Origin: Odiellus spinosus
Taxonomy: Eukaryota > Arthropoda > Arachnida > Opiliones > Phalangiidae
Direction: 5' to 3'
NCBI GenBank assembly: GCA_963920705.1
Contig: OY987227.1
Location: 2,737,526 to 2,801,525 of the forward strand
Length of the DNA stretch: 64,000 nucleotides
The notes beneath the pieces are model-generated. The model was not told the origin of the DNA, searched no databases, and was given only the letters and a program-made list of their open reading frames with translations. The first letter of the stretch is position 1; each line of letters opens with the position of its first letter. This document shows positions 1-64,000 of this stretch, one piece after another. Both the position numbers and the translations under genes were made by a program.

Positions 1-165
1 AATATGATTTCCAACAAAATAAGGTTCAGAAAATTTAAAATGCTATTTCACTATGTTCAAATTTTTGCGTTTTTTTTCTCAATTTTAAATGATTAAAATT
101 CTTTATCATAATGTAAGAAGCGCATCGGCTAACTTCCCCTATTTATTACGTTAAACTTTCCATAT

Positions 166-2811
166 GATATTGATATCTTCGCACTGACGGAAACATGGTT
201 TCATGATGATTACGGGGAATACTTAATAAATTATAACTTTGTAGGAACAGGACGCCCGATGGGTACAATGGGGGGAGGTGTGGGTTTCTACGTTAGAAAA
301 GACATACAATTCGAAATTATTCCAACACTCACTAGAAGGGAAGACGGCTTCGAAGCAATCGGGATAAAAATTGATAATTGCGTAGTAGGAGTAATTTACA
401 GGCCAGGAGGTAGTATCGGGGAATTCAGGGACAAACTTGATCCGTGGCTTCACGATCTGGGTCCACTAAACGCAAATAGAATTATTTTAGGCGACTTTAA
501 TATCGACCTAATGAAATCTAGTAGAGAATCAAAAATTCTTAACGATCTAACGCGAAGCATGGGATTAAATCAATTCGTAACGACATATACTAGAGTAACT
601 ACGACATCTAGATCCTTGATCGATCACTGTTATGCTAATACTGTGGTCACCGCGGATGTGATCCCTGATTGGGAGGTCACGGACCACTACCCTGTGCTAG
701 TAACACTCGATATCCCAGGGAGTTCAGAACATATTATTACCTCTCATAATACTTCAAAAAGGAATTTAGAAAAGTTTAGTCAATTTTTACAAATAGCCAG
801 ATGGGATGACATCTATACAAATGATAATTTAGATAATGTATTTAGGGACTTCTTGGGAAAATTAAATGAAGGCTATAAAAAATGTTGCCCGAAATTTGAC
901 TTAAAATTCAAAAGTAATGGCTCAAAAATTAGTCCTAACAATTGGATAAACGATGAGATCAAACAGGTAATAAAATCGAAGAATAAGCTCAAAAAACTAG
1001 CAAAATTAGTCCCGACGGAGGAAAACCAGTATAATTACAAAATATTCAGGAATAAATGCAACAATATAATAAGGAATGCCCGAAATTACTTCCTGCGAAC
1101 TCAACTTTTATCAAAAAATGGGGCTCGAGACACATGGAAGTTGGTTAATAACCTATTGGGCAAACCCGTAGCAAAAAGTTCCCCGGCTAAAATACCAATT
1201 GATCCCAAGGTTTTAAATACCTACTTTACTTCTCTTAACTCTATCGATGATGACTCGGATAATACCACGTTCGATTACGTTAAAACTAACAGGAACACAA
1301 TATTCCTCACCCCTGTCACGGAAACTGAAGTTCTGAGGACAATAAACAATCTTAAAGATGGTTCAGCCCCTGGAGCGGATGGGTTTTCGCCAAAAATTAT
1401 AAAGCTAGTTAAACTATTCTTAGTTAAACCTCTAACATATCTTATTAATTTATCTTTCAAAAAAGGCAAATACCCTAACATATTAAAAAAAGCTTTAATT
1501 ATCCCAATATTTAAAAAGGGGGACCCAAAAAATCCTCAAAACTATAGGCCAATTTCACTACTCTCAATTTTCGCGAAGATTTTCGACTCGTGCTTTTACT
1601 CTAGGTTACTCAACTTCCTAGATAAATACAATGTTATTTCCTCAAATCAATTTGGTTTCCGTCGCAACAGTGGGGTAGACTACGCAATCTCTAGAGTTTA
1701 CAAGAAAATACTAGACGGAATGGACCGGGGACAATTTGCGGTCGGGGTTTTTCTGGACCTCAAGAAAGCCTTTGATTATGTTAACCATAAAAGGTTGTTG
1801 AAAAAGCTATTTCTAGTAGGTATCAGAGGTGTGGCATATGACTGGCTAGAATCTTATTTAGCAAATAGGATAAGTCAGACCAAGGCCGATGGCCGTATCT
1901 CAGACTTGAACCAATATAAATGCGTGGTCCCTCAAGGGTCGATTCTGTCCCCGATATTATTTAATGTCTATATAAATGACATTCTATCGACCGTTGATGA
2001 TGATTCCCTAACACTCTATGCCGACGACAATGTCCTGGTAGATAGCGATAAAAATTACGAAAAGTTAATTGACAGAATTAATTATAAACTTATGAATGTT
2101 AACCAGTGGCTGAAAAATAACCTATTAGAACTGAACGTGGAAAAGACCGTATTTATGGTCTTCTCTAACGTAAATAAGGTTATTCCCACCGGCTTTGACA
2201 TGGTCATCAACAATACAATAATTAACAGAGTCAATGAATATAAATACTTGGGGCTTTGGTTTGACGAGAAACTTAATTGGGACTATCACATAGATAAGGT
2301 AGCAAAAAAGGTCTCATTTAACATCTATACAATAGCAAAAAATAGACAAATTTTCACTGATAACCTGTGCCTCCAATTATACTATGCTTTAGTTTACCCA
2401 CACTTAACATATGGCATACAAGTCTGGGGAAATACCTCCATGCAAAATCTAAACAGAATCTTCCTACTACAAAAAAGAATAATCCGCATTCTGTATCGAA
2501 AACCATTTCTGGAACACGCCAAACCTCTTTTTAACCAATCGGGCGTCCTAAATATTTTTCAACTATATAAATACTGTACTGTAAACTTCATATTCAAATC
2601 TATAACTGAAGGTATCTCTAATGTGTTTCAATTCGCACCCCTAAGCAGATACAATCTGCGCAATAAACCCCTTTTAAAACTACCGGCTGCTAATACGATA
2701 AAAAAAATCAATTCACTGTTCTACTCGGGTGTTAAACTATTTAATAATTTTAATATAAAAATATCACAAATGCCAAGGAATTTAAGTCAAAAGCTAAATT
2801 ATCCCCATTGA
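166..2811 (+). CDS. LINE-A ORF2: endonuclease-reverse transcriptase, nearly intact
   Basis: The protein would nick target DNA and reverse-transcribe the element RNA (target-primed reverse transcription). The first ATG in the open frame is at 259, giving 850 codons, but homology continues upstream in the same frame to about 166 (FALTETWFHDD, an AP-endonuclease-like motif). Further upstream, the expected N-terminal stretch (YHNVRSAS, from about 89) lies in another frame, so a single frameshift at about 145-165 separates it from the rest. The EEP endonuclease shows GDFNIDL near residue 77 of the 850 and a VTDHYPV motif near residue 140. The RT shows APGADGF, NYRPISLLS, QFGFR, DLKKAFD, VPQGSILSP and YADDN (about 2,010-2,030). 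The C-terminal region has the YGIQVWG and LLQKRIIR blocks common in this group. No RNase H domain is seen. Apart from the N-terminal shift the frame is fully open to 2,811. Confidence 0.9.
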   Translation, partial: DIDIFALTETWFHDDYGEYLINYNFVGTGRPMGTMGGGVGFYVRKDIQFEIIPTLTRREDGFEAIGIKIDNCVVGVIYRPGGSIGEFRDKLDPWLHDLGPLNANRIILGDFNIDLMKSSRESKILNDLTRSMGLNQFVTTYTRVTTTSRSLIDHCYANTVVTADVIPDWEVTDHYPVLVTLDIPGSSEHIITSHNTSKRNLEKFSQFLQIARWDDIYTNDNLDNVFRDFLGKLNEGYKKCCPKFDLKFKSNGSKISPNNWINDEIKQVIKSKNKLKKLAKLVPTEENQYNYKIFRNKCNNIIRNARNYFLRTQLLSKNGARDTWKLVNNLLGKPVAKSSPAKIPIDPKVLNTYFTSLNSIDDDSDNTTFDYVKTNRNTIFLTPVTETEVLRTINNLKDGSAPGADGFSPKIIKLVKLFLVKPLTYLINLSFKKGKYPNILKKALIIPIFKKGDPKNPQNYRPISLLSIFAKIFDSCFYSRLLNFLDKYNVISSNQFGFRRNSGVDYAISRVYKKILDGMDRGQFAVGVFLDLKKAFDYVNHKRLLKKLFLVGIRGVAYDWLESYLANRISQTKADGRISDLNQYKCVVPQGSILSPILFNVYINDILSTVDDDSLTLYADDNVLVDSDKNYEKLIDRINYKLMNVNQWLKNNLLELNVEKTVFMVFSNVNKVIPTGFDMVINNTIINRVNEYKYLGLWFDEKLNWDYHIDKVAKKVSFNIYTIAKNRQIFTDNLCLQLYYALVYPHLTYGIQVWGNTSMQNLNRIFLLQKRIIRILYRKPFLEHAKPLFNQSGVLNIFQLYKYCTVNFIFKSITEGISNVFQFAPLSRYNLRNKPLLKLPAANTIKKINSLFYSGVKLFNNFNIKISQMPRNLSQKLNYPH

Positions 2812-2979
2812 TTTTGTTATGAACTCCTTTCTTCTACTCAAAAATGATAGATACTCAAAATAGTCTAACTATAAAAGTTTACTTGTATTTTTAGGAAAAC
2901 AAACGTGTCTCAAAAATTGCAATATCAGTACTTATTTTAGAATATATTAGATTGTCTCTCCGAATCATTCCAGAGTAAA

Positions 2980-3008
2980 GGGCCTATAAGTCTGATCAGA
3001 CTTGGCCC
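2980..3008 (+). other. LINE-A 3' UTR hairpin, candidate RT recognition element
   Basis: AAGTCTGATCAGACTT (2,988-3,003) is a perfect palindrome. It sits inside a second stem, GGGCC (2,980-2,984) pairing with GGCCC (3,004-3,008), with a three-base TAT bulge on the 5' side. The hairpin lies about 60 bases before the tail. Some LINEs (for example UnaL2 and related stringent types) use a 3' stem-loop for recognition by their own RT; that role here is an inference. Confidence 0.7.
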
Positions 3009-3070
3009 AAAAACTGTAAATATGTAATTTCTAAAAGTACCAAATAAATAAACTAAACTAAACTAAACTA

Positions 3071-6000
3071 GCCTTTAACGATAAGTCGCCAGCTCAGTTT
3101 TAGTTCCAAATAAATAAATTAATTTTTTCGGTAAGGTACACTAGGCTCTTGGGCTTCCCTTTAGAACAATTTTTTCGATATTTTTGATGGGGCTTAGAAT
3201 TTGCACCACGCTGCTTTTATAGCTTAGACGGTTCTCTTTAAGAATTTAACCACTATTCAGTCCTAGCCTTTAACGATAAGTCGCCAGCTCAGTTTTAGTT
3301 CCAAATGAAGAAATTAATTTTTTCGGTAAGGTACACTAGGCTCTGGGGCTTCCCTTTAATCAATTTTTTTCGATCTTTTTGATGGGGCTTAGAATTTGCA
3401 CCACACTGCTTTTATAGCTTAGACGGTTCTCTTTAAGAATTTAAAAACTATTCAATCCTAGCCTTTAACGATAAGTCGCCAGCTCAGTTTTATTTCCAAA
3501 TAAATAAATTATTTTTTTCGGTAAGGTACACTAGGCTCTTGGGCTTCCCTTTAGATAAATTTTCTCGATCTTTTTGATGGGGCTTAGAATTTGCACAATG
3601 CTTATTTTGTAGCTTAGACGGTTCTCTTTAAGAATTTAGCCACGATTCAATCCTAGTCTTTAACTATAAGTCGCCAGCTCAGTTTTAGTTCCAAATGAAG
3701 AAATTAATTTTTTCGGTAAGGTACACTAGGCTCTTGGGCTTCACTTTAGATCAATTTTTTGATATTTTTGATGGGGCTGAGAATTTGCACCACGCTGCTT
3801 TTATAGCTTAGACGGTTCTCTTTAAGAATTTAACCACTATTCATTCCTATCCTCTTACGATAAGTCGCCAGCTCAGTTTTAGTTCCAAATAAATAAATTT
3901 TTTCGTTAAGGTACACTAGGCTTCCCTTTAGATCAAATTTTTCGATCTTTTTGATTGGGCTTAGAATTTGCACCACTCTGATTTTATAGCTTAGACGGTT
4001 TTCTTTATGAATTTAGCCACTATTCAATACTAGCCTCTAACGATAAGTCGCCAGCTCAGTTTTATTTCCAAATAAATAAATTAATTTTTTCGGTAAGGTA
4101 AACTAGGCTCTTGGGCTTCCCTTTAGAACAATTTTTTCGATCTTTCTAATGGGGCTTAGAATTTGCACAATGCTTATTTTGTAGCTTAGACGGTTCTCTT
4201 TAAGAATTTACCCACAATTCAATCCTAGTCTTTATCTATTAAGTCGCCAGCTCAGTTTTATTTCCAAATGAAGAAATTATTTTTTCGGTAAGGTACACTA
4301 GGCTCTTGGGCTTCCCTTTAGATCAATTTTTTCGATATTTTTGATGGGGCTTAGAATTTGCACCACGCTGCTTTTATAGATTAGACGGTTCTCTTTAAGA
4401 ATTTAACCACTATTCAGTCCTAGCCTTTAACGATAAGTCGCCAGCTCAGTTTTAGTTCCAAATGAAGAATTTTTTTTTTTTCGGTAAGGTACACTAGGCT
4501 CTTGGGCTTCCCTTTAGATCAATTTTTTCGATCTTTTTGATGGGGCTTAGAATTTGCACCACGCTGCTTTTCTAGCTTAGACGGTTCTCTTTAAGAATTT
4601 AACCACTATTCAATCCTAGCCCTTAACGTTAAGTCGCCAGCTCAGTTTTAGTTCCAAATAAAGAATTTTTTTTTCGGTAAGGTACACTAGGCTATTGGGC
4701 TTCCCTTTAGATCAATTTTTTCGATCTTTTTGATGGGGCTTAGAATTTGCACCACGCTGCTTTTATAGCTTAGACGGTTCTCTTTAAGAATTTAACCACT
4801 ATTCAATCCTAGCCTTTAACGATAAGTCGCCAGCTCAGTTTTAGTTCCAAATGAAGAAATTAATTTTTTTCGGTAAGGTACACTAGGCTCTTGGGCTTCC
4901 CTTTAGATCAATTTTTTCCATCTTTTTGATGGGGCTTAGAATTTGCAAAATGCTTATTTTGTAGCTTAGATGGTTCTCTTTAAGAATTTAGCCATGATTC
5001 AATTCTAGTCTTTAACTATAAGTCGCCAGCTCAGTTTTAGTTCCAAATAAATAAATTAATTTTTTCGGTATGGTACACTAGGCTCTTGGGCTTCCCTTTA
5101 GATTAATTTTTTCGATCTTTTTGATGGGGCTTAGAATTTGCACCACGCTGATTTTATAGCTTAGACGGTTCTCTTGAAGAATTTAGCCACTATTCAATCC
5201 TAGCCTTTAACAAAAGTCGCCAGCTCAGTTTTAGTTCCAAATGAAGAAATTCATTTTTTCGGTAAGGTACACTGGGCTCTTAAGCTTCCCTTTGGATCAA
5301 TTTTTTCTATCTTTTTGATGGGGCTTAGAATTTTCACAATGCTTATATTGTAGCTTAGACGGTTTTCTTCAAGAATTTAACCACTATTCAATCCTAGCCT
5401 TTAACGATAAGTCGCCAGCTCAGTTTTAGTTCCAAATAAATAAATTAATTTTTTCGGTATGGTACACTAGGCTCTTGGGCTTCCCTTTAGATCAATTTTT
5501 TCGATCTTTTTGATGGGGCTTAGAATTTGCACCACGCTGATTTTATAGCTTAGACGGTTCTCTTTAAGAATTTAGCCACTATTCAATCCTAGCCTTTAAC
5601 AAAAGTCGCCAGCTCAGTTTTAGTTCCAAATGAAGAAATTAATTTTTTCGGTAAGGTACACTAGACTCTTGGGCTTCCCTTAAGATCAATTTTTTCCATC
5701 TTTTTGATGGGGCTTAGAATTTGCAAAATGCTTATTTTGTAGCTTAGATGGTTCTCTTTAAGAATTTAGCCATGATTCAATTCTAGTCTTTAACTATAAG
5801 TTGCCAGCTCAGTTTTAGTTCCAAATGAAGCAATTAATTTTTTCGGTAAGGTACACTAGGCTCTTGGGCTTCAATTTTTGATCTTTTTGATGGGGCTTAG
5901 AATTTGCACCACGCTGCTTTTATAGCTTAGACAGTTCTCTTTAAGAATTTAACCACTATTCAATCCTAGCCTTTAACGATAAGTCGCCAGCTCAGTTTTA

Positions 6001-9000
6001 GTTCCAAATAAATAAATTAATTTTTTCGGTAAGGTACACTGGGCTCTTATGCTTCCCTTTAGATCAATTTTTTCGATCTTTTTGAAGGGGCTTAGAATTT
6101 ACACAATGCTTATATTGTAGCTTAGACAGTTTTCTTTAAGAATTTAGCCACTATTCAATCCTAGCCTTTAACGATAAGTCGCCAGCTCAGTTTTAGTTCC
6201 AAATGAAAAAATTAATTTTTCGGTAAGGTACACTAGGCTCTGGGGCTTCCCTTTAGATCAATTTTTTCGATATTTTTGATGGGGTTTAGAATTTGCACCA
6301 CGCTGCTTTTATAGCTTAGACGGTTCTCTTTAAGAATTTAACCACTATTCAATCCTAGCCTTTAACGATAAGTCGCCAGCTCAGTTTTAGTTCCAAATGA
6401 AGAAATTAATTTTTTCGGTAAGGTACACTAGGCTCTTGGGCTTCCCTTAAGATCAATTTTTTCCATCTTTTTGATGGGGCTTAGAATTTGCAAAATGCTT
6501 ATTTTGTAGCTTAGATGGTTCTCTTTAAGAATTTAGCCATGATTCAATTCTAGTCTTTAACTATAAGTCGCCAGCTCAGTTTTAGTTCCAAATGAAGCAA
6601 TTAATTTTTTCGGTAAGGTACACTAGGCTCTTGGGCTTCAATTTTTGATCTTTTTGATGGGCTTAGAATTTGCACCACGCTGCTTTTATAGCTTAGACGG
6701 TTCTCTTAAAGAATTTAACCACTATTCAATCCTAGCCTTTAACGATAAGTCGCCAGCTCAGTTTTAGTTCCAAATAAATAAATTAATTTTTTCGGTAAGG
6801 TACACTGGGCTCTTATGCTTCCCTTTAGATCAATTTTTTCGATCTTTTTGATGGGGCTTAGAATTTACACAATGCTTATATTGTAGCTTAGACAGTTTTC
6901 TTTAAGCATTTAGCCACTATTCAATCCTAGCCTTTAACGATAAGTCGCCAGCTCAGTTTTAGTTCCAAATAAATAAATTAATTTTTTCGGTATGGTACAC
7001 TAGGCTCTTGGGCTTCCCTTTAGATCAATTTTTTCGATCTTTTTGATGGGGCTTAGAATTTGCACCACGCTGATTTTATAGCTTAGACGGTTCTCTTGAA
7101 GAATTTAGCCACTATTCAATCCTAGCCTTTAACAAAAGTCGCCAGCTCAGTTTTAGTTCCAAATGAAGAAATTCATTTTTTCGGTAAGGTACACTGGGCT
7201 CTTAAGCTTCCCTTTGGATCAATTTTTTCTATCTTTTTGATGGGGCTTAGAATTTTCACAATGCTTATATTGTAGCTTAGACGGTTCTCTTCAAGAATTT
7301 AACCACTATTCAATCCTAGCCTTTAACGATAAGTCGCCAGCTCAGTTTTAGTTCCAAATAAATAAATTAATTTTTTCGGTATGGTACACTAGGCTCTTGG
7401 GCTTCCCTTTAGATCAATTTTTTCGATCTTTTTGATGGGGCTTAGAATTTGCACCACGCTGATTTTATAGCTTAGACGGTTCTCTTTAAGAATTTAGCCA
7501 CTATTCAATCCTAGCCTTTAACAAAAGTCGCCAGCTCAGTTTTAGTTCCAAATGAAGAAATTAATTTTTTCGGTAAGGTACACTAGACTCTTGGGCTTCC
7601 CTTAAGATCAATTTTTTCCATCTTTTTGATGGGGCTTAGAATTTGCAAAATGCTTATTTTGTAGCTTAGATGGTTCTCTTTAAGAATTTAGCCATGATTC
7701 AATTCTAGTCTTTAACTATAAGTTGCCAGCTCAGTTTTAGTTCCAAATGAAGCAATTAATTTTTTCGGTAAGGTACACTAGGCTCTTGGGCTTCAATTTT
7801 TGATCTTTTTGATGGGGCTTAGAATTTGCACCACGCTGCTTTTATAGCTTAGACAGTTCTCTTTAAGAATTTAACCACTATTCAATCCTAGCCTTTAACG
7901 ATAAGTCGCCAGCTCAGTTTTAGTTCCAAATAAATAAATTAATTTTTTCGGTAAGATACCCTAGGCTCTTGGGCTTCCCTTTAGATCAATTTTTTCGATA
8001 TTTTTATGGGGCTTAGAATTTGCACCACGCTGCTTTTATAGCTTAGACGGTTCTCTTTAAGAATTTAACCACTATTCAGTGCTAGCCTTTAACGATAAGT
8101 CGCCAGCTCAGTTTTAGTTCCAAATGAAGAAATTAATTTTTTCGGTAAGGTACACTAGGCTCTGGGGCTTCCCTTTAGATCAATTTTTTCGATCTTTTTG
8201 ATGGGGCTTAGAATTTGCACAATGCTTATTTAGTAGCTTACACGGTTCCCTTTAAGAATTTAGCCACGATCCAATCCTAGTCTTTAACTATAAGTCGCCA
8301 GCTCAGTTTTAGTTCCAAATAAATAAATTAATTATTTCGGTTGTGTACACTAGGCTCTTGGGCTTCCCTTTAGATCAATTTTTTCGATCTTTTTGATGGG
8401 GCTTAGAATTTGCACCACGCTGATTTTATAGCTTAGACGGTTCTCTTTAAGAATTTAGCCACTATTCAATCCTAGCCTTTAACAAAAGTCGCCAGCTAAG
8501 TTTTAGTTCCAAATGAAAAAATTAATTTTTCGGTAAGGTACACTAGGCTCTGGGACTTCCCTTTAGATCATTTTTTTCGATATTTTTGATGGGGTTTAGA
8601 ATTTGCACCACGCTAATTTTATAGCTTAGACGGTTCTCTTTAAGAATTTAGCCACTATTCAATCCTAGCCTCTAACGATAAGTCGCCAGCTCAGTTTTAT
8701 TTCCAAATAAATAAATTAATTTTTTCGGTAAGGTACACTAGGCTCTTGGGCTTCCCTTTAGAACAATTTTTTCGATCTTTTTAATGGAGCTTAGAATTTG
8801 CACAATGCTTATTTAGTAGCTTACACGGTTCCCTTTAAGAATTTAGCCACGATCCAATCCTAGTCTTTAACTATAAGTCGCCAGCTCAGTTTTAGTTCCA
8901 AATAAATAAATTAATTATTTCGGTTGTGTACACTAGGCTCTTGGGCTTCCCTTTAGATCAATTTTTTCGATATTTTTGATGGGGCTTAGAATTTGCACCA

Positions 9001-12000
9001 CGCTGCTTTTATAGCTTAGACGGTTCTCTTTAAGAATTTAACCACTATTCAATCCTAGCCTTTAACGATAAGTCGCCAGCTCAGTTTTAGTTCCAAATGA
9101 AGAAATTAATTTTTTCGGTAAGGTACACTAGGCTCTTGGGCTTCCCTTTAGATCAATTTTTTCCATCTTTTTGATGGGGCTTAGAATTTGCAAAATGCTT
9201 ATTTTGTAGCTTAGATGGTTGTCTTTAAGAATTTAGCCATGATTCAATTCTAGTCTTTAACTATAAGTCGCCAGCTCAGTTTAAGTTCCAAATGAAGAAA
9301 TTATTTTTTCGGTAAGGTACACTAGGCTCTTGGGCTTCCCTTTAGATCAATTTTTTCGATATTTTTGATGGGGCTTAGAATTTGCACCACGCTGCTTTTA
9401 TAGCTTAAACGGTTCTCTTTAAGAATTTAACCACTATTCAGTCCTAGCCTTTAACGATAAGTCGCCAGCTCAGTTTTAGTTCCAAATGAAGAAATTAATT
9501 TTTTCGGTAAGGTACACTAGGCTCTGGGGCTTCCCTTTAATCAATTTTTTCGATCTTTTTGATGGGGCTTAGAATTTGCACGATGCTTATTTAGTAGCTT
9601 AGACGGTTCTCTTGAAGAATTTAGCCACGATCCAATCCTAGTCTTTAACTATAAGTCGCCAGCTCAGTTTTAGTTCCAAATAAATAAATTAATTATTTCG
9701 GTAGTGTACACTAGGCTCTTGCGCTTCCCTTTAGATCAATTTCTTCGATATTTTTGATGGGGCTTAGAATTTGCACGACGCTGATTTTATAGCTTAGACG
9801 GTTTTCTTGAAGAATTTAGCCACTACTCAATCCTAGCCTCTAACGATAAGTCGCCAGCTCAGTTTTATTTCCAAATAAATAAATAAATTTTTTCGGTAAG
9901 GTACACTAGGCTCTTGGGCTTCCCTTTAGAACAATTTTTTCGATCTTTTTAATGGAGCTTAGAATTTGCACAATGCTTATTTTGTAGCTTAGACGGTTCT
10001 CTTTAAGAATTTAACCACTATTCAGTCCTAGCCTTTAACGATAAGTCGCCAGCTCAATTTTAGTTCCAAATGAAGAAATTATTTTTTCGGTAAGGTACAC
10101 TAGGCTCTTGGGCTTCCCTTTAGATCAATTTTTTCGATATTTTTGATGGGGCTTAGAATTTGCACCACGCTGCTTTTATAGCTTAGACGGTTCTCTTTAA
10201 AAATTTAACCACTATTCAGTCCTAGCCTTTAACGATAAGTCGCCAGCTCAGTTTTAGTTCCAAATGAAGAAATTTTTTTTTCGGTAAGGTACACTAGGCT
10301 CTTGGGCTTCCCTTTAGATCAATTTTTTCGATCTTTTTGATGGGGCTTAGAATTTACACCACGCTGCTTTTATAGCTTAGACGGTTCTCTTTAAGAATTT
10401 AACCACTATTCAATCCTAGCCTTTAACGTTAAGTTGCCAGCTCAGTTTTAGTTCCAAATGAAGAAATTAATTTTTTCGGTAAGGTACACTAGGCTCTGGG
10501 GCTTCCCTTTAGATCAATTTTTTCGATCTTTTTGATGGGGCTTAGAATTTGCACCACGCTGCTTTTATAGCTTAGACGGTTCTCTTTAAAAATTTAACCA
10601 CTATTCAGTCCTAGCCTTTAACGATAAGTCGCCAGCTCAGTTTTAGTTCCAAATGAAGAAATTTTTTTTTCGGTAAGGTACACTAGGCTCTTGGGCTTCC
10701 CTTTAGATCAATTTTTTCGATCTTTTTGATGGGGCTTAGAATTTACACCACGCTGCTTTTATAGCTTAGACGGTTCTCTTTAAGAATTTAACCACTATTC
10801 AATCCTAGCCTTTAACGTTAAGTTGCCAGCTCAGTTTTAGTTCCAAATGAAGAAATTAATTTTTTCGGTAAGGTACACTAGGCTCTGGGGCTTCCCTTTA
10901 GATCAATTTTTTCGATCTTTTTGATGGGGCTTAGAATTTGCACCACGCTGCTTTTATAGCTTAGACGGTTCTCTTTAAAAATTTAACCACTATTCAGTCC
11001 TAGCCTTTAACGATAAGTCGCCAGCTCAGTTTTAGTTCCAAATGAAGAAATTTTTTTTTCGGTAAGGTACACTAGGCTCTTGGGCTTCCCTTTAGATCAA
11101 TTTTTTCGATCTTTTTGATGGGGCTTAGAATTTACACCACGCTGCTTTTATAGCTTAGACGGTTCTCTTTAAGAATTTAACCACTATTCAATCCTAGCCT
11201 TTAACGTTAAGTTGCCAGCTCAGTTTTAGTTCCAAATGAAGAAATTAATTTTTTTCGGTAAGGTACACTAGGCTCTGGGGCTTCCCTTTAGATCAATTTT
11301 TTCGATCTTTTTGATGGGGCTTAGAATTTGCACCACGCTGCTTTTATAGCTTAGACCGTTCTCTTTAAGAATTTAGCCACGATTCAATCCTAGTCTTTAA
11401 CTATAAGTCGCCAGCTCAGTTTTAGTTCCAAATGAAGAAATTCATTTTTTCGGTAAGGTACACTAGGCTCTTGGGCTTCCCTTTAGATCAATTTTTTCGA
11501 TCTTTTTGACTGGTCTTAGAATTTGCACCACGCTGATTTTATAGTTTAGACGGTTCTCTTTAAGAATTTAGCCACTTTTCAATACTAGCCTTTAACGATA
11601 AGTCGCCAGCTCAGTTTTAGTTCGAAATGAAAAAATTAATTTTTTCGGTAAGGTACACTAGGCTCTTGCGCTTCCCTTTAGATCAATTTTTTCGATATTT
11701 TTGATTGGCTTAGAATTTGCAACACGACGGTTCTCAATAAGAATTAGCCACTATTCAATCCTAGCCTTTAAAGATAAGTCGCCAGCTCAGTTTTAGTTCC
11801 AAATGAAGAAATTAATTTTTTCGTTAAGGTACACTAGGCTCTTGGGCTTCCCTTTAAATCAATTTTTTCGCTCTTTTTGATGTTGCTTAGAATTTGCACC
11901 AGGCTGATTTTATAGCTTAGACCGTTCTCTTTAAGAATTTAGCCACGATTCAACCCTTGCCTTTGACGATAAGTCGCCAGCTCAGTTTTAGTTCCAAATT

Positions 12001-12181
12001 AAAAAATTAATTTTTGAGCAAGGCGCGCTAAGCTCTTTAGTTTCCCTTTAAATCAACTTTTTCGCCCTTTTTGATGGGGCTTAGAATTTGCACAATGCTT
12101 ATTTTGTAGCTTAGATGGTTCTCTTTAAGAATTTAGCCACTAATCAATCCTAGTCTTAAACTATAAGTCGCCAGCTCAGTT
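3071..12181 (+). repeat. Satellite array block 1, ~195-bp monomer, type A
   Basis: Head-to-tail copies of an AT-rich monomer. The motif GTCGCCAGCTCAG recurs at 3,084, 3,280, 3,475, 3,670 and 3,864, giving steps of 194-196 bp, and about 46 copies fit in this block. The monomer carries a well-conserved core (AAGTCGCCAGCTCAG, then TTTTAGTTCCAAAT), then CGGTAAGGTACACTAGGCTC, GGGGCTTAGAATTTGCAC and TAGCTTAGACGGTTCTC. Higher-order copies are visible (see separate entry). The last one or two monomers before LINE-B (about 12,000-12,130) are more divergent and resemble type B. No gene is seen in the block. Confidence 0.97.
10210..11230 (+). repeat. Higher-order dimer of satellite, three near-identical copies
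   Basis: A two-monomer unit repeats at 390-bp spacing. The variant with a long T run after AAATGAAGAAAT, followed by a monomer with AATTTACACCACGC, starts at about 10,262, 10,652 and 11,042. The three copies are almost identical to each other but differ from neighbouring monomers, which indicates recent local amplification. Confidence 0.85.
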
Positions 12182-12234
12182 GAATTTGAATTGAATTGAA
12201 TTTATTTCGATTTTTAAGGAATTACAAAGGTGGC

Positions 12235-12270
12235 GCGGGGCTAAGTCACAAAGCGACTTGTAAGCCCCGC
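12235..12270 (-). other. LINE-B copy 1 3' UTR hairpin
   Basis: In the LINE sense strand the order is GCGGGGCT, bulge TAC, AAGTC, a 7-base loop, GACTT, AGCCCCGC. The outer 8-bp and inner 5-bp stems are perfect. The architecture (GC-rich outer stem, TAY bulge, AAGTC/GACTT upper stem) matches the hairpin of the different element LINE-A at 2,980-3,008. It is a candidate recognition site for the element's RT. Confidence 0.75.
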
Positions 12271-12882
12271 AGTATATAGTAAGATAATTATATTAACATA
12301 TGCTTATTATAAAGCAAGATTAACAAAAAATAATAGTTAAATTAGTTAAAAATTTAATAATTTCTAAATTAAATTAAATTAAATTAAATTAGGGAGGCAA
12401 TTTGCGTATTGAACTAATGATATTTACAGCTCTCCTCCCAAGATTAGTTGCCTTATCTGCTTCTTAAAACATCTACTTGATTGTTTTAAGCTTTGGAGTT
12501 CTACAGTTAGCGAATTAAATAATTTACACCATTATAGTAAAGGGAAATTAGTTTTTTTGTGGTTTTACATAAAGGTACTTTCAACATCTCTATAGATCTC
12601 GTGTTTCTCGTTTTTTCTCTCTTAATGAAGTTTTTTGAGCCATATTTTAATTCTTCGTATATATAACAAATACTAACATATTTAAAACATTCGTTAACAT
12701 TTAATAATTTTGCTCGTTTGAAGTAATCAAAAGTATGGTGTCTAGAAGGGAGATTAAAAATACTTCGTAGTACTCTCTTCTGTAGGATTTGTATTCGATT
12801 AGTGTTATTATTGGATGTACATCCCCAGAATTGGAGACCATATGTCATTACTGAGTAGAATAGAGCGTAGTAAATTTCAAAT

Positions 12883-13682
12883 TATACAAAAACGTTGTTT
12901 TGCTTCGCACTTCAAAAAAGTGCATTTATAGGTAAGAATTTCAAACCCGTGAAGGGACAGAAATTATAAATTCACAGTGAAAGAAATCATAAAGCTAAAG
13001 TTATAATAATTAATATGAATAAAAAATTTACAAAAAAAGACGTATAAATTCGGCCTATCGAAACTTTTACTTATGTAGATTTAATGATTAGAAACTTTAT
13101 AAAGAGGCGAATGTTTCCTTTTACTAACTGAAAACTGCAACCATCTACATTCGATATCACCACTCTAGAGTCTAGGAGAAGGGAAAAAGTAAGAGTCAAC
13201 TAAACTTAAGTAGCTGTCAGATGACGATAACACGCGAGTAAAGGTTTGTTAGTTTATTCCCCGTGGTGAAACATGTTTAAAAATCAAGAGTCTCATCTAA
13301 ACAGCAACCCCTCTTAAGATAATATAATTCTCCACCCTAACAACTAAACATTTTAAAAACGCGGGCAGGAACTATTTGGTATTATGCTATTCTACCTTTC
13401 CACGCATAGATGGCTTTTAGTTACACTTACCAAGAGTGAATTCTACAACAGAATGACTTCTGCATAATTAAAAGTTTCGATAGGCCGAATTTATACGTCA
13501 TTTTTTTATAAATTTTTTATTCATATTAATTATTATAATTATAGCTTTATGATTTCTTAGACTGTGACTTTCATATTTCTTTCACTGTGAATTTATAATT
13601 TCTGTCCCTTCACGGGTTTGAAATTCTTACCTATAAATGCACTTTTTTGAAGTGCGAAGCAAAACAACGTTTTTGTATAATT
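12883..13682. mobile_element. MITE-like element with long (~190-220 bp) terminal inverted repeats
   Basis: The left arm (about 12,883-13,079) and right arm (about 13,459-13,682) are inverted copies of one another. They begin TATACAAAAACG and share the block around CACGGGTTTGAAATTC and the block around TTCGGCCTATCGAAAC. The middle of about 380 bp has no coding potential. The element is absent from LINE-B copy 2, so it arrived after the duplication. Superfamily is not clear: the ends sit in AAATT/AATTT and the duplication length is ambiguous. It looks like a non-autonomous fold-back DNA transposon. Confidence 0.75.
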
Positions 13683-15359
13683 TGTGTTTGCTTTTGGAAA
13701 AATTAAACACTAGTAGTCACAATTAATGTCTCTTCTCCTTCAATTTGGCGCTACAAGCGCCTTTCAATGACGTCACGTTTTATTTTTTGTTTGTTTGAGG
13801 GCTAATGGTGCAGGGTTAACTGGTTGCATTAGCGGCTGCTTTTGGCGATCAAGTATACTTTTCAATGACGTAATGAGTGCTAGAGAAAGATGGCCGAATA
13901 CACTCAAGTTTTGAAGAGCTTCTGTTGACGTCATCGTCGTCATAACCTTCCTAAAAGGACATTGGGCATATAGAATGCAACTAATAAAATAATAATAGAA
14001 CGATTTATTGTCTAACAAAATCATTACAGATACGGCAAAATATAATGATACCAATGAATCACAAATGTTAAGTAATTTTTTCAACTAGTTCGCGCCCAAA
14101 AGTTTGAAATTTCTGGTTCAGTCAGTTCATAAGAACTGGTTCCAAAGTTTCAAACGCCATCTCTCGCTCATAGACAGCACTACTTTATGTTACCGTAGCA
14201 TGAACAGGCCTCCTTTCCTGTTGTCTGGTCAAAAAATGTGACCTATAGACTTTGACATCACTTTCCCCTTAATGGCGCTACTCCGTCTATAGATAATCTA
14301 ATAAAAACTAAACAGTAAGTCAATTAGTTTTTTATGAAAACACTACAAATAATTTAAATTTTCCGCCGAGTTTTATTATAAAATTATCAATTTAACACGC
14401 CTGTTTCAGAGTCCATTTTACTAAGACATTTTGTAAGTCTCACCGCTATATATCATGGGGCTATTGTGAAATACCCAAGTTTAAGTACCCTGCTCGCTGC
14501 ATTTTATAATGATGATATAAAAAATTGTTCAGCCCACTTAAAAATTCAGCCTTGCAATAATAACAACGCGTAGAATGCTAGACACCATCTTATCTCTTTA
14601 AACCAGCGCATATTTGTTTATAGTTCCTGCCTTTTGCTCTATTACTTCTTTATAATTAAACATTGTAGATCGCTGTTCAGCCTTATCTTTGCAGCGCGTA
14701 AGAAGCTAGAAACCCATCTATCTCTTATTTACGCGTTTCTTAGAGATAGAGGGGAGCCTTACTAGTTACCCTATTCCGTCTTTCTCGGTCTTTCACGCTT
14801 TATCACGCTATTGTAATCTCGGTCTTTGTATTTAACTACAGAATGTTAAGAGTCCTTCAGTCAAACTAGCCTTTTTTTCACTCTTTTACCTTTGTCTCTA
14901 TTGCATCTTTCTAATTGAGACAATCTATTATATCCTAGTTCAACCATCTTTGCAACGCGTAAAAACTACAATACCTCTATCTCTTAACTATGCGTTTCTT
15001 ACAGATAGACTTAGAGTACCTCTATTCGGGCTAGCCCATTTATTTATCTATCTATCTAATGCAAACTCTCAATGAAACGCCGTCTTTCGCGGTGCTTGAA
15101 CGTTATCTATACCTTTTATCTGTCTTAGTATTCAACATTAGATAAGTATAGAGTACCCCCGCGATCCTAACATATTTTTCTCTCTCGAATGCAAACTCTC
15201 AATGAAACGGACTCGCGGTCGGACGAAGAAGAAGAAGAAAACGAAAACCTCAGTTATCATTGGCAAAAAAGATTCCACCTCATAAGACAAATCTCCATAG
15301 ACTTTTCTAATGAAATTTTGAGACACCTATAAATAAAACAGGCCAGCTGGCCTGTTTTT
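13683..15359. mobile_element. Unidentified insertion, right part of the composite in LINE-B copy 1
   Basis: This 1.7-kb non-coding stretch lies between the MITE and the resumption of LINE-B. Comparison with copy 2 shows that 12,883-15,359 as a whole is inserted, with AAT at both edges (12,880-12,882 and 15,360-15,362). It contains three diverged copies of a unit with TTTGCARCGCGTAA and TATCTCTTA blocks (near 14,550, 14,680 and 14,940), two copies of ATGCAAACTCTCAATGAAACG-like sequence (15,059 and 15,188), and a terminal palindrome, AACAGGCCAGCTGGCCTGTT, ending at about 15,357. Short reading frames here show nothing recognisable. The family is unknown. Confidence 0.55.
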
Positions 15360-17662
15360 AATAAAATTTTACGAGGTATCATATTTTTGCAGTAAAACAT
15401 TATCCCACAGACCCTACATAGGGTTTGGCTTATAATGTTTATATGGTAGTCCCAGGTAAGATGCGTGTCAAACCAAAGGCCAAGGTACTTATTCTTATCA
15501 ACTCGTTTAATTTCCATGTTATTAATTTCAACCCGACTTTCAATGTCCCCAATATCTCTACCTCGATTACGAAAAAGAATATATTCTGTCTTATCGATGT
15601 TAAGTCTTAACCCATTAGTGGTCAGCCATTTATAGATTATGCTCAGTTAGTAGAGGTATGGTATGAGTGATTTACATAATAATAGCGCGTCATCCGCATA
15701 CATATATAACTGGCCCAGAGGAATTTGATCTAATAGGTCATTGATATACAAGTTAAACAACAACGGAGAGATTATTGAGCCTTGGGGAACTCCTGATGTT
15801 AAATACTGAGATTGGGACAGTTTTTCACCTACTCTCGTGTAACATGGTCTATCTGTTAAGTAGCTTTTCAGCCAATCTCCCGCCACTCCCCGGATTCCCA
15901 TACGATATAATTTACTAAGACGTCTGTCATGCGCAATACTATCGAAGGCCTTCCGTAGGTCTAGGAACACTCCCACACATACGTGTCTGGTGTCTAGCGC
16001 GTCCAGGATAAATTTATAGGTCCCCGAGATGGCATTCATAGTACTTCTACCAGGTCTAAAGCCAAATTGATATTCGGAAAATAGATAATTATTCTCGGTA
16101 AATGACTTAAGTCGATTAAAATAGGCCTTATCAAATATCTTAGAAATAAAAGATAGAAGGGAGATTGGGCGATAGCTACCGGGACAGCTAACATTACCCT
16201 TCTTAAAGATGGGTATTATTACAGTTCTCTTGAGTTTATCAGGATAGGAGCCACTTTGAAAAGATAGATTTATCAAGTAGACCAACGGTAGTAGAAGATA
16301 TTGTATGGCTTTCTTCATTGGTTTCGAGTGGAAGTTATCAAGGCCTGGAGCGGAGCTTGCTTGTATAGTGTTAGAGATATTGAAGATTTCTCTTTCGTCA
16401 GCAGGATAAAGAGCCATGGTATGTGGGTTACTTTCTAGGTATGTATTAGGATCTCCCTGGCTAGCAAGTGCTTCGTTATTGGTGAAGCATTTGTTAAGTT
16501 GGTTCAAATCAATAGGTGTTCCCAATGAAGTTTTCTCACTTCGACCTAATATTTGATTTACAATTTTCCATTTGGTCTTGGATGAATCTGCCTCGATTAG
16601 TTTTTGATAATAATGGGAATTTCGCCGGTTTCTGATTAGATTATTACATTGATTTCTCAGTCGGAAATATTTATCTTTGTTTAATTGGGTGGGTAATCGT
16701 TTGTAGAGCTTTTGAAGTTTATGTTTCTGTCTAAGTAGAAGTTTAATTTCAGGGCTTATCGGTACCTGGAAGTTTATTTTGATATTTCTAATTTCGAAAC
16801 ACCTATTTTATTCAAGTACCAGTTTTTCTTCAAAGTAGTTATAGGCCTGGTTAATGTTAGTGATCAAGAATAGTTCTTCCCAATTTAAATTAGAGAGATT
16901 TGTACAGAATTTAATAATATTTGCTATACTCAGGTTACGGATTTTGGTCTCAGGGATAGCTTTTGTCATTTTGCCAAATCTTAAATGAATTGGATAATGG
17001 TCAGTGATATCAATTTGTTTAAGTACTTCAAAGGTTCCATCGTAATTAGCAAGTACGTTATCAATACATGTAGAACTTGTAGCTGTAACTCTTGTGGGTT
17101 CATGAATAATTCGCTTAAGGTCATAACTTAGGAATAGATCAACCAGTGCTGAAGCACATGGTGACTCTACCAGGAGATCAACGTTAAAGTCTCCCAAAAC
17201 TGTTTTATTTACCTTACCCGTACCCATACCTTTGCAATAAGTTCAAGGAGGTTTAGAAAATTATCATACACAGCAGTGTGTGGTCTGTAAATAATTGCGT
17301 AGTAGTCCCCAGTGTTCGTGTTTTTTATGACAAAACTCTCAATGTCGCCAGTAAAATAACAGAGGTCAGTGATTATTGTAAAGTTAATGTTTTCCCTATA
17401 GTAGAATCCCACCCCACCCCTAATCTATTTCCACGTCCTACAAATTTGTAATTTGGCAGATATAAATGATAATCATCCCGGAACCAAGTCTCTGTTAATG
17501 CAATTATATGTGGATTTATTCCAAGTGTCACAATTGTTGTCATGAAAGCAGGTAGATTATGATTGGCACTTCTAATGTTCGAGTAAACTAGTGTCATTTA
17601 AGTAAATATTGGGTTCACTAGTTAGTATTACAATTCTAATAATAAAAATAAAAGTTTTGTAT

Positions 17663-18396
17663 CTACTTCTTTAAAACTACACAGTTTTCAGCCTCATTAA
17701 AGTAAAATTTGCTTTCATTAATTTGTATGGTGAAATGTGAGATAAACTTTCCATTTTCATTTCCGGGCTCTTTAAGAAATTTTCTTAGAAAATAGCGAGC
17801 ACGGTCTTTTTTAGGTGTGAAGTCATTAGAAATGTAGATTGAGGAGCCCTTAAGCTGATAAGCAGTTTTGAAAATCATGGATTTTTCAACTTGGTCATTA
17901 AGTATTAGCACAATTTTTCGAGTTTCGACCCTTCGATACACTTGGTTAGGACGTATTTTTCCTATATAGCCTAATAAACCTTTAAGTATATCATTGACTT
18001 CGTTAGCTAGTTTATTTCTGTCATCTCCCGGTTTTTCGGGGTTCCCGTAATAACTAAGTTATTTCGTCGTCTACCAGATTCAAAAAAATCCTGTTTGGTC
18101 TTTAGCTTTAATATCTCCAAATCTTTTTGTTCAAGTTTGCTTTCTATTTCCTTTTTTAGACTTTCATGTTCAAATTTTAAATAATCTATTAATTCACTCT
18201 GCTTTTCTAATTTGTCAATCCTATCTTCATGGTTAGTGATTTTTTTGGATGATTTTTTCTATTTTAATATTTGATTCTTTAAGCGCTCCTTTAACATCAT
18301 CAACTTTTTTGCTACCGTATGTACTTCATTTGTTAAGGATTTTTTCATATCCTTCATTTCCTTAAGTATATCTTTAAGGGTTGGTTCCATAGTCAT
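17663..18396 (-). pseudogene. LINE-B copy 1 ORF1 (coiled-coil RNA-binding protein), frameshifted
   Basis: ORF1 proteins of this LINE group bind element RNA and form ribonucleoprotein particles. The frame starts at 18,396 (MTMEPTLKDILKEMKDMKK). A long charged, lysine/glutamate-rich coiled-coil segment follows to about 18,100. Next comes an RRM-like region with NLVITGIPEK and RKIVLILND, and a C-terminal part, KKDRARYFLRKFLKEP and FTIQINESKFYF, ending at 17,663. Compared with copy 2, this copy has one-base length changes near 18,247 and 18,033 that break the frame. There is no zinc knuckle. The gap to ORF2 is 65 bp. Confidence 0.8.
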
Positions 18397-18469
18397 TATT
18401 ATAGCGTTATTAAGTTAAAGTTAGAGCACAAGCGAAAATTAAACGGAAAAATTTAGGGATTGTTAATAT

Positions 18470-18882
18470 TACCTGTAATATCAAATATTGAGAGATTATT
18501 ACGTGTCCAAGTTCACTGGCGCTCTGACGAGACAAAGGTTGGAGTTAATGTGAAGAAAGCTCGGTCTAGAAGTTAAAAAACAATTCCACTCTAGTCTGGC
18601 GTTGACGAGATAATAAGATAACGATATTTTTTTCGTAGCACGCCGGTTTTTACGTCAGGCGGAGCGCACTTATGGTTTTTTCTATATTCGGTGAGATTGT
18701 TTAAAATTTTTTCGCTGGATTGTCGTCGGAAATGTACTGAGCTTGGTAGTTGACTTCCAATTCAAAATTCTGAAGTTAGGCAGTGACAGGGAATCAAATG
18801 TTGTACTAGTAATAGTCGAGATCGAGATTATCTGTAATATCAAATATTGAGAGATTATTACGTGTCCAAGTTCACTGGCGCT
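18470..18882 (-). repeat. LINE-B copy 1 5' UTR tandem repeat (358-bp step)
   Basis: The block CTGTAATATCAAATATTGAG with the following TTACGTGTCCAAGTTCACTG occurs at about 18,472 and again at about 18,830, a step of 358 bp. The 5' UTR therefore starts with a partial extra monomer. Tandem 5' UTR monomers act as promoters in some LINEs, such as mouse L1; that role here is inferred. Confidence 0.7.
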
Positions 18883-21800
18883 CCAAATAAATTAATTAAT
18901 TATTCCCTTTAGATCAATTTTTTCGATATTTTTTATGTGGCTTAGAATTTGCGCCACGCTGCTTTTATAGCTTAGACGGTTCTCTTTAAAAATTTAGCCA
19001 CAATTCAAACCTAGCCTTTAACGATAAGTCGCCAGCTCAGTTTTAGTTCCAAATGAATAAATTAATTTTTTCGGTAAGGTAAACTAGGCTCTTGGGCTTC
19101 ACTTTAGATCAATTTTTTCGATCTTTTTGATGGGGCTTATAATTTGAACCAGGCTGAATTTATACCTTAGAGGGTTCTCTTTAAGAATTTACCCACGATT
19201 CAACCCTTGCCTTTAACGATAAGTCGCCAGCTCAGTTTTAGTTCCAAATAAATAAATTCATTTTTTCGGTAAGGTACACTAGGCTCTCGGGCTTCCCTTT
19301 AGATCAATTTTTTCGATCTTTTTGATTGTGCTTAGAATTTGCACAGTGCTTATTTAGAAGCTTAGACGGTTCTCTTTAAGAATTAAGCAACGATTCAATC
19401 CTAGTCTTTAACTATAAGTCGCCAGCTCAGTTTTAGTTCCAAATGAAGAAATTAATTTTTTCGGTAAGGTACACTAGGCTCTTGGGCTTCCCTTTAGATC
19501 AATTTTTTCCATCTTTTTGATGGGGCTTAGAATTTGCAAAATGCTTATTTTGTAGCTTAGATGGTTCTCTTTAAGAATTTAGCCATGATTCAATCCTATT
19601 CTTTAACTATAAGTCGCCAGCTCAGTTTTAGTTCCAAATGAAGAAATTAATTTTTTCGGTAAGGTACACTAGGCTCTTGGGCTTCAATTTTTTATCTTTT
19701 TGATGGGGCTTAGAATTTGCACAACGCTGCTTTTATACCTTAGACGGTTCTCTTTAAGAATTTAACCACTATTCAATCCTAGCCTTTAACGATAAGTCGC
19801 CAGCTCAGTTTTAGTTCCAAATAAATAAATGAATTTTTTCGGTAAGGTACACTGGGCTCTTATACTTCCCTTTAGATCAATTTTTTCGATCTTTTTGATG
19901 GGGCTTAGAATTTACACAATGCTTATATTGTAGCTTAGACGGTTTTCTTTAAGAATTTAGCCACTATTCAATCCTAGCCTTTAACGATAAGTCGCCAGCT
20001 CAGTTTTAGTTCCAAATAAATAAATAAATTTTTTCGGTATGGTACACTAGGCTCTTGGGCTTCCCTTTAAATCAATTTTTCTCGATCTTTTTGATGAGGC
20101 TTAGAATTTGCACAATGCTTATTTTGTAGCTTAGACGGTTCTCTTTAAGAATTTAGCCACGATTCAATCCTAGTCTTTAACTATAAGTCGCCAGCTCAGT
20201 TTTAGTTCCAAATGAAGAAATTCATTTTTTCGGTAAGGTACACTAGGCTATTGCGCTTCCCTTTAAATCAATTTTTTCGATATTTTTGATGGGGCTTAGA
20301 ATTTGCACCACGCTGTTTTTATATCTTAGACGGTTCTCTTTAAGAATTAACCAACTATTCAATACTAGCCTTTAATGATAAGTCGCCAGCTCAGTATTAG
20401 TTACAAATAAATAAATAATTTTTTTCGGTAAGGTACACTAGGCTCTTGGGCTTCCCTTTAGATCAATTTTTTCGATCTTTTTGATGGGGCTTAGAATTTG
20501 CACAATGCTTATTTTGTAGCTTAGACGGTTTTCTTTAAGAATTTAGCCACGATTCAATCCAAGTCTTTAACTATAAGTCGCCAGCTCAGTTTTAATTCCA
20601 AATGAAGAAATTAATTTTTTCGGTAAGGTACACTAGGCTCTTGGGCTTCCCTTTAGATCAATTTTTTCGATATTTTTGATGGGGCTTAGAATTTGCACCA
20701 CGCTGCTTTTATAGCTTAGACGGTTCTCTTTAAGAATGTAACCACTATTCAGTCCTAGCCTTTAACGATAAGTCGCCAGCTCAGTTTTAGTTCCAAATGA
20801 AGAAATTAATTTTTTCGGTAAGGTACACTAGGCTCTGGGGCTTCCCTTTAGATCAATTTTTTCGATCTTTTTGATGGGGCTTAGAATTTGCACAATGCTT
20901 ATTTAGTAGCTTAGACGGTTCTCTTTAAGAATTTAGCCGCGATCCAATCCTAGTCTTTAACTATAAGTCGCCAGCTCAGTTTTAGTTCCAAATAAATAAA
21001 TTAATTATTTCGGTAGTGTACACTAGGCTCTTGCGCTTCCCTTTAGATCAATTTTTTCGATCTTTTTGATGGGGCTTAGAATTTGCACCACGCTGATTTT
21101 ATAGCTTAGACGGTTTTCTTTAAGAATTTAGCCACTATTCAATCCTAGCCTTTAACAAAAGTCGCTAGCTCAGTTTTAGTTCCAAATGAAAAAATTAATT
21201 ATTTCGGTAGTGTACACTAGGCTCTTGCGCTTCCCTTTAGATCAATTTTTTCGATCTTTTTGATGGGGCTTAGAATTTGCACCACGCTGCTTTTATAGCT
21301 TAGACGGTTCTCTTTAAGAATTTAACCACTATTCAATCCTAGCCTTTAACGATAAGTCGTCAGCTCAGTTTTAGTTCCAAATAAATAAATTAATTATTTC
21401 TGTAGTGTACACTAGGCTCTTGCGCTTCCCTTTAGATAAATTTTTTCGATATTTTTGATGGGGTTTAGAATTTGCAACACGCTGATTTTATAGCTTAGAC
21501 GGTTCACTTTAAGAATTTAGCCACTATTTAATCCTAGCCTCTAACGATAAGTCGCCAGCTCAGTTTTATTTCCAAATAAATAAATTAATTTTTTCGGGAA
21601 GGTACACTAGGCTCTTGGGCTTCCCTTAAGATCAATTTTTTCGATATTTTTGATGGGGCTTAGAATTTGCACCACGCTGCTTTTATAGCTTAGACGGTTC
21701 TCTTTAAGAATGTAACCACTATTCTGTCCTAGCCTTTAACGATAAGTCGCCAGCTCAGTTTTAGTTCCAAATGAAGAAATTAATTTTTTCGGTAAGGTAC

Positions 21801-24800
21801 ACTAGGCTCTGGTGCTTCGCTTTAGATCAATTTTTTCGATCTTTTTGATGGGGCTTAGAATTTGCACAATGCTTATTTAGTAGCTTAGACGGTTCTCTTT
21901 AAGAATTTAGCCACGATCCAATCCTAGTCTTTAACTATAAGTCGCCAGCTCAGTTTTAGTTCCAAATAAATAAATTAATTATTTCGGTAGTGTACACTAG
22001 GCTCTTGCGCTTCCCTTTAGATCAATTTCTTCGATATTTTTGATGGGGCTTAGAATTTGCACCACGCTGCTTTTATAGCTTAGACGGTTCTCTTTAAGAA
22101 TTTAACCACTATTCAGTCCTAGCCTTTAACGGTAAGTCGCCAGCTCAGTTTTAGTTCCAAATGAAGAAATTAATTTTTTCGGTAAGGTACACTAGGCTCT
22201 TGGGCTTCACTTTAGATCAATTTTTTGATATTTTTGATGGGGCTGAGAATTTGCACCACGCTGCTTTTATAGCTTAGACGGTTCTCTTTAAGAATTTAAC
22301 TACTATTGAGTCCTATCATTTAACGATAACTCACCAGCTTCTTAAAGACGATCTCTTTAAGAATTTAACCACTATTCATTCCTATCCTCTAACGATAAGT
22401 CGCCAGCTCAGTTTTAGTTCCAAATAAATAAATTAATTTTTTCGTTAAGGTACTCTAGGCTTCCCTTTAGATCAATTTTTTCGATCTTTTTGATTGGGCT
22501 TAGAATTTGCACCACGCTGATTTTATAGCTTAGACGGTTTTCTTTATGAATTTAGCCACTATTCAATACTAGCCTCTAACGATAAGTCGCCAGCTCAGTT
22601 TTATTTCCAAATAAATAAATAATTTTTGTCGGTAAGGTACACTAGGCTCTTGGGCTTCCCTTTAGAACAATTTTTTCGATCTTTTTAATGGGGCTTAGAA
22701 TTTGCACAATGCTTATTTTGTAGCTTAGACGGTTCTCTTTAAGAATTTACCCACGATTCAATCCTAGTCTTTATCTATTAAGTCGCCAGCTCAGTTTTAG
22801 TTCCAAATGAAGAAATTATTTTTTCGGTAAGGTACACTAGGCTCTTGGCTTCCCTTTAGATCAATTTTTTCGATCTTTTTGATGGGGCTTAGAATTTGCA
22901 CCACACTGCTTTTATAGCTTAGACGGTTCTCTTTAAGAATTTAACCACTATTCAGTCCTAGCCTTTAACGATAAGTCGCCATCTCAGTTTTAGTTCCAAA
23001 TGAAGAAATTTTTTTTCGGTAAGGTACACTAGGCTCTTGGGCTTCCCTTTAGATCAATTTTTTCGATCTTTTTGATGGGGCTTAGAATTTGCACCACGCT
23101 GCTTTTATAGCTTAGACGGTTCTCTTTAAGAATTTAACCACTATTCAATCCTAGCCTTTAACGTTAAGTCGCCAGCTCAGTTTTAGTTCCAAATGAAGAA
23201 ATTAATTTTTTCGGTAAGGTACACTAGGCTCTGGGGCTTTCCTTTAGATCAATTTTTTCGATCTTTTTGATGGGGCTTAGAATTTGCACCACGCTGCTTT
23301 TATAGCTTAGACGGTTCTCTTTAAGAATTTAACCACTATTCAATCCTAGCCTTTAACGTTAAGTCGCCAGCTCAGTTTTAGTTCCAAATGAAGAAATTAA
23401 TTTTTTCGGTAAGGTACACTAGGCTCTGGGGCTTTCCTTTAGATCAATTTTTTCGATCTTTTTGATGGGGCTTAGAATTTGCACCACGCTGATTTTATAG
23501 CTTAGACGGTTCTCTTTAAGAATTTAGCCACTATTCAATCCTAGCCTTTAACAAAAGTCGCTAGCTCAGTTTTAGTTCCAAATGAAAAAATTAATTTTTC
23601 GGTAAGGTACACTAGGCTCTGGGGCTTCCCTTTAGATCAATTTTTTCGATCTTTTTGATGGGGCTTGGAATTTGCACCACGCTGCTTTTATAGCTTAGAC
23701 GGTTCTCTTTAAGAATTTAACCACTATTCAATCCTAGCCTTTAACGATAAGTCGTCAGCTCAGTTTTAGTTCCAAATAAATAAATTAATTATTTCTGTAG
23801 TGTACACTAGGCTCTTGCGCTTCCCTTTAGATCAATTTTTTCGATATTTTTGATGGGGTTTAGAATTTGCAACACGCTGATTTTATAGCTTAGACGGTTC
23901 TCTTTAAGAATTTAGCCACTATTCAATCCTAGCCTCTAACGATAAGTCGCCAGCTCAGTTTTATTTCCAAATAAATAAATTAATTTTTTCGGTAAGGTAC
24001 ACTAGGCTCTTGGGCTTCCCTTTAGATCAATTTTTTCGATCTTTTTGATGGGGCTTAGAATTTTGCACGACGCTGATTTTATAGCTTAGACGGTTTTCTT
24101 GAAGAATTTAGCCACTATTCAATCCTAGCCTCTAACGATAAGTCGCCAGCTCAATTTTATTTCCAAATAAATAAATAATTTTTTTCGGTAAGGTACACTA
24201 GGCTCTAGGGCTTCCCTTTAGAACAATTTTTTCGATCTTTTTAATGGAGCTTAGAATTTGCACAATGCTTAATTTGTAGCTTAGACGGTTCTCTTTAAGA
24301 ATTTAACCACTATTCAGTCCTAGCCTTTAACGATAAGTCGCCAGCTCAGTTTTAGTTCCAAATGAAGAAATTATTTTTTCGGTAAGGTACACTAGGCTCT
24401 TGGGCTTCCCTTTAGATCAATTTTTTCGATATTTTTGATGGGGCTTAGAATTTGCACCACGCTGCTTTTAAAGCTTAGACGGTTCTCTTTAAGAATGTAA
24501 CCACTATTCTGTCCTAGCCTTTAACGATAAGTCGCCAGCTCAGTTTTAGTTCCAAATGAAGAAATTAATTTTTTCGGTAAGGTACACTAGGCTCTGGTGC
24601 TTCGCTTTAGATCAATTTTTTCGATCTTTTTGATGGGGCTTAGAATTTGCACAATGCTTATTTAGTAGCTTAGACGGTTCTCTTTAAGAATTTAGCCACG
24701 ATCCAATCCTAGTCTTTAACTATAAGTCGCCAGCTCAGTTTTAGTTCCAAATAAATAAATTAATTATTTCGGTAGTGTACACTAGGCTCTTGCGCTTCCC

Positions 24801-26534
24801 TTTTGATCAATTTCTTCGATATTTTTGATGGGGCTTAGAATTTGCACCACGCTGCTTTTATAGCTTAGACGGTTCTCTTTAAGAATTTAACCACTATTCA
24901 GTCCTAGCCTTTAACGGTAAGTCGCCAGCTCAGTTTTAGTTCCAAATGAAGAAATTAATTTTTTCGGTAAGGTACACTAGGCTCTTGGGCTTCACTTTAG
25001 ATCAATTTTTTGATATTTTTGATGGGGCTGAGAATTTGCACCACGCTGCTTTTATAGCTTAGACGGTTCTCTTTAAGAATTTAACTACTATTGAGTCCTA
25101 TCATTTAACGATAACTCGCCAGCTTCTTAAAGACGATCTCTTTAAGAATTTAACCACTATTCATTCCTATCCTCTAACGATAAGTCGCCAGCTCAGTTTT
25201 AGTTCCAAATAAATAAATTAATTTTTTCGTTAAGGTACTCTAGGCTTCCCTTTAGATCAATTTTTTCGATCTTTTTGATTGGGCTTAGAATTTGCACCAC
25301 GCTGATTTTATAGCTTAGACGGTTTTCTTTATGAATTTAGCCACTATTCAATACTAGCCTCTAACGATAAGTCGCCAGCTCAGTTTTATTTCCAAATAAA
25401 TAAATAATTTTTTTCGGTAAGGTACACTAGGCTCTTGGGCTTCCCTTTAGAACAATTTTTTCGATCTTTTTGATGGGGCTTAGAATTTGCACCACGCTGC
25501 TTTTATAGCTTAGACCGTTCTCTTTAAGAATTTAGCCACGATTCAATCCTAGTCTTTAACTATAAGTCGCCAGCTCAGTTTTAGTTCCAAATGAAGAAAT
25601 TCATTTTTTCGGTAAGGTACACTAGGCTCTTGGGCTTCCCTTTAGATCAATTTTTTCGATCTTTTTGACTGATCTTAGAATTTGCACCACGCTGATTTTA
25701 TAGTTTAGACGGTTCTCTTTAAGAATTTAGCCACTTTTCAATCCTAGCCTTTAACGATAAGTCGCCAGCTCAGTTTTAGTTCGAAATGTAGAAATTAATT
25801 TTTTCGGTAAGGTACACTAGGCTCTTGGGCTTCCCTTTAGATCATTTTTTTCGATCTTTTTGATGGGGCTTAGAATTTGCACCACGCTGATTTTATAGAT
25901 TAGACGGTTCTCTTTAAGAATTTAGCCACTATTCAATCCAGCCTTTAACGATAAGTCGCCAGCTCAGTTTTAGTTCCCAATAAATAATTTAATTTTTTCG
26001 GTAAGGTACACTAGGCTCTTGCGCTTCCCTTTAGATCAATTTTTTCGATATTTTTGATTGGCTTAGAATTTGCAACACGACGGTTCTCAATAAGAATTAG
26101 CCACTATTCAATCCTAGCCTTTAAAGATAAGTCGCCAGCTCAGTTTTAGTTCCAAATGAAGAAAAAATTTTTTTCGGTAAGGTACACTAGGCTCTTGGGC
26201 TTCCCTTTAAATCAATTTTTTCGCTCTTTTTGATGGTGCTTAGAATTTGCACCAGGCTGATTTTATAGCTTAGACCGTTCTCTTTAAGAATTTAGCCACG
26301 ATTCAACCCTTGCCTTTGACGATAAGTCGCCAGCTCAGTTTTAGTTCCAAATTAAAAAATTAATTTTTTAGCAAGGCGCGCCAAGCTCTTTAGTTTCCCT
26401 TTAAATCAACTTTTTCGCCCTTTTTGATGGGGCTTAGAATTTGCACAATGCTTATTTTGTAGCTTAGATGGTTCTCTTTAAGAATTTAGCCACTATTCAA
26501 TCCTAGTCTTAAACTATAAGTCGCCAGCTCAGTT
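18883..26534 (+). repeat. Satellite array block 2, ~195-bp monomer, type A
   Basis: About 39 head-to-tail monomers in the same orientation and of the same type as block 1. A higher-order unit of about 2.78 kb (about 14 monomers) is visible: the odd variant GCTTCTTAAAGACGATCTC near 22,335 recurs near 25,118, with matching neighbours on both sides. The last kilobase (25,490-26,534) matches 11,340-12,181 of block 1 closely, and the first few hundred bases match the start of block 3 (39,967 on). This shows that the satellite flanks were duplicated together with LINE-B. No gene is seen. Confidence 0.97.
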
Positions 26535-26587
26535 GAATTTGAATTGAATTGAATTTATTTCGATTGTTAAGGAATTACAAAGGTGGC

Positions 26588-26623
26588 GCGGGGCTAAGTC
26601 ACAAAGCGACTTGTAAGCCCCGC
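26588..26623 (-). other. LINE-B copy 2 3' UTR hairpin
   Basis: Same hairpin as in copy 1: GCGGGGCT, TAC bulge, AAGTC, loop, GACTT, AGCCCCGC in the element sense. Both stems are unchanged from copy 1. Confidence 0.75.
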
Positions 26624-26853
26624 AGTATATAGTAAGATAAATATATTAACATATGCTTAATATAAAGCAAGATTAACAAAAAATAATAGTTAAATTAGTT
26701 AAAAATTTAATAATTTCTAAATTAAATTAAATTAAATTAAATTAGGGAGGCAATTTGCGTATTGAACTAATGATATTTACAGCTCTCCTCCCAAGTTTAG
26801 TTGCCTTATCTGCTTCTTAAAACATCTACTTGATTGTTTTAAGCTTTGGAGTT

Positions 26854-29487
26854 CTACAGTTCGCGAATTAAATAATTTACACCATTATAGTAAAGGGAAA
26901 TTAGTTTTTTTGTGGTTTTACATAAAGGTACTTTCAACATCTCTATAGATCTCGTGTTTCTCGTTTTTTCTCTCTTAATGAAGTTTTTTGAGCCATATTT
27001 TAATTCTTCGTATATATAACAAATACTAACATATTTAAAACATTCGTTAACATTTAATAATTTTGCTCGTTCGAAGTAATCAAAAGTATGGTGTCTAGAA
27101 GGGAGATTAAAAATACTTCGTAGTACTCTCTTCTGTAGGATTTGTATTCGATTAGTGTTATTATTGGATGTACATCCCCAGAATTGGAGACCATATGTCA
27201 TTACTGAGTAGAATAGAGCGTAGTAAATTTCAAATAAAATTTTACGAGGTATCATATTTTTGCAGTAAAACATTATCCCACAGACCCTACATAGGGTTTG
27301 GCTTATAATGTTTATATGGTAGTCCCAGGTAAGATGCGTGTCAAACCAAAGGCCAAGGTACTTATACTTATCAACTCGTTTAATTTCCATGTTATTAAAT
27401 TCAACCCGACTTTCAATGTCCCCAATATCTCTACCTCGATTACGAAAAAGAACATATTCTGTCTTATCGATGTTAAGTCTTAACCCATTAGTGGTCAGCC
27501 ATTTATAGATTATGCTCAGGTAGTAGTTAGTAGAGGTAATGGCCGATTCTGGTATGAGTGATTTACATAATAATAGCGCGTCATCCGCATACATATATAA
27601 CTGGCCCAGAGGAATTTGATCTAATAGGTCATTGATATACAAGTTAAACAACAACGGAGAGATTATTGAGCCTTGGGGAACTCCTGATGTTAAATATTGA
27701 GATTGGGACAGTTTTTCACCTACTCTCGTGTAACATGGTCTATCTGTTAAGTAGCTTTTCAGCCAATCTCCCGCCACTCCCCGGATTCCCATACGATATA
27801 ATTTACTAAGAAGTCTGTCATGCGCAATACTATCGAAGGCCTTCCGTAGGTCTAGGAACACTCCCACACATACGTGTCTGGTGTCTAGCGCGTCCAGGAT
27901 AAATTTATAGGTCCCCGAGATGGCATTCATAGTACTTCTACCAGGTCTAAAGCCAAATTGATATTCGGAAAATAGATAATTATTCTCGGTAAATGACTTA
28001 AGTCGATTAAAATAGGCCTTATCAAATATCTTAGAGATAAAAGATAGAAGGGAGATTGGGCGATAGCTACCGGGACAGCTAACATCACCATTCTTAAAGA
28101 TGGGTATTATTACAGTTCTCTTGAGTTTATCAGGATAGGAGCCACTTTGAAAAGATAGATTTATCAAGTAGACCAACGGTAGTAGAAGATATTGTATGGC
28201 TTTCTTCATTGGTTTCGAGTGGAAGTTATCAAGGCCTGGAGCGGAGCTTGCTGGTAAAGTGTTAGAGATATTGAAGATTTCTCTTTCGTCAGCAGGATAA
28301 AGAGCCATGGTATGTGGGTTACTTTCTAGGTATGTATTAGGATCTCCCTGGCTAGCAAGTGCTTCGTTATTGGTGAAGCATTTGTTAAGTTGGTTCAAAT
28401 CAATAGGTGTTCCCAATGAAGTTTTCTCACTTCGACCTAATATTTGATTTACAATTTTCCATTTGGTCTTGGATGAATCTGCCGCGATTAGTTTTTGATA
28501 ATAATGGGAATTTCGCCGGTTTCTGATTAGATTATTACATTGATTTCTCAGACGGAAATATTTATCGTTGTTTAATTGGGTGGGTAATCGTTTGTAGAGC
28601 TTTTGAAGTTTATGTTTCTGTCTAAGTAGAAGTTTAATTTCAGGGCTTATCGGTACCTGGAAGTTTATTTTGATATTTCTAATTTCGAAACACCTATTAT
28701 ATTCAAGTACCAGTTTTTCTTCAAAGTAGTTATAGGCCTGGTTAATGTTAGTGATCAAGAATAGTTCTTCCCAATTTAAATTAGAGATTTGTACAGAATT
28801 TAATAATATTTGCTTTACTCAGGTTACGGATTTTGGTCTCAGGGATAGCTTTTGTCATTTTGCCAAATCTTAAATGAATTGGATAATGGTCAGTGATATC
28901 AATTTGTTTAAGTACTTCAAAGGTTCCATCGTAATTAGCAAGTACGTTATCAATACATGTAGAACTTGTAGCTGTAACTCTTGTGGGTTCATGAATAATT
29001 CGCTTAAGGTCATAACTTAGGAATAGATCAACCAGTGCTGAAGCACATGGTGACTCTACCAGGAGATCAACGTTAAAGTCTCCCAAAACTGTTTTATTTA
29101 CCTTACCCGTACCCATACCAATTGCAATAAGTTCAAGGAGGTTTAGAAAATTATCATACACAGCAGTGTGTGGTCTGTAAATAATTGCGTAGTAGTCCCC
29201 AGTGTTCGTGTTTTTTATGACAAAACTCTCAATGTCGCCAGTAAAATAACAGAGGTCAGTGATTATTGTAAAGTTAATGTTTTCCCTATAGTAGAATCCC
29301 ACCCCACCCCTAATCTATTTCCATGTCCTACAAATTTGTAATTTGGCAGATATAAATGATAATCATCCCGGAACCAAGTCTCTGTTAATGCAATTATATC
29401 TGGATTTATTCCAAGTGTCACAATTGTTGTCATGAAAGCAGGTAGATTATGTTTGGCACTTCTAATGTTCGAGTAAACTAGTGTCAT
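26854..29487 (-). pseudogene. LINE-B copy 2 ORF2 (EEP-RT), two frameshifts, RT open
   Basis: This is the best-preserved LINE-B ORF2. The N-terminal EEP part starts at 29,487 (MTLVYSNIRSAK). The frame shifts near 29,300, where a run of G after NRLG is one base short; copy 1 has the same lesion. The EEP continues as GFYYRENINF, GDFNVDL and ITDHYPI to about 28,785, where a two-base loss absent from copy 1 shifts the frame again. From 28,758 to 26,854 an open frame of 634 codons covers the connector and the whole RT (SAPGLDNFH, YRPISLLS, QFGFRPGRS, DLRKAFDS, VPQGSIISP, YADDALL) and the C-terminal QFWG and LQKRVLRS blocks. No RNase H domain is present. Confidence 0.92.
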
Positions 29488-29552
29488 TTAAGTAAATATT
29501 GGGTTCACTAGTTAGTATTACAATTCTAATAATAAAAATAAAAGTTTTGTAT

Positions 29553-29743
29553 CTACTTCTTTAAAACTACACAGTTTTCAGCCTCATTAAAGTAGAATTT
29601 GCTTTCATTAATTTGTATGGTGAAATGTGAGGTAAACTTTCCATTTTCATTTCCGGGCTCTTTAAGAAATTTTCTTAGAAAATAGCGAGCACGGTCTTTT
29701 TTAGGTGTGAAGTCATGAGAAATGTAGATTGAGGAGCCCTTAA
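29553..29743 (-). pseudogene. LINE-B copy 2 ORF1, 3' fragment
   Basis: C-terminal part of ORF1 (KKDRARYFLRKFLKEP, FTIQINESKFYF) cut off from the rest by the TTAA-flanked insertion whose near edge is 29,744. It matches 17,663-17,855 of copy 1. Confidence 0.85.
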
Positions 29744-29989
29744 AGCGAGTGTCTGCTCGATTTAGTTACGATTTCAACCGCTAGATGTAGTAATTTTTTT
29801 GTAAATTTGAAAAATATTTGAAAAATGGACCTTTTCATCTAAGTCCCATGATTGGATAAAATGTGTCACGTGTGTACAAAAACTTAGACTGGGGCTTCAA
29901 TTGGACATACAACATAATGAAAAGGGTAGCCTGCTAACGCGTCTCGCTAAACAGTCCATTTTCTCTCGCGTCTGTCTTGGTAGCTCAGC

Positions 29990-30215
29990 TGCTTTACGGA
30001 CAGTTTATCGTGTAAACATTGGTCGTAACAAATTTATCGTGGACAATTTATCGTAGTCAATTTACCGTAGTATACAATTGACCGTAGAGCATATTATATC
30101 GTAAAAAGTTCACCGTGACTAAATTTACCGTTGATACATTCTTCCCGTTACATATTTACCTTATCCCGAAAAAAAATTGCAGTCAGTTTATCGTGTAAAC
30201 ATTGGTCGTAACAAA
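29990..30215. repeat. Left cluster of TTTAYCGT motifs
   Basis: Short motifs TTTATCGT, TTTACCGT, ATTGACCGT, TTCACCGT and TTTACCTT recur every 12-22 bp. The phrase TTTATCGTGTAAACATTGG occurs twice, at about 30,004 and 30,187. Confidence 0.7.
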
Positions 30216-31935
30216 CTGGGACGAGCTAGTTCGACTGATAACCTAACCTAACCTAAGAACACACCGATAAAAAATATCTAAATTAATACTTATCAGATCC
30301 ACTCTCGCGCGTACGACTTTTTTAAAGGATATTTAGAATTCCCGGAGTCGCCTGTCACCAGTCTTTTTGCAAGGGCGATCAACTTTAGGATTTAAATTTT
30401 TTCGCGGTCGACTTTCAACCTAACCTACTTTAATACTTAGCAAACTCCATTTGGATAAATGTTTAAGCATTTCGAATATTTAACAAACTCTTATTTTAAT
30501 CAAGTTTTTTGCTTTTAAATAATTTGACACTCCCTATTAGCTTTATAATGAGGTGAACGACACATTTTCACACGTTAAGGCCCTACCGCAGTAAAAAAGC
30601 AGTTTTCGATGAATTTCATTTACGTTTTTAATCCCTTTAAAACTTCAACAAAGCTATGAAACTTTTCAAACTTAATTATTCAAATCTTATCTTTAAACTG
30701 GTAATTTTTTAAGATCTTGAAAAAATTAGTTTTTGAGTAATTTTAGTTTAGGTTAATGCCCTTTTGTATTCGCACTTGTTCATTATAATGTAACTCGCGT
30801 CAAATGTATGGGTCCGAAATTTTTTATTCTAAGCTCTTTTCAATCACAATTGTTGGGTCAAAGGGATGAGATACTTTCAGGAAGATCCAATTATTAATTC
30901 GGGAGTTAAGTAAGTTCAAAGTCAAATTTAGTTTTTCAAAAATTTCTACATGATTTTCATACATCGAAATCACACACTTCTTTTCATTTTAAAATTTCGA
31001 AAAACCTTCATCCCCTGAAATACATATTCAGCTTATTTTTAAAACAATTCCCGTAATTTTCCCATTACTGATACGCGTACGAGTTAAGTTTAAATACAGT
31101 GCTATATTTCGCCATTGAAATTAACCTTGTGCCCAAAATCTCGTAGTTCCGGCAAAATCCGCTCGGGGGCCACCGAATTCTGACCTACTAATAGCTGCGA
31201 TTTCTTTCCTCCGTATTACCCTCTATCATCAAAGGTCCCGAGGGGGCAATTATCCAGCAAGTAAAATGACTCGCCGCGCGGGACGTCCGATCTCAGCTAT
31301 TAGGTCGTAAAAAAGAAGGGTACCCTTCTCCGGGACATTTCGCTGGGGGTGGAGGGGGTTTGGGGGGGGGGTCAAGTGCTTCCAAAACTACAACAATACT
31401 TTTGGCTAAATAAAGAAGGCATTTTCTTTACGCGGTCCTGAAATGCTATAGTTGGCAATGATACCGCGAAGTGACACATAATATTGAACCCAATAAAGAA
31501 AATAGTAAACACATTTTGTGACTTTCTCTTATGGTTGGAGAGATGCTATTTTTGGGCCTTATGTTTTCCTAGAGTTTCAACGAAGTTTTGAATCTTTATT
31601 TTCGTTATTCCTCTCGCTCGGAGACACGAACATATACATAGTTTTCACTAAGGGGGGTAAGTGCCGTTCCCCCCATGTTGCCAACCACTAATGAGTGCAG
31701 AGGGAAAGGCTAGAGTTCAGTTTTGAAACTGATCTGTTCTGAACTGCACTCACAAGCTCCTGGCAACCTGGGAATGAAAGCAAAGCTGGGTAAGAGGGGT
31801 GGAATTATCTTTTGCCCCTTTACTGAAAACTATGTATAAGCATATTTCAAATTAATTCTAAAAGGTAGGATAAATAAAACTGTATTTGTTATAGCCTATA
31901 TGCAATCATATTTCAAAATCAACGTGAAGAAATGT

Positions 31936-32050
31936 ATGAGTAACGTCCATATATCTGTCGGTCAAATCAACGCTAGGATTAATATTTGGACGTTACTCAT
32001 AACGTCCATATATTAATCCTAGCGTTGATTTGACCGACAGATATACCTAA
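31936..32050. repeat. Near-perfect inverted repeat, ~45-bp arms
   Basis: The arm with TCTGTCGGTCAAATCAACGC (from about 31,953) is followed, after a short spacer containing a second copy of AACGTCCATATAT, by its reverse complement ending at about 32,046. A cruciform or transcribed hairpin would form easily. It could be a small fold-back element. Confidence 0.75.
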
Positions 32051-32545
32051 CATAATTATCAATTTGGAAAAAACTGTTATACATAAGTTGGCTCAAAGTT
32101 GAGCTTTTAATTTTCAAAGATAAGTATTTTAGTAGTCAAGCTAAAACATAACGCTCCATTACTTTTTATAGAAGTGTAAACCCCAAAGCAAAGTATATTC
32201 TTGCGCAAGAACACAGGTTCCAAAAAAAAAAGAATAAAATAAAAATCTTATCCCTTATTATAAGCACTGTTCGCAAATTAGAATCAATGCGTTGATAGCC
32301 GGAGGAATTCTTTTTATAAGGACCATCTGCCCATTTTAGTCCCCGTCCCGTTCATCGTAATACTGTCTCAACGCATAATACACGAGAAGGGTGCATATTT
32401 TTTGTTAAAGGGAAAATGAAGTCTGTCAAGGATTTTTTATTGATTGCTTAATTTTTAAATAGGTCTAATAATATTTAATTATAAATCAATTTTTAACTTA
32501 TTCGGAAAATATGGATTCGCGGTAATTGAATTTTTTGCAGTGGGT

Positions 32546-32651
32546 GGGCCGATCAATCAGCGAACGCGAATCGGGGTTGCTATGGAAACACTCGAATAGG
32601 GCGCGCTTCAGCTCGGTATTATGTGGCACGCACGTTCGCTGACTGATCGGC
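32546..32651. repeat. Imperfect inverted repeat, ~20-bp arms
   Basis: GCCGATCAATCAGCGAACG at the left is matched by CGTTCGCTGACTGATCGGC at the right, with one mismatch and a spacer of about 65 bp that is richer in GC than its surroundings. It may be a small MITE. Confidence 0.6.
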
Positions 32652-33223
32652 AAAAAAATTAAATATCTAAGAATCCCCGCTAAGCCTCAAAAAAGTTTAA
32701 AAAAATACTAATTAAATATTAATCTGTAAAATTGTAACTGGTGAATTAGATCTATGATGAGATCGATAAAAACTACTAGTTGTCAGACTTCATTCTCCCT
32801 TTAAATACCCACAGTTGACTATTCTTGAATACTTTTTCCTTTCATGGATATTCTGGTTTCCTACTCATTTTATGACCAATTTATCACTTGAAGGGAATTC
32901 CTATTTTTGAGGGGCGGTAAAGTCAAACGAAACAAACTTTTTGCCGATATAATAGAAAAATCTTGGAAGAGTCAATAAAAAATTAAGAAACCCCTCACGA
33001 TTCAGCCGGAATTTTCAGTACTTTCAAATTAGCTAGTCAAGAGTTTATCTATTGCTTAAATGAGAATTGAGCTCACTGGAAGAGACCACACTTTGAAATG
33101 TCAGGTTGAATTTATCACATTTTCTGGAAAATCTCAATACGCGACGTCTTGTTTAGAATAAAATCGAAGCTAAGGACATCTGGTGGCAGAAAACCTTAAC
33201 TTTTTTTGTGGTACAGCCTTAAT

Positions 33224-33460
33224 AATGAAAATACGATATATGGTTAACGTTGATAACGGTAAAATATTTACGGTATATTGTGTACGTTAAAACTTAACAC
33301 GGTAAATAAATTTACGGTAAAAAAAGTTACGATTAATTATGGCGTTAATGTGGTTTACGGTGAATAGGTAAACGATAATAATGAATGTACGATGAATTTT
33401 AAACGGTAAAGTGCCCACGGTAAAATAGTTACGATAAATTACACACGTTAAATTGACCGT
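33224..33460. repeat. Right cluster of ACGGTAAA motifs (inverted relative to the left cluster)
   Basis: ACGGTAAA, ACGATAAA, ACGTTAAA and related octamers recur every 12-22 bp, as reverse complements of the motifs at 29,990-30,215. Confidence 0.7.
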
Positions 33461-33473
33461 ATCCCAGCTCGCT

Positions 33474-34718
33474 TGTACCGGCTGTTTCTCTCTTTCCGTT
33501 TTAAGTTTTACTTTTGAAATCGGTCTGGCAGCGGCGCTCTTATTACGCGGCTACGATACCACGAATGAAATTCGAATTGTTTGTAAGTTTCTAAATTATG
33601 TTTAAACTATAAATTAACAATATAAATACTAATCAAAAATTTTTTTCAGAATCTTTTGAATGAATGGTTGTCACTGGTCAGGATTATTAAAATGTAGGCC
33701 ATGTTCTAAAAACTTGAAACTTAGACGGTAGGGGCCTTAGCCGACTTCCGCCTCCGAGTTTCCGCGCGGCCGCGGCAGCCTTCGCCGGAGTTTGGTTTAC
33801 GAAGGCCGAGGCTGATTAGCGTGAAAATCAAAATGTTTTTACTTATTTCAAGTAATTTTAAGTATTTTAATGTTTATTTAAATATAATTTAATTAATTAT
33901 ACTGCTAATTTATTCCCATAGAGTCTTTGGCGGGTGCCAGGATTTCTTCAAAGTTCAAAAATTTGTTTGGCTTATAAATTGTTTTGGAAAATTTTAAAAT
34001 TTTGACCATGGAGTTCCTGAATCTCTACTATCTTTCTCCGAATTTTATTAAAAGTGGCTAAGCATAGTAATAAAGGTATGTAATCTTAAGATATAAACAA
34101 ATTATAATATTACAGAATACGCCTTTATAAATAAAGATTGTCATGTGCACGAAAATAAATTTGGCCAATAAAATTGGTAATAATTCATTTCGAATTACAA
34201 GAATAGTTATTGCTGTTCATTTAAGATTTTGAAGGAGTAATCTCACAAAATAGGTCTCTTCATATTTTTTGTTATCTTGGTCCAATTACGTAATCAAATG
34301 ATTTAGAATGTTGTTTTTAAAAAGAGTACGTAAAAAATTAACTAAAGTAGAAAATTATTTCCCGCATTAGCAACAACGATAAAAAGCCAAATTTCTCCTC
34401 AAGGCTCTACAGCTATTATGTATTTTCTTATAAAGTTTTAATTATTTTGCCAATTTGAGAGTAAACCTTTTCTCATTATTTTTCCAATGTATTTTGATAT
34501 AGATCAATTGGAATATTAGATTAACAAAGAACTGTTTACCACTAAACTATTCTGTAAAAGCTCTAAGTTCAAAAACCACTAACTAACCAAAAGAGCAAAT
34601 TAATTGCTTATTTTTAATGTTTATTCGTCAATCTGGAATATTGCTATAAAATTCAAAACTGAAAGATTCATTAGCAGGCCTTTATACTCTAAAATTAAAG
34701 TGATACTGTAACTGAACA
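33474..34718. other. Non-coding AT-rich stretch, nothing recognised
   Basis: No reading frame above about 60 codons looks coding. A GC-rich island (about 33,740-33,815, with GCGCGGCCGCGG) stands out from the AT-rich surroundings, but no gene or RNA could be assigned. Confidence 0.5.
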
Positions 34719-34970
34719 TTCGCGATTTCGGGAAAAACTTTCGCGATTTCGGGAAAAACTTTCGCGATTTCGGGAAAAACTTTCGCGATTTCGGGAAAAA
34801 CTTTCGCGATTTCGGGAAAAACTTTCGCGATTTCGGGAAAAACTTTGGCGATTTCGGGAAAAACTTTCGCGATTTCGGGAAAAACTTTCGCGATTTCGGG
34901 AAAAACTTTCGCGATTTCGGGAAAAACTTTCGCGGTTTCGGGTGAGCTTTCGCGATTTCGGGTGAACCAT
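34719..34970. repeat. Minisatellite, 21-bp unit, about 12 copies
   Basis: Tandem 21-bp units starting TCGCGATTTCGGG and ending AAAAACTT are almost identical over about 250 bp. The last two copies are variant (GGTGAGC, GGTGAACC). Because 21 is a multiple of three, the minus strand reads as an uninterrupted heptapeptide repeat, SFSRNRE. This is a by-product of the repeat and not evidence of a protein. Confidence 0.95.
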
Positions 34971-37900
34971 CAGCTTTGTCTCACTTGGGAAACTGTATAT
35001 TGAGAGAATTCATATGTGTCAAGGGTCAACAAAAACATTAAATGGAGTAGAACTTCATATATTCGTCGTTAATGAAAATCAAAATAAAGCTGTTATCATA
35101 GCTGTATGCCGGAGCTCAATCAAATATACATGGTACGTTTCAGTTTAGCTCGGACTCGGTTTATTTTGAAATTCAACATATTTAAGTTATTGAATGAGCC
35201 CGAGAATAGATAAATAATTATTATATAACCATACTGTTTATTGGATGATTGATTTAGACCCCTACCATAGCACACAGAAGGGTGTCTATTTCTCAAAAAC
35301 AAATTGGCTCTCGATATCAACACAATACTGTAAATACAGCAGTCTATATAACAAAAAAAAAAAAAAAAAAAAAAAAAAAAACATTGAGGAAGTACAATGA
35401 AACTTCAGAGTATCCATGAGCCAAGCCACAAAGCAATATTACAGTTTTATTTACAGGTAATGTAACTCTTGGGAACACAGGTTGCTAATACGGGAAATAA
35501 TTATATTTTCATATTTATACGTAGTCTATAAATTTTCTAACTATATTATAAAGTAATTGCAACTGACGGCAAATCTAAAATTTTAAATACCAAAGCCAAA
35601 AAAGTACGAATTTATTTTTATGATTCGTGGAAACGAAAATAGTCATTTTTGCTTTGTCTTTTCCACGGAAAAACTACATGCAGTACAATATAATACCCTA
35701 TCCCTCCCCTTTAGGTTAAAAGTCTTATTTTGTGAAATTACTCCTTTAAAATCGTAAAATAGAGTAGTATCGTTTGAGGGGTAATAAACGTCCCAGGTGT
35801 TCTAGCCAATGAAAGGGACTCATTTTGATCAGAATAGGCTATTTGAAGAAATCTTGAATCAATTCATAATCAGGGTTGCCAAAGGTCAGGAAAAAGGTCA
35901 TGGAATTTTAACCCACCAAATGTTTAATTTTATCATTTGGGTAACGGTTTTACCTTGAAAAAAGCATATGAGTCAGATTGTGAAATCCCCTTTTTATATA
36001 TTCTCTATTCTTTTGTATAAAATGAGAATGGGGGGGAAGGGGCCTTGAAAATAATATGGTCTCTTTTAAGAGTTATTTTAGCAGTATAAGGTCTATTTTC
36101 ACCTACTTTTCTCACCCATATAATCCCCATTCTCCCCTTCCCATGAGGGAAAGTAATTTCTTGTCTATTTTTTAGACCATGCGCCCTTTCACAAAATTAT
36201 CTCTCTAATAAACGGAATGTGACCTTGCAGCAACTAATGAAGTTATGATAGAGAGAGAGTTTTATCGGGGAGGTCTATTTTCGTCAATTTGTCGTTGTGG
36301 AATAAGATTTCTCAAATGTCTTTTTGGAGGGCTACTTTTTGGATTATTTTCTCATGGATAATAAGGGCAATAGCCAGATCTGCCACGCTTTTTATGGTCC
36401 ATTTGTAATTTTTTGGGGTAGGAAAGAGGGGTGGGGTTTAAAATTGGACATAATGGTTGGAACCTTGCATAAAGCAAAGAGTAAGTAAGCCAACAAGAAC
36501 GGTTGGGGGGGGGGGGGGAAGGGCGCTGTACCTCAGTAGTAGTAACAGCTTTTCTGTTTTTTCACCGCCCCCACTGGGCGAAAAGGCACAGTTGGCTTGC
36601 GGATTTGTAAACATTACCGCCCCTCCCTCAATTGTCTTTGAAGTCATAACAGAGCTTAAATTTCCCCTCTCCTCCGAGCCCTTATATGAGGGTTAACAGG
36701 GTACTCAGCGCCTTTAAATTATTTTGGACATCTCCAAACCAAAATCTTTATCATCACTTATCATTTATTTTAGTTCGTGAACTTCGTGGCGCTATTTTTC
36801 GAAATAGATCATGTATAAAAATCCTTAAAATATTTTTCCTTGAAAAATTACTTCCTACAGAAATTTGTAAGAATTATTTTTTTCCTGGGAAGAATTTTCG
36901 GTATTTTCATTGAAAATACCGAAAATGGTTCAACCGCCCAAAGTGTAAAAAATTTCATTATCGAGATATTCCCCTGAATTATTAAAAGTACTAAACCTGT
37001 AAACAATTGGGACCGATATCATTAAAAATTTGTTTTTAAAATATTTTATCAAGGATTAACGTTTAGACTATTTTTGGATTTGACCCCTAATTGCGTATAA
37101 TATTGTGACAAAAACCCTTTCAATCCCCCATCCCCCAGACAGGCGCATTTTCAAACCGAGTCGGAAATGTAGCCAGAGAAAATATCCATGAGAAAATGGA
37201 AAATATAAAACTCCTGAGAGCGATGTAAATAGTTTAGAAGGGGGTAGGAATAGTTTCAAACCGGGGGTAGGGAACCCACTGGGGAATGATAATCCCATGT
37301 TTCATCGCCCTTTGCTTGGCTGATTCTGTACTATCTGTAGGTTGCTTAGCTCTTTTGGAGGGGCGACGGGGTAAAAATAAACGCAAGATGTCTATAGCGA
37401 GGGAAAAATAGAACAGTAGGCGAAAATAGACCTTACTCGCTTTTTAACACCTGTTTACACATTAGAGGGGGGAGTTAAAGTTGTTTCCCGGCTCAATTTT
37501 TCTATAATGTAAGGGTAAGGGCATGAAGAGCGGCGACAAGTTTTAACTCGTGTCGTTCATAGCCTCTGAAACTGTGCTTTCCCCTCCAATTCCTCGTTTT
37601 TATTTTCCCCCATTTGGCCAAACAAACAAATTTCCTCCTTTCGTCTCTTGTCCAAGAATATCCAAAATTATAGAAATGCAGCTAAGGCCGCTAGAATTTA
37701 GCCTGTTGTAATTTGACCTGATACAGACGCGTGCGGGATGTGAGGACGTCACTTGACTGCCCACCAAAAATGCGCATTTAACAACTTCCATATTGGGGGA
37801 GGGGCACAATTGTGAAATTGTTTTATTTTGTAAAATACTATAATATAATGTGCCAGCTGTACATATTTTTCAATAAAGGATAATAAAAAAATCCAAAGCC

Positions 37901-38960
37901 CTCTAACACAACTTTTCCTTTATTCCAGGGCTGTCAGTAGATTGTGGAAGCATTTCCAGAAGGCAATTAAAAACGAACTGATAATTATTTCGCAAATATT
38001 TAGTGTTTGATTAAAAACATTATTATTATGTTTTATGCGGTACACAGTTAGCACACAGTTTTTAGTGCCCCCTCTTAAAAAAATTTAAAACGATACCCAC
38101 CAACCCTTTGTGCCCTTTGTTTTCCTATACAGATTTCTAGAAATTATAATTATCTTCCATGAAAAAATAGTTTGAATATAATCGTCGTTATTTTCAAGAA
38201 GGGAAATTAATCAAGTTTGTTTTTATTTAACATAATAACGCGTAATTCGACTAATCCATCCGCTTATATTTCAGGGATTGTAACTTTTTTCAATGTAGCC
38301 GGGCTGCAATTTATTCGTTAACGATTGAAACGCTCTTGTTACGTCTTGTATAAACCTGATAGCGCTAAGGTTCCGGCTTTAGCCGTTTTAAGACTCGGCA
38401 GGTATAATGTACCTCACAGAAAGTAATACATCTGATTACGCTACCGGACTATCGATTTGTTTTGGTCGGTAATTGTAATCAAAAGCAAATTCGATATCGT
38501 CGTAATATTACTTAGTCCACTAATTTCTATTATTCACCATCACATTCGGGCGCTTGTGAAATCCATTGACAAAGGCAGACATAAAGAGACGATTTTTCTT
38601 TACTATAGGCTGTTTAAATCATATACTATTTTGTATTTCGGAGTATAATATAAGTAATAAAGAAGCTTTATCAAACTAACCAAAACGAGTTTTTTTTTGT
38701 TTAAATCTATTTTACGTAACTAAACTAGTTCTCGAAAAAGTACCCTTAATGTCCCGCCATTGGCCTAAAAAGCGGGCCCTAGCTATATTCCTCTACTCGC
38801 GGAGTAAAAGGAGGTGAAACGTGAGGGGAGACAAAGTAGCTTATTTCCAGGACTGCTAGAAAAAAAAACGTTACTGCAAACTTGAAAATTATAGATGGCA
38901 GTTTTTAAGCGTCGTGCGGTGGAGCAAACTCAAGGGGCAAGGATCGCGCCGACACTCGCT
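34971..38960. other. Non-coding right half of the 9.2-kb insertion
   Basis: No convincing gene. Visible items are an A run of about 30 bases (about 35,352-35,381), a G run near 36,507-36,519, and a hairpin with arms ATTTTCGGTATTTTCA and TGAAAATACCGAAAAT (36,893-36,925). Sequence composition changes several times along the stretch, which suggests further nested debris. Confidence 0.5.
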
Positions 38961-39509
38961 TTAAGCTGATAAGCAGTTTTGAAAATCATGGATTTTTCAA
39001 CTTGGTCATTAAGTATTAGCACAATTTTTCGAGTTTCAACCCTTCGATACACTTGGTTAGGACGTATTTTTCCTATATAGCCTAATAAACCTTTAAGTAT
39101 ATCATTGACTTCGTTAGCTAGTTTATTTCTGTCCTCTCCCGGTTTTTCGGGGATTCCCGTAATAACTAAGTTATTTCGTCGTCTATCAGATTCAAAAAAA
39201 TCCTGTTTGGTCTTTAGCTTTAATATCTCCAAATCTTTTTGTTCAAGTTTGCTTTCTATTTCCTTTTTTAGACTCTCGTGTTCAAATTTTAAATAATCTA
39301 TTAATTCACTCTGCTTTTCTAATTTGTCAATCCTATCTTCATGGTTAGTGATTTTTTGGATGATTTTTTTCTATTTTAATATTTGATTCTTTAAGCGCTC
39401 CTTTAACATCATCAACTTTTTTTGCTACCGTATGTACTTCATTTGTTACAGATTTTTTCATATCCTTCATTTCCTTAAGTATATCTTTAAGGGTTGGTTC
39501 CATAGTCAT
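38961..39509 (-). pseudogene. LINE-B copy 2 ORF1, 5' fragment
   Basis: The start is at 39,509 (MTMEPTLKDILKEMKD), followed by the coiled coil and the RRM-like part (NNLVITGIPEKPGEDR, YRRVETRKIVLILND), up to the TTAA insertion site after TAYQLK. One-base length changes in the A/T runs near 39,366 and 39,420 shift the frame. The site near 18,033 that is broken in copy 1 is intact here. Confidence 0.85.
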
Positions 39510-39589
39510 TATTATAGCGTTATTAAGTTAAAGTTAGAGCACCAGTGAAAATTAAACAGAAAAATTTAGGGATTGTTAATATTACCTGT

Positions 39590-39966
39590 AATATCAAATA
39601 TTGAGAGATTATTACGTGTCCAAGTTCACTGGCGCTCTGACGAGACAAAGGTTGGAGTTAATGTGAAGAAAGCTCGGTCTAGAAGTTAAAAAACAATTCC
39701 ACTCTAGTCTGGCGTTGACGAGATAATAAGATAACGATATTTTTTTCGTAGCACGCCGGTTTTTACGTCAGGCGGAGCGCACTTATGGTTTTTTCTATAT
39801 TCGGTGAGATTGTTTTAATTTTTTTCGCTGGATTGTCGTCGGAAATTTACTGAGCTTGGTAGTTGACTTCCAATTCAAAATTCTGAAGTTAGGCAGTGAC
39901 AGGGAATCAAATGTTGTACTAGTAATAGTCGAGATCGAGATTATCTGTAATATCAAATATTGAGAG
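39590..39966 (-). repeat. LINE-B copy 2 5' UTR with truncated tandem monomer
   Basis: CTGTAATATCAAATATTGAG occurs near 39,592 and again near 39,949 (step about 357 bp), as in copy 1. The second occurrence is cut about 30 bp earlier than in copy 1. Confidence 0.65.
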
Positions 39967-42900
39967 AATAAATAAATTAATTATACCCTTTAGATCAATT
40001 TTTTCGATATTTTTGATGTGGCTTAGAATTTGCGCCACGCTGCTTTTATAGCTTAGACGGTTCTCTTTAAGAATTTAGCCACAATTCAAACCTAGCCTTT
40101 AACGATAAGTCGCCAGCTCAGTTTTAGTTCCAAATGAAGAAATTAATTTTTTCGGTAAGGTAAACTAGGCTCTTGGGCTTCCCTTTAGATCAATTTTTTC
40201 GATCTTTTTGATTGTGCTTAGAATTTGCACAGTGCTTATTTAGTAGCTTAGACGGTTCTCTTTAAGAATTAAGCAACGATTCAATCCTAGTCTTTAACTA
40301 TAAGTCGCCAGCTCAGTTTTAGTTCCAAATAAATAAATTAATTTTTTCGGTAAGGTACACTAGGCTCTCGGGCTTCCCTTTAGATCAATTTTTTCGATCT
40401 TTTTGATTGTGCTTAGAATTTGCACAGTGCTTATTTAGTAGCTTAGACGGTTCTCTTTAAGAATTAAGCAACGATTCAATCCTAGTCTTTAACTATAAGT
40501 CGCCAGCTCAGTTTTAGTTCCAAATGAAGAAATTAATTTTTTCGGTAGGGTACACTAGGCTCTTGCGCTTCCCTTTAGATCAATTTTTTCGATATTTTTG
40601 ATGGGGCTTAGAATTTGCACCACGCTGCTTTTATAGCTTAGACGGTTCTCTATAAGAATTTAGCCACTATTCAATCCTAGCCTTTAACGATAAGTCGCCA
40701 GCTCAGTTTTAGTTCCAAATGAAGAAATTAATTTTTTCGGTAAGGTACACTAGGCTCTTGGGCTTCCCTTTAAATCCATTTTTTCGCTCTTTTTGATGGT
40801 GCTTAGAATTTGCACCAGGCTGATTTTATAGCTTAGACGGTTCTCTTTAAGAATTTAGCCACGATTCAACCCTTGCCTTTGACGATAAATCGCCAGCTCA
40901 GTTTTAGCTCCAAATGAAGAAATTAATTTTTTCGGTAAGGTACACTAGGCTCTTGGGCTTCCCTTTAGATCAATTTTTTCGATCTCTTTGATGGGGCTTA
41001 GAATTAACAACACGCTGATTTTATAGCTTAGACGGTTCTCTTTAAGAATTTAGCCATTATTCAATCTTAGCCTTTAACGATAAGTCGCCAGCTCAGTTTT
41101 AGTTCAAAATAAATAAATTAATTTTTTCGGTAAGGCACACTAGGTTCTTGGGGTTCCCTTTAGATAAATTTTTTCGATCTTTTTGATGGGGCTTAGAATT
41201 TGCACCACGCTGATTTAATAGCTTATACGTTTCTCTTTAAGAATTTAGCCGCGATTATATCCTAGCCCTTAACGATAAATCGCCAGCTCAGTTTTAGATC
41301 CAAATGAATAAATTAATTTTTTTTGGCAAGGCGGGCTAGGCCCTTTAGTTACCCTTTAAATCAATTTTTTTCGCTCTTTTTGATGGTGCCTAGAATTTGC
41401 ACCACGCTGATTTTGTAGATTAGAAGGTTCTCTTTAAGAATCTAGCCACGATTCAATCATAGTATTTAACTATAAGTCGCCAGCTCAGTTTTAGTTCCAA
41501 ATGAAAACCAAAAATATATTTTTTTTTGCAAGGCGGGCTAGGCTCTTTAGTTAACTTTTAAATCAATTTTTTCGCTCTTTTTGATGGTGCTTAGAATTTG
41601 GACCAGATTGATTTTGTAGCTTAGACATTTCTTTTTAAGAATTTAGCCACGATTATATCCTAGCCCTTAACGATAAGTCGCCAACTCAGTTTTAGTTCCA
41701 AATGAATAAATAAATTTTTTTGGCAAGGCGCGCTAGGCCCTTTAGTTAACCTTTAAATCAATTTTTTTAAGATGCTTGGAATTTGCACTAGGCTGATTTT
41801 GTAGTTTAGACGTTTCTCTTTAAGAATATAGCCACGATTATATCCTAGCTTTTAACGATAAGTCGCCAGCTCAGTTTTAGTTCCAAATGAAAACAAAAAA
41901 AAATTTTTTTTTGCAAGGCGGGCTAGGCTTTTTAATTAACCTTTAAATCAATTTTTTCGCTCTTTTTGATGGTGCTTAGAATTTGCACCAGATTGATTTT
42001 GTAGCTTAGACATTTCTCTTTAAGAATTTAGCCACGATTCAACCCTAGCCGTTAACGATAAGTAGCCAGCTCAGTTTTAATTCCAAATGAATAAATTATT
42101 TTTTTTTTGGCAAGGCGGTTTAGACTCTTAGTTACCTTTTAAATCAATTGTTTTAGCTCTTTTTGATGGTGCTTAGAATTTGCACCAGGCTCATTTTGTA
42201 GTTTAGACGTTTCTCTTTAAGTATTTAGCCACGATTATATCCTATCTTTAAACGATAAGTCGCCAGCTCAGTTTTAGTTCCAAATGAAAAAAAAAAAAAA
42301 ATTGTCAAGGCGGGCTATGCTCTTTAGTTACCCTTTAAATCAATTTTTTTCGCTCTTTTTGATGGTGCTTAGAATTTGCACCAGTCTCATTTTGTAGCTT
42401 AGACGTTTCTCTTTAAGAATTTAGCCACGATTATATCCTAGCCCTTAACGATAAGTCGCCAGCTCAGTTTTAGTTCCAAATGAATAAATTAATGTTTTTG
42501 GCAAGGTGGGCTAGGCTCTTTAATTACCCTTTAAATCAATTTTTTTCGCTGTATTTGATGGTGCTTGGAATTTGCACCAGGCTGATTTTGTAGTTTAGAC
42601 GTTTCTCTTTAAGAACATAGCCACGATTATATCCTAGCCCTTAACGATAAGTCGCCAGCTCAGTTTTAGTTCCAAATGAATAAATTAATGTTTTTGGCAA
42701 GGTGGGCTAGTCTCTTTAATTACCCTTTAAATCAATTTTTTTCGCTGTTTTTGATGGTGCTTGGAATTTGCACCAGGCTGATTTTGTAGTTTAAACGTTT
42801 CTCTTTAAGAATATAGCGACAATTATATCCTAGCTTTTAACGATAAGTCGTCAGCTCAGTTTTAGTTCCAAATGAAAACAAAAAATATTTTTTTTGCAAG

Positions 42901-43265
42901 GCGGGCTAGGCTCTTTAGTTACCCTTTAAATCAATTTTTTCACTCTTTTTGATGGTGCTTAGAATTTGCACCAGATTGATTTTCTAGCTTAGACGTTTCT
43001 CTTTAAGAATTTAGCCACGATTCAAACCTAGCCGTTAACGATAAGTAGCCAGCTCAGTTTTAATTCCAAATGAATAAATTTTTTTTTTTGGCAAGGCGGT
43101 TTAGACTCTTAGTTACCCTTTAAATCAATTGTTTTAGCTCTTTTAGATGGTGCTTGGAATTTGCACCAGGCTGATTTTGTAGTTTAGACGTTTCTCTTTA
43201 AGAATTTAGCCAGGATTATATCCTAGCCCTTAACGATAAGTCGCCAGCTCAGTTTTAGTTCCAAA
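39967..43265 (+). repeat. Satellite array block 3, transition from type A to type B monomers
   Basis: About 17 monomers. Up to about 41,250 they are type A (CGGTAAGGTACACTAGGCTC). From about 41,300 on they are type B, with GGCAAGGCGGGCTAGGCTCT, TTAGTTACCCTTTAAATC, GATGGTGCTTAGAATTTG and CACGATTATATCCTAGC. The core AAGTCGCCAGCTCAGTTTTA is retained in both. The block ends inside the core at the Polinton target TCCAAA. Confidence 0.95.
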
Positions 43266-43703
43266 AGAGAAGAGTGGGGCGATTGACCGATTCGAGAATC
43301 CCCCCTTTCCCCCTTCCATCCAGGTGTTATAACGATTCCCCCCTTTCCGCCCCCCTTTCATGCCCCATTTTTACCCCCGTGATTTGTTCGCGAACCTACG
43401 GAGTATTATTTTTTAACCCCCCCCCCTGTCATAGGTCCCACGTGACGTAGACGGCGGAGCCCATTCGTTAACGTACGGAGAGCTTTTTTAAGTCACCCTG
43501 GGTTTCCGCGCCATTTTTGTTGACATTTCGCGAACGTACGGAGAGCTATTTTAAATGTTGGTCTCAGTTGGGCTGGTCTTTAGAGTCGGAGAGGGGACTC
43601 TAGAAAGATAAGCTTAAGGTGTGCTTATGGGATAAAAAACACAAGTTTTAAAGGCAAAGCCCCCGTTAAAACATTTTATTGCAAAATTCTTAAAACTATA
43701 CAT
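43266..43703 (+). repeat. Polinton left terminal inverted repeat
   Basis: Starts AGAGAAGAGTGGGGCG and pairs with the right arm to about ACTATACA. It is GC-rich at the tip (C runs) and carries three copies of a motif CGNNAACSTACGGAG (near 43,390, 43,466 and 43,527). The inner part (GGAGAGGGGACTCTAG, TAAGCTTAAGGTGTGC) is also conserved in the right arm. Confidence 0.95.
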
Positions 43704-43708
43704 TTTTT

Positions 43709-44449
43709 TCACAAGTTATTACGACCCAAATATATATTTTTGGCGACAAAAAGTAATGATTCTTTTAGATCGTTGTGTTGCGAGAGAACCAACAAAAATA
43801 ATTGCTCAGGTTTTAAAGAACACACGCAGTAGCGCTCTTTAACTCGCGCTTCAAATTTATTTAAAATTTCACTCGGACTCACATAGTTCAGAATATAATT
43901 GGTAATTTCGCCGATTTTTTCGGGGGCCTGAATATGTGGTGAGGCTCCGCCGCGGATATACGTGTCAATGAACAATGGCCCATGTAGCGTGCGAATTAAG
44001 TCTGCTACGACGGCGTACATACAGTCGATGGCGTAATCGTTTGATTCCAGCAGCTCAATATGCTCAGATATGGCGCTCATTTTCCGATTCAGGAGTACGG
44101 CTTCGTCTGGTGTAATTTTGAAGGTGAAGGAGTCCCGCCCGTGTTGGGTTAGGGTGAACGTTATTCCTTCAATGTCGGCCTGAGCGTAGACTTTTTGGCC
44201 ATCTTCTTCGCCCAATTCCAGCTTGTTTGAAGGGGCGTTTTTCTCGCCTTTTGTTTCAGCGAGGAGAGTTGGATAATGTTCCATCAATTTTTCCCAACAA
44301 TCCGGGGGAACAGAAAACCCTTTCATCGTTTCGGGTCGTCGAATTAATATTTCAAATTGAGCGTAGCTTATCAATCCGAAAGTAACGTACAAGTTATTTC
44401 CGAGATGGAATTTCACGTTTAATTTTTTTTTGGGGTGGCCCAACCTCAC
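43709..44449 (-). pseudogene. Polinton protein of unknown function, copy A (PC4-like fold suspected)
   Basis: This 246-codon frame has no ATG at its upstream edge and belongs to a broken gene. It is paralogous to the frame at 51,704-52,474: both have LYxTFG, an FSVxPxxW block, a stretch of about 20 residues rich in hydrophobics ending HxExL, and a Y(V/I)SP block near the C terminus. The order basic beta-like segment, EIxIR-like strand, FSVPPDCWEKL helix start resembles single-stranded-DNA-binding PC4/Sub1 domains, and a second weaker copy of the pattern may follow. That comparison is an inference by eye. It is the first gene inside the left repeat. Confidence 0.55.
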
Positions 44450-44877
44450 GGTTTTTTTTGCTCTGGTATACCGTCGAACCCGACGGCTCCGCGGTGGAAG
44501 CGGCTCGTTTTAAACTTTGTTGGGAGGCCATATTTACACGTGGTGATGGGACTGCGCAGGGCGACTAAATGATTCGGAGATTTTCAAGCTGGTGGGCGCA
44601 GCGTTTCACGGGAGGGGGGTGGTATTTGACAGGGGGTGGCGCGAGAGTGTGAGTCATCACGGGCGTGCTCAGGCGCGTTTTTTTCCTTGTGGGCCAAAGG
44701 AATTTGACCCCCTACTTCGTGGGCCTGTGCGTTTTGAATATTTTTTTTTTTTCCCCGCAGAATCGGGCGTAATAATGCGTCCATTTTTTAATCCGGTGTC
44801 GAAATCTCATGGCGTCTCGCCAATGATAATTTCTCCGGTCTTCGTCGGAATTTATGTAATAAATTCGTACATAACTG
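44450..44877. other. Polinton interval without a firm gene
   Basis: Short overlapping frames exist on both strands (for example 44,584-44,784 and 44,712-44,897), but none has a recognisable motif. Part may be the worn upstream end of copy A's gene. Confidence 0.4.
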
Positions 44878-45345
44878 TCAAATTGAACCTTGAGCATGAT
44901 CCAATATTTTTTTCACGTGATATTGAAGAACGAGTTTTTCAACTTCACTCCGGGTGGCCGTCAGAGTGATGAATGGTTTTGTAGCTTTGTCTTTTGTGTG
45001 GGTACGCGATTTTTGGGGAATGTTCAAATAGTTTTCCGCCCTCGCGTCGTCTATGCAAGGGGTATTCGCCTTTTGGGGGTATTTCCCAGTGACGTCATCG
45101 CACACGCATGCGCTGGCGCGCGCTAACTTTTGAATGAACTCACAACGAGGAAATTTCTCTCTATGCTCTTCCAGCGGGTCGTCAGTGCTCTGCCACACTG
45201 TAAGCCGACCGTGACACGTAAAACACTCGACCTCATCGCCCCCCTGGTTACGGAAAAAGAAACCAGCTTCCGCCATTAAGATGGGCGAGATGTTGCGATG
45301 GGGGTAATCGAAGAATGTAGCGAAACGAAAGCGTGTGTCGTCCAT
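44878..45345 (-). CDS. BIR-domain (IAP-type) protein carried by the Polinton
   Basis: This 155-residue protein has one clear baculovirus IAP repeat at residues 5-75. It reads RFATFFDYP, then AEAGFFFRNQGGDEVECFTC, GRLTVWQ, DDPLEEH and FPRCEF, with zinc ligands C41, C44, H61 and C68 all present. BIR domains bind caspases or IAP-antagonist peptides, and viral IAPs block host apoptosis. No RING finger follows, whereas baculovirus IAPs carry one; the C-terminal 80 residues are charged and unlike any domain I know. The frame is open from an ATG. Its closest cellular relatives should be arthropod IAPs or survivin-like proteins, which would indicate capture from a host. Minus strand, between unknown frames. 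Confidence 0.85.
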   Translation of the reverse strand: MDDTRFRFATFFDYPHRNISPILMAEAGFFFRNQGGDEVECFTCHGRLTVWQSTDDPLEEHREKFPRCEFIQKLARASACVCDDVTGKYPQKANTPCIDDARAENYLNIPQKSRTHTKDKATKPFITLTATRSEVEKLVLQYHVKKILDHAQGSI

Positions 45346-45562
45346 GGTGGCGGGTCACTGAATGAAAAGTGTAGGCTTATGACTATAAGATCGGCTTATT
45401 TCGTAATAAAGGGATACTGAAATAAAAAAAGTAGGCTTACAATGGTTAGGCTTATTGTAAATCAGGAGAACGTGGATTAATTTCAAAATTTTTAATTGGT
45501 GTAAAGACGGTTAAAAAACAATATACAAAAAAAAAAAAAAAAAAAAAAAACATTATACAAAA

Positions 45563-46075
45563 TTAAAAGTGGGGGTGTAGTGCCAAAAACTTGGCATTCG
45601 CCAAGGCCCGTTCTGTGGCACAGGGCCGGGAGGCGGTGGTGGGCCCGTGGGCGTGCCCGCACCGGACGAAGACGTCGACGATTGTGGGGCGCGGACATAA
45701 GGCGTCGTTTAAATCGCCCACGGGCCTATTCAGGTAATCCTCGATTAGGTCGGCCTTCTCCCGCCCGGTTGTCCAGACGGACACGGCGTTGCGGGTGGCG
45801 GCGTCCAGTAGCGGCTCCAGCCGTTCGTAGTCTACGTCACCGGCGTCAAAATCCAGCCCGTGAATTTTGCCGGTGACGTAGCGGTTGGAGCGAGCGACGT
45901 TGCGTCTCCCACCCTCGTACGGCGGGCGGAAGGTCCAAGAGACGAGGGTCGGGCAGACCCCGACGACGGCCACGGCCAGCTCCTTGATGACCATGTCGGG
46001 ACCGTGCCCGAAACATCGGACCTTATTCCGCCCGCCGAGGTACTCGAACTCGATGATGGCTGCTGGCGAGGACAT
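45563..46075 (-). CDS. GC-rich small Polinton protein of unknown function
   Basis: This open frame of 170 codons is far richer in GC than the rest of the window. It shows a hydrophobic start (IIEFEYLGG), FRPPY, RYVTGKIHGLDF, a TGREKADLIEDYL block, LCPRPTIVDVF and CGHAH. This block order resembles a family of short proteins seen in arthropod Polinton-like elements that may have a nuclease-like RNase H fold. That resemblance is from memory and not verified. Codon use with C/G at third positions differs strongly from the capsid genes next door. It lies between the BIR gene and the protease. Confidence 0.55.
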   Translation of the reverse strand: MSSPAAIIEFEYLGGRNKVRCFGHGPDMVIKELAVAVVGVCPTLVSWTFRPPYEGGRRNVARSNRYVTGKIHGLDFDAGDVDYERLEPLLDAATRNAVSVWTTGREKADLIEDYLNRPVGDLNDALCPRPTIVDVFVRCGHAHGPTTASRPCATERALANAKFLALHPHF

Positions 46076-46189
46076 CTTTTTTTTTTTTATACTCGTGAAG
46101 TTGGTATACTCGTGAAGTTGTGATTTTTCAGGTTGAAGAGATCGGTCTTATATACTCTCTTTTTTTTTAAATTTGTCGCTAGGGTACCG

Positions 46190-46646
46190 TTGGTATTTAG
46201 CGGGGGAGTCTTCGAAAAAGGGTCGAAATAAGTTTGTCATTGTATTCGGGACTGCGTTTAAATTTCTTTAGAAACGACCGCGTTCCACCCTTCTTCGATC
46301 GGTGAAGGAGGTAAAGAATACAATACTTTTCGCACACGGAGCTTGACAGTGATTGAAAACGTCGTTTATTGCAGGTGCGCTTTACGGAGTTTTTCTTGAT
46401 AAATCATGCGATGGAGGGTACGAGGTTTGCCCCGAACGCCAGTGAATCAAACTAGTCCCCGTAACCCCTTTTGTCGAAATAAATAGCTACCCAATGCGTG
46501 CCGGGGTTAAAGCTATTGTCGAAATTCACAACAAATCCAGCGGGGTAGCTGTCAATTCGGGTTGGGAGCGTGTCGCTCGAGTAAACCCCTTTAAAACTGG
46601 GAGTGTTTCGTAAATAATGTCTTATCTGGGGGCCGTTCATTTTCAA
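46190..46646 (-). pseudogene. Adenain-like cysteine protease (Polinton PRO), broken
   Basis: Family C5-type maturation protease that cleaves virion proteins. The start at 46,646 (MKMNGPQIRHYL) is followed by FKGVYSSDTLP and the highly typical YPAGFVVNFDNSF and GTHWVAIYFD block, which holds the catalytic histidine. Sequence further downstream still shows FDSL and CEKYCILYLL-like remnants matching the family's Asp and Cys regions. The ATG overlaps the end of the major capsid gene by four bases, the usual gene order. Broken. Confidence 0.85.
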
Positions 46647-47899
46647 ACTGTGATGGTGGCAACTCTATTCTTGTCAATTTGTAGTAAAGCTTGAAACTCG
46701 GAGAAAACTATGCAGCTGACGGTGTTCGCGGTTACTTGGTCGAAGCCAAGTTCCAAACGTAGCTGTCCATGTTGAGTGGCGCACCAGGTGGCGGATTGAG
46801 AGGCGCTATTATCTATTGAAAGGTCAAAGGCGTAGATACTATAACCCCCCGCGTAATCTTCGAGGGTGACCTCTAACCCTTTATCGCTATAATGGGTATC
46901 AGCACCTGAAAACAGGGTGTAGTACTCGCGGGCGAAGAGGTTCGCGAAATTGGGTTTCAGCGGGCGTGCGGGGATTTGTTCCGAGTTCACGAACAAAGAA
47001 ATATAGTTTAACCCGAAATTGCTGAAGCAGAACGGATTTGATTCATAGTCCCCCGCCTGTGCTTTGTGATTGACAAAACAGACGATCACGCGCTCGGGTA
47101 AAACCCCTAAATAGAGATTTTCTATCGAGGTATTAAGCAGGTGGGGGAGATGGTAAAAATTTTGGTCTCAGTTCGAGTATACGGGTATTGGGCGGGCTTC
47201 ATTGCCAAAGCGCGTTCGTGGGCCAGTAGAATTTTTGGCGCCACCAGGACTTTTGGAACGTGCAAAATGGCCTCAAGAATTTGGAACTTATATCCCCCAA
47301 GACCCGCTGGTTTTTTCCCCATTAAACTAAAGCTTGGTTTGGCTTTGTGCAATTTTAGTTTTAAAGGCACACCGTTCATGAGGTATTTAGATATATTAAA
47401 AAATCTAAATAAAGAGCCCCGTACATTTCAAATTCTTTCGAATTCTCACACGCCTTCTCTCTTCGTAAATGCCCTTTATTTTCGGTGATCGAGTCCATAT
47501 GACCCGCTGTGTCTTTAAAAAACATAGCCGCCTGAAGGTGTGATTTTGACGCGTCACTCCCGTACGTGGTTAAAGTTGAAATTATCGAGTTGTAGCCGTA
47601 ATGGTTCGCGGAAGGGGTTACTAGACAGTCACCCACGTAAAGGTCAATTCGCTCGAACTGGGAATGTAGGAAATTATTAATGGGGGTGTCGTCATTGTTC
47701 GTATTCGTGTTTCGTGTATAAAGCATAATCAAGGACGTGTCGATATATTCGTCATTATTGGCCGAAATCTCAAACTCAATTGGGCGTCTGCCCTCAACGA
47801 GGTTAGGGGCTGGTACGTAATTGTCTTTATCCGGTCAATTGAGGTTTGAATGGGTGGTACCGTGAAGAGGTCCAAGGCTGAATTGACGATTTCTCCCAT
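46643..47899 (-). pseudogene. Major capsid protein (double jelly-roll, Polinton), broken
   Basis: This matches the conserved Polinton major capsid family (related to annotations such as F54H12.2-like). The start region around 47,899 has LFTVPPIQTSI, followed by PIEFEIS and YTRNTNTN, GDCLVTPS, LYLDFL, GVPLKLKLHKAKPSF, LLAHERALA, YPYTR, NPFCFSNFGLNYISLFVN, the ARPLKPNFA block and a C-terminal FSEFQALLQIDKNR. These blocks occur in the family's normal order across the whole gene. Broken in several places. It lies between the protease (downstream) and the basic pX-like gene (upstream). Confidence 0.85.
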
Positions 47900-47917
47900 T
47901 TCTATCTCGAAAATATG

Positions 47918-48352
47918 TCACGAACCGTCTTGACACTTAACTGACCGAACTACGCGTTTGACAGCTAGTTTTGCGCCCTTCTTTCCCCTTTTCTTTGACA
48001 CCTTTGTAGTGGTTTTTCTCCTTCTTTTCTTAGGTGGTTTCCCCGACCCATACTGTTTTCAAAAATCGTCCAATGTTTCGGTTCCACGACGCTTGACGGC
48101 TTCTTTTATATCTTGACCCGCCATGACGTCGCCGAACACCCGCGTACCTGTCCCTAGCAGCTTTTTCCCAACGAATTTAGTTCCGTTGTACAATATAGGG
48201 GCGATATAACGCCCGAAACGAGCCAAAATATTGCCTATTCCATGCCCCCTTTGGTAGGACCTTCCTACGCCGCCCCCGCCCGACTGCCCATGGGCTTGGG
48301 CAAGGTAATATTGGGCGTAACAACACTTATCTAAGGCGGCCGTCCTACGCAT
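47918..48352 (-). pseudogene. Basic pX/pVI-like virion protein, broken
   Basis: The front part is glycine-rich and holds the YQRGHGIGNIL block, followed by GTKFVGKKLLGTG and GDVMAGQDIKEAVKRRG, a pattern repeatedly found just upstream of the capsid gene in Polintons. The rear part is a run of lysines and arginines (KPPKKRR, KVSKKRGKKGAK) suited to binding DNA. Function in the virion is inferred from position and composition. Broken. Confidence 0.7.
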
Positions 48353-49112
48353 GGTCTCAGGTGAACTACACACGAGAGCGTTCCGTACTGGAATGGTGCA
48401 AATTTCCCGAGGTGATCCATTATATGGATAGATATATTGTCAAAATACTTTTTCCCGACAGGCAGATAATAAGGACCGACAAACGTCTTTAACACCGAAC
48501 TCCCATACTTTGTGTTTTCGACCGGGATAATACGTAACAAGGGGACCAAGGAGTCCCCCACAATCACGTTATCCACTATGTCGGAGTAGATATACAGTTG
48601 CGACGGGACATGGAAATCGATACGTGCTGGATTTTTGGCTCTACCATGCACGTTCTGGTTGTCTTCGTACCCCAAGATATCCGAAATTCCGCGGGGAATG
48701 GTTAACACATGGTCTATCGAACTTTCCTCGTCGGTCTTTAATTTTATATAATCAGTTATGGGGTCATATAGGAAACACGCGAAGTTTGTGCGACAAATTT
48801 CTCCATCGTTAATCACGTGGAGTAGATGCTCGATGGATTGGTAGCTGCCCTCGGGCACGGTGTCCAGCTGTAATTTCGTCACGATATCCGGGGGTGCCGT
48901 TACCCCGCGACGAAACGCCATTACCTCTTTAAAAGTGTTTTTTTTTTAACATTATAAAAACTCGAGGTGTAAATAATTTCAACTAAAGCACATTCCCACG
49001 CGCCTTCAAGGGTTATGGGGTTGGGTAGTTTAGTGACGTAGGAAGCCATGGTGTTCCCCGGATAAATGTCCATCGAAGTGTCACTCGGGAGGGATAGATA
49101 AGGGTCGGACAT
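48331..49112 (-). pseudogene. Minor capsid (penton-like) protein, broken
   Basis: The N-terminal segment reads PYLSLPSDTSMDIYPGNTM, ITLEGAWECALVEIIY and FYNV. The remainder reads VPEGSYQSIEHLLHVIN, RGISDILGY, LYIYSDIVDNVIVGDSLVPL, LLRIIPV, GPYYLPVGKKYFDNISIHI and a C-terminal VVHLRP. These are the diagnostic blocks of the single jelly-roll penton protein of Polintons. The C-terminal end abuts the pX-like gene and the N-terminal end overlaps the ATPase frame. Broken. Confidence 0.85.
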
Positions 49113-49893
49113 TTTCAGCCTCTACCCAAGAATTTTGATTAGCCGGTAGTCCGACAAAAGAAACCAAATATTCCAATTTACCCTTTCTCTTTCGCTTCTT
49201 GATAACAGTGTCTATACTATATTCCTCGGGCTTCTTGCATCTAATGAGCTGTTGACCGTAAAACAAGCCAATTATATGCTCTCCGTTGTAGTCTTGAAGT
49301 CTATAGAGGTGAGGGTTCTTGTTCTCGAGTACCCCGGTTATTTGAAACACCTCCACGGAGAAGTCGAATAAGATATAAGAGTGGGGCTCCGAGGTAGCGT
49401 CCAAGTAACTGTCGAGAATAAATTTTGAGTTTCGGGGACATAATTGGCGCGCTAGAATATTAATTTGGTTCAAATCACGAGTTTGCTTGAAAAGAATGAT
49501 GTATGTCGCGTTTAAGGAAATTTCTCTGAAATTTTTATTGAATAGATTTTGTACAAGGAACAATATTGATATACTTTTGTGGTGGGAATATTTCGTGAAA
49601 ATATCCGCAATTAATGTGCCCTTATTTTGGCTCATAAGATTATCTAGAACTATTAGTACATTTCGCGATCCGTCATAAATTTCAACATCAGGTAGCCCCT
49701 CAATGAAATTAACATTTAGTTTTTTAATTTCGTCGTAAATCGGCTGCCAGGCGCTGTAATATCAGTCAACCTTGTCAATCGGGGGATCGAAAATTACACG
49801 TCGTTCTTTAATTATACGATGACATAAACTGGTTTTGCCGCTCCCGGAACTTCCCACAATCAAGGTACCAGAGGGATGATTGAATGGCAACAT
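49081..49893 (-). pseudogene. Packaging ATPase with an integrase-type chromodomain tail in the same frame, broken
   Basis: The N-terminal part is an FtsK/HerA-type genome-packaging ATPase: Walker A GSSGSGKT near 49,845, Walker B VLIVLDNLM near 49,645, then SILFLVQNLF, SLNATYIILFKQTRD and ILARQLCP. After SYILFDFS the same reading frame continues as VFQITGVLENKNPHLYRLQD and GLFYGQQLIR, and then a chromodomain-like segment (EEYSIDTVIKKRKRKGKLEY, VSFVGLPANQNSWVEAENV). That second part is what normally ends the Polinton integrase. No separate integrase core was recognised in the window. Whether this arrangement is ancestral or a late rearrangement is open. Broken. Confidence 0.8.
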
Positions 49894-50482
49894 TGCAAGC
49901 GTAGAAACAAGGGCGTAATGAGGTTAATTAACAGAAAACATTTTACTTTATAGGGCCTCTCCCACCGTCCCCCGCGCTCTCTCTCTCTCTCTCCGCGCGC
50001 TCGCGTACGCGTATTTCCGCGGGTCGCGTTTTTCGCGGGTATTGTAGGCTTAAATATTAATGTGGATGATAGAGAGTATTTTGTGCGCCTATAGCGGGTC
50101 AAATTACGATTTAGATTTTTGGCGGGAAAATTGGTTGAATATTGGTTTTGGTGGGAAATATTTCTCCTTAGAAATGCCATGCCTAAGAAAAACAGTATTC
50201 TTTGAAAATCTTGTTTGTTAAAACTACTAATCCCCAGTCTAAATGTAGAGGGGTCGACGCTTTTGAATAAAATAACCATCTACTACAGGTGTTTTTACAA
50301 TGGCCCGTGATGGAGCCCGCGCGAAGCTTACAAAAGGCGCTCGCTAGCTCGTCCCCCAAAAACTTTCGAATACCAAGAGGGTTGAAAATGGAGGGGTCAG
50401 GTGGATTCACGGAGAACCGAGCTTCCAACGCGCGGTGGGGTTTCTCGTCAAATGTAAACGCCTCGGTTCGTCCACGTGACAA
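49860..50482 (-). other. Polinton frames of unknown nature upstream of the ATPase
   Basis: The frame at 50,183-50,482 (MSRGRTEAFTFDEKPHRALE, then NPLGIRKFLGDELASAFCKL) has a plausible coding composition and could be an early Polinton gene. An overlapping frame at 49,860-50,279 looks non-coding and contains a CT/GA microsatellite near 49,975-50,000. Neither was recognised. Confidence 0.3.
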
Positions 50483-50732
50483 GGGTAAGGGGTAAGATTT
50501 TGGTTAATTCAAAACGGGTGGGTCAGAGGGGTAAGATTTTGGTTATATCAAGGGGGAAGAAAAGAATAAAAAAAAATCCCTCGAGTGACCATTGGCTCTG
50601 GACTCGATGTCCTGTGCCAAAAGGGGAAATTGTACAACCAAATAGTTGCGTACCCCCACCAATTTTTCCTTTAAAAGCCGGTGGTTTCGGTACTTGGGTC
50701 ATCTTTCGATCTCCAGATCAAGCAGCGCAGAC

Positions 50733-51680
50733 ATGAGCGAATTGATCGATGTATTAGGTTGGGTAAAATGGTGTATTTCCCTAGTATTGGGGGAAATATC
50801 TTGGTTTATTTCTTTAGTATTGGAGAAATAAACTTGTGTATTTTTAAAAAAAAATCTTAAATATTGAAACTTGTGTATTTTAGAAAAGGTTTAGCTTGGT
50901 TGGACTTAGCTTCTTTGGTTTTTAGTATGTTGAAAATAACTTGGTGTATTTCCTTAGTATTGGGAAAAATAACGTGGCTTATTTCTTTAGTATTAAGGAA
51001 AATAACTTGGTTTATTTTTTAGTAATGGAGAAATAACTTTGTTTATTTTAGATTTAGTTTTATTAGATTTTGTTTCCCTAGTCCGTTTTAAACTGGGCTG
51101 GTTTTAAATACGTTTAGATTTAATATGGTAACTTTAAACAACTTAGGCCCGATAAATAAGTTCATTTTAGCTCTTTTACCCCTGAAGTTTACCAGCTCAA
51201 ATGGGTGTAAAATTTTGATTTCCCTTTTTTAGGTGGATCAAAGAGGAGCCGATGTCTCCCCCCTCAACCCCAGGCGGATCGGCCTACTCCCCGGTCCCCT
51301 CGCCCGACGATATCCCGTGGGCGGCGGCGGACACGCCACCTAGCCCCCGGGCAAGCCGAGTGGGGTGCCCTGCTGAGTACGTCCTCCTCACGGGGACTGG
51401 GGAGCAGGCGGCCCCGTGGCGGGGGTACGCCGGGGTCCCCAATTGCCATTCAACGATGTATGTATTCTGATTTTTCAGACGTTAACAGCGCCCCAACTAT
51501 AATATTTTTTTTTGTTTTTAGAATCCTCGCCAACTATCAGTGGCTGTTCGCCACTTTCGAGGCGGAGGTCGGCGAGCGCCCGGTCTCGGCGCTTTCCCAA
51601 ATACGAGCTGTCGTGGCTAACCACCTAGCGCCTACCCACGGCAGCTTGTATTTGCCTGATTGCTTAGGGGATCGGTGAGT
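50733..51680 (+). other. Possible small multi-exon plus-strand Polinton gene
   Basis: An ATG at 50,733 lies about 65 bp after a TATA-like TTTAAAAG. Two GC-rich coding-like stretches follow: 51,252-51,460 (SPPSTPGGSAYSPVPSPDD, proline/serine-rich) and 51,521-51,675 (ILANYQWLFATFEAEVGERP, AVVANHLAPTHG). They are separated by a pyrimidine-rich AG acceptor, and the second ends in a GTGAGT donor. The spacer 50,765-51,060 is a degenerate tandem repeat. No domain is recognised. The gene model is inferred only from splice-like signals and base composition. Confidence 0.3.
50765..51060 (+). repeat. Degenerate tandem repeat, ~36-bp unit
   Basis: The phrase TTGGTTTATTTCTTTAGTAT with GGAGAAATAACTTGG and close variants recurs at about 50,770, 50,805, 50,945, 50,978 and 51,012. 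Confidence 0.65.
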
Positions 51681-51703
51681 CTCTATTTTACGTGCATTTC
51701 AAT

Positions 51704-52474
51704 TCAGAAAAAGGGAAATAGGCTTTTTAGGCCTTTGGCTAATAAATTTTCTTCGAAGGTTGATATTACCGAAAATGGGGAAATGTAGGTGGCGTAAAAT
51801 TGGTATACGCTTTCAAATGTCGCCGTTTGTTCCTCCGGGAAATACTGTGAGAGGGTGTTTCGATCATTGAACATGGCGTTCCGAATTTTAATTAAGACGT
51901 CGCCGATCGCGTGAAACATTTCTTCGATCACGTCACGGTGGGCATTTAAATACTCCAGATGGGTGGTAACGCTTTGGCAGACTCGGTGTAATTCCGTAGA
52001 CTCGGCAGCCGTAAGGGTGATATCTCTCTCGACCGACCCGCAGCTAATTAGCCGTAAAGTGTCATGGACAACCATTGCCTTTAATGAATTACGGCAATTC
52101 TCGTTGATGGTCACCCAAAAGGGAGTTTCTTGCCGCGCGTACGTCTGGGCTGAGAGGGTTCCAAGACGAAGCGCCATGGCCGCCCAGTCTTCAGGGGTGA
52201 CCGAGAAAGCTTCCAAATATTCTTTCGACATGAATCGAATCTCGGTATCAAGGGTGCCGTTAGCGAACCCGAAGGTTAAATACAGTTTTTCGCTCAGTTG
52301 AATCCTATGATTTATCTTTCGCCCGCTGGCAAACGCTGGAATTTTGCGCCGGTAGCCGGTCGCGGGGTCAACGAGAACTACTACAGAGAGGGAAAAGGGT
52401 AAATTTTAAAAAACCAAAAATAATGAAAGGACCAGGGTATACTTACAATAATTTTTGTTTGCGGGTGGGTTCAT
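51704..52474 (-). pseudogene. Polinton protein of unknown function, copy B (paralog of 43,709-44,449)
   Basis: From the ATG at 52,231 there are 175 codons, but similarity to copy A continues upstream (LSEKLYLTFGF and TEIRFMS). An exon start with an ATG near 52,474 is suggested by donor GTAAGT near 52,440 and a pyrimidine-rich acceptor near 52,385. The shared blocks with copy A are LYxTFG, FSVTPEDW, a TAAESTELHRV helix, the HLEYL block and YISP. A PC4-like single-stranded-DNA-binding fold is a guess from the FSVTPEDW pattern. It is convergent with the plus-strand frames to its left and divergent from the polymerase. Confidence 0.5.
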
Positions 52475-53355
52475 CTTGGTGGTTATAGAGGAAATAATGG
52501 TGGGTTCAAATTCGCTCGGGGTTTTATACTCCGTTGCCCCCCCCCTAATTTGAGGGTGGGGCAATAAAACACAGCTTCGTACCCCCACTTCTTATCTGGG
52601 GGGTCCGAAGCGTTAATTGGGGAGCGCATATGGATCTTTATGTCGAAATTTTGGAAACAAAGGCTAATCGCTTCCAACACGGCCAATATTAATATTACAC
52701 TTAAAACCATAATTTTATTTTGGGGTTTTTTCTGTAAAAATCTTTTCAAAGACGTAGCTGAGGAATGTCTTTCCATTGTAACCGTCTTGCGATAACTAAT
52801 AATTGAAACCACAGGTGTCGCAATATAAAGGGAATTATTCAAACGTGCTTAACAACCAGCGAATTTTAATCCTGTTTGATGTATTTTGACCCTACGTTGA
52901 CCTTTTGCCCCTATTGTCAAGAGCTTAAGGGTTTTCCCACTATTCTTCATTGCGTTTTTTTTGTTAGACCCCCGGGCTTGGGCGTGCCCGAGCACGAAAT
53001 GGACCCCCTGCTGTCACGAGATTACGCGGGGTTTTCCCCACATTCTTCAATACAATGGTTTTTTTTTTGTGACGTCATCCGGCTCGGGTGTGCCCGGGCC
53101 CGCACTGGACACCTGTTGCCGCGAGATTACGATTTTCCCAAACCCCGAACCACCACCCCCCGTGGCGTTTTTCATCTTACCCCCTGTAGAGCTTTTCTCT
53201 TCATTCACGGCAGGGGTCTCAAATATCCTGACACCGCATTGGTCATCACGTTTCTTTTGTTGTTTTGGGAGGGTGGAAAAACCCCACCGCAGGGGGGGGG
53301 GGTTCGCAGGTGTCAAGGGGGAACGCAGTTCCTTTTGGGGGGTTTTGGGGTAGAC
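52475..53355. other. Polinton intergenic region upstream of the polymerase
   Basis: Contains a diverged direct repeat: GGGCTTGGGCGTGCCCGAGC near 52,975 and GGCTCGGGTGTGCCCGGGCC near 53,081, each followed by a GAGATTACG block and Ts, with a step of about 106 bp. Reading frames on both strands (52,483-52,842 and 52,876-53,364) show no domain. This may be the regulatory region between copy B and the polymerase. Confidence 0.45.
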
Positions 53356-53363
53356 TATAAATA
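53356..53363 (+). promoter_or_regulatory. TATA box of the Polinton polymerase
   Basis: TATAAATA lies 50 bp before the polymerase ATG at 53,413, in a GC-rich context. The spacing fits a transcription start about 25-30 bp downstream with a very short leader. Confidence 0.6.
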
Positions 53364-53412
53364 GTGAGGGTGGTCGAATTGTAAAACCACTTCTAACTAG
53401 TAAACCTCTAAC

Positions 53413-56400
53413 ATGGACTCGGAATCTTTAACTTGGTTTCTGGAGGAGTTGGCCGTTTCCAGGCTTTGGCCGTTAGAGAAAATTTACCAGTTTTATTTTT
53501 GGCTATGTTTTTTAACTAACACTAACCCCGCCGTTGTACCGACCGTCCTGCTGGTGCTCTTGCGACACGTGAGTTTTAACCTTCTTCAAATCTTTTTGGA
53601 TCTCCTGGGATACATGAGCCAAATCCCCAAAGCACCCGAAGAATGTCAGACTATTGACCAACTCAATCTGTTTTGGAGTATGGTACCGGCTCGGTTTCGA
53701 GAAAGCTACCGCTTGCGCACGCAAAAACGGGCTGCCGAGCTCAAGCGGTCGCTAGACCATGAAATAAGACTGCTCGAGGATTTTATGAACTCCCAGCACG
53801 ACCGTGATATGGTTTCGTTTTTGGACGGGCCCGCGGGGGAAATAGCGTGGTCCCTACCCTCGGATTGGAGTTACTCAGACATGAGCGAGGACGGAGATGG
53901 CCACCAGCAACCACCCCCCGTCGACCTTGATTCGTTTCCCGATTGCGAAATCATGAACCGCGCCGAAAAATTTTATGAAAAATTTAATTTATTCGGTCGG
54001 GAGATCATCCTACAATTAACTTATGACATTGAAGCCGGAATCCGAAGGGTCACCGAGAGCGTGTTGGAACAGTTTAGATCGGATGACCTCGTTCAAATCA
54101 CGCTCCGTAGTCTTGCACTCCCCAATCGCCCGGAACTGGAACTCTCGTTCCAATTATTTGCGCTAATTGAAGATATCCTCTATGATGATGAAGTCGAGAA
54201 ATTTTTCCTGGGCCCGGTCAGCATTACCTTCAACATCGTGCGTCTGCCACAGGGAAACGGTTGCCCAAAAAACCGTGGAATCACACCATTTAACGTGTTC
54301 TGTAAAAGCCGACAGGGTATTGTCCGCATCGTGAATACTGATCCATTGTGCCTCGCGCGCGCCCTATGTGTGGCCCTTGCTCATCGCAAGTTCACCGACG
54401 ATCGCACGGGTGACGTGAGTCTTACGCGACCAAACAACCTCATGCAACGGGACGCAGCGCTAGAGCTTTGCTCGAAAGCCGGTGTCAAGACGGGCAAGGA
54501 GTGCGGCAGCGCGGCTTCGTTTCAAAAATTCAGGAACTATTTACATCGGTACTCGATCTTCGTCTATCAATTCCGGAACAATATCCCGGCCTTGGTTCTA
54601 GGCGAGAATGACCCCGCGGATACGCGACCCCGGTTATTCTTGTTACACGACGAAAAACATTACAACGTAATCACGAATTTGAAGCCCCTCTTCGGTGCGC
54701 ACTATTTCTGCTTTAAATGTCTGGAGCCCTACCGATTACCCCGCTCACATAAGTGCAATGACTTTTGCTTTCGCTGCATGAGAGACCAACTCTGTGATGG
54801 TGAACACATCGCGTGCGGCAAATGCTTAAGAACCTTCAAGGGTCAATCGTGTCACGATCACCATCTAATCGCGCAAGGGTCGAAAAAGCCCCTTTGCGAA
54901 CGAATGTTTAATTGCCCCGAGTGCTTTAAACTAATTGATTTTGATCGCCGCCGCGAAGCCCACACGTGCGGAGAGATGTACTGCACGGTGTGCAAAAAGT
55001 ACGCCCCTTCGGATCATTTGTGCTACGTCCAAAACATCATAGAAACACCCGCGAAATTACCCGCGAAACGACAAAAGAACAAAGTCCCCGCTTATATGGT
55101 CGTCTTCTTCGACTTTGAAACAATTCAAATCAAACGGCGAGAAGAAAAAGCGGGGGCTTTCGAACACGACGCCATTCTGTGCGTCAGCGAAACTGTTTGC
55201 GAGGACTGCATTGATATCGAAGGCTCGGGCGTCGTCTGCAATCGGTGCGCGCAATTCGGGCCTCGGCTAAATCGTTTCGCGGGTAAAACACCGGAGAAAC
55301 ATTTCCTGGACTATCTGCAAACCCTTCACGCGGTCAAAAGTGTCGTTCTACTGTCACACAATGGCAGTAATTACGACAACCAACTTTTGATCCGGGAAAT
55401 TATGAAGAAGGATTGGACCGCCGAACTCATTGTAAACGGCACCAAGATCCTCAAGATGAAGGTATTTAACCTTTTGTTTCTCGACTCGTGCAGTTTTATC
55501 CCGACCGCGTTATCAAAGTTCCCCGCCACCTTCGGCCTGAAAAATAGCGCCAAAGGCTATTTCCCCCATTTTCTGTTTAACGTGGTCGAGCACGAATATG
55601 ATCTTAGCCGCCAGTCCGAATGTAATTACATTCTAGAAAAAACTTCACCTCCTCCCGAAGCTTATGGGCACCAATATTTTGATAGCGCCGTGCAATCGAA
55701 ATTTTTAAAATGGTACGACGCGGAAACCAAGGCGGAGAAAGGCTTCAATTTCGCTGAGGAACTTGTTTTCTATTGCGAGAATGACGTCACCCTCCTTATG
55801 GCCGGCTGCCTCGCGTTCCGCAAAATTCTTTTAGAGGTAGCTGGCGTCGACCCCTTTGCGTGCGGCGCTATCACCCTCCCCGGAGTTTGCTCGTACGTTT
55901 TTAGAAAAAAGTTTCTAAAAAAAGATTCTATTGGGATTTTGCCCACTAACAATTACCGTCTCAAAGAAAACCAAAGTTTCGTAGCGATTCAGTGGCTCGA
56001 ATGGCTCGCCTATCGGCGGGGAATTGTCATTCAATCGGCCTATAACGGGAAAGAGGCCCGCATAAATAAATTGAAGGTAGACGGCTTGTGCGACAAAGAA
56101 GTCTTTGAGATCATGGGTAGCTATTTTCACGGTTGTACCACCTGCTTCAAAGTTAACCGCCAACAAACTTTAATGGGAGACCCGAGTCAGACTATGACCA
56201 AGCGATACATTCGCACCCAAAAAAATCTTGCGAAATTACAGTCGCTTGGTTTCCAAGTGACGGTAATTTGGGAGTGCGCGTGGACCGCGGAAAAGAAAAA
56301 TAACCCGGAGATTGAGGCTTTTTTGTCGCGGGAGGATATAAAAAGCAAAGTTATGAGCCCTTAAACCCGCGCGATGCTTTCTACGGAAGACGCACAAATG

Positions 56401-57585
56401 CTCTGAAACTACACCACAAGTTAGAGGGCGCTGATAAATTATTCTATTTCGACGTGACATCACTGTATCCTTTCGTGAATAAAACTAAAAAAACCCCGAT
56501 AGGACACCCGCAGATTCTCTTAAAAAACATCCCCGACGTTTTTTCATTCGAGGGCTTGCTAAAATGCGAGGTCCTACCCCCAAAAAATTTGTATCACCTC
56601 GTTCTACCGTCAAAAATCAACGTTAAACTAGTCACTGTAATATGACAAAGAAACAGGGCAAGCCGGTCTCTTTAGCGCTTATATAGACGCTTTTCTAGTC
56701 TATAAAACGCAGGCTAGCGGGTTCCCCTCAGATTGCTTCACTCAGGAGGACAAAGAGCGCTACGTAAGAAAATTCAAAGATATCGAGGGTATTCAATTAG
56801 ATATTAGCCAAGTAGCTTAGAATGACGGCTTAAGAAGCCTCTCAAAATACTTCTTGAATAGTTTTTGGGGGAAGCTAGGGCAGCGTGTGCGGACCCCCCG
56901 CACTGAGCTTATAAAAGAGCCTGGCAAGCTATACGAGCTTCTCTTGAACCCCGACATTGAGGTGAAATCGATTCTTCCCATAAATGACGAAACCCTTCTT
57001 ATCAAGTACGAGCCCACAATAGAAAATGAGGGGACCCTCAAGCACGGTAGCGTAACACTAGCCGCCTACACCACCGCCCTAGCTTGCCTTGAATTACTCA
57101 AATACCTCGAGATGGTCGGCAGAAACGCGTTTTACAGTGACACTGATAGCCTAATATTCCTAGCCCCTGGTGGCGAGTCGGTAATAAAGACTGGGGATTA
57201 TTTGGGGGAGATGAAGAACGAACTCGAAGGATATAGCCCTAACGCTTACATTAGCGACTTGTCTGCGGGGGTCCTAAAAACTACTCGATCCGCATTCACA
57301 ACCCCGACACCGGTTACTACCATGATGTCACTAAAAATCAAAGGTTTCAGGATCAATGCCTCCAATGAAAAAATCATTAATTTTGAAAACCTGAAACGTT
57401 TGGGGGGGGTCGGGGGTGAGAAAGTCGACGGGTACCAAGTCTCAATCCCGAAACAAATTAGGCGGTTGAATGACCATACCCTAATCTCACTCGATGAAAG
57501 CAAAATATACCTAGCAGTCATTGACAAAGTCCGAGTCCTCCCATCTTTGGAAACGGTACCGTACGGGTATACCGGGGATGATTAA
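53413..57585 (+). pseudogene. Protein-primed family B DNA polymerase (Polinton pPolB), broken
   Basis: Replicative polymerase of the element. The N-terminal region (residues 1-430) includes VRIVNTDPLCLARAL, typical of Polinton polymerases. A cysteine/histidine-rich zinc-binding segment follows at about 430-530 (CFKC, CFRCM, CGKC). The 3'-5' exonuclease has FFDFETIQ near 567, SHNGSNYDNQ near 648 and YCENDVTLL near 790. The polymerase part shows DVTSLYPF (about 56,450), NSFWGKLGQR (about 56,857) and YSDTDSLIF (about 57,132), the catalytic A, B and C motifs. It ends at 57,585, about 130 bp before the right repeat. A TATA box lies 50 bp upstream of the ATG. Broken, with a few interruptions in the second half. 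Confidence 0.93.
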
Positions 57586-57586
57586 A

Positions 57587-57719
57587 TTATATAACTTGAA
57601 AATAATTGTAAATAATCTGTATAACTTGAAAATAATTGTAAATAATCTGCATAACTTGTAAATAATTGTAAATAAACTGTATAATTTGCAAATAATCTGT
57701 ATAACTTACCGGTAAAAAA
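57587..57719 (+). repeat. 30-bp tandem repeat after the polymerase
   Basis: About four copies of a 30-bp unit containing ATAACTTGAAAATAATTG and AATAATCTG, the last ones diverged. It lies exactly between the polymerase stop and the right terminal repeat. Confidence 0.85.
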
Positions 57720-58127
57720 TTGTATAGTTTTAAGAATTTTGCAATAAAATGTTTTAACGAGGGCTTTGCCTTTAAAACTTGTGTTTTTTATCCCATAAGC
57801 ACACCTTAAGCTTATCTTTCTAGAGTCCCCTCTCCGACTCTAAAGACCATCCCAACTGAGACCAACATTTAAAATAGATCTCCGTACGTTCGCGAAATGT
57901 CAACAAAAATAGCGCGGAAACCCAGGGTGACTTAAAATAGCTCTCCGTACGTTCACGAGTGGGCTCCGCCACATACGTCACGTGGGACCTACGACAGGGG
58001 GGGAAGGGGTTTAAAAAATAATACTCCGTAGGTTCGCGAAAAAATCACGGGGGTAAAAATGGGGGATGAAAGGAGGGCGGAAAGGGGGGGGGAATTCTCG
58101 AATCGGTCAATCGCCCCACTCTTCTCT
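57720..58127 (-). repeat. Polinton right terminal inverted repeat
   Basis: Inverted copy of 43,266-43,703, ending CGCCCCACTCTTCTCT. It retains the three CGTACG-centred motifs (near 57,885, 57,945 and 58,030) and is about 30 bp shorter than the left arm owing to one indel in the C/G-rich tip. Confidence 0.95.
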
Positions 58128-58334
58128 TCCAAATGAATAAATTAATGTTTTTGGCAAATTGTGCTAGGCTCTTTAATTACCCTTTAAATCAATTTTTTCG
58201 CTGTTTTTGATGGTGCTTGGAATTTGCACCAGTCTGATTTTGTAGTTTAGACTTTCTCTTTGAGAATATAGCCACGATTATATCCTAGCTTTTAACGATA
58301 AGTCGCCAGCTAAGTTTTGTTCCAAATAAAAACA

Positions 58335-58336
<2 letters not shown>

Positions 58337-58366
<30 letters not shown>
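58337..58366 (+). repeat. (TA)n microsatellite
   Basis: About 14 TA units at the A/T tract of a satellite monomer. A shorter TA run lies on the other side of the MITE, which thus sits inside it. Confidence 0.9.
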
Positions 58367-58369
<3 letters not shown>

Positions 58370-58558
58370 GGTGGAACAGATAACAAAACTCAATAGCTTC
58401 TATGGGAAAAAATTTCAATGGGATTTTATCATTGAGCGCGGGCTATTAAAATTATTTTTTCACGTCTGGCGCGTGTTTATAGCACGCGCTCAATGTTAAA
58501 ATCCCATTGAAATTTTTTCCCATAGAAGCTATTGAGTTTTGTTATCTGTTCCACCCTG
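58367..58558. mobile_element. 192-bp palindromic MITE, TA target, CAGGGTG ends (Tc1/mariner-like)
   Basis: The element begins CAGGGTGGAACAGATAAC and ends with the reverse complement. The arms of about 80 bp (58,367-58,447 and 58,478-58,558) are nearly perfect inverted repeats around a short centre. TA lies on both sides. CAGGGTG ends with a TA duplication are usual in Tc1/mariner non-autonomous elements. Nothing is encoded. Confidence 0.85.
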
Positions 58559-61500
58559 TATATATTTGTCAAGGCGGGCCGATTTTGTATCTTAGATGGT
58601 TCTCTTTAAGAATTTACCTACGATTCAACCCTAGCCTTTAACGATAAGTCGCCAGCTCAGTTTTAGTTCCAAATGAATAAATTAATTTATTTGGCAAGGC
58701 GGGCTAAGCTCTTTAGATACCCTTTAAATCAATTTTTTTCGTTCTTTTGGATGGTGCTTAGAATTTGCACCAATCTCATTTTGTAGCTTAAACGTTTCTC
58801 TTTAAGAATTTAGCCACGATTATATCCTAGCCCTTAACGATAAGTCGCCAGCTCAGTTTTAGTTCCAAATGAATAGATTCCCTTAACGATAAGTCGCCAG
58901 CTCAGTTTTAGTTCCAAATGAATAAATTAATGTTTTTGGCAAGGTGGGCTAGTCTCTTTAGTTACCCTGTAAATCAATTTTTTTCGCTCTTTTTGATGGT
59001 GCTTAGAATTTGCACCAGATTGATTGTGTAGCTTAGACATTTCTCTTTAAGAATTTAGCCACGATTCAAACCTAGCCGTTAACGATAAGTAGACAGCTCA
59101 GTTTTAATTCCAAATGAATAAATTTTTTTTTGGCAAGGCGGTTTAGACTCTTAGTTACCCTATAAATCAATTGTTTTAGCTCTTTTTGATGGTGCTTAGA
59201 ATTTGCACCAGGCTGATTTTGTAGTTTAGACGTTTCTCTAAGAATTTAGCCACGATTATATCCTAGCCCTTAACAATAAGTCGCCAGCTCAGTTTTAGTT
59301 CCAAATGAAAAAATTAATTTATTTGGCAAGGCGGGCTAAGCTCTTTAGATACCCTTTAAATCAATTTTTTTCGTTCTTTTGGATGGTGCTTAGAATTTGC
59401 ACCAATCTCATTTTGTAGCTTAAACGTTTCTGTTTAAGAATTTAGCCACGATTATATCCTAGCCCTTAACAATAAGTCGCCAGCTCAGTTTTAGTTCCAA
59501 ATGAATAAATTAATGTTTTTGGCAAGGTGGGCTAGGCTCTTTAATTACCCTTTAAAACAATTTTTTTCGCTGTTTTTGATGGTGCTTGGAATTTGCACCA
59601 GGCTGATTTTGTAGTTTAGACGTTTCTCTTTAAGAATATAGCCACGATTATATCCTATCTTTAAACGATAACTCGCCAGCTCAGTTTTAGATCCAAATGA
59701 AAACAATTTTTTTTTTTTTGTCAAGGCGGGCTAGGCTCTTTAGTTACCCTTTAAATCAATTGTTTTAGCTCTTTTTGATGGTGCTTAGAATTTGCACCAG
59801 GCTCATTTTGTAGCTTAGACGTTTCTCTTTAAGTATTTAGCCACGATTATATCCTAGCCCTTAACGATAAGTCGCCAGCTCAGTTTTAGTTCCAAATGAA
59901 TAAATTAATGTTTTTGGCAAGGTGGGCTAAGCTCTTTAATTACCCTTTAAATAAATTTTTTTCGCTGTTTTTGATGGTGCTTGGAATTTGCAACCAGCTG
60001 ATTTTGTAGTTTAGACGTTTCTCTTTAAGAATTTAGCCACGATTATATCCTAGCCCTTAACGATAAGTCGCCAGCTCAGTTTTAGTTCCAAATGAATAAA
60101 TTAATGTTTTTGGCAAGGTGGGCTAGGCTCTTTAATTACCCTTTAAATCAATTTTTTTCGCTCTTTTTGATGGTGCTTGGAATTTGCACCAGGCTGATTT
60201 TGTAGTTTAGACGTTTCTCTTTAAGAATATAGCCACGATTATATCCTAGCTTTTAACGATAAGTCGCCAGCTCAGTTTTAGTTCCAAATGAAAACAATTT
60301 TTTTTTTTGCAAGGCGGGCTAGGCTCTTTAATTAACCTATAAATCAATTTTTTCGCTCTTTTTCATGGTGCTTAGAATTTGCACCAGATTGATTTTGTAG
60401 CTTAGACATTTCTCTTTAAGAATTTAGCCACGATTCAAACCTAGCCGTTAACGATAAGTAGCCAGCTCAGTTTTATTTCCAAATGAGTAAATTATTTTTT
60501 TTGGCAAGGCGGTTTAGACTCTTAGTTACCCTTTAAATCAATTTTTTTCGCTGTTTTTGATGGTTCTTGGAATTTGCACCAGGCTGATTTTGTAGTTTAG
60601 ACGTTTCTCTTTAAGAATATAGCCACGATTATATCCTATCTTTAAACGATAAGTCGCCAGCTCAGTTTTAGATCCAAATGAAAACAATTTTTTTTTTTTT
60701 TTGTCAAGGCGGGCTAGGCTCTTTAGTTTCCCTTTAAATCAATTTTTTTCGCTCTTTTTGATGGTACTTAGAATTTGCACCAGTCTCATTTTGTAGCTTA
60801 AACGTTTCTCTTTAAGAATTTAGCTACGATTATATCCTAGCCCTTAAGGATAAGTCGCCAGCTCAGTTTTAGATCCAAATGAAAACAATTTTTTTTTTTT
60901 GTCAAGGCGGGCTAGGCTCTTTAGTTACCATTTAAATCAATTTTTTTCGCTCTTTTTGATGGTGCTTGGAATTTGCACCAGACTGATTTTGTAGTTTAGA
61001 CGTTTCTCTTTAAGAATATTGCCATGATTATATCCTAGCTTTCAACGATAAGTCGCCAGCTCAGTTTTAGTTCCAAATGAAAACAAAAAAATTTTTTTTT
61101 TGCAAGGCGGGCTAGGCTCTTTAATTAACCTTTAAATCAATTTTTTCGCTCTTTTTCATGGTGCTTAGAATTTGCACCAGATTGATTTTGTAGCTTAGAC
61201 ATTTCTCTTTAAGAATTTAGCCACGATTCAAACCTAGCCGTTAACGATAAGTAGCCAGCTCAGTTTTAATTCCAAATGAGTAAATTATTTTTTTTGGCAA
61301 GGCGGTTTAGACTCTTAGTTACCCTTTAAATCAATTGTTTTAGCTCTTTTTGATGGTGCTTGGAATTTGCACCAGGCTGATTTTGTAGTTTAGACGTTTC
61401 TCTTTAAGAATATAGCCACGATTATATCTTTTCTCTTTAAGGATATAGCCACGATTATATCCTATCTTTAAACGATAAGTCGCCAGCTCAGTTTTAGATC

Positions 61501-62820
61501 CAAATGAAAACAATTTTTTTTTGTCAAGGCGGGCTAGGCTCTTTAGTTACCCTTTAAATCATTTTTTTCGCTCTTTTGATGGTGCTTAGAATTTGCACCA
61601 GTCTTATTTTGTAGCTTAAACGTTTCTCTTTAAGAATTTAGCCACGATTATATCCTAGCCCTTAACGATAAGTCGCCAGCTCAGTTTTAGTTCCAAATGA
61701 ATAAATTAGTGTTTTTGGCAAGGTGTGCTAGGCTCTTTAATTACCCTTTAAATAAATTTTTTTCGCTGTTTTTGATGGTGCTTGGAATTTGTACCAGGCT
61801 TATTTGGTAGTTTAGACGTTTCTCTTTAAGAATATAGCCACGATTATATCCTAGCTTTTAACGATAAGTCGCCAGCTCAGTTTTAGTTCCAAATGAAAAC
61901 AAAAAAATGTTTATTTTTTTTGTCAAGGCGGGCTAGGCTCTTTAATTACCCTTTAAATCAATTTTTTTCGCTGTTTTTGATGGTGCTTGGAATTTGCACC
62001 AGGCTGATTTTGTAGTTTAGACGTTTCTCTTTAAGAATATAGCCACGATTATATCCTAGCTTTTAACGATAAGTCGCCAGCTCAATTTTAGTTCCAAATA
62101 AAAACAAAAAAAATATATATATATTTTTTTTTGTCAAGGCGGGCTAGGCTCTTTATTTACCCTTTAATTCAATTTTTTTCGCTCTTTTTGATGGCGCTTG
62201 GAATATGCACCAGGCTTATTTTGTAGCTTAGACGTTTCTCTTTAAGAATTTAGCCACGATTAAATCCTAGCTTTTAACGATAAGTCGCTAGCTCAGTTTT
62301 AGTTCCAAATGAATAAATTTAGTTTTTGGCAAGGCGGGCTAGGCTCTTTTGTTAACCTTTAAATCAATTTTTTCGCTCTTTTTGATGGTGCTTAGAATTT
62401 GCAACAGTCTCATTTTGTAGCTTAAACGTTTCTCTTTAAGAATTTAGCCACGATTATATCCTAGCCCTTAACGATAAGTCGCCGGCTCAGTTTTAGTTCC
62501 AAATGAATAAATAAATGTTTTTGGCAAGTTGGGCTAGGCTCTTTAATTAGCCTTTAAATAAATTTTTTTCGCTGTTTTTGATGGTGCTTGGAATTTGCAC
62601 CAGGCTGATTTTGTAGTTTAGACGTTTCTCTTTAAGAATATAGCCACGATTATATCCTATCTTTAAACGATAAGTCGCCAGCTCAGTTTTAGATCCAAAT
62701 GAAAACAAAAAAATATTTTTTGTCAAGGCGGACTAGGCTCTTTAGTTACCCTTTAAATCAATTTTTTTCGCTCTTTTTGGTGGTGCTTGGAATTTGCACC
62801 AGGCTGATTTTGTAGTTTAG

Positions 62821-63681
62821 ATAAAAGGAATAAAAACGGTCAAGGGATTAAAACAAGGTTAGTAAAATTCTTCGAAACAAAGTAAACAATTGAGGCTTTT
62901 CAAGCGGATATGTTAATTTGGTTACTTGTACGATTCAATCTAAAAGATTAAGAGCTAACCGCAGAAGGTCACACCAAAAATCACGTTGACCGCTAAGTCC
63001 CCCCGAGCCAAGCGCCAGCATATAACAAAGAGAGCGAATCATCAGTGCATATAACTCAGAAGGCCCATGTGATCAAAGCTTCGCAGTGATTAGAGGGCAA
63101 TCAACACAAGGAATTATTCCCAGAGTTGTAACCCGACCAAAACAGACAATAAATTACAGTCGGATCCCCAGTGTGGCTTGGTTGCTCGAACAGACAGGAG
63201 ACAAGGACTCAAGCTGAAACCATAAGACATAAATTTTTGCATATTGGCGGACGCGGCCGAAGCCGCGACTCGGGCATCTCACGACAAGGCTTGCAACAAC
63301 CCCATACAGGCATCGTAGAGGGGCTGTGATAAGATATCCCCAGGTATCTCAGATTAGACACTTATATAGCGCAGTACCGTTGTGCACGCACCTGCGCTGA
63401 TCCGCCTGTCAGTTCATCATTGCGTCTAGGACCGAGAAGGTCAATACTAGCGGAGCCCTAGCCATGGACAGCGGGCCGCAAGTACAGAGCGAACCTACAA
63501 AACCCATAGTGAGCTTGACTGTCGTCCTCGGTGAGGGTTAGGTTAAAAAAAGACCTAGGGAGCTGACAAGCGGAATGCCCTTCGGCACAACTGTACCATC
63601 CGCCTCAACATAGACCCAATCAGGACCTGAGCCCGAGCAGCACCCACATAGAGTTGCACCCCATCTTTAAGACAGCACAGC
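62821..63681. other. Unidentified block at a satellite inversion point
   Basis: This 860-bp stretch is clearly richer in GC than the satellite, lacks a convincing reading frame, and contains GCGGACGCGGCCGAAGCCGC, GAGGGTTAGGTTAAAA and a TATA-like ACTTATATAGCGC. It resembles no family I know. Satellite on its left runs forward and on its right runs in reverse, so it may be an inserted element at an inversion breakpoint or an assembly join. Confidence 0.5.
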
Positions 63682-64000
63682 TATATTCTTAAAGAGAAAC
63701 GTCTAAACTACAAAATCAGCCTGGTGCCAATTCCAAGCACCATCAAAAACAGCGAAAAAAATTGATTTAAAGGGTAATTAAAGAGCCTAGCCCACCTTGC
63801 CAAAAACATTAATTTATTCATTTGGAACTAAAACTGAGCTGGCGACTTATAGTTAAGGGCTAGGATATAATGGTGGCTAAATTCTTAAAGAGAAACGTCT
63901 AAACTACAAAATCAGCCTCGTGCAAATTCCAAGCACCATCAAAAACAGGGAAAAAAATAGATTTAAAGGGTAACTAAAGAGCCTAGCCCGCCTTGATAAA
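63682..64000 (-). repeat. Satellite array block 5, type B, inverted orientation
   Basis: About 1.6 monomers reading as the reverse complement of all the others (GAGAAACGTCTAAACTAC, then GAACTAAAACTGAGCTGGCG). They continue off the right edge. Confidence 0.95.

Follow-up and report, generated by a model that had tools for sequence, protein, structure and literature searches.

Zebrafish ZfL2 LINEs no longer retrotranspose when their 3' stem-loop is deleted or swapped. The stem-loop is bound by about 50 residues that lie between the endonuclease and the reverse transcriptase (RT); within this region, a conserved part is considered to read the stem and a variable part to read the loop (PMC4176376). 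For UnaL2, PMC4176376 and PMC3747384 relate that a bulged nucleotide in the stem is important for retrotransposition.

In anatomy, the LINE group analyzed here resembles ZfL2-1 and ZfL2-2 of the L2 clade in having an upper and a lower stem in the 3' UTR before a repeat tail, and an ORF2 with an endonuclease, a basic linker and an RT (PMC4176376). According to the same article, specificity lies in the loop of ZfL2, whereas here the inner stem AAGUC/GACUU and an A-centred bulge are constant and the loops vary. Residue W344 of ZfL2-2 had no evident counterpart in 25 aligned ORF2 rows. A short hairpin near a tail of 5-bp repeats is shared with UnaL2 (RF00436; PMC4176376 and PMC3747384), but the three-base bulge is not. 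RF00436 was not among the Rfam matches of the LINE-A and LINE-B 3' ends up to E 10, and at its gathering score it was absent in 15 sources; the few Rfam matches to these ends lay above E 0.3, far below the cut-offs. The genome scan with RF00436 gave no match, but its controls matched nowhere either, so that it shows no absence.

Plant L1-clade LINE and SINE 3' hairpins (Ohshima) likewise show compensatory stem changes; they belong to another clade, conserve the loop and the 3' flank and are shared with SINEs, whereas no SINE was seen here (PMC3747384). The amniote CR1 3' UTR combines a conserved hairpin, suspected to be an RT recognition site, with a repeat motif that is an octamer, in contrast to the mostly 3- to 6-mer or A-run tails found here (PMC4316615). 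A search of the structure database (PDB) returned L1 and R2 as eukaryotic LINE relatives. In titles and abstracts of the open-access literature we recognised no description of the present hairpin, which is weak evidence of novelty. The present hairpin is a well-supported addition to a kind of 3' recognition device that is already known. In anatomy, the group fits the pattern of stringent-type LINEs, with an endonuclease and RT in ORF2 and a 3' stem-loop by a repeat tail.

Hairpins of LINE-A and LINE-B in the window

The window, the whole 64,000-nucleotide stretch of Odiellus spinosus DNA analyzed here, contains two different LINEs for which the sequence-only reading had reported hairpins at three places. 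Their positions and sequences proved exact, and they fold as described (Table 1). As RNA of 111 nt, the LINE-B hairpin folds at -25.6 kcal/mol (z -4.40), a stability equalled by 0 of 200 shuffles. The LINE-A hairpin (111 nt, -16.0 kcal/mol, z -1.95) was equalled by 7 of 200, and taken alone it folds only modestly better than shuffles. The motif AAGTC...GACTT by itself is near chance in the window (5 matches against 1.89 expected; 4 of 100 shuffles reach 5). This does not hold for the complete structure: a covariance model whose seed took in LINE-A and LINE-B themselves scored 41.8-48.7 bits at the three hairpins, against 17.1 for the next best match in the window.

Table 1 Positions of LINE-A and LINE-B features in the window
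Feature	Position	Strand	Details and basis
LINE-A ORF2	133..2811	+	892-aa stop-to-stop frame; endonuclease at residues 11-185, RT at 465-709
LINE-A endonuclease-RT linker, candidate tail-binding region	943..1167	+	basic-rich; begins W271
LINE-A 3' hairpin	2980..3008	+	outer stem GGGCC (2980-2984)/GGCCC (3004-3008), bulge TAT (2985-2987), inner stem AAGTC (2988-2992)/GACTT (2999-3003), 6-nt loop TGATCA (2993-2998); sequence, RNA fold, covariance model 41.8 bits
UGUA after LINE-A hairpin	3015..3018	+	second UGUA at 3023-3026
LINE-A AATAAA	3043..3048	+	overlaps start of tail array
LINE-A tail (TAAAC)n	3045..3070	+	then satellite
LINE-B copy 1 tail (TTCAA)n on minus strand	12180..12202	-	repeat scan
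LINE-B copy 1 AATAAA	12201..12206	-	sequence
LINE-B copy 1 UGUA	12223..12226	-	sequence
LINE-B copy 1 3' hairpin	12235..12270	-	outer stem GCGGGGCT/AGCCCCGC, bulge TAC, inner stem AAGTC/GACTT, 7-nt loop; covariance model 48.7 bits
LINE-B copy 1 RT region	15353..16477 (contig 2752878-2754002)	-	~3 kb from own hairpin
LINE-B copy 2 tail (TTCAA)n on minus strand	26533..26555	-	repeat scan
LINE-B copy 2 AATAAA	26554..26559	-	sequence
LINE-B copy 2 3' hairpin	26588..26623	-	sequence identical to copy 1; covariance model 48.7 bits
LINE-B copy 2 ORF2 part	26857..28818	-	654 aa frame, RT PF00078 7.6e-44

The sequence-only reading was right in its main point, but three of its details had to be corrected, one of them the bulge (see below). 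The repeat tail, placed 50-65 bp beyond the hairpin by the sequence-only reading, begins 36 nt after the hairpin end in LINE-A and 32 nt after it in LINE-B. Furthermore, the two LINE-B copies are one insertion duplicated with its flanks at 95-99% identity and make one observation. The duplicated segments are 12,101-12,882 and 26,454-27,235 (99.1%), 15,360-17,853 and 27,233-29,743 (98.3%), and 17,850-19,000 and 38,961-40,081 (95.4%, satellite included). Relative to copy 2, copy 1 has an extra 2.5 kb between its RT region and its hairpin.

LINE-A ORF2 matches the Pfam endonuclease family PF03372 (2.2e-13) and the RT family PF00078 (2.1e-34), and an RNase H family is absent from its Pfam matches up to E 0.001; in the truncated 654-aa frame of LINE-B copy 2, the RT is the only Pfam match. 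The LINE-A linker between endonuclease and RT holds 23.5% K+R over 68 residues, against 13.3% across the whole ORF. In an alignment of the 25 of 60 loci with an open frame long enough, 19 of them distinct, this basic linker is conserved.

Hairpin anatomy and compensatory change in related loci

Searches of the host genome (443 Mb) gave at least 87 matches with the RT region of LINE-A and at least 88 with that of LINE-B, the match lists resting on the best 87 of 1803 and 85 of 1710 first-look candidates scored. We took 3' flanks from 92 loci, 60 with 1.5-kb flanks and 32 as 1 kb stretches. A script that sought an outer stem, a three-base bulge, an inner stem and a loop, with acceptance by score and eye, yielded 80 hairpins, to which the variant L077 was added by eye. 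Thus, 81 of the 92 loci downstream of related LINE RTs carry the hairpin, on LINEs whose RTs are down to about 42% identical. That two different LINEs share one hairpin architecture is therefore no coincidence, nor is the hairpin missing from other elements of the clade, the finding that would have spoken against the sequence-only reading. At E up to 0.1, the covariance model R1 picks out the sense-strand hairpin at 76 of the 92 loci.

The counts of hairpin anatomy, pair types and downstream signals below refer to 80 of the 92 loci (left out were L022, L037, L042, L045, L066, L069, L077, L084, L086, L088, L089 and L091). These 80 represent 48 distinct hairpins, with near-identical copies among them, and some are worn (L003, L004, L080). 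As for loci without an intact hairpin, L022 keeps the 5' half only and L045 has N at the site. At L042 one arm was lost to a short internal deletion beside an open RT frame, its sister copy L041 being whole, which makes L042 a natural hairpin mutant. An exact hairpin stands about 3 kb further downstream on the same strand at L037, L066 and L089. Within about 900 bp, no hairpin was found at 5 of the 92 loci (L069, L084, L086, L088 and L091); L069 has a one-mismatch match about 1.1 kb downstream.

In these 80 loci, the outer stem has 4-9 bp, mostly with GGC near its upper end. Above it stands a 5-bp inner stem, nearly constantly AAGUC/GACUU (AAATC/GATTT and AAGTT/AACTT also occur), with three unpaired bases below it on the 5' side and, in 20 of 80, one extra unpaired base opposite this bulge on the 3' side. 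The loop measures 6 nt in 48 loci, 7 nt in 31 and 8 nt in 1; most LINE-A-like families have the 6-nt form and most LINE-B-like families the 7-nt form. The bulge, thought to be a fixed TAY, turned out to be TAY in only 47 of 80 loci and is better written N-A-N, its middle base being A in 78 of 80 (TAT 27, TAC 20, TAA 16, AAT 7, AAA 2, AAC 2, GAA 2, and CAA, TAG, TCA and TTA once each).

Covariation was scored in alignment A1, which holds 34 distinct hairpins from chosen families without the extra base opposite the bulge and so leans to the simple form. Its covariation score was 0.327, against 0.139 when shuffled (0 of 500) and 0.023-0.117 for slid partners. Paired cells amounted to 88.0% (77.3% shuffled, 0 of 500), and both sides had changed in 67 cells (26.8 shuffled, 0 of 500). 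Weaker measures were the pairs with a both-side change (8 of 14 against 6.8 shuffled; 11 of 500) and the further pair types (24 against 21.2 shuffled; 29 of 500). Across the 48 distinct hairpins, the pair below the bulge is CG in 33, TA in 12, AT in 2 and GC in 1; the middle inner pair is GC in 38, AT in 6, GU in 1 and unpaired in 3; and the loop-closing pair is TA in 20, GU in 14, AT in 7 and GC in 7, counts that are flattered since the scripts picked the hairpin and the extra base (none or one) partly by pairing.

The least biased test of covariation is a genome-wide (443 Mb) pattern search in which one pair is left free. We ran the pattern GGCYTANAAGTC-N6-GACTTRGCC and an N7 form that was also R/Y-free in the inner stem. 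Exact matches numbered 63 for the N6 form and 71 for the N7 form, 134 in total, against 0 for reversed control patterns in the same genome. Letters were available for 132 of the 134, making up 50 distinct strings, so that copies inflate the counts that follow. With four Y/R combinations allowed, the pair below the bulge was C-G or T-A in 132 of 132 matches; the inner R/Y pair was G-C, A-T or, once, G-U; and the first and last loop bases, wholly free in the pattern, were paired in 130 of 132 (49 of 50 distinct strings). Together with the covariation in A1, the genome-wide counts rule out chance as the origin of the hairpin.

An RT tree of 60 of the 92 loci (60 rows, 50 different; quick method, SH-aLRT only) divides into a LINE-A-like and a LINE-B-like group of 30 each. 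On this tree, we count 3 changes for the pair below the bulge, with 3 on either side, 11 for the fifth outer pair (7 and 9 on its sides) and 4 for the loop-closing pair (3 and 2). There are likewise 3 for the middle inner pair, but its 5' side changes 3 times and its 3' side once, so some inner-stem changes are uncompensated. Consequently, the covariation anticipated for further copies is borne out for the outer stem in A1, the 48 distinct hairpins and the RT tree; for the upper stem it holds in part, as the changes of the middle inner pair are not all compensated.

We also compared the hairpin with its surroundings in 435 pairs of 30 representatives, taking the mean identity by RT-identity class. 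Within the hairpin these means were 0.67-0.88; the 100 nt preceding it gave 0.57-0.65 and the 30 nt following it 0.58-0.62, while chance alignments gave 0.57-0.59. The hairpin is thus far better conserved than the adjoining 3' UTR, as would be expected of a selected structure. Because the flanking UTR is near chance identity, shared descent without selection is rejected. On both grounds, compensatory change in the stems and an identity above that of the flanking UTR, the proposal of a selected RNA structure stands.

Genomic position and candidate function

We next asked where the exact pattern matches lie. Of the 134, 57 follow one of the 117 listed RTs on the same strand at a distance of up to 700 bp, and 62 do so at up to 5 kb. 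Downstream on the opposite strand there were 0; upstream on the same strand there were 0 within 1.5 kb and 1 within 5 kb. Seven of ten further RT matches have an exact hairpin match within 6 kb downstream, two of the seven lying in one element. In a Pfam RT survey (best 150 of 2822 first-look candidates, with our own split into LINE-length and short), we looked at RVT_1 matches absent from the two lists: of 24 with LINE length, 1 had an exact match within 6 kb and may be a member of the same clade, and of 71 short, LTR-like ones, none had. By the exact pattern, then, the hairpin is almost confined to this LINE group; other LINEs could have hairpins of another form. The remaining 72 exact matches, more than 5 kb from any listed RT, could be 5'-truncated LINEs, unlisted RTs or rare SINEs. 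With up to two mismatches the patterns matched 194 times (control 5) and 219 times (control 7); by these counts, which are indirect, the hairpin is not borne by any abundant SINE. Hence the expectation that a hairpin model would hit SINEs or other LINE families did not hold beyond that 1 of 24.

Two scans of viral contigs found no relatives. Prokaryote assemblies contained 33 related loci, with covariance model matches no better than E 0.56, and several of these loci are presumably eukaryotic LINE contaminants (about 30% identity). Only one distant LINE, L094, could be read at its 3' end; AATAAA and an (ATT)n tail are present there, but the covariance model finds no match. Its record is titled a bacterial MAG, and it is presumably a eukaryotic contaminant. 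Within the group, two insertions stand out by their neighbours. At L081 (1-602), the LINE end and the 3' end of a tRNA gene are about 30 bp apart, the gene being one of a tandem array of tRNA genes with a 150-bp period; this is one case of a possible target preference. On contig C33 (325511-326730), a hairpin precedes the next same-strand RT match by about 80 bp, an arrangement that looks like two LINEs in head-to-tail order.

The hairpin is real, is kept by compensatory change and goes with this LINE group. We consider it probable that it is the 3'-terminal recognition element of one stringent-type non-LTR retrotransposon clade, bound by the element's own ORF2 protein; binding by the RT is inferred by analogy with ZfL2 and UnaL2 (PMC4176376). 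In the element RNA, the hairpin consists of a variable GC-rich outer stem, an internal loop that is asymmetric (three 5' bases, of which the middle one is nearly always A, against 0 or 1 opposite), a nearly constant 5-bp inner stem and a 6-8-nt loop. The basic ORF2 region between endonuclease and RT would bind this hairpin; we propose this linker because it is a conserved basic stretch in the same place as the ZfL2 binding region. Through this binding, the RT would be positioned for target-primed reverse transcription at the short repeat tail, which in the window copies begins 32-36 nt beyond the hairpin. Given their constancy, the inner helix and the A-centred bulge, rather more than the loop, may be the parts that are read. 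All of this evidence comes from one genome and is based on sequence and predicted folds.

UGUA and AAUAAA are known host signals. We counted them in 66 distinct ends from the 80 loci, taking distances from just beyond the fourth outer pair. In 57 of 66 ends a UGUA lies in the first 45 nt, compared with a mean of 26.9 and a maximum of 38 in 200 shuffles and with 27 of 66 in the upstream stretch; in 33 of 66 it starts at 12-15 nt, which is about 10 nt past the hairpin end. AATAAA occurs within 90 nt downstream in 61 of 66 (shuffles: mean 24.6, maximum 34; upstream 7 of 66), mostly immediately 5' of tails whose units are AATTG, ATTTG, AAAC, ATT, A and others; some A-rich tails supply it themselves. 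The 3' order is thus hairpin, UGUA, AAUAAA and repeat tail, and the two downstream signals would make the 3' end of the RNA.

This enrichment of both signals above shuffles and upstream sequence is also what a different function would produce, in which the hairpin belongs to a 3'-end module read by the host for cleavage and polyadenylation, RNA stability or export and is no RT binding site. We regard this as quite unlikely. Such a module would be expected at other LINEs or host genes, yet there are only 134 exact matches in 443 Mb and 1 among the 24 other LINE-length RTs; the hairpin types follow the RT tree; and host poly(A) signals are not known to need such a hairpin.

The tails bear on another possibility, that the hairpin docks a different element protein (the ORF1 protein, or for packaging) or protects the 3' end while the RT reads the repeat tail only. 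In many loci the tails are short repeats or A-runs, which could be recognised alone, but their sequences differ widely between families while the hairpin stays, and in the closest tested cases it is the ORF2 protein that binds (PMC4176376); this account therefore seems very improbable to us.

That the hairpin acts as DNA, as a palindrome or cruciform, or as a transcription terminator is scarcely credible: it is nearly palindromic, the model matching the opposite strand at 18.5-20.0 bits in 14 loci and nearly reaching the sense-strand score in L015-L017 (20.0 against 22.7 bits), but the sense strand reaches 38.6-48.3 bits in the remaining loci with an antisense match, the three-base bulge stays on one fixed side, and sense-strand G-U wobbles exceed A-C cells, 29 against 13 (14 of the 29 being the loop-closing pair, where they are common in the LINE-B group).

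Returning to recognition by ORF2, a wider version of that reading is possible, if rather doubtful. The constant inner helix and the A-bulge might form a clade-wide docking module, read alike by ORF2 proteins about 42% identical in RT while outer stem and loop drift, so that one family could mobilise the RNAs of another in trans; the hairpin might moreover form, with UGUA and AAUAAA, a composite 3' module that spaces host cleavage against RT capture. One genome offers dozens of natural covarying hairpin variants (48 distinct in 80 loci) beside the ORF2 proteins presumed to read them, spanning two main loop classes and four Watson-Crick types at one pair. If recognition by ORF2 is true, natural swaps could directly test which segments of the protein read which segments of the hairpin.

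Surroundings of the LINEs in the window

LINE-A and the duplicated LINE-B unit both adjoin arrays of a satellite of about 195 bp, which forms long arrays at 3068-12181, 18903-26534, 39984-43265 and 58638-62821. A satellite 12-mer, AAGTCGCCAGCT, present within the region 12150-12205, recurs in the hairpin of the LINE in L041, and the LINE-B tail meets the satellite 3 bp beyond this 12-mer. The common 12-mer is probably due to chance and less probably to a connection between the LINE 3' end and its target. Against the covariance model, satellite copies scored 12-17 bits (best E 0.045 for the window), having only the outer stem and adjoining bases in common with it. This likeness is probably due to chance, and the satellite is an unlikely source of the hairpin.

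Each LINE-B duplicate holds an extra stretch of its own, at 12882-15360 (about 2.5 kb) and 29743-38961 (about 9.2 kb). A 21-bp tandem repeat of about twelve copies with 96% matches lies at 34715-34962. Elsewhere in the window, a frame at 43709-44509 is without a Pfam match. A 986-aa frame at 53404-56364 matches DNA polymerase type B, organellar and viral (PF03175, 2.6e-10), with a further frame beside it at 56821-57585; we take the region 53404-57585 to be possibly a Polinton-like element.
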